The position numbers and the translations under genes are program-made. The notes under the pieces are model-generated. The model was not told the origin of the DNA, ran no database searches, and saw only the letters and a list, made by a program, of their open reading frames with translations. A stretch of 64,000 nt of DNA from Occultella kanbiaonis (GTDB taxonomy: Bacteria > Actinomycetota > Actinomycetes > Actinomycetales > Beutenbergiaceae), in assembly GCF_009708215.1 (NCBI RefSeq), contig NZ_CP046175.1:3472001-3536000 (forward strand), in the 5' to 3' direction. Below are positions 1 to 64,000 of the stretch, in pieces (positions within the stretch are counted from its first letter, which is position 1; each line of letters opens with the position of its first letter).

Positions 1-183
1 CTGCACCTGCCAGCCCGGGCGGGGCTGCTCGAGCGGGTATTCGCGCTGTGCCGCCGCGACCGAGGCCCCGACGGCGGTGGTGGAGCGGCCCTCCCCGGCG
101 GCGTCGGCCACCTCGAAGGCGGCCACCTTCGCGGCCGTGGTGCCGACGTCGAGGCCGATCAGCACCGGGAGAGCACCAACCAC
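1..183 (-). CDS. FGGY-family carbohydrate kinase, N-terminal fragment (runs off the left edge)
   Basis: This is the first ~61 codons of a sugar kinase of the FGGY family (xylulokinase/gluconokinase type), which phosphorylates a pentulose, hexulose or aldonate with ATP in the cytoplasm. The visible N-terminus reads VLIGLDVGTTAAKVAAFEV, the phosphate-1 loop (D-x-G-T-T-x-x-K) of this fold, followed by a region ending in EQPRPGWQVQ, which resembles the xxPGWxEQ segment of FGGY kinases. The chosen GTG start lies five bases after the stop of the dehydrogenase gene, and its AGGAG ribosome site sits inside that gene's last codons, so the two are translationally linked. The operon context suggests an intermediate of hexuronate or aldonate breakdown as substrate. 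The substrate cannot be fixed because the rest of the gene is outside the window. Confidence 0.85.
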   Translation of the reverse strand, partial: MVGALPVLIGLDVGTTAAKVAAFEVADAAGEGRSTTAVGASVAAAQREYPLEQPRPGWQVQ

Positions 184-188
184 CGGGG

Positions 189-1571
189 CTACTCCTGGAT
201 CGCCGCAGCCTGGGCGACGACGGCCGCGACCAGGTCCGCGTCCGCGCCCAGGTCCGCCTGGAGCGTGTTCAGGACCGCGGGCACGACGTCGTCAAGCTCG
301 CCCGCGTTCGCGGCGTCCTGCGCCGGGCCGGCGCCGGGGTCCTTGACCGGGGCACCGACGCCACGCAGGTGCAGCACCCACCCGGCGAGGGTGGTGGCCG
401 CACCCACCGGGACCCGCCCGGCGGCCCGCTCGGCGTTCAGGGTGGGCAGCGTGCGCACGGGAAGCTTCTGCGAGCCGTCGCTGGCGATCTGGGCGAGCAG
501 GTGCCGAACCCGCTCGTTGCGGTAACGGTCCAGGAGTGCGGCGCGGTAGGCGCTCACGTCCCCGACCGGCAGGCCGAGGTTGGCCTGCGCCTCGTCCCAG
601 AACTGCTCGACCCAGGCCAGGCAGCTGGGGTCCGCGATGGCCTGGTCGATCGTGGTGTGTCCGCGCACGCTGCCCACATAGGCCAGCTGGGAGTGCGAGC
701 CGTTGAGCAGCCAGAGCTTGCGCCGCTCGTGCGGGGCGACGTCGTCGACGACCTTCGCGCCGGCGTCCTCCCAGCGGGGCCGGCCGGCCGGGAACGCGCC
801 CGAGATGACCCATTCGCTGAAGGGCTCGGTCGGAACCGGGGACGCGTCGTCATAGCCACGCTCGGCGGCCACGTGCGCGCGGTCGTCGGTGGTCGTGGCC
901 GGGGTGATCCGGTCCACCATGGACGTCGCGAAGTCGACGTTCGCGTCGGTCCAGTCCACGAGGGACTCGTCGACGAGCGCCGCGAGCTCGGTGACAAGGG
1001 TGCGGGTGACCGAACCGTTCTCGGGCAGGTTGTCGCAGGACAGGATCGTCAGCGGACCGGCCCCGGCGGCCCGGCGGGCGAGCAGCCCGGCGACGAGCTT
1101 GGCCGGCATCGTGGTCACGGGCGAGCGTGGGTCCTCGCGCAGCGCCGAGACGTCGGCGAGCACCTCGGGGCGCCGGGCGTCGAGGTGGTCGCGCTCGCCG
1201 CGCACGTAGCCGTGCTCGGTGACAGTCATCGTGACGATGGCCAGCTCCGGGTCGGCCAGGTAGCCGAGGTAGGCGTCCTGCTCGGACGCGGCGTGCACGG
1301 CGGACAGCGAGCCGACCAGTTCGTAGGAGTCGCCCTCGCGGCCACGCACGACGAGCGTGTACAGGCCGTCCTGTGGGCTGAGCGCCTCCGCCTGATCGGG
1401 ACGGCGACCGGTGAAGGCCGCGATCCCCCACTCGGCGGCGTCCGGCGCGTGGTGGGTGTACCAGGCCTGGTGCGCGCGGTGGAAGTTGCCCACCCCCAGG
1501 TGCACGATGCGCACCGGCGCGGCGGCCGGCGTATCGGGCAGGGATCGGGACAGCCGAGGGGTCGCAGTCAC
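189..1571 (-). CDS. uxuB: mannitol dehydrogenase family oxidoreductase, probably fructuronate reductase
   Basis: Polyol/aldonate dehydrogenase of the long-chain mannitol dehydrogenase family, 460 aa. The best candidate reaction is NADH-dependent reduction of D-fructuronate to D-mannonate (EC 1.1.1.57). Visible family marks are the Rossmann start VHLGVGNFHRAHQA (residues 23-36), VTEHGY (117-122), SCDNLPENG (178-186), SMVDRITPAT (217-226) and the catalytic Lys285-x4-Asn290-x2-His293 in KLWLLNGSHS. It starts with GTG in a GTGA overlap with uxaC, so the isomerase product would be its substrate. The FGGY kinase follows five bases downstream. A mannitol, altronate or arabinitol dehydrogenase role is possible, because this family is not separable by eye; linkage to uxaC favours fructuronate. 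Regulation is expected from the LacI operator before uxaC. Confidence 0.85.
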   Translation of the reverse strand: MTATPRLSRSLPDTPAAAPVRIVHLGVGNFHRAHQAWYTHHAPDAAEWGIAAFTGRRPDQAEALSPQDGLYTLVVRGREGDSYELVGSLSAVHAASEQDAYLGYLADPELAIVTMTVTEHGYVRGERDHLDARRPEVLADVSALREDPRSPVTTMPAKLVAGLLARRAAGAGPLTILSCDNLPENGSVTRTLVTELAALVDESLVDWTDANVDFATSMVDRITPATTTDDRAHVAAERGYDDASPVPTEPFSEWVISGAFPAGRPRWEDAGAKVVDDVAPHERRKLWLLNGSHSQLAYVGSVRGHTTIDQAIADPSCLAWVEQFWDEAQANLGLPVGDVSAYRAALLDRYRNERVRHLLAQIASDGSQKLPVRTLPTLNAERAAGRVPVGAATTLAGWVLHLRGVGAPVKDPGAGPAQDAANAGELDDVVPAVLNTLQADLGADADLVAAVVAQAAAIQE

Positions 1572-2986
1572 AGCTTGAACACCTTTCGCGGGTTGTTCGC
1601 CACCAGGTCGGTGATGGCCTCGAACGCCTCATCCTCGGGCAGCCGGTGCTCGACGACCAACTTCGCGATGTATCCGGCGTCCAGGCGGCGGCTCATGTCG
1701 TGGCGGGCCGGGATGGAGCAGAACGCGCGGGTGTCGTCGATGAAGCCGGACGTGCGAGCGAACCCGGCGGTCTCGGTCACGGCGGCGCGGAACCGCTGGA
1801 TCGCCTCCGGTGCGTCGATGAACCACCACGGCACGCCCACGTACACGGACGGGTAGAACCCGGCCAGCGGCGCGATCTCGCGCGAGTAGACGGTCTCGTC
1901 GATGGTGAACAACACCAGGTGCAGGTTCGGGTGGGTCCCGTAGGCGTTCAACAGCGGCCGCAGCGCGTCGGTGTACTCGACCGCGATCGGGATGTCGCAG
2001 CCGACGTCGGCGCCGTAGGTCTCGAACGTCGGCGTGTGGTGGTTGCGCCGCACGCCCGGGTGGATCGTCATGACCAGGCCGTCCTCGCAGGACATCCGGG
2101 CCATCTCCGAGATCATGTGCCGGCGCAGCGCCGTGGCCTCGTCGTCGGTGACCGAGCCGGAGCGAGCGGCGGCGAAGATCCGTGTCGCCTCCTCGGTGCT
2201 GAGGATGTCGGTGCGGGCGTCGATGACGCCGTGGTCGGCCGAGACCGCACCGTGGGCGACGAAGTACCGACGGCGGTCCTCGAGTGCGGCGATGTAGCCG
2301 GCGTAGTCGCCGGTGTCGATCCCGGAGACCTCCCCGAGTCGGTCGACGTCGGCGTTCCAGGTGGCCAGCGAGGCGTCCAGGTACTTGTCCGGGCGGAACG
2401 TCGGGACCACTCGGCGCGTGAACGAGGCATCCTCGGCGAGCTGGGTGTGGGCGGACAGGTCGTCGCACGGGTCGTCCGTGGTGGCCATGACCGCGATGTC
2501 GAAGGCGTCCATCAATGCCCGCGGGCGGAACTCGGGGGTCGCGATCTTCGCGGCGATCTGGTCGTAGATCGCGTCGGCGTTCGCCTCGCTCGGACGCTCG
2601 GTGATGCCGAAGATCGGACCGAGCTCATCCTCGAACCAGTACCGCACCGGGGTGCCTCGGAAGGCGGACCAGTTCGTGCAGAGGATCCGGAACGCGGCGC
2701 GGGCGTCCTCGTCCGAGAGCGGCCCACGGCCGACCCCGAGGTCGGCCAGCGACGCCCCGTTCGCGTGCAGCATCCGGTTCACGTAGTGGTCCGGTGTGAT
2801 CAGCAGCGAGGTCGGGTCCCGGAACGGGACGTCCTGCGCGATCCACTGCGGCGGCACGTGACCGTGCGGGGAGATGATCGACAGGTCCTTGACCGAGTCG
2901 TAGAGCCGGCGTGCGACGGACCGCAGCGAGGGGTCCGCGGGCAGCAGTCGATCGGGGTGGACGTCAAGGGCGGCGGTGGCTGACAT
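1568..2986 (-). CDS. uxaC: uronate isomerase (glucuronate isomerase)
   Basis: Interconverts D-glucuronate and D-fructuronate (or D-galacturonate and D-tagaturonate), the first cytoplasmic step of hexuronate catabolism (EC 5.3.1.12). The 472-aa protein has the normal length for UxaC of the amidohydrolase superfamily. It shows HGH (His41, His43) in ISPHGHVPP, the family stretch MATTDDPCDDL, the RPDKYLD segment, and HPGVRRNHH. ATG at 2986 was chosen because a GAGG element lies 9 bases upstream; an in-frame ATG at 2995 abuts that element and is less likely. The gene follows lacI on the same strand, with a GGCAA-N4-TTGCC operator in the gap, and overlaps uxuB by GTGA. Mannonate dehydratase (uxuA) and KDG kinase, needed to finish the route, are not in the window. 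Confidence 0.93.
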   Translation of the reverse strand: MSATAALDVHPDRLLPADPSLRSVARRLYDSVKDLSIISPHGHVPPQWIAQDVPFRDPTSLLITPDHYVNRMLHANGASLADLGVGRGPLSDEDARAAFRILCTNWSAFRGTPVRYWFEDELGPIFGITERPSEANADAIYDQIAAKIATPEFRPRALMDAFDIAVMATTDDPCDDLSAHTQLAEDASFTRRVVPTFRPDKYLDASLATWNADVDRLGEVSGIDTGDYAGYIAALEDRRRYFVAHGAVSADHGVIDARTDILSTEEATRIFAAARSGSVTDDEATALRRHMISEMARMSCEDGLVMTIHPGVRRNHHTPTFETYGADVGCDIPIAVEYTDALRPLLNAYGTHPNLHLVLFTIDETVYSREIAPLAGFYPSVYVGVPWWFIDAPEAIQRFRAAVTETAGFARTSGFIDDTRAFCSIPARHDMSRRLDAGYIAKLVVEHRLPEDEAFEAITDLVANNPRKVFKL

Positions 2987-3019
2987 GGGCCCCATCCTCG
3001 CGGACCGACCGCCCGCGCT

Positions 3020-3033
3020 GGCAACCCGTTGCC
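3020..3033. promoter_or_regulatory. LacI-type operator before uxaC (GGCAA-N4-TTGCC)
   Basis: The 14-bp inverted repeat GGCAACCCGTTGCC lies between lacI and uxaC, 33 bp upstream of the uxaC start. The same arms with a different centre occur at 4087-4100 over the lacI promoter. An extra half-site TTGCC follows at 3039-3043. A shared symmetric site beside a LacI gene is strong circumstantial evidence that it is this regulator's operator; binding itself is inferred. Confidence 0.7.
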
Positions 3034-3051
3034 ACGTGTTGCCGCAGGGCG

Positions 3052-4056
3052 TCACTCGGGAGCGATCGTGGACTCCCGCACGACGAGCTTGGTGGGCAGC
3101 ACCACGGCCTCGGTTGCCCGGGCCTGGGCCCCGCGCGAGATCGCCAGCACGTTGCGGGCCGCGGTCACGCCGAGCGAGTGCAGCGGCGCGGCGACCGTGG
3201 TCAGCGCGGGGGTGACGAGCTCGGCCATGTTGGAGTTGTCGAAGCCGATCACACTCACGTCCCGCGGCACCTGCCCGCCCATGGCCCGCACCCCGCGCAT
3301 GAAGCCGATGGCCATCTGGTCGTTGTAGGCGACGACCGCGGTGGTGCGCTGGCGGCCCCACTCGGCCGCAGCCGCCACGCCGCCGTTGACGGTCGGCGCG
3401 AACGGCCCGACCCGCCGGACCCGCAGCTCGAGCTCCATCGCGGCCTCGCGCAGGCTGCGCCACCGCATCCCGTCGGCCCAGGACGCCTCCGGGCCGGCGA
3501 GGTAGCAGATCTGTTCGTGGCCGAGCTCGCCGAGGTGCTCGGCCGCGCGGCGCATCCCGCGCAGGTTGTCGGTGACCACGCTGGGCACCCCGGTGACCAC
3601 CCGGTTCAGGACGATCACCGGCTTGACCTTCGCGATCTGGCGGATCGCCGAGTCCGACATCCGTGAGCTCGTCAGCACGATCCCGTCCACCGTGGACAGG
3701 GCCCGCTCCAGCACGGCCCGTTCCCGCTCCGCGGACTCCTGCGTCTCGGCGAGCAGCATCGTGTAGCCGGCCTCATAGGCGGCGAGCTCGGCGCCGCGGA
3801 CCACCTCGAAGAACACCGGGTTGGTCACGTCCGCGAGGATCACGGCGATCATCGACGTGCGGGTGGTGGACAGTGCGCGGGCCTGCGGGTTCGCCCGGTA
3901 CCCGAGTTCGACGGCGACCGCGCGGATCCGTTCGGCCGTCTCGGCGTTGACGCGACCGGGTCGCGAGAACGCGCGTGAGACGGTGGACGGCGCCACCCCT
4001 GCGGCTTTGGCGACGTCATAGATCGTGGTGGATCTGCCTCCCGGCGGCGCTGCCAC
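3052..4056 (-). CDS. LacI family transcriptional repressor of the uronate locus
   Basis: A 334-aa LacI/GalR regulator. The N-terminal helix-turn-helix reads YDVAKAAGVAPSTVSRAFSRPG (about residues 13-34), followed by the hinge NPQARALSTTRT. A periplasmic-binding-protein-like effector domain begins at MIAVILADVTNPVF and ends near LVVRESTIAPE. The GTG start coincides with the expected transcription start of a TTGCCA-17-TAGACT promoter, so the mRNA is probably leaderless. The operator overlaps the -35 element, which implies autoregulation and joint control of the divergent isomerase gene. The effector is unknown; the neighbours (uxaC, uxuB, a sugar kinase) suggest a uronate or a uronate-derived intermediate. 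Confidence 0.9.
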   Translation of the reverse strand: MAAPPGGRSTTIYDVAKAAGVAPSTVSRAFSRPGRVNAETAERIRAVAVELGYRANPQARALSTTRTSMIAVILADVTNPVFFEVVRGAELAAYEAGYTMLLAETQESAERERAVLERALSTVDGIVLTSSRMSDSAIRQIAKVKPVIVLNRVVTGVPSVVTDNLRGMRRAAEHLGELGHEQICYLAGPEASWADGMRWRSLREAAMELELRVRRVGPFAPTVNGGVAAAAEWGRQRTTAVVAYNDQMAIGFMRGVRAMGGQVPRDVSVIGFDNSNMAELVTPALTTVAAPLHSLGVTAARNVLAISRGAQARATEAVVLPTKLVVRESTIAPE

Positions 4057-4062
4057 GCGGCG

Positions 4063-4091
4063 AGTCTAAGAGGAACTGCAACAAGTGGCAA
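4063..4091 (-). promoter_or_regulatory. lacI promoter (leaderless)
   Basis: On the minus strand -35 TTGCCA (4086-4091) and -10 TAGACT (4063-4068) are separated by 17 bp. The expected transcription start falls on the GTG start codon at 4056, and no ribosome site precedes that codon. The -35 element is embedded in the operator at 4087-4100. Confidence 0.6.
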
Positions 4092-4100
4092 CCGCTTGCC
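4087..4100. promoter_or_regulatory. LacI-type operator in the divergent lacI / isomerase region
   Basis: GGCAACCGCTTGCC has the same GGCAA and TTGCC arms and 4-bp spacing as the site before uxaC at 3020-3033. It overlaps the lacI -35 box and lies about 100 bp upstream of the divergent TIM-barrel gene, so one site could control both directions. Confidence 0.7.
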
Positions 4101-4200
4101 GTCCCAGGGCCCCGCTGACTGAATTGAGCAATCGGATGCAGACGCGCCCCGACGTCGACGTCCCCCGCCCGTACCGCCACCTCGACCAGGAGCGATGACC

Positions 4201-5028
4201 ATGTGGACCCTGTCCGGATTCTCCGATGAGATCTCACCCGACCTCGAACTGCAGGCCTCGACTGCGACCGGCCTCGGACTGACGCACATCGAGTTCCGCA
4301 GCGCGTGGAACACGAACGTGCTCGATCTGGACGCCGATCAGCTCGCCGAGGCGAAGCGGATCCTGGACGCACACGGCCTCAAGGTCTCCAGCATCGGCTC
4401 CCCGATCGGGAAGATCTTCATCGACGAGGACTTCGCGCCACACCTGGACCGGATGCGCCACGCGGCGGACGTCGCCAAGCACTTCGGCGCGCCGTACATC
4501 CGGATCTTCTCGTTCTTCCTGCGCCCGGACACCGACCCCGCGGCAGTGCGTGAGGAGGTCATCAACCGGATGCGCGCCCTGGCCGAGGTGGCCGCCGAGG
4601 CCGACGTGGTGCTGCTGCACGAGAACGAGAAGGAGATCTACGGGGACATCCCCGAGCGCTGCCTCGACATCGTGGAGACCGTGGACTCGCCGAACCTCCG
4701 CCTGGCCTGGGACTCGGCGAACTTCGTGCAGGTGGGGGTGCGCCCGTTCAGCGAGGGCTACGCGATGCTGCGCCCGCACCTGGCCTACATCCAGATCAAG
4801 GACGCCCACCTCGCCGACGGGCAGGTGGTGCCGGCCGGCCGCGGCGACGGTGAGCTCCTCGACACCGTCCGCGCGCTGCGGGGGGACGGCTTCGACGGGT
4901 TCTTCTCCCTCGAGCCGCACCTGAGCGTGACGCACAGCCTCGGCGGCTTCTCGGGTCCCGAACTCTTCACCGAGGCATGGCAGGCTTTCACGGACATGCT
5001 CAAGGCCGAAGAGATCCCCTTCGCCTGA
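4201..5028 (+). CDS. sugar phosphate isomerase/epimerase family protein (TIM barrel)
   Basis: Xylose-isomerase-like TIM-barrel protein of 275 aa (AP endonuclease 2 superfamily), a metal-dependent isomerase or epimerase acting on sugars or keto-sugars. Visible marks are GLTHIEFRSAW near the start, LLHENEKEIYG with a metal-ligand Glu, LAWDSANFVQVGV, IKDAHLADGQVVPAGRGDGE, and the C-terminal FFSLEPHL with another ligand Glu. The second of two in-frame ATGs (4195, 4201) is chosen because AGGAG at 4188-4192 gives 8 bp spacing to 4201 but only 2 bp to 4195. It lies 36 bp before a Gfo/Idh/MocA dehydrogenase, a pairing seen in oxidise-epimerise-reduce routes for glycosides and inositols. The exact substrate is unknown. 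The LacI operator upstream suggests co-regulation with the uronate genes. Confidence 0.82.
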   Translation: MWTLSGFSDEISPDLELQASTATGLGLTHIEFRSAWNTNVLDLDADQLAEAKRILDAHGLKVSSIGSPIGKIFIDEDFAPHLDRMRHAADVAKHFGAPYIRIFSFFLRPDTDPAAVREEVINRMRALAEVAAEADVVLLHENEKEIYGDIPERCLDIVETVDSPNLRLAWDSANFVQVGVRPFSEGYAMLRPHLAYIQIKDAHLADGQVVPAGRGDGELLDTVRALRGDGFDGFFSLEPHLSVTHSLGGFSGPELFTEAWQAFTDMLKAEEIPFA

Positions 5029-5064
5029 GCCCGCGTACCACCTACTCTCGTCAGGAGAACCCCT

Positions 5065-6093
5065 GTGCCAACGGCGGCAGTCATCGGCTGTGGTGACATC
5101 TCGATCGTCCATCTCGAAGCCATCTCCTCCCTCGGTGCCGACCTCGTCGCCGTCGCGGACACCGATCCCGAGCTGGCCCGGGCCACCGGCGCCCGCCTCG
5201 GCGTGCCGGCGTTCACCGACCACCGCCAGCTGCTGGCCGAGGTCCGCCCGGACGTCGTGCACGTGTGCACGCCGCACGATCAGCACGTGAGCGTCGCCCT
5301 CGACGCGATCGAGGCTGGCGTGCACGTGATCACCGAGAAGCCGCTGGCGCACACGATCGCCGAGGGCGAGCGGCTCGTCGCCGCCGCCGAGGGCGCACCG
5401 GTCAAGGTGGCCGTCTGCCTGCAGAACCGGTACAACGCCCCGAACGCCCGCATGAAGGAACTGCTCGACTCCGGTGAGCTCGGCGCCGTGCAGGGTGCCT
5501 CCGCGGGTGTCTACTGGCACCGCAATGCCGCCTACTACGAGGCCAAGCCGTGGCGGGCCACCTGGGCGCGCAGCGGCGGCGGCCTGCTGATCAACCAGGC
5601 CATCCACACCGTGGACCTGCTCCAGTGGCTGCTCGGCGACGTCGAGCAGGTACGCGGCCACGCCGCCACCCACGTGCTCGGTGACTCGATCGAGGTCGAG
5701 GACACCGCCGAGTTGATCCTGGACCACTCCGGCGGCGCCCGGTCCGTCATGTTCGCCACGAACGCGCACTCGGTGAACGCCCCGGTGTTCGTCGAGGTGC
5801 TCACCGAGCGCGCGACCCTGACGATGCGTGGCGACCTGCGGGTGCAGTACACCGACGGCCGCACCGAGCATGTCGCCGAGCGCATCGCCACCTCGAGCGG
5901 TCGCGCCTACTGGGGCATCTCCCACGAACTGCTCATCGGCGACTTCTACGACACGCTCGACGACCCGGAGCCGTTCTGGATCTCGCCGGCCGAGGCCGCG
6001 AAGTCCCTGGCGATCCTGAAGAGCATCTACGCGCAGTCCCCTGACCTCGGCGCGCCGGCCGAGTCCGTCGCGCTCCCCGTGGGCGCGCGCTGA
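5065..6093 (+). CDS. Gfo/Idh/MocA family NAD(P)-dependent oxidoreductase
   Basis: A 342-aa sugar dehydrogenase or oxidoreductase. The N-terminal Rossmann fold opens AAVIGCGDISIVHLEAI, and the acidic AVADTDPELA end of strand beta-2 suggests NAD(H). The catalytic EKPLAH motif is present, and the second domain carries GGGLLINQAIHTVDLLQWL, with the Asp/His pair typical of the family. The GTG start has AGGAG seven bases upstream. It follows the TIM-barrel isomerase by 36 bp in the same direction and probably shares its transcript. The pair is consistent with oxidation and epimerisation of a sugar or sugar acid; the substrate is not determinable here. Confidence 0.88.
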   Translation: MPTAAVIGCGDISIVHLEAISSLGADLVAVADTDPELARATGARLGVPAFTDHRQLLAEVRPDVVHVCTPHDQHVSVALDAIEAGVHVITEKPLAHTIAEGERLVAAAEGAPVKVAVCLQNRYNAPNARMKELLDSGELGAVQGASAGVYWHRNAAYYEAKPWRATWARSGGGLLINQAIHTVDLLQWLLGDVEQVRGHAATHVLGDSIEVEDTAELILDHSGGARSVMFATNAHSVNAPVFVEVLTERATLTMRGDLRVQYTDGRTEHVAERIATSSGRAYWGISHELLIGDFYDTLDDPEPFWISPAEAAKSLAILKSIYAQSPDLGAPAESVALPVGAR

Positions 6094-6298
6094 CGCCGAC
6101 CGCCACTCCACGCCGGACCTGACGCCGACCGCCCAGCCGCCGGCCCCGCCGTCGGCCCGTCCGGCGGAGCGCAGCCGTGCGGAACCTGAGACAGCCGCGC
6201 CCCGGCACCGGCGTCGTGGCACGATCTAGACCATCCGCCGAGCCCGCCGCGCCGGGCCGGCCCGAACCTCAACCACATCCATCCGGAAGGACACCAAG

Positions 6299-7744
6299 AT
6301 GAGCTCGTCCCCCACCGCCACCGCACAGGTCGGCGTCGTCGGACTGGCGGTCATGGGCCGCAACCTGGCGCGCAACTTCGCCAACCACGGGCACACCGTG
6401 GCCCTGTACAACCGAACCCAGGCGCGCACCGACGACCTGATCGCGGCCCACGGCAGCGACGGCAACTTCGTCCCCGCCACCTCCGTCGAGGAGTTCGTGG
6501 CCAGCCTCGAGCGCCCGCGCCGGATCATCCTGATGGTCCAGGCCGGCGCCGGCACCGACGCCTCCATCGACTCGCTGCTGCCCCACCTCGAGGAGGGCGA
6601 CATCGTCGTCGACGGCGGCAACGCCAACTACGAGGACACCCGGGTCCGCGAGGAGAAGCTGCGTGCGCGCGGGCTGCACTTCTTCGGAGTCGGCATCTCC
6701 GGCGGTGAGGAGGGCGCGCTGAACGGCCCCTCGATCATGCCGGGTGGCTCCAAGGAGGGCTACGCCCAGATCGGGCCGCTCCTGGAGGACATCTCCGCCA
6801 AGTACGACGGCGAGCCCTGCTGCGCCTACATCGGCCCGGACGGCGCCGGTCACTTCGTCAAGATGGTGCACAACGGCATCGAGTACGCCGACATGCAGTT
6901 CATCGCCGAGGCCTACGACGTGCTCAAGGCCGCGGGCCTGGACACGAAGGCGATCTCGGACGCGTTCCGCGAGTGGAACACCGGTGACCTCGATTCGTTC
7001 CTGATCGAGATCACCTCCGAGGTGCTCGACCAGGTGGACGCCAAGACCGGCAAGGCACTCGTCGACGTCATCAAGGACGCCGCCGGGCAGAAGGGCACCG
7101 GCCGCTGGACCGTGCAGAACGCCCTCGAGCTCGGGGTGCCGGTGAACACGATCGCCGAGTCCGTGTTCGCCCGGTCCGTCTCCGGGCACACGGACCTGCG
7201 CGCCGCTGCCCAGGCCAACCTGTCCGGTCCGGACCAGACGTTCACGCCCGACGACGTCGCCACCCTGATCGAGGACGTGCGCCAGGCGCTGTGGGCGTCC
7301 AAGGTGATCGCGTACGCGCAGGGCCTTGACCTCATCCGCACCGGCAGCCTGCAGTACGGCTGGGACATCGACGTGGCCGAGGTCGCCAAGATCTGGCGCG
7401 CCGGCTGTATCATCCGGGCCCGCCTGCTCGAGCGCATCCGCTCCGAGTACGCCGCCGGGAACCTGCCGACGCTGCTCGCCGCGCCGAGCATCAGCGAGGG
7501 CCTGGCGAACGCCCAGAAGGGCTGGCGCCGGGTGGTCGCCGACGCGACGCTGGCCGGGGTGCCGGTGCCGGGCTTCGCGAGCGCCGTGTCCTACTACGAC
7601 TCGGTCCGGGCGGAGCGACTGCCCGCCTCCCTGATCCAGGGGCTGCGGGACTTCTTCGGTGCGCACACCTACCAGCGCGTCGACGTCGAGGGCACGTTCC
7701 ACACCGAGTGGTCCGCGGACCGCTCGGAGACCAAGGAAGCCTGA
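6299..7744 (+). CDS. gnd: 6-phosphogluconate dehydrogenase, decarboxylating
   Basis: Oxidatively decarboxylates 6-phosphogluconate to ribulose 5-phosphate in the pentose phosphate pathway (EC 1.1.1.44). The 481-aa length matches the long dimeric class. Visible marks are VGLAVMGRNLARNFANHG (residues 14-31), NRTQ at the end of beta-2 (an Arg that favours NADP), VDGGNANYEDT, GVGISGGEEGA, KMVHNGIEYADMQ with the catalytic Lys and substrate-binding residues, and GQKGTGRWT. GGAAGG lies ahead of the ATG. The 205-bp upstream gap carries a 15-bp direct repeat (6090-6104 and 6119-6133). larE begins three bases after the stop, so gnd heads a gnd-larE-larB transcript. The link between the two functions is not obvious. 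Confidence 0.96.
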   Translation: MSSSPTATAQVGVVGLAVMGRNLARNFANHGHTVALYNRTQARTDDLIAAHGSDGNFVPATSVEEFVASLERPRRIILMVQAGAGTDASIDSLLPHLEEGDIVVDGGNANYEDTRVREEKLRARGLHFFGVGISGGEEGALNGPSIMPGGSKEGYAQIGPLLEDISAKYDGEPCCAYIGPDGAGHFVKMVHNGIEYADMQFIAEAYDVLKAAGLDTKAISDAFREWNTGDLDSFLIEITSEVLDQVDAKTGKALVDVIKDAAGQKGTGRWTVQNALELGVPVNTIAESVFARSVSGHTDLRAAAQANLSGPDQTFTPDDVATLIEDVRQALWASKVIAYAQGLDLIRTGSLQYGWDIDVAEVAKIWRAGCIIRARLLERIRSEYAAGNLPTLLAAPSISEGLANAQKGWRRVVADATLAGVPVPGFASAVSYYDSVRAERLPASLIQGLRDFFGAHTYQRVDVEGTFHTEWSADRSETKEA

Positions 7745-7747
7745 CCG

Positions 7748-8614
7748 ATGGGGCACGGGCCCACGCTGAGCATCCTCACACCGGGCCAGATCGTGGCCGG
7801 CGCACAGCGGGTCCGTGCCCTGATGGAAGGCACCGGACCGCTCGGGGTCGCCTACTCCGGCGGCGTGGACTCCACGGTGCTGCTCGCCCTGGCGGTGCAG
7901 GCCCTCGGCGCCGACGACGTGGTCGCGATCCTCGGCATCTCGCCGAGCCTCGCGGCCGACGAGCGGACAGCGGCCCACGAGGTGGCGGACGTCATCGGTG
8001 CGCGGGTGGTCGAGGTGCACACGCACGAGGGTGAGAACCCCGACTACCAGCGCAACGACGTCGACCGTTGCTTCTTCTGCAAGGACGAGCTGTTCAACCG
8101 GATCTCGGACGAGGTGGTGGCCGAGCACGGCCTGGTGAGCGTCGCGTACGGCGAGAACGCCGACGACGCGAAGCGGCCGGACCGGCCCGGCGCCAAGGCC
8201 GCGACGAACCACCGGGTGCTGCGCCCCCTCGCCGAGGCGGGCGTCGACAAGGCGATGGTGCGGGCGATCGCCCGGTCCCTCGGCCTGCCGAACGCGGACA
8301 AGCCCGCGGCCCCGTGCCTGGCCTCGCGGATCCCACACCACCAGGAGGTCACCCCGGCCAAGCTGGGGCAGATCGAGACCGTCGAGGCCGGCCTGCGCCG
8401 GCTCGGGTTCGCCGACTCCCGGGTGCGCCATCACGGCGAGATCGCCCGGATCGAGCTGCTCACCGAGGACATTCCACGAGCGGCCGAGCCCGGGCTGCGC
8501 GAGCAGATCCAGACCCTCGTCACCGGCGCCGGGTTCGCCTTCGCCGCCGTGGACCTCAAGGGGATCCAGTCCGGCGCGTTCACGATGGCACTGGTCGAGG
8601 GCCGCGGTGTCTGA
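7748..8614 (+). CDS. larE: LarE, ATP-dependent sulfur transferase for nickel-pincer cofactor
   Basis: LarE adenylates the carboxyl groups of pyridinium biscarboxylate and converts them to thiocarboxylates, making the nickel-pincer nucleotide used by LarA-type racemases and epimerases. The 288-aa protein has the PP-loop SGGVDS (residues 37-42) and the conserved PCLASRIP segment (Cys190). It also has CFFC (Cys108, Cys111). As I recall, sacrificial LarE uses only the Cys equivalent to Cys190, whereas iron-sulfur LarE proteins have three clustered cysteines; this pattern fits the catalytic [4Fe-4S]-type enzyme. It follows gnd by three bases and overlaps larB by eight. No larC or larA is in the window. 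Confidence 0.9.
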
Positions 8615-9452
8615 CGGCTGGACTCCCCCGCCCGAGCTGAGCCGGCTCGTCGACCTCGATCACGACCGGGGCGCCCGCCGCGGCTACCCCGAGGCGGTCT
8701 ACTGCGAGGGCAAGAGCACCGCGCAGGTCGCGCTGATCGCGGCCGCGTACGCGGCCCGGCACCGGTCGGCGACGGCGTCGCTCGCCGCGGGCGGTGACGG
8801 CGGGCCGGTCTCCGCCCACCCGGGCGAGCAGACGTCCTCGGGCGAGGCTCCCAGCGACGAACCGCAGGCCGCCCGCGCCGCCGAGCAGACGCCGTCGGCC
8901 GTGCTGTTCACCCGGGCGAGCGCCGAGCACGCCGCAGCGATCCTCGCCGAGCTGCCGGACGCCGTCGACGACCGCGAAGCGCGGCTGGTCGCGTGGCCGC
9001 CGACGCCGCCCGAGCCCACCGGCGGCCTGGTCGTCGTGGCCGCGGCCGGCACCTCCGACCTGCCCGTGGCGCGTGAGGCCGAGCTCACGGCGCGCTACCT
9101 TGGCCGGCGCACCGAACTGGTGATGGACGTCGGCGTGGCCGGGCTGCACCGCGTCCTGGCCCGGCTCGACCTGCTCCGCTCCGCCGCGGCGATCGTGGTG
9201 GTGGCCGGCATGGACGGCGCGCTGCCGGCCGTCGTCGCGGGCCTGGTGAGCGCCCCGGTGGTGGCCGTGCCCACGTCCGTCGGCTACGGCGCGGCGTTCT
9301 CGGGCCTGGCCCCGCTGCTGTCGATGCTGAACGCGTGCGCCCCGGGCGTGGGCGTCGTGAACATCGACAACGGGTACGGCGGTGGTCACCTGGCCGCCCA
9401 GATCGCGGCCACTGCGACCCCGGACGTGAGTTCCGGCCCGAACGATCGGTAA
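8607..9452 (+). CDS. larB: LarB, pyridinium-3,5-biscarboxylate synthase family
   Basis: LarB carboxylates and hydrolyses nicotinic acid adenine dinucleotide, the first step of nickel-pincer cofactor synthesis. It shares a fold with PurE-type AIR carboxylases. The 281-aa protein shows the family start ([20 protein letters not shown]), then [18 protein letters not shown], the DVGVAGLHR stretch, [27 protein letters not shown], and a glycine-rich end [11 protein letters not shown] poorly conserved insertion of about 30 residues, rich in Ala, Gly and Glu (about residues 62-92), separates the N-terminal segment from the catalytic part. The GTG start overlaps the end of larE, as expected for coupled translation. 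A strong hairpin follows. Confidence 0.9.
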
Positions 9453-9461
9453 CATGATCCG

Positions 9462-9486
9462 CAGCCCTCGCGATCCGCGGGGGCTG
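9462..9486 (+). terminator. hairpin terminator candidate after larB
   Basis: The stem pairs CAGCCC-T-CGCG (9462-9472) with CGCG-G-GGGCTG (9476-9486): eleven pairs including one T-G wobble, with a 3-nt loop, ten bases after the larB stop. There is no T-run, as is common for actinobacterial terminators. It separates the gnd-lar unit from the CNNM/CBS unit. Confidence 0.55.
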
Positions 9487-9508
9487 ACGCACACCCAGGA
9501 TGGAGAAC

Positions 9509-9679
9509 ATGGGCGCCACCGGCGACTATGACAGTACCGACGACACAGGGTCCGGCGCCGAGACGCCAGCCTCCGATACGGAGAGTCACAGACCCTGGCC
9601 CCAACCGGACGATGACGATCCGGAGGGCCATCAACCCGGGCCCCGCGGCCCGCACAACCGCGAGGCGGCCATCCGATGA
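9509..9679 (+). CDS. small acidic hypothetical protein coupled to a CNNM/CBS protein
   Basis: An unrecognised 56-codon reading frame starting ATG at 9509, preceded by GGATGGAG. The product begins MGATGDYDSTDD and is rich in Asp, Pro and Gly with no hydrophobic segment, so it should be soluble and largely disordered. Its stop overlaps the ATG of the next gene in an ATGA junction, the strongest argument that it is translated. It may act only as a leader that couples translation. No family was recognised. Confidence 0.45.
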   Translation: MGATGDYDSTDDTGSGAETPASDTESHRPWPQPDDDDPEGHQPGPRGPHNREAAIR

Positions 9680-11097
9680 CGGAGGTCGCACTGCTCCTGC
9701 TCGCCATGGTGCTGGTGGCGGCCTGCGGCGCGTTCGTCGCCGCGGAGTTCGCCCTCGTCACCGTGCCCCGGTCCACCGTCGAGCGCGAGGCCGCTGCCGG
9801 TGACCGCAAGTCCCAGGGGGTCCTGACCTCCCTGCGGACCCTGTCCACCCAACTGTCCGGCGCCCAGCTCGGGATCACCGTCACGAACCTGGGCATCGGC
9901 TTCCTTGCCGAGCCCGCCATCGCCCGCCTGGTCGGCCCCGGGCTCGAGAACGCCGGGCTGAGCGCGTCTGCGGCCTCGTCCGTGGCGCTCACGATCGCGC
10001 TCGTGCTGGCCACCGCGATCACGATGATCTTCGGGGAGCTCGTGCCGAAGAACCTTGCGATCGCGGCCCCGCTGGCCACCGCCCGCGCGGTCGCCGGGTT
10101 CCAGCGCGGCTTCACGAAGGCGACCGCCTGGCCGATCCGGTTCTTCAACGGCACCGCGAACGCGATCCTGCGCCGCCTCGGCATCGAGCCACAGGAGGAA
10201 CTGGCCTCGGCCCGGTCCGCCGAGGAGCTCTCCGCGCTGGTGCGCCACTCCGCGAACTCCGGCACCCTCGCCGAGGACACCGCCGAGCTCGTCGAGCGAT
10301 CCCTCGCCTTCGGCGACCGGCGGGCCCGGGATGCGATGACCCCCCGCTCCCAGATGGTCAGCCTGCGCCCGCAGGACACCCTCGACGACCTCATCACCAC
10401 CGCGAAGGAGTCCGGGCACTCCCGGTTCCCCGTGATCGAGGTGGTCCAGGAGAACGGGCACACCGAGATCGACGTGCTCGGCCTCGCGCATGTGCGCGGC
10501 GCCCTGGCGGTGCCGTTCGAGCAGCGCGCACAGACCGCGGTCGCCACCGTGGTCACCGATGCGACGCTGGTGCCGGACTCCCTGGAGCTGGACGAGCTGC
10601 TCGACGACCTGCGCGCCGGCGGCCTGCAGATGGCGCTGCTCATCGACGAGTTCGGCTCCCTGGCCGGGCTGGTCACCCTCGAGGACCTGGTCGAGGAGAT
10701 CGTCGGCGAGGTCCGCGACGAGCACGACACGGACGAGTTCGTCCCTGCCGCGGGTGCGGACGGGAGCTGGCACCTGCCGGGCCTGATGCGGGTCGACGAG
10801 GCGAGCGAACTGCTCGGCGTGGAACTGCCCGAGGATGAGGCCTACGACACCCTCGGTGGGCTCGTCGCCGACGAGCTCGGCCGACTGGCCGTCGTCGGCG
10901 ACAGCATCGAGCTGATCAGCGCGCAGGTACCCGGTGAGGATCGGCAACGGCTCCGGCTGGACGTGCTCGACCTCGACGGGCACCGCGTGGAGTCCGTGCG
11001 GATCGCCGTGCTCGGGCCGGTCGAGCCCGAGGACGGCGAGCACGCGCCGCCCACCCACCGGAGCGACCATGCGAGCGAGCGGGAGGACCACCGGTGA
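9676..11097 (+). CDS. CNNM/CorC-type membrane protein with CBS domains (first of pair)
   Basis: Hemolysin C/CNNM-family integral membrane protein, 473 aa. The N-terminal DUF21 transmembrane domain (about residues 1-200) begins TEVALLLLAMVLVAAC and contains AAEFALVTVPRSTVE, the GITVTNLGIGFLAEPAI segment and FGELVPKNLAI. A pair of CBS domains follows (RDAMTPRSQM to VTLEDLVEEIVGEV), then a CorC_HlyC domain (LPGLMRVDEASELLGVELPEDEAYDTLGGLV). Members transport or sense Mg2+ or other divalent cations. The start lies in an ATGA overlap with the small upstream ORF, and the stop overlaps the start of a second, shorter paralogue. This tandem organisation is common in actinobacteria and may produce a heterodimer. 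Confidence 0.9.
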   Translation: MTEVALLLLAMVLVAACGAFVAAEFALVTVPRSTVEREAAAGDRKSQGVLTSLRTLSTQLSGAQLGITVTNLGIGFLAEPAIARLVGPGLENAGLSASAASSVALTIALVLATAITMIFGELVPKNLAIAAPLATARAVAGFQRGFTKATAWPIRFFNGTANAILRRLGIEPQEELASARSAEELSALVRHSANSGTLAEDTAELVERSLAFGDRRARDAMTPRSQMVSLRPQDTLDDLITTAKESGHSRFPVIEVVQENGHTEIDVLGLAHVRGALAVPFEQRAQTAVATVVTDATLVPDSLELDELLDDLRAGGLQMALLIDEFGSLAGLVTLEDLVEEIVGEVRDEHDTDEFVPAAGADGSWHLPGLMRVDEASELLGVELPEDEAYDTLGGLVADELGRLAVVGDSIELISAQVPGEDRQRLRLDVLDLDGHRVESVRIAVLGPVEPEDGEHAPPTHRSDHASEREDHR

Positions 11098-12140
11098 GCG
11101 CCGCCGTCGGGATTCCGCTGACCCTCGCCCTGCTGGCCCTGAACGCGTTCTTCGTCGGCGCCGAGTTCGCGCTCATCTCGGCTCGGCGTACCAAGATCGA
11201 ACCGCTCGCCCTCGAGGGTTCCCGTCGCGCCCGGATCACCCTGGGAGCGATGGAGCGGGTGTCCATGATGATGGCCGGCGCGCAGCTGGGCATCACCATC
11301 GCCTCGCTCGCGCTCGGGTCGATCAGCGAGCCGGTCATCGCGCACCTGCTCGAGGTGCCGTTCGAAGCGATCGGGGTTCCGGACGCGCTGGTGCACCCGA
11401 TCTCGTTCGTGATCGCGCTCTCGCTCGTCACCTACCTGCACGTGGTGCTCGGAGAGATGGTGCCCAAGAACATCGCCCTGGCCGGCCCGGAGCGGATGGC
11501 GATGGCGCTCGCGCCGCCGCTGACCGTGATCGTGCGGGTGCTGTACCCGTTGCTGTGGGTCCTGAACGCCCTCGCGAACCTGATCCTGCGGATGATGCGG
11601 GTGCAGCCCCGCGACGAGGTGGCGAGCACGTTCACGCGGGACGAGGTCGCGTCGCTGGTCTCGGAGTCCCGTTCCGGCGGGCTGATCGAGCTGAACGACG
11701 AACGTCTGCTCATGGGCGCCCTGCAGTTCTCGGACCGGGACGTGCGGTCGGTGCTGCTGCCGATGGCGACGCTGCGGACGCTGCCCGAGGGGGTCAGCCC
11801 GGCGGGGGCCGAGTCGGTCTCCGCGGAGGGCTTCTCCCGGTTCCCGCTGCGCCGCCAGGACGGCACCCTGAGTGGCTACGTGCACATCAAGGATCTGCTC
11901 GAGACCGACCCGTTGCGCCGGGAGCGTCCCGTGCCGGCCGACGTGGTGCGGACCCTGCCGGACGTGCGCGCCACCGACTCGCTGCGGTCGGTGCTCGCCG
12001 CGATGCAGGGCAGCGGGGCGCACCTGGCCCAGGTCCTGGACACCGATGGCGCCCCGCTCGGCGTGGTCACGCTGGAGGACGTGCTCGAGGAGCTGGTCGG
12101 CGTGATCCGGGACGACTCGCGGCGGTTGCCGGCGCGCTGA
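11094..12140 (+). CDS. CNNM/CBS membrane protein (second of pair)
   Basis: A 348-aa paralogue of the preceding gene. It has a DUF21 membrane domain (PLTLALLALNAFFVGAEF, then SARRTKIEPLAL, AGAQLGITIASLALGSISEPV and VLGEMVPKNIALAGPERM) and a CBS pair (RSVLLPMATLRTLPEG to VVTLEDVLEELVGVI). It lacks the C-terminal CorC_HlyC domain of its neighbour, a usual difference between the two members of such pairs. The GTG start overlaps the previous stop in a GTGA junction, so stoichiometric co-translation is likely. A role in divalent cation homeostasis is known for the family. The MntR-type regulator gene lies convergently downstream, but control of this unit by MntR is only a possibility. Confidence 0.9.
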   Translation: MSAAVGIPLTLALLALNAFFVGAEFALISARRTKIEPLALEGSRRARITLGAMERVSMMMAGAQLGITIASLALGSISEPVIAHLLEVPFEAIGVPDALVHPISFVIALSLVTYLHVVLGEMVPKNIALAGPERMAMALAPPLTVIVRVLYPLLWVLNALANLILRMMRVQPRDEVASTFTRDEVASLVSESRSGGLIELNDERLLMGALQFSDRDVRSVLLPMATLRTLPEGVSPAGAESVSAEGFSRFPLRRQDGTLSGYVHIKDLLETDPLRRERPVPADVVRTLPDVRATDSLRSVLAAMQGSGAHLAQVLDTDGAPLGVVTLEDVLEELVGVIRDDSRRLPAR

Positions 12141-12150
12141 CGCACCCGCC

Positions 12151-12235
12151 GGCGGCCGGTCGCCCTAGGTCCGAACGGGCCCGACGGCGGCCGGTCGCCC
12201 TCAGTCCGAACGGGCCCGACGGCGGCCGGTCGCCC
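12151..12235. repeat. 35-bp direct repeat, 2.4 copies, in a convergent intergenic region
   Basis: Units start at 12151, 12186 and 12221 (the last is 15 bp only). The unit begins GGCGGCCGGTCGCCC and ends GAACGGGCCCGAC; copies 1 and 2 differ at two bases. It lies between the converging CNNM and MntR genes and could mark their termination zone. Confidence 0.75.
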
Positions 12236-12276
12236 GCGTCGCGCGGGCGGCAGTCGGGTCGGGGTCGCCTCGGGCG

Positions 12277-13071
12277 TCAGGCCCGGGTCACCCAGATGGC
12301 GGCGGTCGCCTCGGTGCTCAGGTCGACCGCGCCGGCTTCGATCTCGGTGTCGAGGTCCAGGTCGGCCTCGGAGATCTCCCGGAGCAGCTCCGGTTCGGCA
12401 TCGCTGATCCTGGCGATCCGCACCGGCTGCCCGGGCGTGACGTCATCCAGGCGGTGCGCCCGCGGCAGCGCCACAGTGCCGTCCGGTTGCGGGATCGGGT
12501 CCCCGTGCGGATCCCGGGCCGGGTGGCCGAGCACGTCGTCCATCCGGCCGAGGAGCCGGTCCGAGACGGAGTGCTCGAGCTGCTCGGCGTCGTCGTGGAC
12601 CTCGTCCCACCCGTACCCGAGCTGCAGGGCGAGGTAGGTCTCCATCAGGCGGTGCCGGCGCACCATCGCCAGGGCCACCCGGCGTCCCTGCACGGTCAGC
12701 CTGACGCGGCGGTACGGCTTGTAGTGGACGAGCCCGGCGCCGGCCAGCCGCTGCACGTTCTCCGAGACCGTCGGCGCGCCCACACCGAGGCGGGCGGCGA
12801 GCTCGGAGGTGCTGGCGCCGTCGGGACCCCACTCGCCGATGTTGTAGATCGCCTTGAGGTAGTCCTGCGTGACATTGGAGGTGGGCAGCTCGACGTCGTC
12901 GACACGCAGCGACCCGCCGTCGGCGCCCGCCTCGGCGGCGACGTCGCCCCCAGACGGGGCGAGCGCTCCGGCCACACCCGCGTCCGGGTGTTCACAACGC
13001 ACCCCCGGTGCCAGGGTGAGGCCTGCGCAGAACTGTTGCTGCGCCGTCGCCGGCTCGTTCGTGGTGACCAC
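12277..13071 (-). CDS. mntR: metal-dependent DtxR-family regulator, MntR type
   Basis: A 264-aa DtxR/MntR-family repressor. The winged helix (TQDYLKAIYNIGEW, then SELAARLGVGAPTVSENVQRLAGAGLV) is followed by the dimerisation/metal domain (RRHRLMETYLALQLGYGWDEVHDDAEQLEHSVS) and a C-terminal SH3-like domain. Ligand positions read Asp in TQDY, Glu in AEQLEH and the H-x3-E of RHRLMETY. DtxR/IdeR iron sensors have Met and Cys at the first two positions, so this is the manganese-type set. The GTG start lies one base after the stop of the VKOR gene; the ~70 residues before the winged helix are long and low-complexity, so a later start is possible. Expected targets are Mn2+ transport genes, none of which is certain in this window. 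Confidence 0.85.
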   Translation of the reverse strand: MVTTNEPATAQQQFCAGLTLAPGVRCEHPDAGVAGALAPSGGDVAAEAGADGGSLRVDDVELPTSNVTQDYLKAIYNIGEWGPDGASTSELAARLGVGAPTVSENVQRLAGAGLVHYKPYRRVRLTVQGRRVALAMVRRHRLMETYLALQLGYGWDEVHDDAEQLEHSVSDRLLGRMDDVLGHPARDPHGDPIPQPDGTVALPRAHRLDDVTPGQPVRIARISDAEPELLREISEADLDLDTEIEAGAVDLSTEATAAIWVTRA

Positions 13072-13072
13072 C

Positions 13073-13891
13073 TCAGAACACCAGCAGCCACTTCTCGCCG
13101 AACGCGAGCACCGCTGCCGCGACGACGAGCAGGTACCAGAGCGCCGTGATGATCCAGCGGTTCCCGACCAGGAACGAGCGCAGGCCCGGCCCACCGGGCA
13201 GCGCGCCGTTCTGCACCGAGCGCGCCGTGGTGTGCACGAAGAGCGGGATGATCACCGCCCAGATGACCAGGCAGTACGGGCACAGCGCGCCGATCTGGGT
13301 GAGGGCCTGCACCTGCAGCCAGGTCACGAACGCGATCGCGAATACCGTGCCGGCGAAGAACCCACGCCAGTACCAGCGCGGCAGGCGCAACCCGGCCAGC
13401 AGCAGGACCCCGGTGGTGATGACGACCGGGAACGCGATCAGCCCGATCAGCACGTTCGGGAAGCCGAACGCGCTGGACTGCTCGCTGGCCAGGAACACGC
13501 CGCACCCGATCAGCGGGTTGATGTCGCAGGCGGGCGTGAAGTTGGGGTCCTTGATGACCTCGAAGTAGTCGAGGGTCAGTCGCACGGATGCCCACAGGCC
13601 GGCCAGGCCCGCGATGATCGTGAGGATCGCGTACTCGCGACGGGAGCCGCCGAGGCGCTCGTGCTCGTTCGGCACACTGCGCGCACCCGCGGGCGGGACC
13701 GGCTCCAACTCGTCGTCGAGATCGTCGTCGGCGAAGTCGTCGGCATCGGTGCGGTCCTCGGCGGCGCGTGCGTCGAGGTCGTCCGCGCCGGCCGGCAGGT
13801 CAGCGCTCGCGCTGGTCGGTTGATCGAGGCTCAAGGTCTTCGGCTCCGTCACGTCGGGAATCCTGACACCAGTATGGGACATGCCGGCCAC
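13073..13891 (-). CDS. vitamin K epoxide reductase (VKOR) family membrane protein
   Basis: Bacterial VKOR homologue, 272 aa, a quinone-linked membrane oxidase that keeps extracytoplasmic thiol oxidases (DsbA-like) oxidised for disulfide formation. A charged cytoplasmic N-tail of about 85 residues precedes four to five membrane helices. The four redox cysteines are present: the loop pair Cys122 and Cys130 (CDINPLIGC) and the active-site CPYC (Cys204, Cys207). The start is GTG at 13891 or ATG at 13882; neither has a good ribosome site. It sits between the metallophosphoesterase gene (stop abutting at 13892) and mntR (one base apart), so the three are probably co-transcribed. No partner thiol oxidase is adjacent. 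Confidence 0.92.
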   Translation of the reverse strand: MAGMSHTGVRIPDVTEPKTLSLDQPTSASADLPAGADDLDARAAEDRTDADDFADDDLDDELEPVPPAGARSVPNEHERLGGSRREYAILTIIAGLAGLWASVRLTLDYFEVIKDPNFTPACDINPLIGCGVFLASEQSSAFGFPNVLIGLIAFPVVITTGVLLLAGLRLPRWYWRGFFAGTVFAIAFVTWLQVQALTQIGALCPYCLVIWAVIIPLFVHTTARSVQNGALPGGPGLRSFLVGNRWIITALWYLLVVAAAVLAFGEKWLLVF

Positions 13892-16441
13892 TCACTCATC
13901 GGCCGGGTTGCCCTCCGCGTCCCCCGTGACGAACGTCTCGGGCACCTCCGGGAATGCGAACCAGTCGGAGATGTCAACGCTCGCGTCCGGGTCGATCGTG
14001 ATCAGCCGGTAGTCCACCGGCAGGCTGGCCTCCGGGTCCCAGCGGATCACGGTCATCACCGACGGGTTCTGCAGCGGTCCGATCGTCGGCGTGCCGCTGC
14101 CCGCGCCGGCGGTACTCGCCGACGTGTACTGCAGCCCGAGACCGAGCTGGCGCGGACCCACCTGACGGTGCAGGTGCCCCGAGATGCTCAGCGTCGCACA
14201 ACCGGCCTCCACGGACTGCCGGCCGGCGAACGGGCTGTGGATGAGCACGATGTCCACAGGCTCGTCGTCCTCCTGGAGCTGACATGCGAGCTGGCTGATC
14301 CGGTTGCCCATCTGGTTGATCGTCTCGTCCCGCTCCGGACGGGTCGGTGCCCCGAGCGAGGTGAGGGTGGGGTCGGTGTCGCCGAGGATCCGGATGCCCT
14401 GCACGTCGACCGGCTCGCCGTGCAGCACGGTCCAGCCGGCGTTCGCCTCCTGGTCGGCCGTGGTGACCGAGTCGTGGTTGCCGTCCGAGACGACGACCGG
14501 GACGCCGTCGGGGATGCCCCGGGCGAACGCGTTCACGCAGTAGGACTCGACCGACGTGCCACCCATCACCGTGTCGCCCGCGTTCAGCACGAGCGAGGAC
14601 TCCGAGGCGGAGACCGCGGCCCCGACCACCGGGGCCATCCCGACGTTGCAGTGCAGGTCGCTGACGAGCAGCATCGTGACGAGCTCGGGGTCGCTCTCGG
14701 TGGTGTCGGCTGCGTCGGTGCCGGAGTCGCCGACGGCGGAGTCGTCGGTGCCGGAGTCGTCGGTGCCGGAGTCGTCGGTGCCGGAGTCGTCGGTGCCGGA
14801 GTCGTCGGTGCCGGAGTCGTCGGTGCCGGAGTCGTCGGTGCCGGAGTCGTCGGTGCCGGAGTCGTCGGTGCCGGAGTCGTCGGTGCCGGAGTCGTCGGTG
14901 CCGGAGTCGTCGGTGCCGGAGTCGTCGGTGCCGGAGTCGTCGGTGCCGGAGTCGTCGGTGCCGGAGTCGTCGGTGCCGGAGTCGTCGGTGCCGGCCGCGG
15001 CCGCACCCGCGTCGCTTGCCGGATTGGTCGGCTCGGTCCCGGACTCCCCCGACGGACTCTCCTGCGGTGTCTCACCCTCGGCGGGGGCGACCGGGTCCGC
15101 CTCGGCGGCATATGCGGCCTCGAGGTTCGTCTGCACCTCGGCGTAGAACTCGGTGTTGTCATCGATCGCGTCCACGACGTACCCGCCGTAGTGGTCCACG
15201 AGGGTCGCCAGCCGGCCGGTGATCCGCGCCTCGGCCAACGGTGTGTCGGCGAGGATGCGAGAGGTCCGCCCCACCCCGCCCGAGGTCTGGGTCGCCTCCA
15301 CGAGTGGCAGCCCCACGAGTACCACCGCCAGCGCGACGCTCAGGGCCGGCACGCCCTGCCGCGCCCACGCACTCTTGACCGCTTCGCGGAGCACACCGTG
15401 CGCCGCCAGCCGGCCGAGGGCGACGCCGACCAGCAGCACCGTCCAGTACAGGATCCACCGAGAGACGACGTCCAGCACGAGACCGTATGCGGCATCGGAG
15501 ATCGCGGCCTCCGGGTTGGCCAGGAACTGGCTGTAGCTGGTGAGGTCGGACGTGAGGCCCACCACCGGGTCGGTCTGAGGCGTGCTCAGCTCGATCGGGA
15601 TCTCCTTGACCAGCACGTCCACGCCGAGGTTCAGCGGCAGCGGCGAGTCGACGATCAGGGCGCCCAGCGGGCCCATGTCCACCGTGACCTCCCCGTTGAG
15701 GCGCACGCTGTAGTCGGCCCGGTGTGGACCGAGGGAGCCTTCGAAGTCGGCTGTCATGACCCCGGCGAGGAGGGACAACAGACCTGTGAGCACGAACGCG
15801 ACCACAGCCCGGATGGTGCGGCGAGTGCGTGGGCGCTGGCGGTGCCACCACTCGAAGCGGTGCCGAGCAGGCGGTGCTGACGCGTCCGAGTCGCTCTCCC
15901 CGTCGGCCTTCATCGGTGCGCCCGCGCCGGCCGCTTCACCAGTCGCGATGGCCGCGTCGTCAGTCGCGTCGGTCCCGGCGATGTCGCCATCAGCCGCCGC
16001 GCTGGCCTGGTCGTCGTTCCCGTCAGTCCCGGGTACGTCACCATCGGCCGCGCTGGCGTCATCGTCGATCCCGTCAGTCCCGGGTACGTCACCATCAGCC
16101 GCGCTGGCCTCATCGTCGATCCCGTCAGTCCCGGAGACCTCACCATCGGCCGCGCTGGCCTCATCATCGGACGGTCCTGCGGCGACGTGCCCCTCTACCT
16201 CCGGGTCGGCGTCACGGTCCGCTTGACCCGCCGAGGACCGGTCCGAGGCCTCCGCCACGCTGCCGTCATCTTCCGGCGGCTCGACAGTGACCCCATCAGC
16301 ACCGTTCGCCGTGCCGGCGTCATCCGGTCCGGTCGAGTCCACGTCGGGTCCGCCGATACCGTCAGGCTCGGCAGCCGCGTTGGGCTCGTTGACGTCGCTC
16401 GGGTTCCGTTCGTCGTCAGGCTCAATGGGCTTGTCGCTCAT
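13892..16441 (-). CDS. membrane-anchored metallophosphoesterase with long acidic and TDDSG repeats
   Basis: An 849-aa protein with a C-terminal calcineurin-like phosphoesterase domain (about residues 587-840). Metal-binding motifs are SDLH (Asp595, His597), NAGD (Asp623), GNHD (654-657), VLIHSPF and SGHLHRQ. The first ~200 residues are acidic and contain several degenerate ~16-residue repeats of the type DEASAADGDVPGTDGI. One membrane helix follows near 212-230 and two more near 330-380. A perfect pentapeptide array GTDDS x17 (residues 484-568) links membrane and catalytic parts like a stalk. The topology would place the enzyme on one face of the membrane, probably outside. ATG at 16441 has no clear ribosome site. 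Substrate unknown. Confidence 0.85.
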   Translation of the reverse strand: MSDKPIEPDDERNPSDVNEPNAAAEPDGIGGPDVDSTGPDDAGTANGADGVTVEPPEDDGSVAEASDRSSAGQADRDADPEVEGHVAAGPSDDEASAADGEVSGTDGIDDEASAADGDVPGTDGIDDDASAADGDVPGTDGNDDQASAAADGDIAGTDATDDAAIATGEAAGAGAPMKADGESDSDASAPPARHRFEWWHRQRPRTRRTIRAVVAFVLTGLLSLLAGVMTADFEGSLGPHRADYSVRLNGEVTVDMGPLGALIVDSPLPLNLGVDVLVKEIPIELSTPQTDPVVGLTSDLTSYSQFLANPEAAISDAAYGLVLDVVSRWILYWTVLLVGVALGRLAAHGVLREAVKSAWARQGVPALSVALAVVLVGLPLVEATQTSGGVGRTSRILADTPLAEARITGRLATLVDHYGGYVVDAIDDNTEFYAEVQTNLEAAYAAEADPVAPAEGETPQESPSGESGTEPTNPASDAGAAAAGTDDSGTDDSGTDDSGTDDSGTDDSGTDDSGTDDSGTDDSGTDDSGTDDSGTDDSGTDDSGTDDSGTDDSGTDDSGTDDSGTDDSAVGDSGTDAADTTESDPELVTMLLVSDLHCNVGMAPVVGAAVSASESSLVLNAGDTVMGGTSVESYCVNAFARGIPDGVPVVVSDGNHDSVTTADQEANAGWTVLHGEPVDVQGIRILGDTDPTLTSLGAPTRPERDETINQMGNRISQLACQLQEDDEPVDIVLIHSPFAGRQSVEAGCATLSISGHLHRQVGPRQLGLGLQYTSASTAGAGSGTPTIGPLQNPSVMTVIRWDPEASLPVDYRLITIDPDASVDISDWFAFPEVPETFVTGDAEGNPADE
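14741..14995. repeat. 17 tandem copies of a 15-bp unit inside the metallophosphoesterase gene
   Basis: The plus-strand unit GTCGTCGGTGCCGGA is repeated in phase from 14741; sixteen copies are perfect and the seventeenth differs at its last base. On the coding strand it encodes the GTDDS stalk. The near-identity of copies at DNA level, not only protein level, implies recent expansion by slippage or recombination and probable length variation between strains. Confidence 0.95.
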
Positions 16442-16825
16442 ACGTCGATTTTCACATTGACCCGGGACTCCCCGCGCACTCGGCCCGCCAGTCGGTCCGA
16501 CAGCGAGCCATCGAACCTGTTCGACCCCCTGGCGGTTAGGTCGTCGATGCCCGTCGTCATGGCCGCCGTCGAGACGCAGTGGATGCGCACACCAGCGACA
16601 TTCAGACCCCGTCGGTCCGGATCCTGTGGATGGGGGGTCATTTGGGTGTTTCGGAGCCCGTTCTGGGGTCGGTTGGATGGGCTGATGTCCGTGTATCCAC
16701 AACGGAAATCGGGGTCCTTGCGCTGTCGGTGGGACGTCCTAGAGTGGAGGTCAAGCAGTCAAACAGACGTACGAATGCCAGTCAGTGTTTCGGACCATTC
16801 GACGTCGATGGGGAGGTGAGCACAC
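16442..16825. other. divergent intergenic region (384 bp)
   Basis: Lies between the divergent metallophosphoesterase and DUF222/HNH genes. Apart from the DNA-damage-type promoter at 16724-16745 and GGGAGGTGAG ahead of the HNH start, no gene, RNA or repeat was recognised. Reading frames crossing it lack conserved features. Confidence 0.6.
16724..16745 (+). promoter_or_regulatory. RecA-independent (PafBC-type) DNA-damage promoter motif
   Basis: TGTCGGTG (16724-16731), an 8-bp spacer, then TAGAGT (16740-16745) match the mycobacterial RecA-NDp consensus tTGTCRgtg-N8-TAnnnT except for the first, weakly conserved T. It lies 80 bp upstream of the DUF222/HNH start with the correct orientation. Activity on DNA damage is inferred from the motif. 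Confidence 0.65.
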
Positions 16826-19468
16826 ATGGACGACACCACCACCACGACCGGTGCTGGTGCGTCGGGGGCGAGTGTGGCGCTCGCGTCCCGGATGCACCTG
16901 TCTCTGGCGGACCTGATGGCGGGGTCGCTGGAGGATCAGCTGATCGCGATCGAGGCCCTCACCCAGGGCATCGCGACCGCGGATCCGGTCACCGAGTCCG
17001 ACCGGTACGGGTCCCGGTTCCTGGGCCACGCGGCGTTGCGGACGCACCTGATCACGCAGGCGTTGACCGGTGCCCAGCTGGACTGGATGGGCCTGGAGTC
17101 CGAGGCCGGGACCTGGGACACCAGCAAGGGATTCCGCACCTACCCGCACTTCGTGGCCAAGACCTACGGCATCAGCGGTGCCAGCGCCCGCCGGATGTCG
17201 ACCCTGGCCACCGGGCTACGCAACAGTCTGCCCGCGACCCGGACCTGGCTACGGACCGGAAAGATCGGCATCGACCAGGCCCAGATCCTGCACAAGGCCA
17301 CCACCACCCAAGCCGCCGTCGACGGCCTGCAGTACCCCGCCACCCCCAACAGCTCCGAGGGCACCGACCCCACCACGGCCACCGCGGCCACCGCGGCCAC
17401 CGATCCTGACAGCACCGGGGACACCGGCAGCGCCGACACCGGCGCTCCCGAGGGCACCGACCCCACCGCCACCCCCGACACCGACGCCGCCGGGGACAGC
17501 GGCACGTCCGAGGCCGCCGAGGCCACCGACACCGCGGCGGCGCCCACCGGCAGCGCCGACGCCAGCGACGAGGCCGACCCCACTGCGACCCCCGACGCTG
17601 ACGCCACAGGCGCCCCCGACGCCGCGGGCGCTGCCGCCGCTGCTGGTGCTGGTCGGGTGCAGACGGTGGAGGAGTTCCTCCTCGCCAACGCCGCCACCCG
17701 CTCGCCGGAGGACCTGCGCAGGTTGGTCGATCACTTCGTCGCGATCGCTGACCCCGACGCCACCGACAAGGCCCACCACGCCGCCTCCGACCGCGAATAC
17801 CTCAACATCGACCGCACCATGGACGGCTACCACCTCGCCGGGTTCCTCACCCTCGAACACGGCCAATACGTACGCACCGCACTGGAAGCGATCATGGGCA
17901 AGCCCGCCGCCGGAGAGACCCGCACCTCCTCCCAACGCCGCGCCCAAGCCCTCAGCGACCTCGCCCACACCGCCCTGGACCACGGCAAAGTCGGCACCTC
18001 CGGATCCGTCCGACCCCACCTCGGCGTCCTCATCAACTACCCCGAATTCCTCGACATCATCACCACCACCGAAACCACCCAGACCGCCACTGGAGCCGGA
18101 ACCGAGGAAGCCCCCGGGACCGAGGAAGCAGCCGGAGCCGAAGACTCGGCGACCGGCGAGGCGCCCGACGCAGCCGAGGCAGCCAGCCCGACGGCGCCCC
18201 CGCGACCGATCACCGAACCCCTACCCGGCCTAGACACCACCACCGACCCAGCCGATGACCCGGCCGACCACAGCCCGCGCAACAACGCCAACCCGACCGG
18301 CCCGACCGCAACGGACACGGCAGCCACCCCGGCCAACGAGCCCGGCACGCCCGCGCAAGCACCCACCCCGGCGAACCCAGCCACTCCAGCAGGCGAGCCC
18401 GGCGCTCCCGTTGCTCCCGCCGAAGCACCCACCCCGGCGAAGCCGGCCACCCCGGTAGGCGAGCCCGGCGCTTCCGCGGAGGCGCCCACCCCGACGAACC
18501 CGGCCACCCCGGCAGGCGGGCCCGGCGCTTCCGCGCAAGCGCCCACCCCGACGAACCCCGTCACCTCCCAGGACCCGGCGCACGAGCCCGACGCTCCGAC
18601 ACCAACGCCCACACCATCGAGCCCAGCCGCGCCAGGGCCCGGGACCAACGAACCCGTCGCCCCGGCGAAGACGCCCACCCCAGCGGACCCGGCCACCCCG
18701 GCAGGCGAGCCCGGCACTCCCGCGCAAGCACCCGCCCCCTCGCCCACGTCGGAGGCCACCGGTCTGCCCGACTGCCAATCGCGGACCGTCGGAGCACTCG
18801 GCCAACCCACCACCGACCCCAACGGCACCGCTACGCCCAGCACCAACAGCACCGCCCTGCCCGGCACCAACAGCACCGCCGTGCCCGGCGCCAACGGCAC
18901 GGCCCTGCCCAGCATCGCCGTGCCCGGCATCGCCGTGCCCGGCATCGCCGTACCCAGCATCGCCGTGCCCGGCATCGCCGTGCCCGGCATCGCCGTGCCC
19001 AGCATCGCCGTACCCGGTGGCGGGCGGGACTGGGCCGCGTTACTCGCCGCGGGACCTGCCACCTTCACCGACAACACCGGACCCGTCCCCCGCGACCTGC
19101 TCGACCGCATCATCGGCTGCTCCGGCGAGACCTACCGCATCATCTTCGGACCCGACAACGAAATCCTCAACCACGGCCGAGCCCACCGCCTCTACACCGC
19201 CGCCCAACGCCGCGCCCTCATCGCCCGCGACCGCCACTGCGTCTACCACAACTGCACCGCCCCACCCGAACGCTGCGAAACCCACCACGGCACCAAACAC
19301 TGGGCCGACGGCGGCAACACCGACCTCCACGACGCCGGCCTCGCCTGCTACTACCACCACCACTGGATCCACACCCACAACATCACCATGACCCGACACA
19401 ACGGAAAATGGCACTTCTACCGACCCGACGGCACCGAAATCCACCCCACCAACCCGCCCTGGAACTGA
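16826..19468 (+). CDS. DUF222 domain HNH endonuclease (13E12 repeat family), repeat-expanded
   Basis: An 880-aa member of the actinobacterial DUF222/HNH family. DUF222 occupies roughly residues 25-160 and 280-410 (LMAGSLEDQLIAIEALTQ, GFRTYPHFVAKTYGIS, TWLRTGKIGIDQAQIL, then REYLNIDRTMDGYHLAGFL). The C-terminal HNH nuclease domain (about 800-880) shows Cys pairs and RHCVYHNCTAPPERCETHH, WADGGNTDLHDAGLACYYHH and a His-rich end. Two low-complexity insertions are unusual: an Asp/Thr/Ala-rich stretch within DUF222, and a long Pro/Ala/Thr linker (about 430-730) containing VPGIA repeats. GGGAGGTGAG precedes the ATG. The upstream promoter matches the RecA-independent damage regulon, so a role in DNA damage is plausible. 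Biological function of the family is not established. Confidence 0.92.
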   Translation: MDDTTTTTGAGASGASVALASRMHLSLADLMAGSLEDQLIAIEALTQGIATADPVTESDRYGSRFLGHAALRTHLITQALTGAQLDWMGLESEAGTWDTSKGFRTYPHFVAKTYGISGASARRMSTLATGLRNSLPATRTWLRTGKIGIDQAQILHKATTTQAAVDGLQYPATPNSSEGTDPTTATAATAATDPDSTGDTGSADTGAPEGTDPTATPDTDAAGDSGTSEAAEATDTAAAPTGSADASDEADPTATPDADATGAPDAAGAAAAAGAGRVQTVEEFLLANAATRSPEDLRRLVDHFVAIADPDATDKAHHAASDREYLNIDRTMDGYHLAGFLTLEHGQYVRTALEAIMGKPAAGETRTSSQRRAQALSDLAHTALDHGKVGTSGSVRPHLGVLINYPEFLDIITTTETTQTATGAGTEEAPGTEEAAGAEDSATGEAPDAAEAASPTAPPRPITEPLPGLDTTTDPADDPADHSPRNNANPTGPTATDTAATPANEPGTPAQAPTPANPATPAGEPGAPVAPAEAPTPAKPATPVGEPGASAEAPTPTNPATPAGGPGASAQAPTPTNPVTSQDPAHEPDAPTPTPTPSSPAAPGPGTNEPVAPAKTPTPADPATPAGEPGTPAQAPAPSPTSEATGLPDCQSRTVGALGQPTTDPNGTATPSTNSTALPGTNSTAVPGANGTALPSIAVPGIAVPGIAVPSIAVPGIAVPGIAVPSIAVPGGGRDWAALLAAGPATFTDNTGPVPRDLLDRIIGCSGETYRIIFGPDNEILNHGRAHRLYTAAQRRALIARDRHCVYHNCTAPPERCETHHGTKHWADGGNTDLHDAGLACYYHHHWIHTHNITMTRHNGKWHFYRPDGTEIHPTNPPWN
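18911..19015. repeat. seven 15-bp units (IAVPG/S) in the HNH gene linker
   Basis: Units of RGCATCGCCGTRCCC (R = A or G) run in phase from 18911 and encode IAVP(G/S) repeats. Together with nearby NSTA(V/L)PG repeats they form the end of the linker just before the nuclease domain. Confidence 0.9.
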
Positions 19469-19816
19469 CCGGTTCGATGAGTGCCAAGGTCTGACTGCTG
19501 GCTCCACGACCGCAGCGGGCAAAGAAAGGCGCCGACGGCATGACCAAACAGTTCAGCCGCCGAGGTGGGCCTGGAACCCATCGAAGAGATCTCGTCTGGC
19601 ATCTGCACGCCGATCACACCGGCGGCCTCCTCGCAGCGAAACGCGTGCGCACCGTACCTGCTGCAGCTGTCGGGATAGACGAGGTCGTGAGTGCTGTTGG
19701 CAGCGACGGTGCTCGCACGCAGATGATGACCGGTCGACCAGGCGCGATTCGGCGGCGAGCGACAGGCCCGGCCGACGAGCGAGCTCCAGGCTGGTCATTC
19801 CGAACGACCTGGTCCG
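19469..19816. other. non-coding, possibly decayed segment (348 bp)
   Basis: Short overlapping frames on both strands lack ribosome sites and coding-like composition; codon-position GC bias of the neighbours is lost. It may be a remnant of a gene, but no family was recognised. It lies between the converging HNH gene and a Tat-exported protein gene. Confidence 0.5.
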
Positions 19817-20764
19817 TCAGCACCGCTCCAAGTAGTAGATGTTCGAGCGCCGATCGCCGACGACACCGGAGGCGAAGCCGAGGTAGAGCCGGGGCCGTCC
19901 TTGACGGTAATCGATCGCGAGGCCTTCGGGTTCGCGGAAGTCCAGGTCGGCCCCGGTGACGTTGTGAAGCCGCTCCACCAGCTCGCCGGTGCGCCAGTCA
20001 ATACGTCCCAAGTGGGTGTTCCCGGGCACAGGGTTGGTGTCGCTGTAGCTGTTCCCGTCGATTGTGTACATGGAGTCGCCGTCGAGCGCGTAGCCCTGGA
20101 ACGTGCCCAGGCCCTCCGGCCGGGCAAAGTCGGCGACCGGGTCCGGCACCCGACCGCGCAATACTTCGCGTAGCGGCAGGATCGCCACCCGCTTGTCGAC
20201 CCCGCTCCAATAGCAGATCGCCATCCGGCCCGCGCGGTGGTCGATTGCACAGGTGTACTCCTGCGCGTCCGGCACCGGCTGATGATCAATCGTGCGTGGA
20301 TCGTCCTGCTCCATGGTTGCGCCGTGCTGCCAGGGCACCTGTTTGAGCACGGTGCCGTACCCGTTGTCGTTCACGCGGCCTTCGATCCACAGGTCGAGCC
20401 CGCGGCGGCCTCGGTGCACCCCGAAGGAGACCGCATGCCCGTACCCGAGGAGGGTCATCCAACCGCGGATCCGCCCGCGCCGATCCATCTCGGTGATCCG
20501 TAGGTCGCCGGCCTTCCCGGCGGAGCCCGCAAGCAGCTGGGCGACGAATAGCCTGCCATGGTCGGGCTCGAAGGCGAACGACTGCTGGATGGTCTCTGAC
20601 GACAGGGATGCGCCGGTGAAGAGCGGCACGGCCTCAGCGCCGAGGTCGAAGGACGGCGATGCCGCCGACGCCGGCCATGCGCCCGCGCCAAGAAGTCCCG
20701 TTGCTAGGCCGCTCACTGCTCCTAGGCGAAGAACGCTCCGACGATCCCACTGTTTCGTGTCCAT
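19817..20764 (-). CDS. Tat-exported beta-propeller-like protein (TagC/phage P68 receptor-binding-like)
   Basis: A 315-aa secreted protein. The N-terminus MDTKQWDRRSVLRLGAVSG followed by a hydrophobic stretch and PASAAS is a twin-arginine signal with an AxA cleavage site. The mature part has repeated beta-rich blocks (SSETIQQSFAFEPDHG, LRITEMDRRGRIRGWMTL, YGHAVSFGVHRGRRGLDLW) and ends LGFASGVVGDRRSNIYYL. This resembles actinobacterial proteins labelled 'teichoic acid biosynthesis protein C', related to phage P68-type receptor-binding beta-propellers, by memory only. That suggests cell-wall glycan binding. GGGGAGAAGCAG precedes the ATG. It seems monocistronic. Confidence 0.6.
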   Translation of the reverse strand: MDTKQWDRRSVLRLGAVSGLATGLLGAGAWPASAASPSFDLGAEAVPLFTGASLSSETIQQSFAFEPDHGRLFVAQLLAGSAGKAGDLRITEMDRRGRIRGWMTLLGYGHAVSFGVHRGRRGLDLWIEGRVNDNGYGTVLKQVPWQHGATMEQDDPRTIDHQPVPDAQEYTCAIDHRAGRMAICYWSGVDKRVAILPLREVLRGRVPDPVADFARPEGLGTFQGYALDGDSMYTIDGNSYSDTNPVPGNTHLGRIDWRTGELVERLHNVTGADLDFREPEGLAIDYRQGRPRLYLGFASGVVGDRRSNIYYLERC

Positions 20765-20990
20765 CTGCTTCTCCCCATCGAGGCCGCCGTCCGGCGGCTG
20801 GAAGTCACCGAGGCTACCGATGGCGGGAGGCGCCTTCGGCCCGCGCTCCGATGAGCGGGCGTGCGCGCGGTTCCGGATCGATCGTGGCGCGGGGTCCCAG
20901 GCTCCGCGCCCGCTGGGGCTGAGACCTGCGACTCGACGCGTGGTGCTGGGCAGGTTCCCCGCCGAGGCGCCGCCGACCCCGCAGGTCCCC

Positions 20991-21007
20991 GCACCTGCCG
21001 CAGGTGC
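20991..21007 (-). terminator. hairpin directly after the lipoprotein gene stop
   Basis: GCACCTG (20991-20997), a 3-nt loop, and CAGGTGC (21001-21007) form a perfect 7-bp stem immediately downstream of the minus-strand stop codon. No T-run follows. A second partly overlapping stem with GCAGGT at 20981 could form instead. Confidence 0.45.
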
Positions 21008-22882
21008 CTACTGGTAGCTCACGAAGTCCGGCACCGGTGCCACGGCGTAGGTCTCGGCCGGGGTCAGCATCGGGAGATCCTCGTCGATGAAGTTCTTCCA
21101 GCCCCAGTAGACCCCGGCCGGGGCGTTCACGTGGAGGGTGGCCCAGGTTCCGGCCTTCGCTGCCTGGGTTCCCTGTCCGTCGGCGTGGATGAGCAGGGCC
21201 ACCTCGGCACGGGCCGTGTCGAGGTTCTCGCGGCCCTCGATCATCGAGAGGCTGAACTGGTGCAGCACGATCAGCTTCTGCGGCAACCGGTTCGTCTGGA
21301 CGAAGTCGGCCAGATAGTTCACCACCGAGTTGACCTCGTCGATCCCGACATGCCCGATCTGACGCAGGTGCACCTGATCCGGCTCGAGCCGCCACTCCGG
21401 GTCGAGCGCGATGCCCACGTTCGGGTACCGCAGCAGCGACTCGTACTGCTGGACCTGGTCGAGGAAGCTCGTCCGGCCGGGCTGGAAGTCCAGCACCACG
21501 TACTGACCGGCGGCCTGGGCGGCCTCGATCAACGGCACGAATCCCTCGGCGGCCCACTCGTTGGAGTAGTTCCCGTCATCGCCGGCGCTGCCGGACGCGA
21601 CCGTCACGATGATCTCGAGCGCCGGCACCACGGTGTCCGTGGTGAGCGGCTGGTACGTGGCCGCAGTATCGGCGGCCCGCTGCACGGTCGCGGGCGTGTC
21701 CTGCTCGCCGAGCAGGCCGAGCGACGGCGTGTGCGGGCTTCCGTACAGGGCGACATACCGCTTCCCGGAGAACACGAGTTGTCCACCGCCGGGCAACTGA
21801 GTCCCGGTCGCCGCTGTCTCGCTCTGCCAGGTGAACTGGGTCAGGTCACCGTAGGTGGTTCCGATGCCGACCACCGATGTCGCAGTGGCGAGCGCGGCCA
21901 TCGCCTCCGCCGAGGCACGCGGGTCGCCCGGGATGGCCAGCACGGTCCCGCCGACGGCGCGCACGATGCCCACCGCGGCCACCTGGACCGGGTCACCGTC
22001 GGCGAGCGCGACGACCCCCTCCAGCCGTTCCGTGGGTTCGAACTCCGGCATCTCACCGACCGCATCCGGTGTCTGATCCGGGTCGACGGCGTCGCTCGGG
22101 TCGGGCTCCGCGGGGTCGCCGGAGCCGGTCGGTTCCGCGGGCTCGGTCGCGTCGGCGTCGCCCGCGTCGGCCGCCGAGGTGGCGTCGGTCGGGGCAGCCT
22201 CGCCCGTGTCGGAGGCGCTGGGCTCCGCCGCACCGTCGGCCGAATCCGTGGCGGCCGGGTCCGTGGTCGCCGGATCCGTGGCGGAGGGTGTCTCGGCCGG
22301 ATCGTCCGCAGCGACCTCCGGCAACACCTGATCGGTCGCCAGCGCGGCAAGTGCGGCGACCTCGCCGCCCGCAGCCGGGACCTCCGCCTCGGTGAGATCG
22401 AGACCGAGCAGCTCCCCGAGGTCGCCCACGTCCCCGGGTGCCGGCTGGATGTTCAGCCCGGTGATGTCGATCGACTCGAGGACGACCCCGCCGACCGTGA
22501 CCACGGTGCCGACGCCCAGGCGGATCCACTCCTGCTCCACGCCCAGGTCATCCACGCCGGTCAGCAGCACGGGCGCGCCGAGCGCCGCACCGATGGAGGC
22601 CGCCCGGGCGCTGGCGTGCACGTCTGCCGCCGGCGCGACCACGGCGACCTGCGCGGACTCGAAGAATGTCTGGCTGGCCATCATGGCCAGTTCACTCGCG
22701 TCACCGGACGCGAACAGCGTCGTCGGTTCGGCCGGAGCCTGTGTGACGGCGGCCGGCCGCGGTCCCTCGGACGTCGTCGGATCCGACGGGTCGGGATCGA
22801 GGTTCACGTTCCCGTCGCAGCCGGCCAGGACCAGGAGCGCAGCCGCCAGAACGGCGAACAACGCGCGCGAACGATGACGCAA
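21008..22882 (-). CDS. secreted lipoprotein of unknown function with cell-wall-binding-like region
   Basis: A 624-aa lipoprotein. The signal peptide ends in the lipobox LAGC (Cys22), followed by an acidic linker. Residues ~50-180 (ASGDASELAMMASQTFFESAQVAVVAP, then ARAASIGAALGAPVLLTG, VGTVVTVGGVV) resemble the cell-wall-binding repeat 2 fold. A long Asp/Ala/Pro/Thr low-complexity linker (about 200-290) follows. A conserved C-terminal domain starts near VPALEIIVTVASGSAGDDGNYSNEW and includes YVVLDFQPGR, GIALDPEWRL and YWGWKNFIDEDLP, whose pattern suggests a TIM-barrel hydrolase-like domain of unassigned activity. It is likely anchored to the outer leaflet. A hairpin follows its stop; the arabinan-type locus lies upstream, in the same direction. 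Confidence 0.75.
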   Translation of the reverse strand: MRHRSRALFAVLAAALLVLAGCDGNVNLDPDPSDPTTSEGPRPAAVTQAPAEPTTLFASGDASELAMMASQTFFESAQVAVVAPAADVHASARAASIGAALGAPVLLTGVDDLGVEQEWIRLGVGTVVTVGGVVLESIDITGLNIQPAPGDVGDLGELLGLDLTEAEVPAAGGEVAALAALATDQVLPEVAADDPAETPSATDPATTDPAATDSADGAAEPSASDTGEAAPTDATSAADAGDADATEPAEPTGSGDPAEPDPSDAVDPDQTPDAVGEMPEFEPTERLEGVVALADGDPVQVAAVGIVRAVGGTVLAIPGDPRASAEAMAALATATSVVGIGTTYGDLTQFTWQSETAATGTQLPGGGQLVFSGKRYVALYGSPHTPSLGLLGEQDTPATVQRAADTAATYQPLTTDTVVPALEIIVTVASGSAGDDGNYSNEWAAEGFVPLIEAAQAAGQYVVLDFQPGRTSFLDQVQQYESLLRYPNVGIALDPEWRLEPDQVHLRQIGHVGIDEVNSVVNYLADFVQTNRLPQKLIVLHQFSLSMIEGRENLDTARAEVALLIHADGQGTQAAKAGTWATLHVNAPAGVYWGWKNFIDEDLPMLTPAETYAVAPVPDFVSYQ

Positions 22883-23025
22883 GGGATCTCCCGCCCAGAT
22901 CTCGACTCACTGACAACCCCGGTAGCCGGGGCAGCACCACTGTACGCAATGGATCTGAGCGTCCGGCGGGACCTCCTGCCAGGGTGCCCGCCTGACCGGG
23001 CTACCCGCCGGGCCGCCGGACCGGG

Positions 23026-25626
23026 CTACCCGCCGGATCCACCGACCCGCCGGGCCTGCCCTGCCCCCAGTCGCAGCCCCGCGTCCATCCGCTCGCCGCC
23101 GAGCACCAACGTGGCCACAACGAGCTCCCCACCCAGGCAACGCAACTCGAAGCCGCCGTCGCACTCACGCAGGTCGCCCCAACCCTCGTCGGTCAGTACC
23201 GGCCAGCTCCCACCGACCGGCGGCGCGTCCAGCGCGAGCGTGCCGGTGGTCGCGTCCCAGCGGTGCCCGGTGACGGCGTCCAGCACGCTCCACCCGGAGA
23301 GCGCACGCACGTAGTGGTCACCGCACTCCACCTGGTTGTACGGGTTCCGGCGACGTCCGTCGTACCGGCCGTGCAGCCCGCGCAGCACGGCGTCCGCCTC
23401 AGCGGTCAGGCCCTCCATGATCAGGTGCGCCGCGAGCTGCCCCTCGGAGCCCGTCCACACCTCGTCGCAGTACCTGGTGGGCACCTCGGGTCGCCCACCG
23501 CTGGGCCAGGTGCACATCAGGAGTCCGGTCTCGTCGCCGTCGGCGAACACGCGGTACCCGTTGACGAAGTCGGTGAAGCCGGTGCGCAGGTTGTGGCGCA
23601 CCACCGACCGCAGCGCCGTGCGCACGTGCTCGGCCGGCAGGATGTGCCCGAGGCCGAGCAGGTGCGCCCACCACTGCCCGATCAACTGGTCGCTCAGGCA
23701 CCCGGACTCCCACTGGAACACCCGCGGGTCGCCGACCTCGAGCACCTGCACGTAGTACTCACCGGTGAACAGCGCCTCGTCGTAGGCGGCGCTGCCCTTC
23801 TCGAACCACCCGCGCCACCGCCGCGCCACGTCCTCGCGGCCGACGAGCCGGGCCAGTTCCTCCCCCGCCCGCAACGCCGCGAGCCACAGGGTCCCCATGA
23901 ACGGGTTGAGCCCGGCGAGGTCGATGTCGTGGGTGGACGGCTGGATCCCGTGCAGCATCCCGGTCCCGCCGGTGTCCCACCTCGCCGCCACGTACTCGAC
24001 CAGCCGCTCCACGTTCGGCCAGTACCGGTCCAGCCACTCCTGCCCCGCGCCGCCGCGCACCTCCCGGTACGTCTTCAGAACGGTGCCGAGCATCCCGTCC
24101 AGCGCGGGCTCCTCCGGCCCTCCGATCAGCCGGTCCCACAGCTGTGGCAGGTACGTCGGCGAGATCACCCGGTGCGGGATGAAACCCTCCGGCGCCTGCA
24201 TCACGTCGAACTCGCACTCGCGCATGTCCCGTTCGATCTGCGGGAACAGCCGGGCGATCCCCTGGGCGTAGTTGTACACGTGGGTGCAATTCAGCGGGCA
24301 GGAGCCGCCGACCGACCCACCCCACATCGTGGTCGAGGCGCCCTGCACCCCCTCGAACCCGAAGAAGTGCCCGTCGGCCGTCCGGAAGAACGTCGGGCTG
24401 CGCACGATCGCGGCCTGCGCCGCGAGATGTTCGACGGCGTCGCTCGCCAGTGCGGTCCCGCGCAGCATCGTGGTCCACGCCCGGGAGTCGGCCTCCAGCT
24501 CCGCCCAGTCGCTGCGGACCCGGGCGGCGACCGCCTCGGCGTCGGGGTACACGGTCGTGTAGTGGTTGCCCAGCCAGAACCGGGTCGGCCCCCACTCGGG
24601 TCGGATCCCGCCGAACTGGATGAAGTTCATGTACCGGTTCGGGAAGTGCCAGGTCAGCGCGAACCGCACGGTGACGCTCTCACCCGGATCGACGGAGAAC
24701 TGGGCGGCCAGGCCACCGTTCCAGGTGCTGCCCTCGGGGCTCGCACCGGAGGCGGCCCAGGTCCCGCTCGGCTGCGGGTCGGCCATCGTCGTCGGCAGGT
24801 GCGCCCAGTCCTGCGCCCCGAACGGGTGCCGTGCGCGCAGGAAGTCCAGGAACTGCCGCGGGTGGGTCCACTGGGGCAGGGCCGAGGTGTACGGGGCGTC
24901 CGCGGTGAGCACCATCTGCCCGGCGCCGGGGTCCTCGGGAGCACGCGTGTGGTTCTCCAGGATCAGGTCGGTCCACCCGTCCCGGCGCCGGATCCGGTTG
25001 GTGTTGCCCCCGTACCCGGGCGCCCGGACGCCGTCCGGCGCCAGCGTCCCGTCGGAGCCGACGGCGTTCTGCACCGCCCCGCCCAGCCACCCGTGCACCG
25101 GCGTGACGTCGGTGTTCGTGATCGTGAAGGTGAACATCGCCGTCGGCAGGCTGCTGCGCTCGAGGTCCAGCGGCACCATCGGGGTGAACGCCTCGAGGCT
25201 GATCCGGACCGGCAGTTCCTCGTCGTGATAGTCGACCCGACCGAACGGGTAGGTGCCCGTGAAGGTCGTGCCGTGGACGCCGTCGGCGTCGGCGAGCAGG
25301 TCCCGCTGCCACTGCGGCACCTCGTCGTCGCTGACCATCGGGGTCCGCGTGGCGGCCGGGTCCGCCGGCGGCGCCTGGAGCACGCGAACCGCGTCGAACG
25401 GCGGCTCCCACTGCGCGATCCGGACGGCGAAGAAGGAGTACGGCAGGTCGCCGCGGTGGTTGCCGATGTTGTGCAGTTGCCACTGCCGCAGGCCACCGTC
25501 GGCGCCGATCGCGAGGTTCCCGGTGCCGATGCCGCCGAGCGGCATCGCCACGTGCCGGCCCTGCGTGTGCTCGATGGATCGGGCGACGGCGGAGGTCGCC
25601 TCCGTGGTCGGGCGGGTGTCAGTCAT
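23026..25626 (-). CDS. GH116 family glycoside hydrolase (candidate exo-beta-D-arabinofuranosidase)
   Basis: An 866-aa cytoplasmic (no signal peptide) GH116/DUF608 enzyme. It has an N-terminal beta-sandwich opening MPLGGIGTGNLAIGADG and an alpha/alpha barrel from about residue 380. Conserved blocks are GGSCPLNCTHVYNYAQG (440-456), DGMLGTVLKTYREV (510-523), GCLSDQLIGQWW (642-653, Asp646 the expected acid/base) and EVWTGSEGQLAAHLI (722-736). The nucleophile segment reads MLHGIQPSTHDID, without the Glu usual for beta-glucosidases. GH116 includes beta-glucosidases, glucosylceramidases and, as I recall, an exo-beta-D-arabinofuranosidase acting on mycobacterial arabinan. Context (importer, GH172, DUF4185) favours the last. 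It is the end gene of the operon, 21 bp after the MalG-type permease. Confidence 0.85.
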   Translation of the reverse strand: MTDTRPTTEATSAVARSIEHTQGRHVAMPLGGIGTGNLAIGADGGLRQWQLHNIGNHRGDLPYSFFAVRIAQWEPPFDAVRVLQAPPADPAATRTPMVSDDEVPQWQRDLLADADGVHGTTFTGTYPFGRVDYHDEELPVRISLEAFTPMVPLDLERSSLPTAMFTFTITNTDVTPVHGWLGGAVQNAVGSDGTLAPDGVRAPGYGGNTNRIRRRDGWTDLILENHTRAPEDPGAGQMVLTADAPYTSALPQWTHPRQFLDFLRARHPFGAQDWAHLPTTMADPQPSGTWAASGASPEGSTWNGGLAAQFSVDPGESVTVRFALTWHFPNRYMNFIQFGGIRPEWGPTRFWLGNHYTTVYPDAEAVAARVRSDWAELEADSRAWTTMLRGTALASDAVEHLAAQAAIVRSPTFFRTADGHFFGFEGVQGASTTMWGGSVGGSCPLNCTHVYNYAQGIARLFPQIERDMRECEFDVMQAPEGFIPHRVISPTYLPQLWDRLIGGPEEPALDGMLGTVLKTYREVRGGAGQEWLDRYWPNVERLVEYVAARWDTGGTGMLHGIQPSTHDIDLAGLNPFMGTLWLAALRAGEELARLVGREDVARRWRGWFEKGSAAYDEALFTGEYYVQVLEVGDPRVFQWESGCLSDQLIGQWWAHLLGLGHILPAEHVRTALRSVVRHNLRTGFTDFVNGYRVFADGDETGLLMCTWPSGGRPEVPTRYCDEVWTGSEGQLAAHLIMEGLTAEADAVLRGLHGRYDGRRRNPYNQVECGDHYVRALSGWSVLDAVTGHRWDATTGTLALDAPPVGGSWPVLTDEGWGDLRECDGGFELRCLGGELVVATLVLGGERMDAGLRLGAGQARRVGGSGG

Positions 25627-25647
25627 CGGTGCCGTTCGTCGTGGGGG

Positions 25648-26568
25648 TCATTTGATCCCGGAGATCCGGATGCCGCTGATGATGTAGCGCTGGAAGATCA
25701 GGAAGAGCACGATCACCGGCGTCGCGGCCAGCGTGGACCCGGCCAGCAGCAGCCCGTACTCGATGCGTCGTTCGGACCGGAACGTGGCCAGGTACTGCTG
25801 GATCTGGGTCAGCGCGGAGTCCGGTTCGGTGATCGTCATGATCGGCCACACGTACGCGTTCCAGAATGCCAGGAACGAGGTGATCCCGACCACCACGAAC
25901 ACCGGCTTGGACATCGGCAGGAAGATCGCCGTGAAGATCCGCCACCGGTCCGCGCCGTCGATGAGGGCCGCCTCCTCGATCGAGGTCGGGATGCCCAGGT
26001 AGAACTGCCGGATGAAGAAGATGTGCACCGCCGCGGCCGCGCCGGGGACCACCAGCACCGCGAGCGTGTTCAGCAGTCCCATCCGGGTCACGACGATGTA
26101 GGAGGTGAGCAGGATCGCCATGCCCGGGATGAACATCGTCATCAGGACGACCACCCAGATGGTCCGCTTGAACGCGAACTCCAGCCGCGCGAACGCGTAC
26201 GCGGCCATCGAGTTCACGGCGAGGCTCAGGGCCGCGAACAGCAGCGCCCCACCGAAGGACACCCCGACCGCCCGCAGGAACTGCGGGTCGGAGGCGATGT
26301 CGACGTAGTTCTGCGGTTGCCAGACGTCCGGGAAGAACTGGAACGGTGAGCTGACCACCTCGTTGCGGGCCTTGAACCCGGAGATCGCCATCCACGCCAG
26401 CGGGAACAGTGCGGCGAGGAAGATGGCCGCCGAGTACACGTACCGGAGTACGGCCCAGCCCGGGCCGCCGGCGCGGGCCGACCGTCGGTGCCGGTGCACG
26501 GCATCGCGCGCCCCCGCCGACCGGGCGGGGTCGGGTTCGGTGACGATGATCGGTGCGGACGCAGCCAT
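25648..26568 (-). CDS. carbohydrate ABC transporter permease, MalG type
   Basis: A 306-aa inner-membrane permease of the CUT1 family. It has six predicted helices, a hydrophobic start after an Arg/His-rich tail (VLRYVYSAAIFLAALFPLAWMAISGFK), and the ATPase-docking EAA loop EEAALIDGADRWRIFTAIFLPMSKP. Its ATG overlaps the stop of the first permease by one base (TGATG), which fixes the start. It would form the membrane channel with the MalF-type partner for oligosaccharides brought by the lipoprotein gene upstream. No ATP-binding subunit is encoded here, so a shared MsiK-type ATPase elsewhere is expected. Confidence 0.93.
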   Translation of the reverse strand: MAASAPIIVTEPDPARSAGARDAVHRHRRSARAGGPGWAVLRYVYSAAIFLAALFPLAWMAISGFKARNEVVSSPFQFFPDVWQPQNYVDIASDPQFLRAVGVSFGGALLFAALSLAVNSMAAYAFARLEFAFKRTIWVVVLMTMFIPGMAILLTSYIVVTRMGLLNTLAVLVVPGAAAAVHIFFIRQFYLGIPTSIEEAALIDGADRWRIFTAIFLPMSKPVFVVVGITSFLAFWNAYVWPIMTITEPDSALTQIQQYLATFRSERRIEYGLLLAGSTLAATPVIVLFLIFQRYIISGIRISGIK

Positions 26569-27503
26569 CAGGCATCCACCGCCTTCTCGGAGTTGATCAC
26601 CCTGAAGATCACCGCGGACAGCCCGCCCAGCACCACGAACAGCAGCAGTGCCGCGGCGATCGAGTAGCCGACGGTGTCGTCGTTGGTGAAGCGTAGGAAG
26701 ATGTGCAGGTTCGGCAGCAGGGTGGACTGAACCGGGCCGCCGGAGGTCATGATCAGCGGCAGCTCGTACTGCTGGATCGTGGCCACGAAGCAGGTGACGA
26801 GCAGGTACAGGCCGATGTTGCGCATCAGCGGGACCGTGATGAACACGGTCCGCTGCCACCAGTTCGCCCCGTCCAGCTCGGCCGACTCGTAGTAGCTCTC
26901 CGGGATGTCCAGGAGCCCGGCGAGCATGATCAGGGACGCGAGCCCGAGGCCGAGCCAGATCGCCGGCGCGGTCAGCGCGAGGAGGGCGGTGCTCGCGCTG
27001 CCCAGCCACGGCTGGTTCTCGAACCCGACCAGACCGATGAGCCAGTTCAGCAGCCCCTGCCGGTACTCGTAGATGAGCACGAACACGATCGAGGCGATCA
27101 CCCCCGAGATCACCGTCGGGATGTAGATGCTCACCTTGAGCAAAGTCCCCATCCTCTGCCCCATCGCCTTGACGAGGTTCGCGAACACGAACGCGAGGAT
27201 CAGGATCGCCGGGACCACGATCACTGAGAACCGCAGGCCCCGGCCGATCGAGGCCCAGAACACCGGGTCGGCGAGCACCAGGCGGAAGTTGCGGAGCCCC
27301 ACGAACACCGACTCCGTGTAGAAGCTCCAGTTGAAGAAGCTCACGTACCACGCGTAGACGAGCGGCCACAGCACGAAGATCCCGAGCAGGACCAGCGCCG
27401 GGGCCAGCATCAGGAACGCGATCCGGTTGTCGCGGTGGGCCGGCTTGGGGCGGCGGCGCGCCCGGCCCTTGGCCGGCGGCGCCTGCGCCTGGATTGTCGT
27501 CAT
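26568..27503 (-). CDS. carbohydrate ABC transporter permease, MalF type
   Basis: A 311-aa inner-membrane CUT1 permease. Six hydrophobic segments begin at RIAFLMLAPALVLLGIFVLWPL; the EAA loop reads YYESAELDGANWWQRTVFITVPL. The ATG at 27503 follows an AAGGTG element. A perfect 12-bp stem hairpin lies between it and the binding-protein gene and could set a lower permease level relative to the binding protein. Its stop overlaps the start of the second permease by one base. In this locus the likely cargo is D-arabino-oligosaccharides; that is inference from neighbours. Confidence 0.93.
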   Translation of the reverse strand: MTTIQAQAPPAKGRARRRPKPAHRDNRIAFLMLAPALVLLGIFVLWPLVYAWYVSFFNWSFYTESVFVGLRNFRLVLADPVFWASIGRGLRFSVIVVPAILILAFVFANLVKAMGQRMGTLLKVSIYIPTVISGVIASIVFVLIYEYRQGLLNWLIGLVGFENQPWLGSASTALLALTAPAIWLGLGLASLIMLAGLLDIPESYYESAELDGANWWQRTVFITVPLMRNIGLYLLVTCFVATIQQYELPLIMTSGGPVQSTLLPNLHIFLRFTNDDTVGYSIAAALLLFVVLGGLSAVIFRVINSEKAVDA

Positions 27504-27546
27504 CTCATCACCTTCGAAGAGTTCCCCGGTCGGAAGAGTCCAAGGC

Positions 27547-27581
27547 CGGGTGGGTGCGCCCGGCGGGGCCGCACCCACCCG
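27547..27581 (-). promoter_or_regulatory. intra-operon hairpin between binding protein and permeases
   Basis: CGGGTGGGTGCG (27547-27558) pairs perfectly with CGCACCCACCCG (27570-27581) around an 11-nt loop, just after the binding-protein stop. With no T-run and downstream genes of the same operon, it more likely stabilises the upstream mRNA end or attenuates read-through than terminates fully. Confidence 0.65.
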
Positions 27582-27588
27582 TCCTGTG

Positions 27589-28935
27589 TCAGCTCCCCGT
27601 ACCGGCCAGTTGGGAGTTCGCGATCTCGGTGTTGATCTTGTCGTTCGCCGCGGCCAGCGCCTCGGAGACGGGGGTGCCCTGCATGGCGGCCTCGATGGCC
27701 TCCCCCATCGCCAGGCTCACGTTCCACGGGTAGCCCGGCTCCGGCTGCGCGAACGGCACGATCTCCTCCTGGATGACGGCGTTCCACGGGTTCACGGTGT
27801 CCACGTCCGGTAGGGCGCTGATCGCCTCGGCCACGGACACCCGCGGCGAGACCTTGGAGAACTGGGTGGCCTCGAAGAACGGGACCACGTTCTCGGTGTC
27901 GCCACCGAGCGCCCACTCGATGAAGGTGGCGGCCTCCTCGGCCACCTCGGTGTTGCCGTCGACGGCCCAGGTCCAGCCGCCGAGGGTGGCCGTGGTCTGG
28001 CCGCTCTGCCCGTCGAAGGACGGCATCGGGGCGACCGCGACGTTCGGGACCAGGTCGGGGTAGTCGCTGAGCAGCTGGCTGGCCGCCCAGGAGCCGTTCG
28101 CCATCATGGCGTACTGCCCGTCACCGAACGTGGACGCGTCCGGGTAGCCGACGCCGTCCGCGGGCGGCAGCGCCCCGCTGGCGAACAGGTCCTGGAACGC
28201 CTGCAGCAGCGGTGCGTAGTCCTCGGTGGCCATGCCCTCGGACCAGTCGTCACTGATCGGCAGGTGCCCGGCCACGTTCCACTGGTAGCCCCAGGTGGAC
28301 CAGGACATGTCCGGCGCGTTCTGGGCCAGCCGCATCCCGAACACCTCGTCGTTCGTGAGCAGTTCCGCGTCGGCGACCAGTTCGTCCCAGGTGGTGGGTG
28401 GCCCGTCGATCCCGGCCGCCTCGAACAGGTCGGTGCGGTACCAGAGGATCGCGGACGGCTCCACGAGCATCGGGTACGCGTACTCCTCGCCGTCGACCGT
28501 GACCGAGCCGCGCACGTTCTCCTGCAGGTCGTCCCAGGCCTCGGCGCTGATCAGGTCCGAGAGCGGCGTGATCTGACTGGTGAGCGCTGCGTTGCGGACC
28601 CCGCCGTAGTTCATGGTGCGGATGTCCGGGGCGTTCCCGGCGGCCTGCGCGGCCGTCATCCGTTGCTCCCAGGCGTCGCCGGGCACCGCGGTGAGGGTCA
28701 CGTGCACCTCGTCCTGGGACTCGTTGTAGGAGTCCACGACGGACTCGTACCACTCGTTCTCCTCGTCGGTGAACGACTGCTGCCAGAACGTCACCTCGGT
28801 GACCCCCTCGGGAACCTCCTCGCCACTCGCGGAACCTTCGGGGCCGCCGTCGGGCGTTCCGCTGCAGGCCGCAAGCACCAGAGCGGTGGCGGCCACGACA
28901 CCGAGGCCGCCGGTCAATCTGCGTGTCGAACGCAT
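27589..28935 (-). CDS. sugar ABC transporter substrate-binding lipoprotein
   Basis: A 448-aa extracellular solute-binding protein (family 1), anchored to the membrane by a lipobox: LVLAAC with Cys24 after MRSTRRLTGGLGVVAATA. The mature protein starts with VTEVTFWQQSFTDEENEW, then AAGNAPDIRTMNYGG, the AILWYRTDLFEAAGI-PPTTWDEL hinge segment and GQYAMMANGSW. ATG at 28935 was chosen over an in-frame codon upstream because AAGGAGG lies five bases before it. It follows the DUF4185 lipoprotein by 44 bp and is followed by a strong hairpin and two permeases. The ligand is probably oligosaccharides released by the DUF4185 enzyme, an inference from context. Confidence 0.93.
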   Translation of the reverse strand: MRSTRRLTGGLGVVAATALVLAACSGTPDGGPEGSASGEEVPEGVTEVTFWQQSFTDEENEWYESVVDSYNESQDEVHVTLTAVPGDAWEQRMTAAQAAGNAPDIRTMNYGGVRNAALTSQITPLSDLISAEAWDDLQENVRGSVTVDGEEYAYPMLVEPSAILWYRTDLFEAAGIDGPPTTWDELVADAELLTNDEVFGMRLAQNAPDMSWSTWGYQWNVAGHLPISDDWSEGMATEDYAPLLQAFQDLFASGALPPADGVGYPDASTFGDGQYAMMANGSWAASQLLSDYPDLVPNVAVAPMPSFDGQSGQTTATLGGWTWAVDGNTEVAEEAATFIEWALGGDTENVVPFFEATQFSKVSPRVSVAEAISALPDVDTVNPWNAVIQEEIVPFAQPEPGYPWNVSLAMGEAIEAAMQGTPVSEALAAANDKINTEIANSQLAGTGS

Positions 28936-28979
28936 CTCATCCTCCTTGATGATCGGCTCCGGTGGAGCCTCGGTTGGTT

Positions 28980-30122
28980 TCACGCGGGCGCCGGCACGAG
29001 GTCGGCGCTGTACCAGAACACGTTGTAGGGACCCCAGATCGAGAGCGTGAAGTAGATCGTGAGGCCGTCATCGCTGACGTAGCGGGGATTCAGGTACGGG
29101 CTGTACAGCCCGGGCGTCTGCGCCTGGGTGGTCAGCACGTGCGGCTCGCTCCACGGACCCCAGGGGGTGATGCCCTCGGCGAGCACCGCGTCCCCGTCCG
29201 TGGAGTAAGTCATCAGCCAGCGTTCCAGGGTGGGGCTGTAGACGACGGAGAGTTCGCCGATGGTGCCGTCCAGGATGGTCTGCGCGTCTGCCATCGACTC
29301 CGACCAGATCGGGTCCCCGTCGTCGTCGGTCCCGGCGAAGTACCGGTACGCGCCCAGGTCCTCGACGGCTTCGGTACTGGCCGGGACCTTCATCAGCTGC
29401 ACCCCGCCGAACCGACCGGACGGGATGGACCAGAAGTACAGGAAGTCCTCCCCGTCCTCGGTCACCTCGGCCACCGAGACCTGGACGAAGTTCGAGTCGC
29501 CGGGCCACTGCGGGGCGGGCAGGGTCTCCCAGGTGGCGCCGTCGTCCGTGCTGCGGGCCAGGCCCGCGTGGTTGGCGTCCCACTGGCCCGGGTCGCCCCA
29601 GTGCAGCACGGACATGTACTGCAGGTAGAGCGTCTCCCCGACGGCGAAGCCGTGGGTGGGGATCTTCGTCACCTCTCCCCCGGCGTCGTTGCCGTCGTGC
29701 TCGCCGGGCACCACCTCGAGGGCGAGCCCGATGTCGTCGAGCAGCCAGCCGTCGAAGGTGAGGCCGTCGGCCGGGTCGTCGTCGGTGGTGTAGGCCACCG
29801 CGTTCGAGCGCCAGTTGCCACCCTGCCCGCCGACGGCGTCGGGGTCTCGGGTGCCGAACGTGTCCCCGAACACGAGGTAGGTCACCTCGCCGACGTTGAA
29901 CATCGAGCCGAGGTCGGTGCCTGCCACGGCCACCGCGGCGGTGTCGTTGAGGGTGCTGTCCGGGCCGGTGAGCTGAGCGATCCGGGTGACGTTCGCGACG
30001 CCGTCGAGCACGAACGGGCGGTCGGGGTCGGTGTTCACGTCGGGTCCTCCTCCGGTCGAGCCGCACGCGACAAGTGCGGCGGCGGCCGCCGCCGAGATCG
30101 TCGCCATGGCCGCCCGCCTCAT
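28980..30122 (-). CDS. DUF4185 lipoprotein, candidate GH183 endo-D-arabinanase
   Basis: A 380-aa surface lipoprotein: the signal MRRAAMATISAAAAAALVAC has a lipobox at LVAC (Cys20). The mature part is a DUF4185 beta-propeller: GEVTYLVFGDTFG, GNWRSNAVAYTTD, EVTKIPTHGFAVG, LARSTDDGATWE, ELSVVYSPTLERWLMTYS and GPWSEPHVL follow in the family order. DUF4185 founded glycoside hydrolase family GH183, whose members, as I recall, are endo-D-arabinanases cleaving mycobacterial arabinogalactan and lipoarabinomannan. Cell-surface placement fits an endo-enzyme supplying the importer encoded next. It overlaps the GH172 gene by ATGA. Activity is inferred; catalytic acids were not assigned by eye. Confidence 0.75.
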   Translation of the reverse strand: MRRAAMATISAAAAAALVACGSTGGGPDVNTDPDRPFVLDGVANVTRIAQLTGPDSTLNDTAAVAVAGTDLGSMFNVGEVTYLVFGDTFGTRDPDAVGGQGGNWRSNAVAYTTDDDPADGLTFDGWLLDDIGLALEVVPGEHDGNDAGGEVTKIPTHGFAVGETLYLQYMSVLHWGDPGQWDANHAGLARSTDDGATWETLPAPQWPGDSNFVQVSVAEVTEDGEDFLYFWSIPSGRFGGVQLMKVPASTEAVEDLGAYRYFAGTDDDGDPIWSESMADAQTILDGTIGELSVVYSPTLERWLMTYSTDGDAVLAEGITPWGPWSEPHVLTTQAQTPGLYSPYLNPRYVSDDGLTIYFTLSIWGPYNVFWYSADLVPAPA

Positions 30123-31249
30123 CCCAGCCTCGGCAGCCGCTGGCCCACCGGTGCCAGCGTGAGGTGTTCGGCCGGGGTCTCCTGGTACCAGTAGGCGGTG
30201 GAGGAGAGGTCGTCGCTGCGGCGGTTCGCATGCCCGTGCTCGATGGTGACCCGGATCGACGTGGTGAACGGCACCGGGTCCTCGATGTGGAACCGGTACG
30301 TCGAGACCTGCCCGGACCAGTTCTCACCGCCCGGCAGCGTGATGCCGTGGTACGGCGCGCTGTAGCTCTCCGACGGGCACCAGGCCGTGTTGAAGTAGTC
30401 CTCGGTGCCGGTGCCGTGCAGGCTCGGTGGCCACGCCTCGCCGTCGACGAAGATCATGTCGTCGCCCTCGCCGTACCAGTTCCACTCGGCGGTGTGGCGC
30501 AGGTTCGTCACGTTCAGGACGCAGCCGACGTAGTGCCCGCGGCCGGTGGTCTCCAGGATCGTGTAGTTGCCGTCCCCGGTGAGGTTCGGGCCCTCGAAGA
30601 GCAGCTGGGAGTTCGTCAGGCCCGCCGCGGTGGTCTCGTCCAGGCCGGCCGTCGGGTTCTCCCGGTTCCAGGACGCGTGGAACCGCCCGAGGCCGTCCTC
30701 GAGGACGTCGAAGGCGTCGTAGTCGATGTAGTAGTAGAACCAGAGCACCTCCTCCGCGCACTCGCTGATGATCTCGAACCGGGCCCGGGTCGCGAAGGGC
30801 ATATGGAAGAACGAGTTCAGCGCCTTGCCGTCCTGCGGGCTCATCTGCAGCGGCGCCGACGCGTAGTTCACGGTGCGCCCGTGGCCCACCCCGAAGAAGT
30901 CCCCGAGCGGCACCAGCACCGAGGGGTGCGGCGAGTCGTCCCAGTAGACCGCCAGCACCAGCTTGCGCAGGAAGTCCCGATCGGCGCTGTCCGGGCTCGG
31001 CGCGTCCCGAGGGGCCACGGTCATCCAGATGTGGTTGATCGAACCGGCGCCGCGCAGGTCGGCGAGCTCGACGGTCTCGCCGGGGTGCAGCGTGAGCCGG
31101 TCCTCGTTGCCCCCGGACCGGTCCCAGCTGGACGCGCGCAGGCGCCGGTGCGTGCGCAGCCGCGGCAGGTCGCGCAGGCTGCTGCCGTACGGGCCGTAGC
31201 CCCCAAGGGCGGTTGCCATCTCGATCGTCTCCATCTCCTCCGCGGTCAT
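30119..31249 (-). CDS. GH172 (DUF2961) enzyme, candidate exo-alpha-D-arabinofuranosidase (paralogue 1)
   Basis: A 376-aa cytoplasmic protein without signal peptide. The DUF2961 jelly-roll marks are INHIWMTVAP, LVPLGDFFG, YGEGDDMIFVDGE (Glu261) and LHGTGTEDYFNTAW (Glu283); the two glutamates sit at the family's catalytic positions. GH172 contains alpha-D-fructofuranosidase/difructose anhydride synthases and exo-alpha-D-arabinofuranosidases, whose substrates are configurationally close. GEGD replaces the more usual GEGE seen in the second copy at 33267, so the two may differ in linkage. The stop overlaps the DUF4185 gene (ATGA); the kinase gene ends 12 bp upstream. It would trim imported oligosaccharides from the non-reducing end. 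Confidence 0.83.
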   Translation of the reverse strand: MTAEEMETIEMATALGGYGPYGSSLRDLPRLRTHRRLRASSWDRSGGNEDRLTLHPGETVELADLRGAGSINHIWMTVAPRDAPSPDSADRDFLRKLVLAVYWDDSPHPSVLVPLGDFFGVGHGRTVNYASAPLQMSPQDGKALNSFFHMPFATRARFEIISECAEEVLWFYYYIDYDAFDVLEDGLGRFHASWNRENPTAGLDETTAAGLTNSQLLFEGPNLTGDGNYTILETTGRGHYVGCVLNVTNLRHTAEWNWYGEGDDMIFVDGEAWPPSLHGTGTEDYFNTAWCPSESYSAPYHGITLPGGENWSGQVSTYRFHIEDPVPFTTSIRVTIEHGHANRRSDDLSSTAYWYQETPAEHLTLAPVGQRLPRLG

Positions 31250-31260
31250 GTCTGCCTCGC

Positions 31261-32208
31261 TCAGGTCCCGGCAGGCGCGCCGGCGAGTTCGAGCACCTCG
31301 GCACGGGTCGGCGCGGACGGCGCGCCGCCACGCCGGGTCACGGCGACGGCGGCCGCGGCGTTCGCGAACGCCACCGCCTCGGTGAGGGCGTCGCCGGCGG
31401 CCAGGCGGGCGCCGAGGCTGCCGCAGAAGGCGTCCCCGGCGCCGATCGTGTCCACCACCTCCACCCGGTGCCCGGGCACGTGCACCTCCGGGCGGCCCGG
31501 CTCGAGCACGAGCGCGCCGTCCGGTCCGAGGGTGACGATCAGGGCGTGGGTCCGGCCCGCCACGGCCCGGCGCGCCACGTCGAGGACCGGTTCGCCGGCG
31601 TCGGCGCCGGCGAGCTGGCGTAGTTCGCCCTCGTTGGGGATGAGCACGTCGACAGCGTCCCCGAGCTCCGTGGGGACGGTCGCCGCGGGCGCGGGGTTGA
31701 GCAGGACGCGCACGCCGGCGGCCCGGGCGATCCGGGCGGCGTGCACGGTCGCGTCCATCGGCAGCTCGAGCTGGAGGAGCAGCACCGCCGCGGACTCGAT
31801 CCGGTCGCGGGCCGCCTCGACGTCGGCCACCGTGACGGCCAGGTTCGCCCGTGGGATCACGATGATCGAGTTCTGGCCGGCCTGGTCCAGCACCGGCAGA
31901 CCCACCCCGGTGCCGTGCTCGGGATCGGTGCGCACGTCCGCGGCACCGATCCCCTCGCCCGCCAGGAACTCCCGGAACTCCGCGGCGAAGAGGTCGTCGC
32001 CGAGGCGGCCGATCACGGTGGTGGCGGCCCCGGCCCGCGCCGCGGCGACGGCCTGGTTGAAACCCTTGCCACCCACGAAGGTCGCGAAGTGGGATCCGAT
32101 CAGGGTCTCGCCCGGGCCGGGCCGTCGGGGGGCAGTGGCGACCAGGTCGTACATGAAGGAGGCCAGCACGCAGACACCGCCGCGGCCCGTGAGTTGGGCG
32201 GCGTTCAT
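31261..32208 (-). CDS. PfkB/ribokinase-family kinase, candidate D-arabinose kinase
   Basis: A 315-aa cytoplasmic sugar kinase. PfkB signature 1 is GGKGFNQAVAAARAGA (46-61) and signature 2 is DTIGAGDAFCGSL, with the catalytic Asp in GAGD. The layout matches ribokinase (GGKGxNQA), implying a pentose with phosphate transfer to O-5. Its ATG overlaps the stop of the arabinose-5-phosphate-isomerase-like gene (ATGA), so both are co-translated. Together they would convert D-arabinose to D-arabinose 5-phosphate and then D-ribulose 5-phosphate. D-ribose remains an alternative substrate, but the GH172/GH183/GH116 neighbours and the SIS isomerase favour D-arabinose. Confidence 0.85.
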   Translation of the reverse strand: MNAAQLTGRGGVCVLASFMYDLVATAPRRPGPGETLIGSHFATFVGGKGFNQAVAAARAGAATTVIGRLGDDLFAAEFREFLAGEGIGAADVRTDPEHGTGVGLPVLDQAGQNSIIVIPRANLAVTVADVEAARDRIESAAVLLLQLELPMDATVHAARIARAAGVRVLLNPAPAATVPTELGDAVDVLIPNEGELRQLAGADAGEPVLDVARRAVAGRTHALIVTLGPDGALVLEPGRPEVHVPGHRVEVVDTIGAGDAFCGSLGARLAAGDALTEAVAFANAAAAVAVTRRGGAPSAPTRAEVLELAGAPAGT

Positions 32209-32876
32209 GGGGTCACCTGCCGCGGCGTCGAGGACACCTGCCGCGGAGCGGTCCCGAGCAGCTGGTGGCCGAGCGTCCCACCCGGGTGGCGTTCGGCGAA
32301 CTGTGCCGGGGTGAAGCCGGAGAGCGTCATCAGTGCGATCGCGAGGGCGTCCCCCACCGCGAGGGTCGACGCCGTCGAGGCCGTCGGGGCGAGCCCGAGG
32401 GGATCGGCCTCTCCGTCAACGGAGATGTCCAGCACCACACGGGCGAAGAAGGCCAGCGGCGAGTCCGGGTTGCGGGTCATCGCGATGATCGGCACACCCC
32501 ACCCGGTGAGCATGTGCGCGAACTGACACACCTCCGCGGTCTCGCCGGAGTTCGAGATCAGGATCGCGACGTCCGCCGGCGTGGCCGCGCCGGAGTCGCC
32601 GTGCAGGGCCTCACCGGCGTGCACGAACTGGGCCGGTGTGCCGGTGCTGGTCAGGGTGGCCGCGATCTTCTGAGCGATGTGGCCGGACTTGCCGAGCCCG
32701 GAGACCAGGACGCGGCCGCTGGAGCCATGGATCAGGGTGATCGCCTCCGCCAGGGCGGGCTGGACCCGGTCCGCCGTGCGGGCGATCGAGCGGGCCTCGA
32801 CGAGCATGGCGGCATGGGCGGCGGAGATCGCGTCCGCAAGGGTGGCCACGGTGCCCCTCTCAGTGCGTCGGTGCAT
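32205..32876 (-). CDS. SIS-domain sugar-phosphate isomerase, arabinose-5-phosphate isomerase type
   Basis: A 223-aa KpsF/GutQ/KdsD-like isomerase of the SIS fold, first gene of the operon. The active-site strings of D-arabinose-5-phosphate isomerases are kept: GLGKSGHIAQKIAATLTSTG, FVHAGEALHGD, ISNSGETAE and RHPGGTLGH, including the Lys, the two His and Glu expected for aldose-ketose isomerisation. It lacks the C-terminal CBS pair of KpsF and GutQ, like the single-domain enzymes described from E. coli CFT073 and Bacteroides. There is no LPS or capsule-Kdo context, so a catabolic role in D-arabinose use is likely. An internal GTG (32849) could be the true start. Two operators and a TTGACA/TACTCT promoter lie just upstream. 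Confidence 0.85.
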   Translation of the reverse strand: MHRRTERGTVATLADAISAAHAAMLVEARSIARTADRVQPALAEAITLIHGSSGRVLVSGLGKSGHIAQKIAATLTSTGTPAQFVHAGEALHGDSGAATPADVAILISNSGETAEVCQFAHMLTGWGVPIIAMTRNPDSPLAFFARVVLDISVDGEADPLGLAPTASTASTLAVGDALAIALMTLSGFTPAQFAERHPGGTLGHQLLGTAPRQVSSTPRQVTP

Positions 32877-32891
32877 GAGCGTTGCGTGCTG

Positions 32892-32917
32892 GTAATCGAT
32901 TACTAGAAATCGATTAC
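32892..32917. promoter_or_regulatory. tandem LacI-type operators of operon A (GTAATCGATTAC)
   Basis: A perfect 12-bp palindrome GTAATCGATTAC (32892-32903) is followed 14 bp on by GAAATCGATTAC (32906-32917), the same site with two changes in one arm. They start four bases after the -10 box, where a bound repressor would block transcription. The central CG is typical of LacI-family sites. The palindrome recurs before the second operon at 37220. Confidence 0.75.
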
Positions 32918-32920
32918 TTG

Positions 32921-32949
32921 AGAGTAGGTGCGGTACGCCCGGATGTCAA
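32921..32949 (-). promoter_or_regulatory. promoter of the D-arabinan-type operon A
   Basis: On the minus strand a perfect -35 TTGACA (32944-32949) and -10 TACTCT (32921-32926) are separated by 17 bp, about 50 bp upstream of the isomerase gene. The expected start site falls inside the first operator. Confidence 0.7.
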
Positions 32950-33266
32950 CGGGCCACGGCCGACGGGTTGCGATGGCCAACCTGACCAGCCCGGTCACCT
33001 CCCCCGCCACCTTCACGCGCCGCCCGCCGCCGTCACGCCCCGCCCGCCGCCACGCGCCACCCAGCCGCCGCCACGCGCCGCCCGCCGCCACGCGCCACGC
33101 GCCACCCAACCGCCGTCCCGCGCCGCTCGCCCACCGTCACGCCCCGGCGAACGCGAGGTTGTTGGCTTCCGCGGGCGATCAGGAGCCAACGATGTCGCGT
33201 TCGACGGGCCGCCAGGCCGGGCTGGGCTGGGCCGTGACCCTGCCGGGGCTGGCCCGGGCCGGCCGG
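32950..33266. repeat. inter-operon region with GC-only low-complexity repeats (about 33006-33150)
   Basis: Between the operon A promoter and the end of the second GH172 gene lies a run of degenerate CGCCGCCACGCGCCACC-like units of roughly 15-20 bp, with no gene. It could form strong secondary structure and terminate operon B transcripts. Nothing else was recognised. Confidence 0.6.
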
Positions 33267-34337
33267 TCAGAGGATCTCGAGCCGATCGACGTCCGGGGCC
33301 GGCGGCCGGGTGGTGACCGGCGCGTCCAGGTAGAAGAACGCGGTGGAGGCGATGTCGTCGTGCAGCGGGAGGTAGCGGCCGCCGCTGCGCCAGCCGAGGG
33401 CCTGGAGGTCCACGGAGAGGTCGGTATCGAAATGGATCGGGTCCGGCACGTGCCAGCGGTACATGCCGAAGCGCTGCTGGGAGGCGTACAGCCCGTCCGG
33501 ACGCAGCACCTGGTGCAGGCCCAGGTACGGCGTCGTGAACTCCGTGTAGCCCTGGCCGGGCACGTCGAAGTTCCACGCACCCCCGAAGTAGTCCTCGGTG
33601 CCGGTGCCACAGATGGTCGGGTACGGCTCGGCCGCCGAGGCGTCACCGTCCAGGTAGAACTTGATCTCCCCCTCGCCCCACCAGCCGGTGGAGTTCACAC
33701 CCCAGGCGACGTAGGTGCCGACGTACTGTCCGCGGCCACGGACGCCGTCGAGCAGCACGTGTGTGGTCGCGTCCGGCAGCGGGTTGCTGCGTCGCCACTG
33801 CGCGTGCAGCCGGCCGGTGCGGGCCACGTCCCCGCCCTCCTCGTAGGTGACCTGGAAGTACACGACCACGGGCTCGGCACCGAGATTCTCGATGGTCAGG
33901 TGGGCGCCGTCGGAGAACGGCATCGGCCAGTAGGAGTTGAAGCCGCCGTGGGGGTTCACGGCGACCATCGCCGAGCTGAGCTGGGCGAAGGCACCCCAGC
34001 CCTGACCGAAGAAGTCCCCGACCGGTACCTCGATCGCCGGCTCGCTCGCGGAGTCCCAGTACGCCCGCAGCAACAGCCGGCGCCAGTTGTCGGTGTGCGT
34101 GGTCAGCCAGATGTGGGTGATCCGCCCGGCACCGGGGATCCGGGCCAGGTCGTAGGTCTGCCCGGGCTCGATGCGCACGCTCGGGGAGACCTTCCAGCCG
34201 ACGCCCAGGTCCCGGGCGGCCTCGGCGCCGGTGCCCGTGGTGGCCCGCCCTCCCCCGCCCTTGGCGCCGTCGGGGTTCTCCGGGCTGATCGAGCGGGTCC
34301 GTACGTCTCGGAGCGCGGCGAGGTCATTGGTGAACAT
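33267..34337 (-). CDS. GH172 (DUF2961) enzyme, candidate exo-alpha-D-arabinofuranosidase (paralogue 2)
   Basis: A 356-aa cytoplasmic GH172 enzyme with canonical motifs: ITHIWLTTHTDNWRR, EVPVGDFFGQGWG, WWGEGEIKFYLDGD (Glu222, Glu224) and CGTGTEDYFGGAWNF (Glu248). It shares the fold but only moderate sequence with the copy at 30119; its GEGE and FGGAWNF strings are the consensus form. It follows the LacI gene by 35 bp in operon B. Likely action is release of terminal alpha-D-arabinofuranose from imported oligosaccharides, with D-fructofuranosides as the alternative known GH172 substrate. The start is ATG at 34337. Confidence 0.85.
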   Translation of the reverse strand: MFTNDLAALRDVRTRSISPENPDGAKGGGGRATTGTGAEAARDLGVGWKVSPSVRIEPGQTYDLARIPGAGRITHIWLTTHTDNWRRLLLRAYWDSASEPAIEVPVGDFFGQGWGAFAQLSSAMVAVNPHGGFNSYWPMPFSDGAHLTIENLGAEPVVVYFQVTYEEGGDVARTGRLHAQWRRSNPLPDATTHVLLDGVRGRGQYVGTYVAWGVNSTGWWGEGEIKFYLDGDASAAEPYPTICGTGTEDYFGGAWNFDVPGQGYTEFTTPYLGLHQVLRPDGLYASQQRFGMYRWHVPDPIHFDTDLSVDLQALGWRSGGRYLPLHDDIASTAFFYLDAPVTTRPPAPDVDRLEIL

Positions 34338-34372
34338 GGGGTCTCAATCTGTGTCGGCAGCGGTGGGGCGGG

Positions 34373-35392
34373 TCAGACGGTGGCGGTGGTGCCGCGGATC
34401 AGCAGGCGCGGGGGCAGGAGCAGATGGATCGGTTCGATCTCCGGGTCCTCGGCCCGCGCCACGAGGCGCTCGGCGGCCCGGGTGCCCATCTCGTCGACGG
34501 GCTGCGCCACGAGCGTCACGGCCGGACTGACCATCTGGGTCCACCGGTCGTCGTCGACACCCACGAGGGAGATCTCGTCCGGCATCCGCAGCCCGCTGGC
34601 CTGCACGCCGCGGTAGGCCCCGGTGGTCAGCGGACCGTTCATCGCGAAGATCGCATCGGGGTGGTTCCGCCGGCTGGCGAGCGCCGCCCGCACGGCGGTC
34701 TCGGCGTCGTCGATCTTGAGGTCGGTCCGCACCATCCTGGCCGGGTCGAGGCTCAGCCCGGCGTCGGTGAGCGCCATCCGGACGCCCTGGAGCCGGTCCT
34801 CGGTGGTGCTCACCCCGGACGGCCCGGCCAGGCACATGATGTCGCGGTGGCCGAGCATGAGCAGGTGCTCGGTGGCTAGCCGTCCGGCCTCGACGTTGTC
34901 CAGCAGGATCGTGTCCCCGGTGAAGTCGTGGACCCGCCGGTCGACGACCACGGTGGGCACCTGCGCGGTCAGCAACGCGCTCAGGTCGGACTCCGCCTCC
35001 GAGGTCACCGAGACCACCACGCCCGCCATCCGCTGGGCCACGGCCGTGGACAGGTAGGAGCGTTCACGGTCGAGCTGCTCGTCGGTGTTGCAGAGCATCA
35101 CCGAGATGCCGGAGCGGACCGCGACGTGCTCGACCGCCGTCACCAGGGACGTGAAGAACGGGTTCTGCACGTCGGAGACGATCGCGGCCCAGACGTCCGC
35201 GCGCTGGCGCCGTAGCGCCCGGCCGTTCGGGTTCGGCACGTACCGGGTGACCTCGGCGGCCCGGCGGACCCGGACGGCGAGCTCCGGGTCGACGGTGCCG
35301 AGCCCGTTCAGCACCCGGGACACGGTCGCCGTCGAGACCCCGGCCTCCCGGGCGACGTCCGTGATCCGTGCCGCTCGCTGCTGCCCACTCAC
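34373..35392 (-). CDS. LacI family repressor of the D-arabinan-type locus
   Basis: A 339-aa LacI/GalR regulator. Its helix-turn-helix is ITDVAREAGVSTATVSRVLNGLG (about residues 10-32), with hinge NPNGRALRRQRAD. The effector domain runs from WAAIVSDVQNPFFTSLV to the C-terminal PPRLLIRGTTATV. The GTG start lies in a GTGA overlap with the DUF4185-like gene, which fixes it. Being inside operon B it is expected to repress itself and operon A through GTAATCGATTAC sites at 32892, 32906 and 37220. The inducer may be D-arabinose or a short arabino-oligosaccharide. Confidence 0.9.
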   Translation of the reverse strand: MSGQQRAARITDVAREAGVSTATVSRVLNGLGTVDPELAVRVRRAAEVTRYVPNPNGRALRRQRADVWAAIVSDVQNPFFTSLVTAVEHVAVRSGISVMLCNTDEQLDRERSYLSTAVAQRMAGVVVSVTSEAESDLSALLTAQVPTVVVDRRVHDFTGDTILLDNVEAGRLATEHLLMLGHRDIMCLAGPSGVSTTEDRLQGVRMALTDAGLSLDPARMVRTDLKIDDAETAVRAALASRRNHPDAIFAMNGPLTTGAYRGVQASGLRMPDEISLVGVDDDRWTQMVSPAVTLVAQPVDEMGTRAAERLVARAEDPEIEPIHLLLPPRLLIRGTTATV

Positions 35393-37203
35393 GGTGCCAT
35401 CCTCCCGCCGTCGCCGGTTCCGGGCCATGCGCCGAACACGGCGAGTTCGGACACCGACGTGTACCCGGCCCAGCCCCCGGCGCGACCGACCAGCCGGACC
35501 CCGGTGCCGACCTGTGGCTCCACCGTGAAGGTGTAGGTCCGGGTCCCCGTGGCGGTCCAGTCCGCCGGGTAGGGCGGATCCACGGTGGCCGGCACGACGG
35601 TCCAGTCCGCGCCGCGGCGGACCTGTACCTGCGGTGGCGCGTCGAACCATCCGGACCCGTAATCGTGCGGACCGGAGGTGAACTCCAGTCGTTCGAAGCG
35701 GACCGGACCGGGCCACGTGTAGCCCCAGTACTCGGTGTCCTTGACCAGCCCGTTCCAGGAGTCCTCGGCCCGGTCGGTACGGCCGTCGTTGAGGACCTCG
35801 ATACGCCCGCTCCGGCATGCGGTGGCGATCGCACGGGTCCCGGGCGCGGTGGCCAGGTTGCCGTCGGCAGGCTCCGCGACCGGTGCCGGTCCGGCGGTGC
35901 CCGGCTCAGGCATCGGGTCCAGGCGCAGCGGCCGCAGCGAGAAGTGGTAGCTCGAGCCGCCGTAGGTCGAGGCGCCCACGAACCAGTTGGACTGGACCCA
36001 CGCGTCCCGGCCGTCCGCGCTCAGGAACTTGCTCGGGATGGTTGTGGCGTAGCCGCCGTGCCGGGGTTCGGCGGAGCGCGGGCCGGCCCACGGGAATGGG
36101 CCGAAGTCGTGGCTCAGGAACGGCCGCCACGGTCCCCACGGTGCGGGCGCCTCGTAGAACTCGAACGTGTACTCGGTCCAGGACGTGTACAGGTACCGGG
36201 CCAGTCCCGGGTTGTAGACGATCCCGCCCTGGGCGAGCACCGACCCGGGCACCGGGGGCGGCGCCATCGGGACCGGCGCCGCGGTGCCGACCCGACGGGT
36301 GTCGGTGAGGACGGCCACGCGATCGGTGAGACGAGGAGACCAGGAGGGGACGCCGTCGGGCGTGAGTCCGCTGAAGAACGCCCAGGCGGCGCGGTCCAGG
36401 ACCGAGGCCGCCGGGACGCGAGCCAGGTACAGGTCCTGCGGGTCCGGTACGACGCCCGAGTACGAGGTGCGCCAGTTGTGGTCGAGGCCGTACGCGTACA
36501 CGTAGCCGGCCGGGTCCGCCTCGCCCGGCCCGACGGCGTCGCGCAGCACGGCGGCGCCCGTGTTGCTCTGCCCGAAATCGAGGAACATCACCGTGGTGAA
36601 CTCGTCGGTGAACATGGCGCGCTCGGGCGCGGTCCAGGTGCGACCGTAGTCGCGGGAGCGGACGATGCCGGCCGCGGGCGCCGTGTTGAACGTGTCCGGC
36701 GAGGGGCCGCAGCGCAGGTCCTGCACGGCCAGGTACAGCTCGTCGTGCCCGTCACCGTCGCCGTCGACGGCCACCATGCCGGTCGGCTTGCTGTTGAACC
36801 GGGCCGGGTCGGTCCAGACCGGCGCGACGTCCCGCCCGGACGCCAGCCGCTGCCCGCTCAGGCCGGAGGCCGGGTCGCCGTCGATGCGGTTGATGACGAT
36901 GTCCGACCACGGCCCGTCGGAGAATCCGAGGCCGTCCCCGCACGCGGCATACAGGCCACCGTCGTCGGCCCACGCGCTCGGCCAGAGGTCTCCGTCGCTC
37001 GGTGAGGAGACGGTGGCCGCGTAGGAGAGGGCGGCGACCGCGAAGAAGTCCGACGGCGGGGGCGCAGTACCGGGACGTTCGGCACCGCCGCGGGTGGTTC
37101 CGTGGGCGTCGTCGCCCGTGCGGGCGGCGCGGTCGGGCGGCACGCCACGGTCCGCGCGGGGGGCCACCCCGGGTATGCCGGTGAACTCCTCAGCCTGAGT
37201 CAC
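35389..37203 (-). CDS. DUF4185-like beta-propeller protein with discoidin-like C-terminal domain
   Basis: A 604-aa protein, first gene of operon B. Residues ~50-440 form a DUF4185-like propeller: SDGDLWPSAWADDGGLYAAC-GDGLGF, the Ca-binding-like VDGDGDGHDELYLAV, SRDYGRTWTAPE, YNPGLARYLYTSW and GPWRPF. The last ~150 residues (RIEVLNDGRTDRAEDSWNGL, EYWGYTWPGPVRFERLEF, VSELAVFGAW) look like an F5/8 type C (CBM32-like) carbohydrate-binding domain. No signal peptide or lipobox is visible from the GTG start, which has GGAGG upstream, so its location is puzzling for an endo-acting enzyme. Operator GTAATCGATTAC lies 17 bp upstream. Activity on D-arabinan is inferred. Confidence 0.7.
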   Translation of the reverse strand: MTQAEEFTGIPGVAPRADRGVPPDRAARTGDDAHGTTRGGAERPGTAPPPSDFFAVAALSYAATVSSPSDGDLWPSAWADDGGLYAACGDGLGFSDGPWSDIVINRIDGDPASGLSGQRLASGRDVAPVWTDPARFNSKPTGMVAVDGDGDGHDELYLAVQDLRCGPSPDTFNTAPAAGIVRSRDYGRTWTAPERAMFTDEFTTVMFLDFGQSNTGAAVLRDAVGPGEADPAGYVYAYGLDHNWRTSYSGVVPDPQDLYLARVPAASVLDRAAWAFFSGLTPDGVPSWSPRLTDRVAVLTDTRRVGTAAPVPMAPPPVPGSVLAQGGIVYNPGLARYLYTSWTEYTFEFYEAPAPWGPWRPFLSHDFGPFPWAGPRSAEPRHGGYATTIPSKFLSADGRDAWVQSNWFVGASTYGGSSYHFSLRPLRLDPMPEPGTAGPAPVAEPADGNLATAPGTRAIATACRSGRIEVLNDGRTDRAEDSWNGLVKDTEYWGYTWPGPVRFERLEFTSGPHDYGSGWFDAPPQVQVRRGADWTVVPATVDPPYPADWTATGTRTYTFTVEPQVGTGVRLVGRAGGWAGYTSVSELAVFGAWPGTGDGGRMAP

Positions 37204-37219
37204 GCCGCCTCCAGTGCCG

Positions 37220-37239
37220 GTAATCGATTACGCGTAATC
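37220..37239. promoter_or_regulatory. overlapping LacI-type operators before operon B
   Basis: GTAATCGATTAC (37220-37231) overlaps a second perfect palindrome GATTACGCGTAATC (37226-37239), giving three GATTAC half-sites in 20 bp. The first palindrome is identical to that before operon A. A possible -35 TTGCCA lies just upstream, but the -10 is unclear. Confidence 0.75.
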
Positions 37240-37274
37240 TACCCACACCTGGCAACCCCGGGCTCACCCGCCGC

Positions 37275-38027
37275 CTACTCCGCGAGTGCGAGCACGCCGT
37301 CGGCGAGGACCAGGCCGCGCTCGACGAAGGTCGCCGTGACGGCTCGCGCCACGGTGGCGAGGTCGGAGACCCCGGTCTCGGCGGCCACCGACGAGGTCAC
37401 GGCGGGGTCGACATCCTGGCCGAGGGCGGCCGCGCACGCGGCCGTGACCTCGGCGAGTGGCGCGGTGTCGCCGACCTGGATCACCGAGCTGACCTGCCAG
37501 GCACTGCGGGAGACGCGCTGCGCGGTGCCGCTGATCTTGACCGCCCCGCGGGCGTTCACGCTGAACTCACCCGGACAGTACTCGGCGGGCACCGGTCCCA
37601 CCCGGGCGTCGATGCCGAGCCCGGCGAACACCGCGACCAGCGCGTCGGCATGGGCGACGAAGCGGTCCCGGGTCTCGATCCGCGCCTGGGTGTCGGCGCC
37701 GTACTGCTCCACCACGAGACTGCCCGGATGCAGCGGCGCGAAGGCCCCGCCGACCGGTCTCAGGACAGGCCGGAAGCCGGCCGCGCGGGCGAGCTCGACG
37801 GCGGCCGGGTACCCGGGATGCAGTGCGTCGCGTCGGCTGAACGCGACCATCCGGCCGAGCCGGCGCAGCTGCAACAGACGCACCGGGCTGCCCGCCTCGT
37901 GCAGGAGGTGCAGGAAGCCGGGCACGTGCGCGAACGGGTCGCCGGAGTCGACGGTCCCGGCGAGTCGGTCGCGCCAGCGCGGCAGTGGCGCGTCGGCCCA
38001 CTCCATCGGCGACGCGCCGGCCGGCAT
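37275..38027 (-). CDS. lipoate-protein ligase A / BPL_LplA_LipB family protein
   Basis: A 250-aa member of the biotin/lipoyl ligase fold. Visible marks are RRLGRMVAFSRRDALHPGY, FRPVLRPVGGAFAPLHPGSLV (the RxGGG-like loop) and the family string VPAEYCPGEFSVNARGAVKISG with its active-site Lys, then AQRVSRSAWQ. It should transfer lipoyl or octanoyl groups to, or amidotransfer them between, lipoyl domains. ATG at 38027 overlaps the upstream stop (TGATG); ATG at 38003 is an alternative. It is unrelated in function to the arabinan-type locus that follows on the same strand. Confidence 0.75.
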   Translation of the reverse strand: MPAGASPMEWADAPLPRWRDRLAGTVDSGDPFAHVPGFLHLLHEAGSPVRLLQLRRLGRMVAFSRRDALHPGYPAAVELARAAGFRPVLRPVGGAFAPLHPGSLVVEQYGADTQARIETRDRFVAHADALVAVFAGLGIDARVGPVPAEYCPGEFSVNARGAVKISGTAQRVSRSAWQVSSVIQVGDTAPLAEVTAACAAALGQDVDPAVTSSVAAETGVSDLATVARAVTATFVERGLVLADGVLALAE

Positions 38028-39187
38028 CACCGCGGGGGTTCGGTGCCCGACCCGGCCGGACCGGGCCCGGCGTCGGTCGCCCCATCGGAGCGGCCGGTCG
38101 TCCCGCCCTCGCGAGGGGTGTCCGACTCGAGCCCGTCGAGCTCGTCGAGCGACACCGGCCACTCGAGGGAACGAGCCCGGGAGGCACTGCGCGGGGTGTC
38201 CCGCACCTCCGTCGGGTCCGCGTCCGCCGTCGGGTCCGCGTCCGCCGGCGGGTCCGCGTCCGCCGGCGGGTCCGCGTCCGCCGGCGCGGCGGCACCGCCG
38301 GCGAGCGGTGGCGCGGGCGGGGTGGCGGCGCCCCGGTCCGACTGCGGCGCAGGGGCGGTCGCGGCCTGTTCCGACGGCGGCGCGGATCCGGCAGAGCCGT
38401 CATCGAAGGACGGCGAGGTGGTGGCATCGAGCCGGCCCGCGGTACCGGCGCCGAGCGTGCCGGCTCCGGCCGCGTCTCGTTCGGCCTCCGCGTCGGCTCC
38501 CGGCTTCTTGTTCCGGGAGCCCTTGCGCCTCCGTGCGGCCCGCTCGTTCGCATCGGCGTCCTCGCCCGGCGCCGTCTTCGAGATCTGCCCGGAGGCGACC
38601 TTGCCGCGCAGTTCCTCGAGCTCACGCTTGCGGCGCCGAGAGCTCCAGACCAGGTACCAGATCGCCACCGCGAGCAGCACGGCGACGATCACGCCTATCA
38701 GGCTCGCCAACCGGAACGACGGCGCCCGGATGAGCATGTCGGTGCGGGCCACCTCGGTGCTCTCCAGCCCACCGACGGCCACCGCGAGGGTGAGCACGTT
38801 CGGCGCCAGGAGCAGGACCGCGATCGCACCGATGATCAGCCGTGTCCGGACCGTGTACCTGGCCCGGATGGCCCACACGCCGAGCGCGATCGGGATGGCC
38901 GTGAACACGAAACCGATGGGCAGGCCGACGAGGATCCCGGCGCTGCTCACGCCGTCGACCTGATCGCCGATGAGCCGCGCCCACCAACCGGGCAGCACGG
39001 CGCTGCCGATCAGGTACAGCACCACCAGCACGGCCACGGCCGCGAGCACGATCGTCGGCCACCGCAACCACGCCGGCAGGGCGGCCTTCGTTCCGATCGT
39101 GACGTCGCGGCCGGGCTTCGCGGCCCGTCCCCCGTCCCCACCCTCGTTCTCGGGTGGGTTCGCGTCCCGGGCTGTTCGTGGGCTCAT
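38027..39187 (-). CDS. hypothetical four-helix membrane protein with disordered acidic tail
   Basis: A 386-aa protein of unknown function. A polar N-tail is followed by four predicted membrane helices (WPTIVLAAVAVLVVLYLIGSA, ILVGLPIGFVFTAIPIALGVW, LIIGAIAVLLLAPNVLTLAVAV, LIGVIVAVLLAVAIWYLVW), then a basic RRRKRELEELRGK stretch and about 200 residues of Ala/Asp/Pro-rich low complexity with PPADAD repeats. No enzyme motif was seen. Its stop overlaps the ligase-family gene start by one base, so the two are co-translated. Confidence 0.75.
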   Translation of the reverse strand: MSPRTARDANPPENEGGDGGRAAKPGRDVTIGTKAALPAWLRWPTIVLAAVAVLVVLYLIGSAVLPGWWARLIGDQVDGVSSAGILVGLPIGFVFTAIPIALGVWAIRARYTVRTRLIIGAIAVLLLAPNVLTLAVAVGGLESTEVARTDMLIRAPSFRLASLIGVIVAVLLAVAIWYLVWSSRRRKRELEELRGKVASGQISKTAPGEDADANERAARRRKGSRNKKPGADAEAERDAAGAGTLGAGTAGRLDATTSPSFDDGSAGSAPPSEQAATAPAPQSDRGAATPPAPPLAGGAAAPADADPPADADPPADADPTADADPTEVRDTPRSASRARSLEWPVSLDELDGLESDTPREGGTTGRSDGATDAGPGPAGSGTEPPR

Positions 39188-39244
39188 GCGGCCATCTTGT
39201 CAGGCCCGGCCGGCGCCGCATCCGCGGCACTCCGGGCTGCGACC

Positions 39245-41074
39245 TCAGACCAGCGAGTCCTCCCACGCGTGGTGCAGCGCAGCGAACCGGCCGTCCCCGG
39301 CGATCAGCTCCTCCGGGGTGCCGTCCTCGACGACGCGGCCCTGGCTCATCACGAGCACCCGGTCGGCGATCGCGACCGTGGACAGCCGGTGCGCGATGAT
39401 CAGCGCGGTCCGGTCGGCGAGCAGCGTCTGCAGGCCGCGCTGGACCAGCCGCTCCCCGGGGATGTCCAGGGAGCTGGTCGCCTCGTCGAGGATGAGCACC
39501 GCCGGATCGGCCAGGAACGCCCGGGCGAACGAGATCAGCTGCCGCTGGCCGGCGGAGACCCGGCCACCGCGCTTGTTCACGTCCGTGTCGTAGCCGTCCG
39601 GCAGCGCCAGGATGAACTCGTGCGCCCCGACCGCGCGGGCGGCGGCCTCGACCTCCTCGTCGGACGCCTCCGGCTTGGCCAGGGCGATGTTGTCACGCAC
39701 CGTCCCGGAGAACAGGTAGGCCTCCTGCGTGACCATCACGATGGCGCGACGCAGGTCCTTCGAGGAGAGGTCCCGCAGGTCGACGCCGTCGAGCGTCAGC
39801 GAGCCACCTGTCACGTCGTAGAACCTGGCCACGAGCTTGGCCACGGTCGACTTGCCGGCACCGGTCTGCCCGACGAGTGCGATGGTCTGCCCGGCCGGGA
39901 TGTCCAGGTCCAGGTCCGGCAGCACCACCTTGCCCGCGCCGTAGCCGAAGGTCACGTCGGTGAACTTCAGGGCGCCCCGGGCGTGCGGCAGCGGCACGGG
40001 TTCGGCGGCCTGACGGACCGTCGGGACCTCTTCGAGCAGCCCGGAGATCTTCTCGAGCGCCGCCGACGCGGACTGGAACGAGTTGTAGAACATTGCCATC
40101 TGCTGGACCGGCTGGAAGAACCGCTTCGTGTACAGCAGGGTCGCGATGAGCACACCCACCTCGAGCGAACCGTCGAGCACCCGGAACCCGCCGATCGCGA
40201 GCGCCACGGCCACCGTGACGTTCCCGGTGAGTTGCAGTGCCGGGTCGTAGATGCCGTTCAGGCCCATGGTCCGGGCGGTGTTGGCGCGGTAGTCCTCGGT
40301 GAGGTCGCCGTAACGCTGGTTGTTGGCGTCCTCGCGGCGGAACGCCTGCACCGCTCGGATCCCCGTCATGTTCTCGACGAAGTTCACGATCAGGCGCGCG
40401 GAGGCCACCCGGGAGATCCGGTAGAGCACCTGGGAGCGCTTCTGGAACCACCGGGTGATCAGCCACACCGGGATCGCCGCGACGAGGAGCACCAGGCCTG
40501 CCTGGACGTCCAGCAGGAACAGCGAGACGGCGGTGAACACCATGTACAGGAAGCCGGACGCGAGGGACGTCACGCCCGAGTCGAGGAGCTCGCGCAGCGC
40601 CTCCAGGTCCGAGGTCTGCCGCGAGATGATCCGGCCAGAGGTGTACGACTCGTGGAACTCCAGGCTGAGTCGCTGCGTCTGCCCGAACACCCGCTGGCGC
40701 AGGTCCAGCAGCACGGTCTGACTGACCCGCGCGGCGAGTCGGATGAACGCGGCCGTGGTGGCACCGGCGACGATCGCGGCGAGCACGTACCCGCCGCTGA
40801 TCCAGATGGCCGGGCCCCAGTTGCCCGCTTGCGCCTGCGGCAGCGCGGTGTCGACGGCAAGCGCGATCAGCGCCGGCCCGGCCACCCGGGTGGCCTGCGC
40901 GACCACCACGAGGGCCACCGTGACGATGAAGACGCCCCGCAGCGGAGCGAGCGTCGAGGCGAGCAACCGCAGCGACCGCCGTCGGACGATCTTGCTGTGC
41001 TCGCGGTCGAGCACGCTGTTCTCCTCGTCCGCCACCCCGATGGGCACGGACGTGGGCGCCGGGGTTCCCCTCAT
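39245..41074 (-). CDS. ABC exporter half-transporter (catalytically complete subunit)
   Basis: A 609-aa membrane-ATPase fusion of the B/MDR exporter type. About 330 residues of six-helix domain ([21 protein letters not shown] onward) precede the ATPase. The nucleotide site is canonical: Walker [11 protein letters not shown]-loop VTQEAYLF, signature VSAGQRQ, Walker [13 protein letters not shown] with the catalytic Glu, and H-loop IAHRLST. It overlaps the second half-transporter by four bases, so they form a heterodimer. Substrate (drug, lipid or peptide) is unknown. Confidence 0.92.
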
Positions 41075-42936
41075 GAGCGCACCTTCCCCACGAGCTCGCT
41101 CTCCTCTTCCTCGATCAGGCTCGAGATCACGAACCGGTAGTGGTCATGGCTGACCAGCAGTTCGGAGTGGGTGCCCACCCCGGTCACCCTGCCGTCCTGG
41201 AGCACGGCGACCCGGTCGGCGAGCGCCACCGTCGAGGGACGGTGGGCCACGATCAGGGTGGTGGTGCGCTCGAGCTCGGCGCGCAGCTGCGCGGTGACCG
41301 CCTCCTCGGTGGTCACGTCGAGCGCGGACAACGGGTCGTCCAGGACGAGCACGTACGGGCGGGCGGCGACGGCCCGGGCGAGCGCGAGGCGCTGCCGCTG
41401 ACCGCCGGACAGGCTCATCCCCTCCTCGCCGATCAGGGTCTCCACGCCGTCGGGAAGGTCGTGGACGAACTGGGCCTGCGCGACCGTGATGGCTCGGTCC
41501 AGATCCGCCTCGTCGTCCTGGCCGGGTGGTGCCCCGAACAGCACGTTCTCGCGCACGGACGCCGAGAACAGGGTGGCGTCCTCGAACGCGATCGAGACGA
41601 GCGTGCGTAGGTCCCGGCGGGTCATATCGCGCACGTCCACGCCGTCGATCCGCAGCGAACCCGCGGTGACGTCGAACAGGCGCGGCACCAGCGCGGCCAT
41701 GGTGGTCTTGCCGGATCCGGTCAGGCCGACCAGGGCCATCGTCTCGCCGGCGCGGACGTGCAGGTCCACCCCGGAAAGAACCTCCTCGCGCGGCGCCTCG
41801 CTCGGTATCGAGGTCTCGGCCGGGATGAGGTCGATCGGCGGGGCATCCGCGTAGTGGAAGTGCACGCCGTCGAAGCTCACCTCGCCGCGCGGCGCCGTCA
41901 CCCGGACCGGCTCGTCCGGGTCGGTGACGGCGTTCTCGCTGTCGAGCACCTCGAAGTACCGGTCCACCGCGGTCTTCGCGTACAGGGACATGGACACGAG
42001 CTCGCCGAGTCGCTCAACCGGCCCGTTGACGACCCCGGCGGTGGCGAAGAACGCCACCAGGGCGCCGACGGTCATCTGCCCGTCGACGACGAGCCAGATC
42101 CCGAGGAACACGCACAGTCCGAGCACGACCTCCGAGATCGTCATGATCGCGAACGAGAACGCGGACAGGGCGCGGGCCTTGCGCAGTTCCGTGCCGCGCA
42201 GCTCGTCGGCCTGGGTGGAGAAGTTCTTGTAGGCCTCGCGGCCCCGGCCGTACGCCTTGAGCACCCGGATGCCGTGCACGGACTCCTCGACGGTGGTCGC
42301 GAGGTCGCCGGCCTGGTCCTGGCTCTGCCGGGAGATGCGGCGGAACCGGCGCGAGAATCGGTAGGAGAAGATCACGACGGGCAGGGCGCCGATCAGATAC
42401 GCGATCCCGAGCGGGCCGGACATCCGGATCATCAGCACGATCCCGACGATGATCGTGGTGGAGTTCACCACGAGCATCACGATCCCGAACGAGAGCCAGC
42501 GGCGCAGGCTGGACAGGTCGCTCATGGACCGGGACAGCAGCTGTCCGCCCGGCCACTGGTCGTGGAAGGAGACCGGCAGGTCCTGCAGGTGCCGGAACAG
42601 CGACATCCGCAGGCCCGCCTCCACGCGGGTGCCCGGGATCAGGATGAATGCCCGCCGGGCGGCGATCAGGCCGGCCTCGAGGATCCCGAGACCGAGGACG
42701 AGCATCACGGCGAACCAGACCCCGGAGGTGTCACCGTCCTCGACGGACCCGAGCAGCGGACCGTTGACGGCGAACTCGAGGACCTGCGGGATCGCCAGCG
42801 CGCAGAGGCTGGCCCCGAGGGCACAGACCATCCCGGCGATGAGGCGAGGTAGGGCCGGCTTGACGAACGGATAGAGCCGGGCGAGGGTGGCGACGATCGG
42901 CGTGTCCGCCGAGGAGGTCGCTGGGCGGGACTTCAC
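41071..42936 (-). CDS. ABC exporter half-transporter (degenerate ATP site subunit)
   Basis: A 621-aa partner of the preceding exporter. The six-helix domain starts near [22 protein letters not shown]. In the ATPase, Walker [10 protein letters not shown] and signature LSGGQRQ are normal. The Walker B follow-up is Asp ([12 protein letters not shown]) rather than Glu, and the Q-loop reads FEDATLF, with Glu for Gln. This is the usual asymmetry of heterodimeric exporters such as TmrAB and TM287/288, where one site binds but hardly hydrolyses ATP. It starts with GTG, and the 268-bp region upstream holds its promoter region without a clear motif. Confidence 0.92.
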
Positions 42937-43180
42937 GAGTGCGTCTGGGGGGTTCGAACCTTCAGTGACGGCATGGCAGAGCTCTGACCTCCGAGGGTGC
43001 AGGTCGTTGGTGACTTCCGCATCGGTTGTCCGACGGACGCAGTCGGCGCGAGATACGGCGGTTACCTCAACACTACTCTCATCGTCGCCACAGATCCACG
43101 CTGATTTCGATACGTGGGACGACGACGGCGGAGCTCACCCCCGTGGTCCACGCACCCGGATCGTTGGCGTGCCTGGGCTC

Positions 43181-43198
43181 CCCCGGCCGGTGCCGGGG
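43181..43198 (-). terminator. hairpin terminator candidate after ku
   Basis: CCCCGGC (43181-43187), a 4-nt loop and GCCGGGG (43192-43198) form a perfect 7-bp stem six bases beyond the ku stop on the minus strand. It has no T-run. Confidence 0.5.
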
Positions 43199-43204
43199 TC
43201 TGGG

Positions 43205-44227
43205 TCAGGCGGTCTTCTTGGTCCGCCGCCGGGTGGGTCGCTTGGCGGTTTCGGAGTCCTCGTCGGAGTCGTCCTCGGCGTCGTCCGTCCCGGTCTTGGC
43301 CTTCGTGGAACTCGATTTCGTGGAACTCGACTTCGAGCCGGCGGACTTCGTGCCGGACTTCGCGCGGGTCGACGTCGTCTTCGACTTTGCCTCGCCGTCG
43401 TCGTCGGAATCGTCGCTCGATCCGGCCGCACCGGTGCTCGCCGTGTCACGCTTCGCCCGGGATGCCTCGACGCTGCGGCGCAGGGCCTCCATCAGGTCGA
43501 GCACCTCGCCGCCCTCCTCCGCCTCCTCGGGCGCCTCGTTCTCGAACGCCTCGCCCTTCTCGAGCTTGGCCTCGATCAGGCGCTTCATCTGCGCCTGGTA
43601 GTCGTCCGTGAACTCCCCCGGCGCGAAATCGGACTCGTAGCTGCTCACCAGCGCGGCGGACATCTGGAGTTCCTTCGCCGAGACCTTCACGTCGTCGGCC
43701 AGGCTCGGGAAGTCCGCCTCGCGCACCTCGTCGGACCAGAGCAGCGTCTGCAGCAGCAGCACGTCACCGCGCACCCTCAGCGCCGCGAGCCGGGTCTTCT
43801 GCCGGAGCGTGAAGGACACGATCGCGGTGCGTTCGGACTCCTCCAGGGTGCGGCGCAGCAGCACATAGGACTTCGTCGAGGCGGACGTCGGGGCGAGGTA
43901 GTAGGAGGAGTCGAGCATGATCGGCTCCACCTGCTCGCTCGGTACGAACTCGAGCACGTCGATCTCCCGGCTGCGCTCGGCCGGCAGGGTCTGCAGGTCC
44001 TCGTCGGTCAGGACCACCGTCTGCTCACCGTCGGAGTAGGCCTTGTCGATGTGCTCGTACGGCACCACCTCGCCACACACCTCGCACTTGCGCTGGTACC
44101 GGATCCGGCCGCCATCGGCGTCGTGGACCTGGTGCAGCTTCACGTCGTGGCTCTCCGTGGCCGAGTAGACCGAGACCGGCACGTTCACGAGCCCGAACGT
44201 GATGGCGCCCTTCCAGATCGACCGCAT
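43205..44227 (-). CDS. ku: Ku, DNA end-binding protein of non-homologous end joining
   Basis: A 340-aa bacterial Ku homodimer subunit that binds double-strand breaks and recruits LigD. It starts with the family string MRSIWKGAITFGLVNVPV and contains HQVHDADGGRIRYQRKCEVCG, ERSREIDVLEFVPSEQVEP, SYYLAPTSASTKSYVLL and the LLQTLLWSDEVRE segment. After the core (about residue 260) comes a Ser/Lys/Thr/Asp-rich tail ending in RPTRRRTKK, like the basic extensions that aid DNA binding in other actinobacterial Ku proteins. ATG at 44227 is used because the core motif begins exactly there; GGAGAGG lies upstream. ligD is 2 kb away in opposite orientation. Confidence 0.96.
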   Translation of the reverse strand: MRSIWKGAITFGLVNVPVSVYSATESHDVKLHQVHDADGGRIRYQRKCEVCGEVVPYEHIDKAYSDGEQTVVLTDEDLQTLPAERSREIDVLEFVPSEQVEPIMLDSSYYLAPTSASTKSYVLLRRTLEESERTAIVSFTLRQKTRLAALRVRGDVLLLQTLLWSDEVREADFPSLADDVKVSAKELQMSAALVSSYESDFAPGEFTDDYQAQMKRLIEAKLEKGEAFENEAPEEAEEGGEVLDLMEALRRSVEASRAKRDTASTGAAGSSDDSDDDGEAKSKTTSTRAKSGTKSAGSKSSSTKSSSTKAKTGTDDAEDDSDEDSETAKRPTRRRTKKTA

Positions 44228-44322
44228 CGGCCCTGCCTCTCCTCGACACCTGCAACTGTGGGGTTCCCAGTACACACGTCCTGTGGACCGAGCGCCAGAG
44301 TACGCGGCGTCCAGGCGCGCCG

Positions 44323-45186
44323 TCAGCCGGCCCGTTCGTCCAGCCGTCGGAGCTCCACCTGCGGCCGCGCCCCTGCCTCACCGTAGAAGCGGCCCTCGCG
44401 TGCCTTGACCGCGGCGACGAGCACGAAGCTCAACGAGACCAGCAGAGCCCACGAGCCCCATTTGCCGGCGTGCACCATCCGCCAGATCTCCGCCTGATCG
44501 GGGTACTGCCAGGCGCCGAGGAACGTCGCGGCGTTCTCGGCGACCCACAGGAAGAAGCCGATCAGCACGAACGAGACGGTCAGCGGCATCGCGTACCGGC
44601 GGGTGCCGACCGTGTAGAACACCCGGCTGCGCCACAGCGCCACCACGAAGCCGGCAGCGATCAGCCACCGCACGTCGGGGAGCACGTGGTGGGTGTAGAA
44701 GTTCGCGTACGCGGCCGCGGCCAGGAGCACGGCCGGCACCCAGCGGAAGTCCGTCACGCGCAGGTCGAACCGGCGGAACGCCTGGCACAGGTAGGACCCG
44801 ACCGCCGCGTACATGAAGCCGGAGTACAGCGGGACGCCACCGATCATCGCCCACGCCTGCTCCGGGTAGGACCACGATCCGGCGTTCACCTTGTACAGCT
44901 CGAGCGCGAGGCCGATCAGGTGGAACGCCCCGATAACGGCCACCTCACGCCCGGTCTCGAGGCGCAGGAGGTAGAACACGAGCGTGATGGCGAGGCCGTA
45001 CAGCAGCAGCGCGTCGTACCGGGCGATCGGCAGCGGCACCACGGAACTCACTGCGAGCCCGGCGAAGATCGCCGCGGCGAACAGACAGCACTGCACCTGG
45101 AGCCAGCCGAACCGCAGCAACTGCCCGACGGCGGCTGCCGCCCTTCTCGAGGGAGCCGCTACCAGGGCGAGCGTTCCGTGGGTCAC
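44323..45186 (-). CDS. DUF817 family integral membrane protein
   Basis: A 287-aa membrane protein matching DUF817 by pattern: FGWLQVQCCLFAAAIFAGLA, DALLLYGLAITLVFYLLRLETGREV, IGLALELYKVNAGSWSYPE, VPLYSGFMYAAVGSYLCQAFRRFDL, NFYTHHVLPDVRW and FLWVAENAATFLGAWQYPDQ. Eight or so hydrophobic helices are predicted. Function is unknown. The start is uncertain among GTG codons at 45186 and 45192, none with a good ribosome site. It sits between ku and the divergent alpha-toroid gene; no link to end joining is known. Confidence 0.85.
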   Translation of the reverse strand: MTHGTLALVAAPSRRAAAAVGQLLRFGWLQVQCCLFAAAIFAGLAVSSVVPLPIARYDALLLYGLAITLVFYLLRLETGREVAVIGAFHLIGLALELYKVNAGSWSYPEQAWAMIGGVPLYSGFMYAAVGSYLCQAFRRFDLRVTDFRWVPAVLLAAAAYANFYTHHVLPDVRWLIAAGFVVALWRSRVFYTVGTRRYAMPLTVSFVLIGFFLWVAENAATFLGAWQYPDQAEIWRMVHAGKWGSWALLVSLSFVLVAAVKAREGRFYGEAGARPQVELRRLDERAG

Positions 45187-45384
45187 GGGCACGAGCGTGC
45201 CAGCGGCGCCCGCCGAGCCGCGCGCCCACGGCGCGCGATCCGCAACACTCGCCCAGCACGCCCACGCAACCTCCCCGGTCCGTCCACGACGGCTCCGGAC
45301 GAGCGGAACGCCGTCGAGCCCGGGACCTGCGCGCCGGTCGCCCGAACCGTTGTCCGGAACCGCCGGACGGCGCAGGATGACGGG

Positions 45385-46191
45385 ATGCGATCGAAGCAGG
45401 ATCTCGTCGCGGCGCTGCTCGCCTTCCCCCCGGGTCATCCGTATGCGAAGTGGAACGGAACCCACTGGCGGCTGGTCGAGATCGCCGACTGCGGGGTTCC
45501 GGTACCGAGCTCCCGGCTCGAGCCGGGCGTGGCGTCGGAGCTGACCTGGCTCCTGCCCGGTCTGGCACCCGACCAGGTGCTCCGGGTGGGCGGTCGAGCC
45601 CGTCGGCACGCCTCGATCGAGGGCAACGCGGTGTACGCCCTGTCCCGGCTCGGGTACGGGGGCGATGACCGGACCGGTCGGCTCGTCGACGCCCTGCTCG
45701 ACTGGCAGTGGCCGGACGGTGGGTGGAACTGCGACCGGCACCCGGGGGCGTGGCGTTCGTCCTTCCACGAGTCGGCCATCCCGGCGCTGGCCCTGGCGAC
45801 CTACGCGGCGGCCACCGGGGCGGTGGCGGCCCGTCGTGCCGCCGAGCGCACCGCGGAGCTGCTGCTCGAACACCGGCTGTTCCGGTCGACCTCGACCGAG
45901 GAGGCGATCCACCCGTCGTGGACCGTGCCGCACTACCCGTCCTACTGGCACTACGACGTGCTGATCGGACTGCGGCTGCTGGCCGCCGTCGGGCGGCTCG
46001 GCGACCCACGCGCCTCCGACGCCGTGGACCTGCTCGAGCATGCCCGGCGTGGCGACGGTCGGTTCGCCGGCCGCAGCTGGTCCTCGAGCAGGCAACCGGC
46101 CGCCGTCGACCGGGGTCGCGGAGGCGAGAACCTCCTGCTGAACGAGCTCGCGGGCACGGTTCTGGCCGAACGGGCCGCCGCCGGCCGATGA
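45385..46191 (+). CDS. alpha-toroid (prenyltransferase/squalene-cyclase-like) hypothetical protein
   Basis: A 268-aa cytoplasmic protein. Repeated helix pairs with QW-like strings, LLDWQWPDGGWNCDRHP and later DARRGDGRFAGRSW-like text near the end, resemble the alpha/alpha toroid of terpene cyclases and prenyltransferase beta subunits. The central SSFHESAIPALALATYAAAT and SWTVPHYPSYWHYDVLIGLRLLA fit the same fold. It is far too short for a squalene cyclase and lacks DxDD. ATG at 45385 has AGGATGACGGG upstream. Ends 45 bp before ligD. Function unknown. Confidence 0.65.
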   Translation: MRSKQDLVAALLAFPPGHPYAKWNGTHWRLVEIADCGVPVPSSRLEPGVASELTWLLPGLAPDQVLRVGGRARRHASIEGNAVYALSRLGYGGDDRTGRLVDALLDWQWPDGGWNCDRHPGAWRSSFHESAIPALALATYAAATGAVAARRAAERTAELLLEHRLFRSTSTEEAIHPSWTVPHYPSYWHYDVLIGLRLLAAVGRLGDPRASDAVDLLEHARRGDGRFAGRSWSSSRQPAAVDRGRGGENLLLNELAGTVLAERAAAGR

Positions 46192-46236
46192 GGTGACGGC
46201 CGTCTCGTACCCGCGCCGTCGGCCGCCTGTCACCAT

Positions 46237-48855
46237 ATGGGGATGGCCCGTAGTTCCGAGACGTCCGTGGTGGTGGACGGCCGCCGGGTGCGCCTGACGA
46301 ACCTCGACAAGGTGCTCTACCCCGCGACCGGCACCACGAAGGCCGAGGTGATCGCCTACTACTCCGAGATCGCCCCGGTGATGCTGCCGCACTGCTCGGG
46401 GCGGCCGGCCACGCGCAAGCGCTGGGTGAACGGGGTTGGCACCGAGGACGATCCCGGCCAGGTGTTCTTCACGAAGAACCTCGACTCGGGCACGCCGGAC
46501 TGGGTGGTCCGCGCCGAGCTGGCGCACAGCGACCACACGAACGTCTACCCGCTCGTGGGCGACCGGGCCACCCTGGTCTGGCTCGCCCAGATGGCTGCCC
46601 TCGAGATCCACGTGCCGCAGTGGCGGTTCGACTCCGCCGGGCAGCCACGCAACCCGGACCGGATCGTCTTCGACCTCGACCCCGGCCCCGGCATCGACCT
46701 GCCGCAGGTGGCGCAGGTGGCGAGCCTCGTGCGCGAGGTGCTCGCCGGGATGGGCATGGACGCGGTCCCGGTGACCAGCGGTTCCAAGGGGATCCACGTC
46801 TACGCGGCCCTGCCCGGCGCACACCCCTCCCGGCAGATCAGCGACCTCGCCAAGGAGCTCGCCCGGAGCCTGGAGGCCGACCACCCGGACCTGGTGGTCT
46901 CGGAGATGGCGAAGGCCAAGCGCGTCGGCAAGGTGTTCATCGACTGGAGCCAGAACCACTCGAACAAGACGACGGTTGCCCCGTACTCCCTGCGCGGGCG
47001 CACCCACCCGACCGTCGCCGTGCCCCGCACCTGGGACGAGCTGGCCGACCCGGAGCTGCGGCACCTGGACCTGACCGAGGTGCCGGCCCTGGTCGCCGAA
47101 CGCGGCGACGCGATGGCTGCACTGGAGGGCCTCGCCCACGCCATGGACACCGCCGGCGGGCACGGCCCGGACCGGCTGACCACCTACCGCGCCAAGCGGG
47201 ACGCGGCGAGGACCCCGGAGCCGGTGCCGCATGCGCCGCCGCCGGACGTCACCGAACCGGTGTTCGTGATCCAGGAGCACCACGCGAGCCGGCTGCACTG
47301 GGACCTGCGGCTTGCCCACGACGGGGTCCTGGTGAGCTGGGCACTGCCGAAGGGGGTGCCGACGGACCCGGCCGGCAATCACCTCGCCGTGCAGACCGAG
47401 GACCACCCGATGGAGTACCTGACGTTCCACGGGTCGATCCCGAGGGGCGAGTACGGCGCCGGCGAGATGACGATCTGGGACACCGGGACCTACGAGCTGG
47501 AGAAGTGGCGCGAGGGCAAGGAGGTCATCGTCACCCTGACCGGGGCCGACGGCGGTGGGCTGGCCGGGTCGGTCGGGCGCAGCGCCCGCTTCGCGCTGAT
47601 CCGCACCGGCAGGCGCGACGGCGACGAGAACCACTGGCTGATCCACCTCATGAAGCCAGCCGGCACCGGCGCGCCCGCCTCCCCCGCACGCTCGCCCCGA
47701 CGAGATCGCACCGCCGCCGTGACACCTCACGGCGTGCCCGACACCGCCGCGGCCGAGCCCGCCTCCCCGGCCGAGCCGGTTGCCCCGGCCGAGTCCGCGT
47801 CCCCGCCCGAGCCGGTTGCCCTTGCCCGGCCAGTTGCTCCGGCCGAACGGTCCGACGCCGCCGGGCGGCGGCCGGTCCTCCCACCACCTCGGCCGATGCT
47901 CGCCACGCTCGGATCGCCCGCGGACGTGCCCGGTGGACCGGGCTGGGCGCTGGAGATGAAGTGGGACGGGATGAGGGTGGTCGCCGTCGTGGACCGGGAT
48001 GCGGACCCGGTGGTGCGGCTGTGGGCCCGGAGCGGACGCGACATCACGGCGACGTTCCCCGAGCTGGCCGTGCTGACCGACTGTGTCGGCGTGGAACGCG
48101 TGGTGCTCGACGGCGAGATCGTCGCCCTTGACGCCGGCGGTCGCCCGGACTTCGCCGAGCTGCAGCCGCGGATGCAGGCCACCAATGAGCGGGAGATCGC
48201 CGCGGCCGCGGCCCGTCGGCCGGTCCACCTGATGCTCTTCGACATCCTCGAGCTGGACGGCACCCAGCTCCTTGAGCAGCGCTACGACGACCGTCGGAGG
48301 GCACTCGAGACCCTCGTCGACGCCCCGGACGGCGGCATCGTGCAGGTGCCCCCGGTGTTCGACGGCGACCTCGACGCCGCCATCGCGGCCTCCCTTGCCT
48401 GGAACCTGGAGGGCGTCGTGGCCAAGCGGCGCGACTCGCGCTACCTGCCCGGCCGGCGCGCGTCCGGGTGGGTGAAGATCAAGCACACCCGCACCCAGGA
48501 CGTCGTCATCGGGGGCTGGCGCCCCGGGCAGGGCGGCCGCACCGGGCAGGTCGGTTCACTCCTGGCCGGGGTCCACGACGACGACGGTACCCTGCGCTAC
48601 GTCGGCCGAGTGGGATCGGGGTTCAGCGCGGCAGAGACGGTGGCCTGGGTGCGTGAGTTCGCGCCCCTGGCCCTGGCCCGGAGCCCGTTCGAGGACGTGC
48701 CCGCCCTGGACGCCCGGGACGCACACTGGATGGAGCCCACTCGGGTGGGCGAGGTGGCGTTCGGTGAGTGGACGCCGACGGGTCGGTTGCGGCACCCCCG
48801 CTGGCGCGGCTGGCGACCGGACATCGATCCGGCTGCCGTACGACGCGACGGCTGA
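46237..48855 (+). CDS. ligD: LigD, multidomain ATP-dependent DNA ligase for end joining
   Basis: An 872-aa NHEJ enzyme with order polymerase/primase (about 10-290: RLTNLDKVLYPATGTTKAEVI, DLDPGPGIDLPQV, TSGSKGIHVY), 3'-phosphoesterase (about 340-460: VIQEHHASRLHWDLRLAHDGVL, EDHPMEYLTFHGSIP), then ATP ligase (about 550-860) with the nucleotidyl-transfer motif EMKWDGMR, Lys575 being the AMP-accepting residue. The same order occurs in Mycobacterium tuberculosis LigD. An Ala/Pro/Glu linker of ~60 residues separates phosphoesterase and ligase. It joins breaks bound by Ku, encoded nearby in the opposite direction. Starts at ATG 46237 or 46243, without a clear ribosome site. Confidence 0.95.
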   Translation: MGMARSSETSVVVDGRRVRLTNLDKVLYPATGTTKAEVIAYYSEIAPVMLPHCSGRPATRKRWVNGVGTEDDPGQVFFTKNLDSGTPDWVVRAELAHSDHTNVYPLVGDRATLVWLAQMAALEIHVPQWRFDSAGQPRNPDRIVFDLDPGPGIDLPQVAQVASLVREVLAGMGMDAVPVTSGSKGIHVYAALPGAHPSRQISDLAKELARSLEADHPDLVVSEMAKAKRVGKVFIDWSQNHSNKTTVAPYSLRGRTHPTVAVPRTWDELADPELRHLDLTEVPALVAERGDAMAALEGLAHAMDTAGGHGPDRLTTYRAKRDAARTPEPVPHAPPPDVTEPVFVIQEHHASRLHWDLRLAHDGVLVSWALPKGVPTDPAGNHLAVQTEDHPMEYLTFHGSIPRGEYGAGEMTIWDTGTYELEKWREGKEVIVTLTGADGGGLAGSVGRSARFALIRTGRRDGDENHWLIHLMKPAGTGAPASPARSPRRDRTAAVTPHGVPDTAAAEPASPAEPVAPAESASPPEPVALARPVAPAERSDAAGRRPVLPPPRPMLATLGSPADVPGGPGWALEMKWDGMRVVAVVDRDADPVVRLWARSGRDITATFPELAVLTDCVGVERVVLDGEIVALDAGGRPDFAELQPRMQATNEREIAAAAARRPVHLMLFDILELDGTQLLEQRYDDRRRALETLVDAPDGGIVQVPPVFDGDLDAAIAASLAWNLEGVVAKRRDSRYLPGRRASGWVKIKHTRTQDVVIGGWRPGQGGRTGQVGSLLAGVHDDDGTLRYVGRVGSGFSAAETVAWVREFAPLALARSPFEDVPALDARDAHWMEPTRVGEVAFGEWTPTGRLRHPRWRGWRPDIDPAAVRRDG

Positions 48856-48877
48856 CCGCACCGGACGTCGGGTCAGG

Positions 48878-48937
48878 GCACCGGCTGGCCTGTCAGAGCG
48901 CCGGCGGGCCCGTCAGAGCACCGGCTGGCCTGTCAGA
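48878..48937. repeat. three 20-bp tandem units between ligD and an MFS gene
   Basis: Units GCACCGGCTGGCCTGTCAGA start at 48878, 48898 and 48918; the middle one has four changes. The last unit contains the stop codon of the converging MFS gene. The repeat may act as a bidirectional termination zone. Confidence 0.8.
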
Positions 48938-50801
48938 GTCCGGCCGGGACCCGACGGCGTCGAGCGCCGTGGGCGTGCGGTGCCTCGTCGAACGGGTCCA
49001 GATCCTCGAACGGCGACCGGCCGTCCAGCGGCTCTCCCACGTCGAACGGCTTGCTGTCTACGAACGGCTCCGTGCCGGCGACCGGCCGGAGGTCCTCGAG
49101 CGACTCGGCGTCGGCGTCGGACCGGCGACCATCGATGGACGAGTCCTCGCCGAACGACTCGGCACCGGCGAGCGCGCCGAGTTCGACGACCGGAGCGGGT
49201 CCGGCGAGACGCTCGGACTCGGCGACCGGCTCCGGATCCGTCACGCGCTCGACCGACGCGCGTTCCGCCGTCGCCGGCTCCGGACCAGTGACACGCTCGA
49301 CCGACGCACGCTCCACCGTCGCCCCGGTGGCAACGGCTGCCACGGGCGCCTCGACCTCCTCGACGACCTCCGCCACTAGCGGTGCGGGGACGTCGAGCCC
49401 GGCCTCGGGGGCCGGCCCGGCGACGGCGGCGAGGGGCGCCACCGGCGCCGCCGATACCGCGCTGGCGCCGTGCACCCGCGGCACCACGTAGACGAAGCCC
49501 CGGCCCGGCCGGTTGCGCAGCCGCAGCACGGGCTTGAGGTCGCCGCGGCGGGCCAGGATCGTGCCGACCACGGCCACACCGAGCAGCGGGCCGATGGCGC
49601 ATGCCGCCAGGCCGGCGTGGGCGCCGTAGTGCTCGGCCACCCAACCGATCAACAGGCCGGAGAAGGCCTGCGCGCCCATGTTGATGAGCACGTACAGGGA
49701 CAGCACCCGGCCGCGCATCGCCGGGTCGGCGCTCGTCTGCACCAGGGTGTTGCTGCGGGTCAGGTAGAGCAGGCAGCTCAGCCCGACGCCGAAGAGCGCC
49801 ACCAGGAACAGCCAGAACACGGACAGCACCGAGGCCACCAGGAGCAGGATCCCGAGCGCGGCGGCACCTCCGACGAGGGTCCGCAGTCGCAACGTCCGGG
49901 CGCGGCCGGCGAAGATCGCACCGGTGCAGGCGCCGGCGGCGAGCGTCGAGGTGAGCAGCCCGTAGCCGCTGGCGCCGGCGCCGACCACCTCGTTCGCGTA
50001 CTGCGCGAGCACCGTGGCCATGTTCACCCCGGTGATCGCGACGAACCCGACCAGCACGCAGGCCCAGAGGATCTCCGGTTTGCTCCGCACGTGGGCCAGC
50101 CCCTCGCGCAACTGTCCCTTGGCGCGGGCCACCACGGGTGCGAGGTGCATCTCGGACCGGCGCATCCGGAAGATCAGGAACGCTGCGATCCAGCAGGCGA
50201 TCGCGTTCGCGACGAACGCCCACCCGTTGCCGACCAGGGCGATCAGAGCGGCGGCGAAGGCCGGACCGATCAGCGCACCGAGCTGGAACACGGAGGTGTT
50301 CAGGCTGATCGCTCGGCGGAGCAGTTTCGGGCCCGCGATCTCGTGGATGAACGCCTGCCGGGCCGGGTTGTCCACCACGATCGCCATGCCGCCGAGCAGC
50401 GCCGAGGCGAGTACGTGCCACACCTCGACCGCACCGAGCAGCGTCAGGATCCCGACCACGAGGGTGAACGTGCCGAACAGCGTCTGGGTGATGGTGAGGA
50501 TCCGCTGCCGGTTGTACCGGTCGGCGATGACGCCGCCGAACAGACCGAACACCAGCATCGGCGCGAACTGCAGCGCGACGGTCAGGCCGACCAGGGCGGC
50601 GGAGCCGCTGAGTTCCAGCACCAGCCAGTCCTGGGCGACCCGGGCGGCCCAGCCGCACGTGCTGGTGAGCACCTGCGAGGAGACGTAGAACCGGTAGTTC
50701 CGCACGCGCAGGGCGTCGAGGATGCCAGCGCCGGCGGTCGGCGAGCGGAGGGGTCTGAGGGCGAACGGGGACGGGAGCCTGGTGAGGCGGGCCGAAGGCA
50801 C
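48933..50801 (-). CDS. MFS transporter (enterobactin exporter-like) with long acidic C-tail
   Basis: A 622-aa major facilitator of the MFS_3/EntS-like type. Twelve hydrophobic segments occupy about residues 20-420 (YRFYVSSQVLTSTCGWAARVAQDW, GLFGGVIADRYNRQRIL, VVDNPARQAFIHEI, GLSCLLYLTRSNTLVQTSADPAMRGRVLSLY). The final ~200 residues are a cytoplasmic Ala/Glu/Val-rich tail with ERASVERVT repeats and an RRRRVPAGL end. GTG at 50801 is chosen because AAGGA lies five to six bases before it; upstream extensions lack hydrophobicity. It is divergent from a LysR regulator with a symmetric site between them, which suggests regulated export. Substrate unknown. Confidence 0.88.
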   Translation of the reverse strand: MPSARLTRLPSPFALRPLRSPTAGAGILDALRVRNYRFYVSSQVLTSTCGWAARVAQDWLVLELSGSAALVGLTVALQFAPMLVFGLFGGVIADRYNRQRILTITQTLFGTFTLVVGILTLLGAVEVWHVLASALLGGMAIVVDNPARQAFIHEIAGPKLLRRAISLNTSVFQLGALIGPAFAAALIALVGNGWAFVANAIACWIAAFLIFRMRRSEMHLAPVVARAKGQLREGLAHVRSKPEILWACVLVGFVAITGVNMATVLAQYANEVVGAGASGYGLLTSTLAAGACTGAIFAGRARTLRLRTLVGGAAALGILLLVASVLSVFWLFLVALFGVGLSCLLYLTRSNTLVQTSADPAMRGRVLSLYVLINMGAQAFSGLLIGWVAEHYGAHAGLAACAIGPLLGVAVVGTILARRGDLKPVLRLRNRPGRGFVYVVPRVHGASAVSAAPVAPLAAVAGPAPEAGLDVPAPLVAEVVEEVEAPVAAVATGATVERASVERVTGPEPATAERASVERVTDPEPVAESERLAGPAPVVELGALAGAESFGEDSSIDGRRSDADAESLEDLRPVAGTEPFVDSKPFDVGEPLDGRSPFEDLDPFDEAPHAHGARRRRVPAGL

Positions 50802-50985
50802 AGAGGTCCTTAGTGAAGTGCGCGAGTAAGTGAGTCGGAGTCGGACCGAGAGATGGATCTCGAGGCGAGCACCGAGGCATCGAGGCGGTGCTGCGAGCAT
50901 CGGGTCGACACCTCGGAAGTGAGGCGGTACCGCCAAGCCTAGGCAGGCTTGACCCATAAGTCGAAGCCATACATCCTATAAGTGC

Positions 50986-51002
50986 CATTGCCAATCGCAA
51001 TG
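50986..51002. promoter_or_regulatory. LysR-type binding site between MFS and lysR genes
   Basis: CATTGC, five bases and GCAATG form a 17-bp inverted repeat that contains a T-N11-A core (TTGCCAATCGCAA). It lies 36 bp upstream of the LysR start and ~185 bp before the divergent MFS gene, the classic place for LysR control. Confidence 0.6.
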
Positions 51003-51038
51003 ACTGCGACGACATGATCGAATCGTTACGACGACGAG

Positions 51039-51914
51039 GTGCGGCCTTTGTTCGATCCCACCCTGCTGCGTACCTTCCTGGTACTGAGCGACACGTTGAG
51101 CTTCACCCGGACGGCCGAGCGGCTGGGCATCTCCCAGCCGACGGTGAGCCAGCATGTCGGCAGACTGGAGCGGGCCGCGGGCCGTTCGCTCGTGCTGCGG
51201 GACACCCGGGCGGTCACCCTGACGGACAACGGCGAGGCGATGGCCGGCTTTGCCCGCACCATTCTCGCGGCCCATGACCAGGCCGTGGCGTACTTCACAG
51301 GTTCGGCGATGAGCGGGCGGCTCCGGTTCGGCGCGGCCGACGATCTGGCGCTGACCCAGCTGCCCCGGATCCTGCGGGACTTCCGTCAGCTCCACCCGCA
51401 GATCAGCCTCGAACTGACGGTGGCCCAGTCCGGCCTGCTCCACCGCCGGCTGCTCGCCGGGCACCTGGACCTGGTGTTCATCAAGGAGAACCCGGACGAG
51501 ACCGAGGGCCAGCTGGTCCGACGCGACCGGTTGGTCTGGGCGGGCCTGCCGAGCACCCGGATCGACCCCGGCGACGTGGTGCCGCTGATCACGTACCCGA
51601 ACCCGAGCCTGAGCCGGCTCACCGCGGTGCGCGCGCTCGAGGACGCGGGACGCACCTGGCGGGTGACCTGCACCACGCGGGAGATCAACGGTGTGCTCGC
51701 CGCGGTGCGGGCCGGCCTCGGAGTGACCCCGCTCGCGCAGAGCCTGATCCCGGCCGACCTCTCGATCCCGCCGGCCGGATCCGGTCTGCCGCCGCTGGGC
51801 GACGTCGACCTGACGCTGGTCGCGAACCCCCGCGCTCCGGTCGCACCGGTGGCCGCGCTGACGGCGGCGATCCTGAGCAGCGGGGCGGATCCACTGGCGC
51901 CCGCCCGGCGCTGA
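51039..51914 (+). CDS. LysR family transcriptional regulator
   Basis: A 291-aa LysR regulator. The winged helix-turn-helix (LLRTFLVLSDTLSFTRTAERLGISQPTVSQHVGRLE) fills residues ~9-43, followed by the linker and a PBP2-type effector domain from about SGRLRFGAADDLALTQLP. GTG at 51039 is used; the protein core starts at TTG 51048. It is divergent from the MFS exporter gene and probably controls it and itself through the T-N11-A palindrome at 50986. Inducer unknown. Confidence 0.92.
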   Translation: MRPLFDPTLLRTFLVLSDTLSFTRTAERLGISQPTVSQHVGRLERAAGRSLVLRDTRAVTLTDNGEAMAGFARTILAAHDQAVAYFTGSAMSGRLRFGAADDLALTQLPRILRDFRQLHPQISLELTVAQSGLLHRRLLAGHLDLVFIKENPDETEGQLVRRDRLVWAGLPSTRIDPGDVVPLITYPNPSLSRLTAVRALEDAGRTWRVTCTTREINGVLAAVRAGLGVTPLAQSLIPADLSIPPAGSGLPPLGDVDLTLVANPRAPVAPVAALTAAILSSGADPLAPARR

Positions 51915-51950
51915 GGCTGGTCGTCGCGACCGGGCGGGCCGGTCGAGGAC

Positions 51951-52631
51951 TCAGTCCTTGGACTCGAGCGCCTTGGCCTGCTGCACGAAGTAGTCGACGA
52001 ACAGGCGCCCCACGGTCAGCACCACGAACCCGAGGGCGAAGCCGCCAATGAGCATGGCCAGGCCGCGCAGCAGTTCCCCCGCGCCTCCGTAGGCGCCGAC
52101 GTATGCGAACTGTGCGATCGCGTTGAACAGCCCGCCTACGGCCAGCACCGCGGCGAGCACGATGATCGCGATGTAGGCGAGCTTCGCGGTCTTCAGCGTC
52201 GACGGCGTGGCGAACTCCGTGTCGAAGAGCCCCGGGCCACCGGGCGCCGTCGGGTAGGGCGCGCCGCCGTACTGACCGCCGAAGCCCGGCTGGCCGAACT
52301 GGCCGGGCTGCTGGGCCTGACCGGGCTGCTGCGGCTGACCGGACTGCTGGCCGTAGCCGCCGGCCTGGCCGTATTGATCCTCCTGACCGGGTGCCTGGCT
52401 CGCCTGGCCGTAGGCCGCCTGGCCGTAGGCCGCCTGGCTGGCCTCGTCGTAGGCCGCCTGGCTGGCCTCGCCGTACGCCGCCTGGCTGGCCTCGCCGTAC
52501 GCCGCCTGGCTGGCCTGACCATAGGACCCCGGCGCCTGACTCGCCTGCCCGTACTCGCCCGCCGGGTTCTGCGGTGTGCCGTACTGGCCGGGGACACCCT
52601 GCGGCGACTGCGGTGGCTGGTACTGGCTCAT
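51951..52631 (-). CDS. DUF4282 membrane protein with YGQASQAA repeats
   Basis: A 226-aa protein. Residues 1-~130 are Gln/Gly/Tyr/Ala-rich with tandem QAAYGEAS and QASQAAYGQ units. The C-terminal part is a DUF4282 domain starting LFDTEFATPSTLKTAKLAYI, with two membrane helices (IAIIVLAAVLAVGGLFNAIAQF and LLRGLAMLIGGFALGFVVLTVGRL) and an acidic-basic end. Function unknown. ATG at 52631 begins the MSQYQPPQ string usual for such proteins. The repeat DNA near 52390-52520 has near-identical 21-bp units. Its neighbours give no functional hint. Confidence 0.85.
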   Translation of the reverse strand: MSQYQPPQSPQGVPGQYGTPQNPAGEYGQASQAPGSYGQASQAAYGEASQAAYGEASQAAYDEASQAAYGQAAYGQASQAPGQEDQYGQAGGYGQQSGQPQQPGQAQQPGQFGQPGFGGQYGGAPYPTAPGGPGLFDTEFATPSTLKTAKLAYIAIIVLAAVLAVGGLFNAIAQFAYVGAYGGAGELLRGLAMLIGGFALGFVVLTVGRLFVDYFVQQAKALESKD

Positions 52632-52904
52632 GTGTCTGGTAACCCCTCGGGAGTGCGTGGTCGGTCGCGGGCATCCGTCGCCCACGATCAGTCACCCTAG
52701 GCCCAAACGCAGCCGCCCCCCGGGAGGCGGGTGGGCAGTCCTGCCCGTCGGCCCACCGATCGCCCGATCCGATCCCGGGTCACCCGCCGGGTCCTGGCCC
52801 GTCCGGCCTTGTGCCCGGCAACCACCGCTCAGTACCGTCGGGGGCGGGTCGCCCGCCGTCGGGTGCGATCGAGCACCCCGGCACGATCGAAGAAGGAGAT
52901 ACCC

Positions 52905-53399
52905 GTGAGCGACGTCAGCGCCACCGGCTTCCTGCGAGAGGACACCAGCGGCCTCGAGCTCGTCTTCGAGCGCACCTTCGAGGCACCGATCACCGAGATC
53001 TGGTCCACGCTGACCACCTCCGAGGGCACCGCCGCCTGGATCGGCACCTGGACCGGGGACCCCCGCGAGGGTGGCGCCGTCTCCTTCACGATGACCGCCG
53101 AGGAGAGCGCCGAGCCGGAGGACGTCTCGATCCTCGAATGCCAGGCACCGACCCGGCTCCAGGTGGAGTTCGCCAGCGAGGCCGGCGTCTGGCACCTCGA
53201 GGCAGACCTGCGCGAGGTCGACGGCGTCACCACCCTCGATTTCTCCCAGCTGCTGGACCAGGGCCAGGACGTCACGAGTATCGGCCCCGGCTGGGACTTC
53301 TATCTGGACCGCTTGGTGGCGTCCCGGACCGGCGCGCCGATGCCCGTCTGGTCCGATTACTTCCCGGCCTTGAGTGCGTACTACGCGGGACTCGGCTGA
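52905..53399 (+). CDS. SRPBCC/AHSA1 family protein
   Basis: A 164-aa START-like (SRPBCC, Aha1-C-terminal-like) protein. The fold starts with LVFERTFEAPITEIWSTLTTSEGTAAWIGTWTGDPREGG, then VSFTMTAEE, VSILECQAPTRLQV and a C-terminal helix VTSIGPGWDFYLDRLVA. These proteins bind hydrophobic ligands or act as stress cofactors. The GTG start follows a strong GAAGGAGATACCC ribosome site. The 273-bp region upstream has no recognised element. The cupin-like gene follows 76 bp downstream. Confidence 0.88.
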   Translation: MSDVSATGFLREDTSGLELVFERTFEAPITEIWSTLTTSEGTAAWIGTWTGDPREGGAVSFTMTAEESAEPEDVSILECQAPTRLQVEFASEAGVWHLEADLREVDGVTTLDFSQLLDQGQDVTSIGPGWDFYLDRLVASRTGAPMPVWSDYFPALSAYYAGLG

Positions 53400-53475
53400 T
53401 CCACTGTCGCGGGGCGACGCCGTCAGGCAGGATGGGTCGGACAACGACACACCGCCGTCACGCGAAGGAGCGACC

Positions 53476-53862
53476 ATGACCAGCCACGAGGTCCGCGCAG
53501 GAGTCACGGACCTGGAAGGTCTGGCCCGCGAACACCTTGCCCTTGCCGCAGCGTCTCCGCACGGACGCAGCGCGCACCTGTTCGTCCACGACGGGCCGCT
53601 GCGCCAGACGATGGTCGCGATCGTCGCCGGTTCCGGGCTCGCCGAGCACAATGCCCCACCCGCGGCGAGCCTGCAGGTGCTCACGGGGCGGATCGTGCTC
53701 TGGAGCGCCGACGCCGAGGACGAGGTGGCCGCCGGCGGCGTCATCTCGATCCCCCAGGCCCGCCACGGCGTCCGCGCGCTGGAGGACTCCGCGTTCGTGC
53801 TGACCGCCGTCACCTCGACGCCGTTGGGCGGGCGGGACTGGGGCATCGGCCAGGAGCACTGA
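53476..53862 (+). CDS. cupin-like small protein
   Basis: A 128-aa protein with a cupin-type jelly-roll pattern: RQTMVAIVAGSGLAEHNAPPAASLQVLTGRIVLWSADAEDEVAAGGVISIPQARHGVRALEDSAFVLTAVT. One metal-ligand His of cupin motif 1 may be present (AEHNAP), and RHGVRA supplies another; the full ligand set is not obvious. AAGGAG precedes ATG by about six bases. The reaction is unknown. A DsbA/FrnE-like gene lies 40 bp downstream in the same direction. Confidence 0.72.
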   Translation: MTSHEVRAGVTDLEGLAREHLALAAASPHGRSAHLFVHDGPLRQTMVAIVAGSGLAEHNAPPAASLQVLTGRIVLWSADAEDEVAAGGVISIPQARHGVRALEDSAFVLTAVTSTPLGGRDWGIGQEH

Positions 53863-53902
53863 CGGCGGGAATGCTCCGCGGCGTGGGCCTGTTGCCACCC
53901 AT

Positions 53903-54571
53903 ATGACGAAGCCGACCCTGACCGTGGACATCTGGTCCGACATCGCCTGCCCGTGGTGCTACATCGGCAAGCGGAAGTTCGAGGAGGGGCGCCGCGCCTA
54001 CGACGGCCAGGTGGAGGTCCGCTACCACTCGTTCGAGCTCGCACCGGACACCCCGGTCGACTTCGAGGGCAGCGAGGTGGACTTCCTCGCCACCCACAAG
54101 GGGATGCCGGCCGGTCAGGTGCAGCAGATGCTCGACCGGGTGACCGCGATCGCGGCCGAGGTCGGCCTGAGCTACGACTTCGACACGCTCCGCCACACCA
54201 ACACCCTGCTCGCCCACCAGGCCCTCCATTTCGCGAAGGCCAACGGCAAGCAGCACGAACTCCTGGAGCGGTTGTTCGCCGCGTACTTCGAGCAGGGTCG
54301 TCACCTCGGCCGCGCCGAGGAACTGGCCGACCTCGGTGCCGACGTCGGCCTGGACCGGGCCGCCCTGCTCGCCGCGCTCGAGTCACAGACCTACGCCGAC
54401 GACGTCCAGGCCGACCTCGACCGGGCCCTCGCCCTCGGGATCTCCGGCGTGCCCTTCTTCGTCATCGACGGCAAGTACGGCGTGTCCGGGGCGCAGAGCC
54501 CGGAGACGTTCACCCAGGTGCTCGAGCACGTGGCCGCCGACGAGGCCCGCGAGGGAGCCGGCGTTGAGTGA
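53903..54571 (+). CDS. DsbA family oxidoreductase, FrnE type
   Basis: A 222-aa thioredoxin-fold protein of the FrnE/2-hydroxychromene-2-carboxylate isomerase group. CPWC (Cys16, Cys19) follows strand one (VDIWSDIACPWCYIGKRKF). The helical insert ends in EQGRHLGRAEELADLGADVGLD, and the cis-Pro loop GISGVPFFVIDGKYGVSGAQ is typical. No signal peptide, so a cytoplasmic disulfide oxidoreductase is expected. ATG at 53903 has no clear ribosome site. Confidence 0.93.
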   Translation: MTKPTLTVDIWSDIACPWCYIGKRKFEEGRRAYDGQVEVRYHSFELAPDTPVDFEGSEVDFLATHKGMPAGQVQQMLDRVTAIAAEVGLSYDFDTLRHTNTLLAHQALHFAKANGKQHELLERLFAAYFEQGRHLGRAEELADLGADVGLDRAALLAALESQTYADDVQADLDRALALGISGVPFFVIDGKYGVSGAQSPETFTQVLEHVAADEAREGAGVE

Positions 54572-54806
54572 GGCAGTCTTCGGCGCGGCCCCGTCGATCG
54601 AGGTCGGTCCGAGCGCGGCATCTGGTCCGGTGACGCCGGGGGGCCCGACCGGCCTCGCCGCGATCCCCGGGCTGCCGGAGCTCGGGGCGGTCGGCTGGTG
54701 CGGGCCCGACGGCGTGTGTCACGTTCCTCAGGACGTCGCGGCGGCCCGCGCGGGCACGGAGCCCGCGGCCGAGCGGGTGAGCCGCTCGCGCAACGCGGCC
54801 AGCTGA
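54564..54806 (+). CDS. possible small protein overlapping the dsbA-like and pckG 3' ends
   Basis: An 80-codon frame beginning TTG at 54564, overlapping the dsbA-like stop, with GGGAG eight bases upstream. The product starts [15 protein letters not shown] and contains GWCGPDGVC. It runs 79 bp into the 3' end of the convergent pckG gene, which argues against it. No family recognised; it may be spurious. Confidence 0.2.
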
Positions 54807-56737
54807 GCCGACATGGCCGTCGGTAGCCGGTCTCCGAACTGCTCGAAGTAGTCCTCGGTGAGGTCCGCCTCGGCGAGCCATGCTCGGGCGTCGACGTCGA
54901 GCAGTGCCGCCAGTGCGCCGTCGGGCAGGTCGAGCCCGGCCAGGTTCAGCTCGCCCGCGGCCGGCAGCGTCCCCAACTGGCTCGGCCGGCCGGAGACCTC
55001 CCCGGCGACTCGACGCAGGACCCAGTCCAGGACCCGGGAGTTCTCCGAGAACCCGGGCCACAGGAACGTCCCGTCGGCGCCCTTGCGGAACCAGTTCACG
55101 GCGAAGACCTTCGGTGCGTCCGCACCGAGGACCTCCCCCATCCGCAGCCAGTGGCCCCAGTGGTCGGCCATGTTGTAGCCGCAGAACGGAAGCATCGCGA
55201 ACGGGTCCCGGCGCAACTGCCCGACCGTGCCCTCTGCGGCCGCGGTCTGCTCGGAGGACACCGTGGCGCCGTAGAAGACCCCGTGTGCCCAGTCCTGCGA
55301 CTGCATCACCAGCGGCACGTTGCTGGCGCGACGCCCGCCGAACAGGATCGCGTCGACCGGGACGCCGTCCGGATCGTCCCAGCGCTCGTCGATCACTGGG
55401 CACTGGTCCGCGGCCACCGTGAACCGCGAGTTCGGGTGCGCGGCGGGCCGCCCGTGCGCCGCGCCGAGGCCTGGGGTCCAGTCCCGGCCCTGCCAGTCGA
55501 TCAGGTGCTCTGGAGCGTCCGGCGTGAGCCCCTCCCACCAGACGTCGCCCTCGTCGGTCAGCGCGACGTTGGTGAAGATGACGTCGTGGGTGAGGGTCTC
55601 GATCGCCGTCGGGTTCGTGGTGATCCCGGTGCCGGGGGCGACGCCGAAGAAGCCCGCCTCCGGGTTGATGGCCCGGAGGCGACCGTCCGGCCCGGGCCGC
55701 ATCCAGACGATGTCGTCGCCGAGGGTGGTCACCTTCCAGCCGGGAATGGACGGCCGCAGCATCGCCAGGTTCGTCTTGCCACAGGCACTCGGGAACGCGG
55801 CGGCCACGTGGAAGGCACGGCCCGAGTCGTCGGCGAGCCGGATCAACAGCATGTGCTCGGCGAGCCAGCCCTCGTCGCGGGCGATCGCCGACGCGATCCG
55901 CAGCGCGTAGCACTTCTTCCCGAGCAGAGCGTTCCCGCCGTACCCGGAGCCGAACGACCAGATCTCCCGGGTCTCGGGGAAGTGGGTGATGTACTTCGTG
56001 TCGCTGCACGGCCACGGCACGTCGGGGATCGTCTCACCAGCGGTGCCCGTGAGGGGCATGCCGACCGAGTGCACCGCGGGCACCCAGGACGACCCGGCCG
56101 CGATCTCGTTCAGTGCGGCCGTACCCACCCGCGTCATGATCCGCATGCTGGCAACGACGTACGGCGAGTCCGTGATCTCGATGCCGACCTGCGAGATCGG
56201 ACCGCCGACCGGCCCCATCGAGAACGGCACCACGTACATCGTGCGTCCGCGCATGCTGCCGGCGAACACACCGTCGAGGACCTCACGCATCTGGGCGGGG
56301 GCCATCCAATTGTTCGTGGGGCCGGCGTCGACCTCCCGCTCGGAGCAGATGTAGGTCGCGGACTCGACGCGCGCCACGTCGGAGGGGGCGGACCGGGCCA
56401 GGTAGGAGTTCGGGCGTAGCTCCGGGTTGAGCCGGATCAGCGTGCCGGCTCGCACCAGGGTCTCGATGATCCGGTCGCTCTCCGCGTCGGACCCGTCACA
56501 CCACTGCACGCCGTCGGGCTGGGTCAGCGCGGCGATCCGGTCGACCCAGGCGGTCACCTCGGCGAGCGGTCCGGGTCGCGTCGCGGGCACGGTGCTCCCG
56601 GCCACGGTGGTCGCGGGCACGGTGCTCGCGGGCACGGTGCTACCCGCCGGGGGCCGGCGGGTCGGCCGTTCGGCGCCGAACGGGACCGGGACGTCGAGGA
56701 CGTCTGCCTCGGGCTCATCGATCGCGGAGAGGAACAT
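54728..56737 (-). CDS. pckG: phosphoenolpyruvate carboxykinase (GTP)
   Basis: Converts oxaloacetate and GTP to phosphoenolpyruvate in gluconeogenesis (EC 4.1.1.32). The 669-aa protein has the signature FPSACGKTN (315-323), [45 protein letters not shown] and the late [23 protein letters not shown]. It is about 60 residues longer than usual at the N-terminus because of a low-complexity STVPA-type repeat (about residues 33-53). ATG 56737 fits the family better than any upstream codon. It is divergent from a RamB-like regulator, with a palindrome between, as expected for carbon-source control of acetate metabolism and gluconeogenesis. Confidence 0.95.
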
Positions 56738-56820
56738 CGGGGGTGACCTTTCGTCGCTGCCGGGAGGGGTGTGACTCCACACTGACGCGACTCGTGTGCG
56801 ATTCTCGGGAGGATTTCCAT

Positions 56821-56848
56821 GCAACTTTCGTCGAAGTTGCCTTATGGT
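56821..56848 (+). promoter_or_regulatory. palindrome and leaderless promoter of the RamB-like gene
   Basis: GCAACTT (56821-56827), a 6-bp centre and AAGTTGC (56834-56840) form a perfect inverted repeat. TTATGGT-like -10 sequence (56842-56848) follows, and the ATG lies seven bases later at 56855, so the mRNA would be leaderless. The arms resemble the AACTTTGC core of RamB sites known from Corynebacterium. It sits ~85 bp from the pckG start. Confidence 0.6.
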
Positions 56849-56854
56849 CAACTC

Positions 56855-58390
56855 ATGCGCCACACGAGCGAGCAGTCACCTCGGCCGGCCCTCACCGTGC
56901 CGGTGATCCCGCTCCCGGGAGAGCCGGTGGTCGACGCCGCCTCGACCGCCCCGGACGGCCTCACCCTCGGCCGCCGGATCCGGCACTTCCGCAACCGGCA
57001 GGGCCTCACCCTCTCCGAACTAGCGGGCCGGGTGGACTCCACCACGAGCCAGCTCTCCCACGTCGAGAACGGCAACCGGGAGCCTCGGCTGTCGCTGATC
57101 ACCGCCATCGCGGCCGCGCTCGGGGTCAGCGTGGCGGAACTCCTGGAACCGGGGCCACCACCGGATCGTCGGGCCGAGCTCGAGATCGCGCTCGACCGGG
57201 CGCAACGGAGCTCCCTGTACGCCGGGCTGGGCGTCGCCCCGGTCCGGCCCGGCCGGAACACGCCGCTGAACGTGCTCGAGTCCCTGGTCGCCCTCCACAC
57301 CGAGTTGGCCCGGCGGGCGGCCGAGGCGATCGCCACCCCCGAGGAGGCCCGCCGGGCGAACACCGAGATCCGGATGATCATGCGGACCCGGGACAACTAC
57401 CTGCCCGAGATCGAGGAACTCGGCGAGGACCTGATCCGCCGGGCCGGGTACACCTCCGGTGCCCTGACCCACAGCACCGTCTCGGAGATGGCCCGGACCC
57501 TCGGCTTCGAGATCATCCATGTGCCGGACCTGCCCCACTCGACCCGCACCGTGACGGACCTCGCGAACGGGCGGATCTACCTACCGCCGGCGTCCATCCC
57601 CGGCGGGCACGGCCTGCGGTCCCTGGCCCTGCAGGCGATCGCCCACCGGGTGCTCGGGCATGTCCGGCCGGTGAGCTACGCGGACTTCCTCCGGCAGCGC
57701 CTGGAGATCACCTACTTCGCCGCCACCTGCCTGATTCCCCGCAGCGCCGCCGTCGACTATCTCTCCGAACGCAAGCGGAGCCGCGACCTGGCGATCGAGG
57801 ATTTCCGGGACGCGTTCGGGGTGACGCACGAGGCGGCCGCGCTCCGCTTCACGAACCTCGCCACCTCACATCTGGACCTGCCCCTGCACTTCCTGCGGGT
57901 GTCCGACGACGGCGCCCTGTACAAGGGCTACGAGAACGACGGGGTGGGCCTGCCCGCGGACGTGCACGGAGCCATCGAGGGCCAGTACGTGTGCCGGCAC
58001 TGGGCGGCCCGGGCCGCGTTCGAACGACGCACCCGCACCACCGAGTTCCATCAATACACCGACACCCCGGCCGGTACGTTCTGGTGCTCGACGCAGACCG
58101 GACGGTCCGACGCCGGGGAGTTCTCGATCACGGTCGGGGTGCCGTTCAACCATGCGAAGTGGTTCCGCGGCCGTGAGACCGCCCGCCGCGCGGCCTCCGG
58201 CTGCCCCGACGAGTCCTGCTGCCGGCGTCCGGCAGCCGACCTGGGCCGACGGTGGCAGGAGCACTCCTGGCCGAGCGCGGCACTGCACACGCAGATCCTC
58301 GCGCCGCTGCCCTCGGGCACGTTCCCGGGGGTGGACGATGCTGAGGTGTACGCGTTCCTCGAGGCGAACGCACCGTCGGAGGGTCCCTGA
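56855..58390 (+). CDS. RamB-like XRE regulator with ImmA/IrrE-type domain
   Basis: A 511-aa transcription factor of the RamB/PrpR group that controls acetate, propionate and gluconeogenic genes in actinobacteria. The XRE helix-turn-helix reads [40 protein letters not shown] (about residues 38-77). It is followed by an ImmA/IrrE-like central domain ([17 protein letters not shown] replaces the HExxH metal site) and a DUF2083-type C-terminal region with cysteine-rich [10 protein letters not shown]. An earlier in-frame ATG (56819) would put the operator inside the gene; the -10 position and palindrome favour 56855. Divergent from pckG, probably regulating it and itself. Confidence 0.87.
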
Positions 58391-58408
58391 CCGGCGTACC
58401 CTCTGCGG

Positions 58409-59758
58409 GTGAGCAACGATGTCGCCCCGGACTCCCCCACCGACGACGACGCCGTGGCGGCCCTGGTGGCACTGGTCCGGATCCCGACCGTCTCGGTGGC
58501 CGGCGAACCCTCCACCGGGGCACCCTTCACGGAGTTCCTCGCCGAGCACGCCCGCCGTTTCCCGTTGATGCACGCACGGCTGCAGCTGACCCTGCTCGAG
58601 GGCACGGCGATGCTGTTCCACTGGCGCGGCGCGTCGAGCGAGCGACCCGTCGTGCTGATGGCCCACCTGGACGTCGTCGGCGTCGAGACCGCCGACCCGT
58701 GGCGGCACCCCGCGTTCTCCGCGGAGATCGCCGACGGTGAGATCTGGGGCCGCGGGACGCTCGACGACAAGGGCTCCCTGACCGCGCTGTGCCTCGCCGT
58801 GGAGCGGCTGCTCGCGCGCGGCGTCACGCCGGCCCAGGACATCTGGCTGAGCTTCGGCAACGGCGAGGAGGTATCCGGTGCCGCCGCGTCGGCCGCCGTC
58901 GAGCACCTGCGGACCGCCGGCGTGCGGCCCTGGTTCGTTCTCGACGAGGGTGGCGCCGTCGCAGCCCGCGCGTTCCCGGGCGTCGCCAAGCCGCTCGCCG
59001 TCATCGGGGTCGCCGAGAAGGGCACCACCACCGTCGAGCTCACCGTGGCCGGTCGCGGCGGCCACTCGTCCACGCCGGCCCGCGGGGACGCCGTCGCCCG
59101 TCTGGCCCGGGCGATCGTGCGGCTGGACAACTACACGTTCCCCGGGTCGCTGCCCGCCCCCACCATCGAGATGCTCACCCGCCTGGCGCCGCACGCGGCG
59201 CCCGCGATGCGCCCGGTCCTGTCCCGCACCGGACGGTTCGGCGGGGCGATCACCAAGGCGCTGCAGGTGGCGGGTCCGGAGTCGGCCGCCATGACCCGGA
59301 CGACGGCGGTGGTCACCACCCTGTCCGGCTCACCCGGGCACAACGTGCTCGCCTCGGTCGCCCGCGCCGGTGTCAACCTGCGGATCATGGTCGGCGACAC
59401 GGTGACCGGAACGGTCGAGCGGATCCGCCGGGTGATCGGAGACGACCGCGTGCAGATCACCGTCGGCGACGCGAACGAGCCATCGCCGGTGTCACCGTGG
59501 GACAACGACGCGTTCCGGCTGATCGAGGCGGTGATCGCCGACTCCCACCCGGACGCCGTCCCCACGCCGTACGTGATGATGGGTGGCACCGACGCCCGGT
59601 TCTTCACGACGATCTGCCCGCGGGTGTACCGCTTCGCCCCGTTCCGGATGAGCAAGGAGCAGCGGGCCTCGGTCCATGCCTATGACGAGCGGATCGGCGT
59701 GCGCGACTTCCTCGACGGCATCGGTTTCTACACCCGGCTGATCGAACGAGTCGCCTGA
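58409..59758 (+). CDS. M20/M25/M40 family metallopeptidase (carboxypeptidase S-like)
   Basis: A 449-aa di-zinc amidohydrolase or dipeptidase. Metal motifs: VLMAHLDVVGVE (His, Asp), WGRGTLDDKGSL (bridging Asp), SFGNGEEVSG (catalytic Glu and ligand Glu), FVLDEGG, and a C-terminal His in GGTDARFF region. The dimerisation lid begins near VELTVAGRGGHSSTPARGDAV. The GTG start is 18 bp after the RamB-like stop, and its stop overlaps the MFS start by one base (TGATG), so hydrolysis and transport may be coupled. Likely substrates are N-acyl amino acids or dipeptides. Confidence 0.9.
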   Translation: MSNDVAPDSPTDDDAVAALVALVRIPTVSVAGEPSTGAPFTEFLAEHARRFPLMHARLQLTLLEGTAMLFHWRGASSERPVVLMAHLDVVGVETADPWRHPAFSAEIADGEIWGRGTLDDKGSLTALCLAVERLLARGVTPAQDIWLSFGNGEEVSGAAASAAVEHLRTAGVRPWFVLDEGGAVAARAFPGVAKPLAVIGVAEKGTTTVELTVAGRGGHSSTPARGDAVARLARAIVRLDNYTFPGSLPAPTIEMLTRLAPHAAPAMRPVLSRTGRFGGAITKALQVAGPESAAMTRTTAVVTTLSGSPGHNVLASVARAGVNLRIMVGDTVTGTVERIRRVIGDDRVQITVGDANEPSPVSPWDNDAFRLIEAVIADSHPDAVPTPYVMMGGTDARFFTTICPRVYRFAPFRMSKEQRASVHAYDERIGVRDFLDGIGFYTRLIERVA

Positions 59759-61236
59759 TGGACGACCGGACCACGTCGACGCCGACCGCCTCCGCCGGAC
59801 CCGTGACCATGTCGACTGCGGCCGGTGTCGGCCTGAAGCAGGGCCTGTGGGCCGTCGTCGGCTTCCTCATCTGCGTGGAGATCGCCTCCGGGATCCTCCA
59901 GGGCTTCTATACCCCGATCTTCTCCGACATCGCCGTGCACCTGGGTATCCAGGACGCCGACGTCAACTGGTTCGAGGCAGCGCAGCTGATCGTGTCGGCG
60001 CTCTGCGTGCCGCTGCTGGCCCGGCTCGGCGATGTGATCGGGCACCGCAGGGTGTTGCTGCTCGCGACTGCGATCACGGCGCTCGGGTCCTGGATGCTCG
60101 CGTTCTCCCCCACCTTCTCCACGTTCCTGATCGGCTGGGCACTGCAGGGCGCGTACGTGGTGTGGCTGCCGCTGGAGGTCGCGATCATCCATCGGCGCAC
60201 GGCGGCGAGCGGCCAGCAGGCCCGGCTCACGCGGCGTGCCTCCGGCTTCCTGGTGGCTGGGCTGGAGATCGGGGTGATCATCGGGGCACTGACCTCCGGG
60301 GCGCTGGTCGCCGCGACCTCGATGACGGTGCTCCTGATGCTGCCGGCCATCGCCGTCACCGCCTGCTTCGCCGTCATCTGGTTCGGCGTCGAGAACGTCC
60401 CGGGGACGTCCACCGGCGGCATCGACTGGCCGGGGCTGGGCATGATCACCGCAGTCATCGGACTCGTTATGGCCGGGCTGATCACGATCCGGCTGCAGGG
60501 ACCCGCGAGCCTCCCGGCGTGGGCGCTGATCCTCGCCGGCCTCGTGCTGGTGGTCCCGTTCGTGCGGATCGAGCGAGCTCGGGCCGAGCCGCTCATCGAC
60601 GTGCGGGTGCTGATGCAGCCGGCACAGTGGCCGGTCCAGCTGACGGCGTTCCTGTTCGGGATGTCCGTGCTGGGGGCACAGATCCCGCTGTCCACGTTCG
60701 CCCGCACGGACCCGGCGACGGCGGGGTTCGGCCTGGGTGCGAGCGCCGGGTTCGTCTCCACGCTCGTGGGGCTGTACGTGATCTCCATGGCCGGCGGTGC
60801 CCTGCTCGTGCCGGTGCTCGCGAGGCTGGTCGGGCCGCGCCGATCGCTGGTGGTCGCGGCGCTGCTCGTCGGAGCGGGCTACGCGCTCTTCCTGCCGTTC
60901 CATGACACCACCTGGCAGACGATGGCGAACATGATGGTGGCCGGCCTCGGCTCCGGCGCCCTGGTCGCCTCCCTCCCGGCCGCGGCGGCCGCCGCGGCAC
61001 CGCCCGAGCGCACCGGGTTCGCGACCGGGATGACGAACGCGACGAAGACGCTGGGCGGCGCGATCGCGTCCGCGGTGTTCGCGATCGCGCTTGCCTCGAC
61101 CGGGTCCCTCGAGGGACCGGCGGCCGGGCACGCGTCGCTGACGGGCTACCTCACCGTGTGGGCCGTGTGCGCAGCCACCGCGTTCGTGGCCGCACTGTGT
61201 CTGCTGCTGGTGCCGCGGTCGGCGTTCCAGGACTGA
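59758..61236 (+). CDS. MFS transporter, DHA2-type (14 helices)
   Basis: A 492-aa major facilitator. Helices start at GLWAVVGFLICVEIASGILQGF, the loop 2-3 motif is LARLGDVIGHRRVLLL, and motif C-like text is GFLVAGLEIGVIIGALTSGALV. About 14 membrane segments are expected from length and spacing, which fits the DHA2 drug/proton antiporter subgroup. The ATG overlaps the M20 peptidase stop. The substrate might be the product or substrate of that enzyme; drug export is also possible. A symmetric hairpin follows between it and the converging Rieske gene. Confidence 0.9.
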   Translation: MDDRTTSTPTASAGPVTMSTAAGVGLKQGLWAVVGFLICVEIASGILQGFYTPIFSDIAVHLGIQDADVNWFEAAQLIVSALCVPLLARLGDVIGHRRVLLLATAITALGSWMLAFSPTFSTFLIGWALQGAYVVWLPLEVAIIHRRTAASGQQARLTRRASGFLVAGLEIGVIIGALTSGALVAATSMTVLLMLPAIAVTACFAVIWFGVENVPGTSTGGIDWPGLGMITAVIGLVMAGLITIRLQGPASLPAWALILAGLVLVVPFVRIERARAEPLIDVRVLMQPAQWPVQLTAFLFGMSVLGAQIPLSTFARTDPATAGFGLGASAGFVSTLVGLYVISMAGGALLVPVLARLVGPRRSLVVAALLVGAGYALFLPFHDTTWQTMANMMVAGLGSGALVASLPAAAAAAAPPERTGFATGMTNATKTLGGAIASAVFAIALASTGSLEGPAAGHASLTGYLTVWAVCAATAFVAALCLLLVPRSAFQD

Positions 61237-61261
61237 GCCGGCTCTGACCGAGTGAGCCACC

Positions 61262-61278
61262 GGTGGACCGGGTCCACC
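61262..61278. terminator. hairpin between convergent MFS and Rieske genes
   Basis: GGTGGAC (61262-61268), 3-nt loop, GTCCACC (61272-61278) form a perfect 7-bp stem that abuts the stop codon of the Rieske gene and lies 26 bp after the MFS stop. Could serve both strands; no T-run. Confidence 0.5.
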
Positions 61279-61682
61279 TAGGCCGTGACGACGTTGCCCT
61301 CCTGGACCTGCACCGCGACCTCGGGCAGCGGCTCGTCGGCCGGCCCGGACACGACCTCGCCGGTGAGCTGCTCGAACTCCGACCCGTGGCACGGGCAGTA
61401 CAGGAGTTCCTCACGCACCCGCACGCTGCAGCCCTGATGGGTGCAGATCGCGCTGAACGCGACCACCTCGCCCTCGGTCGGCTGCGCGACGACCAGCTCC
61501 ACGCCGTTGGCCGTGGTGACGACGAGCGAACCACCCACCGGAACATCCGCGAGTGCGACCAGGGTCTCCCCCGCTGTCGGCTCCTCGGGCTCGGGCTGCG
61601 CACTGCAGGCGGCCAGACCCACCATCGTCACCCCGCCTCCGGAGGCGAGCAGGACCTGGCGGCGGCTGGGGCACGGGCACAT
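61278..61682 (-). CDS. Tat-exported Rieske [2Fe-2S] lipoprotein
   Basis: A 134-aa secreted electron-transfer protein. SRRQVLLASGGG (6-17) is a short twin-arginine signal and LAAC supplies a lipobox (Cys26). The Rieske cluster motifs are CTHQGC (Cys80, His82, Cys85) and CPCHGS (Cys96, Cys98, His99), the extra cysteines forming the family disulfide. Small free-standing Rieske lipoproteins of this type are frequent in actinobacteria, and their partners are unknown. ATG at 61682 is chosen because the signal peptide begins there. It has no cytochrome neighbour. Confidence 0.9.
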   Translation of the reverse strand: MCPCPSRRQVLLASGGGVTMVGLAACSAQPEPEEPTAGETLVALADVPVGGSLVVTTANGVELVVAQPTEGEVVAFSAICTHQGCSVRVREELLYCPCHGSEFEQLTGEVVSGPADEPLPEVAVQVQEGNVVTA

Positions 61683-61787
61683 GCGGGCAAATCTACCCGG
61701 GCACCCGTGGGCGAGCGCGCGGACCTGCGGCGCGGTCACCCTGGTCCGCCGCACGAGGACACCCTCGCCAGGCGGGGCCTCGCCCAC

Positions 61788-61807
61788 GACCGGCGGGGAT
61801 GCCGGTC
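61788..61807 (-). terminator. hairpin after the Gfo/Idh/MocA gene
   Basis: GACCGGC (61788-61794), 6-nt loop, GCCGGTC (61801-61807) form a perfect 7-bp stem about 24 bp beyond the stop codon on the minus strand. No T-run. Confidence 0.5.
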
Positions 61808-61830
61808 GGGGGCGAGGCGGTCGGTCGGGA

Positions 61831-62997
61831 TCAGACGCGCTCGGGGAACTTGCCCTCCGAGCGGATCCGCGTGTTCAGCTCCTCGAGGTAGAGGTCCTCG
61901 TCAAGGTCGAGGGGGACCTCCTGCCCCGTCCAGCTGGACAGGTGGATCGCATTCGCGAGGCGGACCCCGTTGATGCCGTCGGAGCCCGGCGCGAGGAGCG
62001 GGGTCCCGTCGATGATGTTCGCGGCGAAGTTCTCCAGGACCCCCGAGTGCTGGGCGCCCCAGGGCCGGGTGTACTCGATCGTCTCGGTCGTGTAGAGCGC
62101 CTCCGTGTCCTGCTTGCCCATGAACAGCTGCTTGACCTCTTCCATGGACATGGTGTCGCTGATCTCGCGCTCGTCCCGGACCAGGCGGTGCACGGTGGCA
62201 GTCTTGGAGTCGTCGACGATGATCTTGCCCTTGTCGCCGAGGATCTCGAACCGGTCGGTTCCGATGATGTCGTGGGTCGCGGTGACGAGCACGCCGGTGG
62301 CGCCGTCGCCATAGTCGAGCACCACGGTCACCTCGTCCTCGACGGCGATGTTCCGCCGGAAACCGTACGCGACCTTCGCGAAGACCGACTCGGGCACCCC
62401 GCAGATCCACTGCAACAGGTCGAGCTGGTGGGGCACCTGGTTGACCAGGACGCCGCCGCCCTCGCCACCCCAGGTGGCGCGCCAGGCGCTCTGGTCGTAG
62501 TAGCCCTGCGGACGCCACCAGGTGGTGATCAGCCAGTTCGTGCGGCGGATCTTGCCGATCTCGCCGGACTCGACGATCTCCTTGATGCGCTGGTAGAGCG
62601 GGTTGTTGCGCTGGTTGAACATGATCCCGAAGGTCAGTTCGGGCTTGGTCGCGGCGAACTCGTTGAGCTCCTTGACCTGCTTGGTGTAGACCCCGGCCGG
62701 CTTCTCCACGAGCGCGTGGATGCCGCGGGACAGGGCGGCGATGCCCATCTCCGGGTGCAGGAAGTGCGGCACGGTGGTGACGACGGCGTCGACGTCGCCG
62801 CTCTCCAGCATCTCGACGTAGTCCTCGTAGACCGACACACCCGCGTAGGTGCTCTGGGCGAACTCGCGCTTGGCCGGGTCACGGTCCGTGATCGCACCGA
62901 TCACCATGTTGGGCACCAGGCCCTCGTCGATCATCTTGGCGTACATGCCGCCCTGGGTACCGAGCCCGATGATGCCAAGTCTGACCTTGTCTACCAC
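61831..62997 (-). CDS. Gfo/Idh/MocA family oxidoreductase
   Basis: A 388-aa sugar/inositol-type dehydrogenase. The Rossmann start is RLGIIGLGTQGGMYAKMIDEG, the catalytic motif is HALVEKPAGVYTKQ, and the second domain shows GGGVLVNQVPHQLDLLQW with the Asp/His pair. The C-terminal part is longer than the copy at 5065 and contains WTGQEVPLDLDEDLY. The GTG start follows an AGGAG site. It appears monocistronic, and a tandem repeat at 63081-63110 lies upstream. Substrate unknown. Confidence 0.9.
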   Translation of the reverse strand: MVDKVRLGIIGLGTQGGMYAKMIDEGLVPNMVIGAITDRDPAKREFAQSTYAGVSVYEDYVEMLESGDVDAVVTTVPHFLHPEMGIAALSRGIHALVEKPAGVYTKQVKELNEFAATKPELTFGIMFNQRNNPLYQRIKEIVESGEIGKIRRTNWLITTWWRPQGYYDQSAWRATWGGEGGGVLVNQVPHQLDLLQWICGVPESVFAKVAYGFRRNIAVEDEVTVVLDYGDGATGVLVTATHDIIGTDRFEILGDKGKIIVDDSKTATVHRLVRDEREISDTMSMEEVKQLFMGKQDTEALYTTETIEYTRPWGAQHSGVLENFAANIIDGTPLLAPGSDGINGVRLANAIHLSSWTGQEVPLDLDEDLYLEELNTRIRSEGKFPERV

Positions 62998-63080
62998 GTT
63001 GGAGTCTCCTGAAGTCGTTCGAGTGGGGGCATCGCTGCCGTTCCCCAGAGGCTAGGCCGGGTCACCGGGGGTGCCCTATC

Positions 63081-63110
63081 TGTTGCCGCCTGTTGCCGCC
63101 TGTTCCCGCT
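63081..63110. repeat. 10-bp direct repeats in the Gfo/Idh - YbjQ divergent region
   Basis: TGTTGCCGCC occurs at 63081 and 63091; the third unit at 63101 (TGTTCCCGCT) is diverged. It contains TTGCC/GGCAA half-sites like those of the uronate LacI operator but not the inverted arrangement, so regulatory meaning is uncertain. Confidence 0.6.
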
Positions 63111-63178
63111 GGGTGCCGACGGCCCTCGCGCACGGTCTGTACGTGCCGCATCCCAGGGATCGGTGCCAAGATGTGCCA

Positions 63179-63745
63179 ATGATCGTTGTGACCACGAATG
63201 AGATCCCCGGCTACCGCATCGACGCCGTCATGGGTGAGGTGATGGGTCTGACCGTCCGCTCCGCGAACATCGGGCAGAACTTCGTCGCCTCCTTCCGCTC
63301 GATCGGCGGAGGCGAGGTCACCGAGTACACCCGCCTCGTCTACGAGAGCCGCCAGGAGGTCATGAACCGGATGACCGTCGAGGCGCAGCGGCGCGGCGCG
63401 AACGCCGTGATCGGCATGCGGTTCGACACCGGCGACATCGCCCAAGCGTTCAGCGAGGTCTGCGCGTACGGCACCGCCGTCTACGCCACCCCGATCGGCG
63501 AGGACGAACAGGGTCACACGAAGCAGTCGGTCGAGCAGGCCAAGAACCCGGCCAACGTGGCCCCGGCCCCGGCGCCGAACCCCGGTCAGCCACAGGCTCC
63601 CGGCTACGGTGGGGCGTCCGGGCAGCCGCAGGGTGGCTACGGTCAGCAGCCGGGTGGATACGGTCAGCAGCCAGGTCAGCAGGGCCCGCCGCCGGCCGGT
63701 GGCTACCAGCAGCCGCCCGCGGGTGGCTACCAGCCGGGCTACTGA
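63179..63745 (+). CDS. YbjQ/UPF0145 family protein with Gly/Gln/Pro-rich tail
   Basis: A 188-aa protein. Residues 1-~105 are the UPF0145 (DUF74) domain: MIVVTTNEIPGYRIDAVMG, VRSANIGQNFVASFRSIGGGEVTEYT, EAQRRGANAVIGMRFDTGD and YGTAVYATPI. Domain members form pentamers of unknown function. The tail is a disordered GYGQQPGG/PPAGGYQQ repeat like those of membrane-associated actinobacterial proteins. ATG at 63179 starts the domain string directly. No operon partner. Confidence 0.9.
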   Translation: MIVVTTNEIPGYRIDAVMGEVMGLTVRSANIGQNFVASFRSIGGGEVTEYTRLVYESRQEVMNRMTVEAQRRGANAVIGMRFDTGDIAQAFSEVCAYGTAVYATPIGEDEQGHTKQSVEQAKNPANVAPAPAPNPGQPQAPGYGGASGQPQGGYGQQPGGYGQQPGQQGPPPAGGYQQPPAGGYQPGY

Positions 63746-63821
63746 CGACTCGCTGGCGCCCTGCGTCGGCAATCTGGGTCTCCCGACCGAGCTGTGGATC
63801 GACGGTCACACCACTGCGGCC

Positions 63822-63842
63822 GCCGTCGCTGCAATCGACGGC
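63822..63842 (+). terminator. hairpin downstream of the YbjQ-family gene
   Basis: GCCGTCG (63822-63828), 7-nt loop, CGACGGC (63836-63842) form a perfect 7-bp stem about 77 bp beyond the stop, before the gene fragment at the right edge. No T-run. Confidence 0.4.
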
Positions 63843-63901
63843 TGCCCACCCAGGGGCCCACACGTGCCGCTGTGACGCGACGCCGGTGACATGATCCGGT
63901 G

Positions 63902-64000
63902 ATGTCCGAAACTGGCCATCCCGGTCACTACGAGGTCGCCGTGCGCTGCCCGCTCGTCGTGCTGGCGGTCGCCGGCGCGCCGCATCAACTGGAACTGCTC
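63902..64000 (+). CDS. N-terminal fragment of an unidentified protein (right edge)
   Basis: A frame open to the end of the window starting ATG at 63902, with product MSETGHPGHYEVAVRCPLVV and further residues LAVAGAPHQLELL. Codon-position GC bias is coding-like. No ribosome site is evident and 33 codons are too few to assign a family. Confidence 0.4.
   Translation, partial: MSETGHPGHYEVAVRCPLVVLAVAGAPHQLELL

Follow-up and report, generated by a model that had tools for sequence, protein, structure and literature searches.

What does an Occultella strain digest with eleven clustered genes that combine glycoside hydrolases with a sugar importer, and by which route would the released sugar enter its metabolism? 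We addressed this question for a locus in the window (the whole analysed stretch of 64,000 nucleotides from Occultella kanbiaonis, contig NZ_CP046175.1). The open reading frames of the window confirmed the eleven co-directional minus-strand genes (23026-37203) listed in the preliminary description, and each encoded protein matched a Pfam family above its cut-off, including the three families for which an HMM search had been proposed there (GH116, both domains; GH172; DUF4185/GH183). Both GH172 proteins reached 286.7 bits (DUF2961/GH172), the DUF4185 lipoprotein 277.4 bits and the 604-aa protein 40.5 bits (DUF4185 cut-off 39.5), and the remaining names were LacI, SIS, PfkB, solute-binding protein and two permeases. 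For about five to six of the ten proteins first scanned (among them both DUF4185, both GH172 and GH116) NCBIfam returned no family, and none of the models found for the others (KpsF/GutQ, ribokinase, LacI, importer families) reached its curated cut-off. No importer ATPase gene was present among the eleven. Gene content and order were identical in the three other genomes of the genus examined (thus in 4/4), as had been suggested for checking; this conservation argues against a chance assemblage.

Table 1. Features of the locus (gene starts of the LacI regulator (GTG), the binding protein and both permeases as corrected).
Feature	Position	Strand	Evidence
DUF4185-type protein, 604 aa, divergent subfamily	35389..37203	-	Pfam, alignment
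LacI-family regulator	34373..35392	-	Pfam; start overlaps DUF4185 gene end
GH172-A, predicted ExoMA1-type exo-alpha-D-arabinofuranosidase	33267..34337	-	594 bits to 8IC8, Asn253 equivalent
CBS-less KdsD/KpsF-type sugar-phosphate isomerase (predicted arabinose-5-phosphate isomerase)	32205..32876	-	Pfam, NCBIfam, alignment
PfkB/ribokinase-like kinase (predicted D-arabinose 5-kinase)	31261..32208	-	Pfam, NCBIfam, alignment; Met at Asn14 site
GH172-B, DgGH172c/BACUNI_00161-type	30119..31249	-	FNTAWCP motif
Predicted GH183 endo-D-arabinanase-type lipoprotein	28980..30122	-	lipobox LVAC by eye; EndoMA1 residue alignment
Sugar-binding lipoprotein, CUT1-type importer	27589..28935	-	Pfam
Importer permease 1	26568..27503	-	Pfam
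Importer permease 2	25648..26568	-	Pfam
GH116, ExoMA2-like exo-beta-D-arabinofuranosidase candidate	23026..25626	-	alignment with ExoMA2
Predicted LacI operator GTAATCGATTAC, upstream of isomerase gene	32892..32903	.	exact palindrome
Second operator copy, one mismatch	32906..32917	.	similarity to GTAATCGATTAC
Predicted LacI operator GTAATCGATTAC, upstream of DUF4185 gene	37220..37231	.	exact palindrome

The hydrolases closely match characterised endo- and exo-D-arabinan enzymes and, together with the importer, kinase, isomerase and LacI regulator, they support the reading of D-arabinan utilisation put forward in the preliminary description. The GH183 lipoprotein (175 bits to EndoMA1) carries D70, D87, R237 and E290 at the positions of EndoMA1 D33, D51, R198 and E243 (the catalytic residues and Arg198). 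GH172-A, which retains the Asn253 equivalent, scored 594 bits to ExoMA1 versus 114 to the next structure, and no signal peptide was seen in GH172-A or GH172-B. The GH116 protein scored 426 bits to ExoMA2 (of GH116 subfamily 4) versus 104 to beta-glucosidases (identity to Microbacterium GH116, about 35%), and its E425, H449, R486 and D567 align with ExoMA2 E431, H446, R483 and D557 (chain numbering shifted by an inferred 4) at positions that are invariant in all 18 aligned sequences. An apparent loss of the GH116 nucleophile, seen in a pairwise alignment that put Gly opposite ExoMA2 Glu431 and Ser/Arg near Arg483, was discarded, given that E425 G426 is invariant in the 18-sequence alignment. 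The hydrolase set is predicted to be active on D-arabinan. That the locus targets some other D-arabinofuranose or fructofuranose glycan (difructose anhydride, fructan, pili or other wall glycans) rather than mycobacterial D-arabinan is, in our view, unlikely: GH172-B does match alphaFFase1, which acts on difructose dianhydride, at 263 bits, and GH172 enzymes also cleave pili D-arabinofuranosides according to the excerpted text of PMC10115798, yet at the alphaFFase1 Gly299 position (FNHAWG) GH172-B has the FNTxWCP of the D-arabinofuranosidase DgGH172c, the Asn253 kept by GH172-A reportedly blocks fructofuranose, the GH183 protein is similar to EndoMA1 and the GH116 protein to ExoMA2, and an arabinose-5-phosphate isomerase would have no evident use for fructose.

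The two DUF4185 proteins, which had been treated as equal GH183 enzymes, turned out to differ. The 604-aa protein has Gln325 in place of the essential Glu243 of EndoMA1 (Gln in 14/14 aligned members of its family), and no signal peptide was seen by eye in the four genus members; by its sequence, it is not a standard endo-arabinanase.

The isomerase and kinase were correctly named in the preliminary description, which overlooked that the order they imply (kinase first) would be the reverse of the fucose-isomerase route of relatives. The SIS isomerase has the motifs common to KdsD-type proteins, is devoid of CBS domains and scored 196.8 bits against KpsF (TIGR00393, cut-off 203.7), and the kinase scored 275.6 bits against the ribokinase equivalog (TIGR02152, cut-off 299.65) and has Met at the ribokinase Asn14 site. 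Fucose_iso_C (PF02952), the mark of a fucose-isomerase-type D-arabinose isomerase, had zero matches in the strain's own genome. We infer a route in which D-arabinose would be converted to arabinose 5-phosphate and then to ribulose 5-phosphate.

The Asn14 site holds Met in 16 of the 17 kinases found in such pairs (Ile in the remaining one), and the 26 rows of other kinase matches gave Asn in 22 (21 distinct genes, L019 and L129 being one gene), Thr in two, Met in one and one unaligned row (L150), a count that omits L153 (<80 bits), L143 and L152 (below threshold). The sole Met14 kinase counted as unlinked (L144) adjoins a window-like importer and lies about 13 kb from a GH172 gene, in a genome that also has L157. 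In the excerpted text of PMC9604405, E. coli ribokinase is poor on D-arabinose (KM 470 mM), its Asn14 forms no hydrogen bond with this sugar in simulations, and mutation of the equivalent residue in a plant ribokinase is reported to have barely altered ribose activity; because of the latter, we take Met at this site as no more than suggestive. In the kinase tree (from which L153, L150 and L019 were also excluded) the pair kinases form two groups plus L178. A single origin of these kinases is compatible with the AU test (p 0.281) but not established, and we claim neither one origin nor two.

Outside the genus the pair was recovered from Kribbella, from three further small genomes in the same class (family f33) and from 9 of 398 Bacilli, in a survey covering SIS matches of 48 bits or more. 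In each of the 17 loci (four from the genus, one from Kribbella, three from f33 and nine from Bacilli) the short SIS gene adjoins a PfkB kinase gene or is one gene away from it; the pairing in Kribbella (L154) is by selection, as this locus was found via its kinase. Among the 398 Bacilli, 9 have the short SIS, 22 have GH172 and six have both (p 1.1e-6; 5/8 and p 1.3e-5 without G414, the query source), and among the 22 with GH172, Fucose_iso_C occurs in 0/6 with the short SIS versus 12/16 without it (p 0.0028; 0.0062 without G414), Fisher values that overstate independence because the genomes are mutually related. In the six Bacilli having both, GH172 lies within 4 kb of the short SIS gene, and the 68 Bacilli that carry a fucose-type isomerase all lack the pair. 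Three Bacilli pairs adjoin a FucP-type permease, above the TIGR00885 cut-off and, at 263-314 bits, below the stricter NF007524 cut-off of 427. No window-type hydrolase or importer was found within the examined stretch at two f33 pairs (L109, L110) or the Kribbella pair. We did not include among the modules the weaker SIS matches (83-97 bits; G383, G266, G337 and G095) of families f11 and f42: at L113 (G383) an FGGY-like kinase adjoins by eye and the GKSG Lys is missing, and L092-L095 have no PfkB match within about 1.5 kb.

KdsD arabinose-5-phosphate isomerases serve Kdo synthesis and the nearest families of the kinase are ribokinases; the pair might, from this angle, handle another sugar (such as ribose) or make arabinose 5-phosphate for biosynthesis. 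We hold this to be quite improbable, since the four CBS-bearing KdsD homologues of Bacilli differ (CBS-length tails, EAC where the short SIS has EAD) and adjoin kdsA or kdsB, whereas most short SIS genes have a LacI gene nearby, along with importers, FucP or GH172. We reason that the Met14 kinase and the CBS-less isomerase of KdsD type probably constitute a dedicated D-arabinose entry module, present in both Actinomycetota (Kribbella) and Bacillota (Bacillus). Within one and the same type of D-arabinan locus it could take the place of a fucose-isomerase/ribulokinase module, or be replaced by it, and it would be under a LacI operator shared between the phyla.

This likely operator, GTAATCGATTAC, to which LacI is predicted to bind, occurs exactly at two places in the 5.65 Mb genome, both in the locus. 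It recurs in exact form in only 7 of the 16 pair loci outside the window, three within the genus and four outside it (upstream of SIS in L108, L172, L176 and L177), and none was found near the pair in L109, L110, L173, L174 or L178.

No match to the EmbABC arabinosyltransferase was found in the complete genome (the control matched in Corynebacterium glutamicum), and the substrate is therefore probably foreign to the cell. Remodelling of the cell's own wall is very unlikely: in the excerpts of PMC10115798, mycobacteria have GH183 enzymes that target D-arabinan of the type they make themselves, but EmbABC is unmatched here, and an importer together with sugar-entry enzymes suggests feeding. We consider it likely that the locus is a D-arabinose-responsive D-arabinan utilisation locus with kinase-first sugar entry. 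At the cell surface the GH183 lipoprotein would cut D-arabinan into oligosaccharides for uptake by the binding-protein importer, and intracellular GH172-A and GH172-B (alpha) and GH116 (beta) would liberate D-arabinose. The kinase would phosphorylate the sugar at O5, and the isomerase would pass it as ribulose 5-phosphate to the pentose phosphate pathway. LacI would sit on its operators in front of the isomerase and DUF4185 genes until the substrate arrives.

Catabolic D-arabinose 5-kinase activity (EC 2.7.1.54) was reportedly described long ago in Propionibacterium, and there is reportedly also work on a Gram-positive arabinose-5-phosphate isomerase. Among the open-access matches listed (titles and beginnings of abstracts), none was seen to report a gene for a bacterial D-arabinose 5-kinase, an arabinose-5-phosphate isomerase acting in catabolism or a LacI operator responding to D-arabinose. 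Our results suggest that D-arabinan-using bacteria burn D-arabinose by two alternative routes, the kinase-first one being without assigned genes in that literature; if this is true, the catabolic 5-kinase would gain a gene. The Met14 kinase, the CBS-less isomerase with EAD and the operator may serve as markers for further D-arabinan degraders and point to enzyme sources for mycobacterial-wall analysis, and the kinase may be of use in producing arabinose 5-phosphate, a task to which E. coli ribokinase is poorly suited.

The preliminary description held that such a locus had not been described as a unit; the excerpted text of Shimokawa et al. 2023 (PMC10509167) does describe one in Microbacterium arabinogalactanolyticum, a single cluster that, as here, holds GH183, GH172, GH116, a binding-protein-dependent importer, an isomerase and a kinase. 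According to the same excerpts, its GH183, GH116, GH172 and binding-protein genes are induced by D-arabinose and mycobacterial wall extract, related clusters occur in other Actinobacteria, and the endo-enzyme is placed outside and the exo-enzymes inside (proposals there and here). That locus has four DUF4185 proteins and one GH172, whereas ours has two GH172, a single GH183 lipoprotein resembling EndoMA1 and a divergent DUF4185 protein; the excerpts name no family for its isomerase or kinase. The locus type is hence already known, and the differing part appears to be sugar entry (kinase, then isomerase). The locus isomerase shares the SIS domain and conserved motifs with KdsD/GutQ and differs in its missing CBS domains and catabolic neighbours; the kinase shares with RbsK the PfkB family and aligned N-x-D and GGKG regions and differs in Met for Asn14 and in its score below the equivalog cut-off. 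Dysgonomonas gadei PUL42, a Bacteroidota locus, also has GH172 and GH183 D-arabinan enzymes, and in the excerpts of PMC10115798 a predicted fucose isomerase ranks first in abundance among its carbohydrate-active enzymes on D-arabinan, i.e. isomerase first. We typed three loci of relatives as isomerase-first (L014, L012 and L049, a set that does not include the M. arabinogalactanolyticum genome itself): those of Microbacterium aerolatum (L014) and Sanguibacter (L012) combine a Fucose_iso_C isomerase with an FGGY kinase and have no KpsF-type protein in the examined flanks. The third, of Paenibacillus sp. PL91 (L049), resembles ours in its gene order (GH172-A, LacI, a pair of entry genes, GH172-B, GH183, binding protein, permeases), but its entry genes encode FucI (1078 bits) and ribulokinase (782 bits).

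The window genome is complete (a single contig of 5,648,255 bases), and all eleven genes of its predicted D-arabinan locus recur in unchanged order in three genus relatives, GH172-A and GH172-B being present in 4/4 genus genomes examined. No GH172 match was recovered from the rest of the window genome, and no transporter ATPase gene lies among the eleven locus genes; importers of the CUT1 kind often use a shared ATPase encoded elsewhere. Two more DUF4185 genes are found outside the locus, of which one (L112) neighbours CUT1-like permeases and dehydrogenase-like and enolase-superfamily-like proteins (names by eye), perhaps marking a second sugar locus. The secreted-looking protein downstream of the locus matched PF21311, a phage receptor-binding beta-propeller family (40.6 bits, cut-off 23.7), and has a homologue at the equivalent place in another fetched locus (L155).

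Coordinates of the predicted D-arabinan locus and of further regions (L-numbers, loci fetched from genomes)
Feature	Coordinates	Strand	Basis or remark
Eleven genes, one strand	window 37203 -> 23026	minus	gene calls and family searches
1st-6th: DUF4185 (604 aa), LacI, GH172-A, KpsF-type SIS protein, PfkB kinase, GH172-B			
7th-11th: DUF4185 lipoprotein, sugar-binding lipoprotein, two permeases, GH116			
SIS protein	window 32205..32876	minus	
PfkB kinase	window 31261..32208	minus	
Strong strand asymmetry	window 18001-20000		GC skew -0.223, AT skew 0.354; unlike remaining window
Secreted-looking protein	window 19817-20764		just downstream of locus
DUF4185 gene	L112:9588-10892		window genome (G000) contig 1, ~4.028 Mb; apparently secreted
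DUF4185 gene	L111:9450-10499		G000 contig 1, ~2.5995 Mb; no evident signal peptide, no recognisable sugar genes near
GH172-A (67%) and GH116 (59%)	L032:10001-13701		MAG labelled Mycobacterium
SIS-kinase pair, LacI gene, ribose-type ABC importer	L108:1796-9884		family f33; importer type by eye
Distant SIS protein	L113:8252-10374		without Lys of GKSG

GH172-A matched ExoMA1 of Microbacterium arabinogalactanolyticum at 594 bits (8IC8; next structure, 114 bits) and keeps its Asn253, said to block fructofuranose (PMC10509167). The best matches of GH172-B were BACUNI_00161 (285 bits), alphaFFase1 (263) and DgGH172c (259); its specificity site reads FNTAWCP and resembles the FNTSWCP of DgGH172c, which accepts pNP-alpha-D-arabinofuranoside (PMC10115798), while alphaFFase1 differs (FNHAWG). 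The GH116 protein scored 426 bits against ExoMA2 versus 104 against bacterial beta-glucosidases, with an identity to the Microbacterium enzymes of only ~35%. Its E425, H449, R486 and D567 are invariant in an 18-sequence alignment and may be read as the nucleophile, His446, Arg483 and acid-base positions of ExoMA2 (PDB chain numbering equals the paper's + 4, an inferred offset); unlike this alignment, the pairwise one with ExoMA2 put Gly at the nucleophile. In the MAG labelled Mycobacterium, GH172-A and GH116 are flanked by nusA-like and infB-like genes (names by eye), and its GH116 is far closer to the window's than the Microbacterium GH116 proteins are.

The GH183 lipoprotein matched EndoMA1 (175 bits), with equivalents of D33, D51, R198 and E243 present. 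Judged by its residues, the 604-aa DUF4185 protein differs from this lipoprotein: it retains the D33 and D51 positions, and Gln occupies the Glu243 position in 14/14 members of its family, a substitution (E243Q) that nearly abolished EndoMA1 activity (PMC10509167). Signal-peptide- or lipobox-like starts were seen by eye in homologues from L157, L039, L028, L030, L021 and L023, and in none of the four genus members.

Among 394 genomes of the window's class, strong SIS matches (at least 175 bits) were confined to five (the window genome, one genus member and three small family f33 genomes), with a kinase adjoining in 5/5. Searching 20 genomes (19 reached via named loci) with the kinase turned up the pair in Kribbella sindirgiensis (L154) and in Bacillus sp. 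Marseille-Q3570 (L157); in these two the pairing is by selection, as both were chosen for having both genes. From 398 Bacilli genomes, including Marseille-Q3570, whose SIS protein was the query, 13 reached E 1e-25: four with long CBS-type proteins adjoining kdsA or kdsB, and nine with short proteins, all (9/9) with a PfkB kinase adjacent or one gene off. With other genus members added, a kinase accompanies the short SIS protein at 17/17 pair loci. GH172 occurs in 22/398 of the Bacilli genomes and in 6/9 of those with short SIS proteins, always within 4 kb; the other three pairs adjoin FucP-type permeases (above the TIGR00885 cut-off, below NF007524), and E. coli FucP transports D-arabinose too. 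Fucose_iso_C was matched in 0/6 GH172 genomes with the pair versus 12/16 without it (11/16, strong matches only). Leaving out the query-source genome, GH172 is found in 5/8 short-SIS genomes (p = 1.3e-5) and Fucose_iso_C in 0/5 versus 12/16 (p = 0.0062), Fisher values that serve only as guides because these genomes share ancestry. No window-type hydrolase or importer was found near two f33 pairs or the Kribbella pair. The SIS protein of L113 directly adjoins an FGGY-like kinase, with a ribose-type importer near (by eye), a pairing that differs from the window's.

The site of ribokinase Asn14 reads Met in 16/17 paired kinases and Ile in one (L178); the 26 other kinase matches kept read Asn in 22 rows (21 distinct genes), Thr in two and Met in one, with one unaligned. 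Asn14 of E. coli ribokinase contacts ribose and, when the enzyme was simulated, was not hydrogen-bonded to D-arabinose, for which its KM is 470 mM; a plant ribokinase mutated at this site is noted to have little changed ribose activity (PMC9604405). The kinase tree divides the paired kinases into two starred groups and, separately, L178; a single origin for them was not rejected (AU p 0.281). All 17 short isomerases carry GKSG, HGD and HP[GS]G, and 16/17 read EAD (one ESD) where four biosynthetic ones read EAC; we take these to be KdsD active-site motifs.

At the best 80 loci of a larger set from the GH172-A search of named genomes, the window SIS protein had no tblastn match (E 1e-6) in the flanks (up to 10 kb, shorter at contig ends); K. 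sindirgiensis and Marseille-Q3570, both among these genomes, carry the pair elsewhere. The three relatives typed for the sugar-entry module are isomerase-first, Paenibacillus L049 having FucI and ribulokinase, and L014 and L012 each having a Fucose_iso_C protein together with an FGGY kinase; a protein of L005 matched Fucose_iso_C below cut-off. In L049 the module lies between LacI and GH172-B, the neighbourhood of the window's SIS and kinase genes. During growth of D. gadei on D-arabinan, a predicted fucose isomerase was the most abundant carbohydrate-active enzyme (PMC10115798). Fucose_iso_C had no match in the window genome (E. coli control positive), and the best reading is a predicted sugar-entry route via arabinose 5-phosphate.

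The palindrome GTAATCGATTAC, a predicted LacI site, lies upstream of the SIS and DUF4185 genes and is conserved in 4/4 genus members, much of the sequence around it having diverged in L107. Exact copies occur at two places in the 5.65 Mb window genome, both in the locus (reversed control, 0); allowing one mismatch, the window holds 3 matches versus a mean of 0.01 in shuffled windows. Outside the window, 7/16 pair loci (3 of them from the genus) carry it exactly, versus a mean of 0.015 (maximum 1) for control palindromes. It stands exactly upstream of SIS in L108, L172, L176 and L177, and was absent near the pair in L109, L110, L173, L174 and L178. A copy with at most one mismatch is present somewhere in 9 of the best 80 GH172-A loci. 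In Microlunatus flavus (L029) an exact copy precedes GH172-A by ~90 bases, and in L009, L014 and L019 a one-mismatch copy precedes the GH172-A match by 40-100 bases. L108, with the exact predicted operator and no hydrolases, is possibly an uptake locus for free D-arabinose.

EmbABC (PF04602) had no match in the window genome (control positive in Corynebacterium glutamicum); therefore the D-arabinan is probably foreign to the cell, and we infer that the cell may feed on mycobacterial walls. The preliminary description held that such a regulated locus had not been described as a unit, a claim that falls, since Shimokawa et al. describe a comparable locus with importer, isomerase and kinase (PMC10509167). 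There, D-arabinose and wall extract strongly induced the GH183 and GH116 genes, significantly the binding-protein gene and more mildly GH172, and other Actinobacteria are reported to have similar clusters. The window locus is thus a member of a known locus kind, with a variant sugar-entry module.
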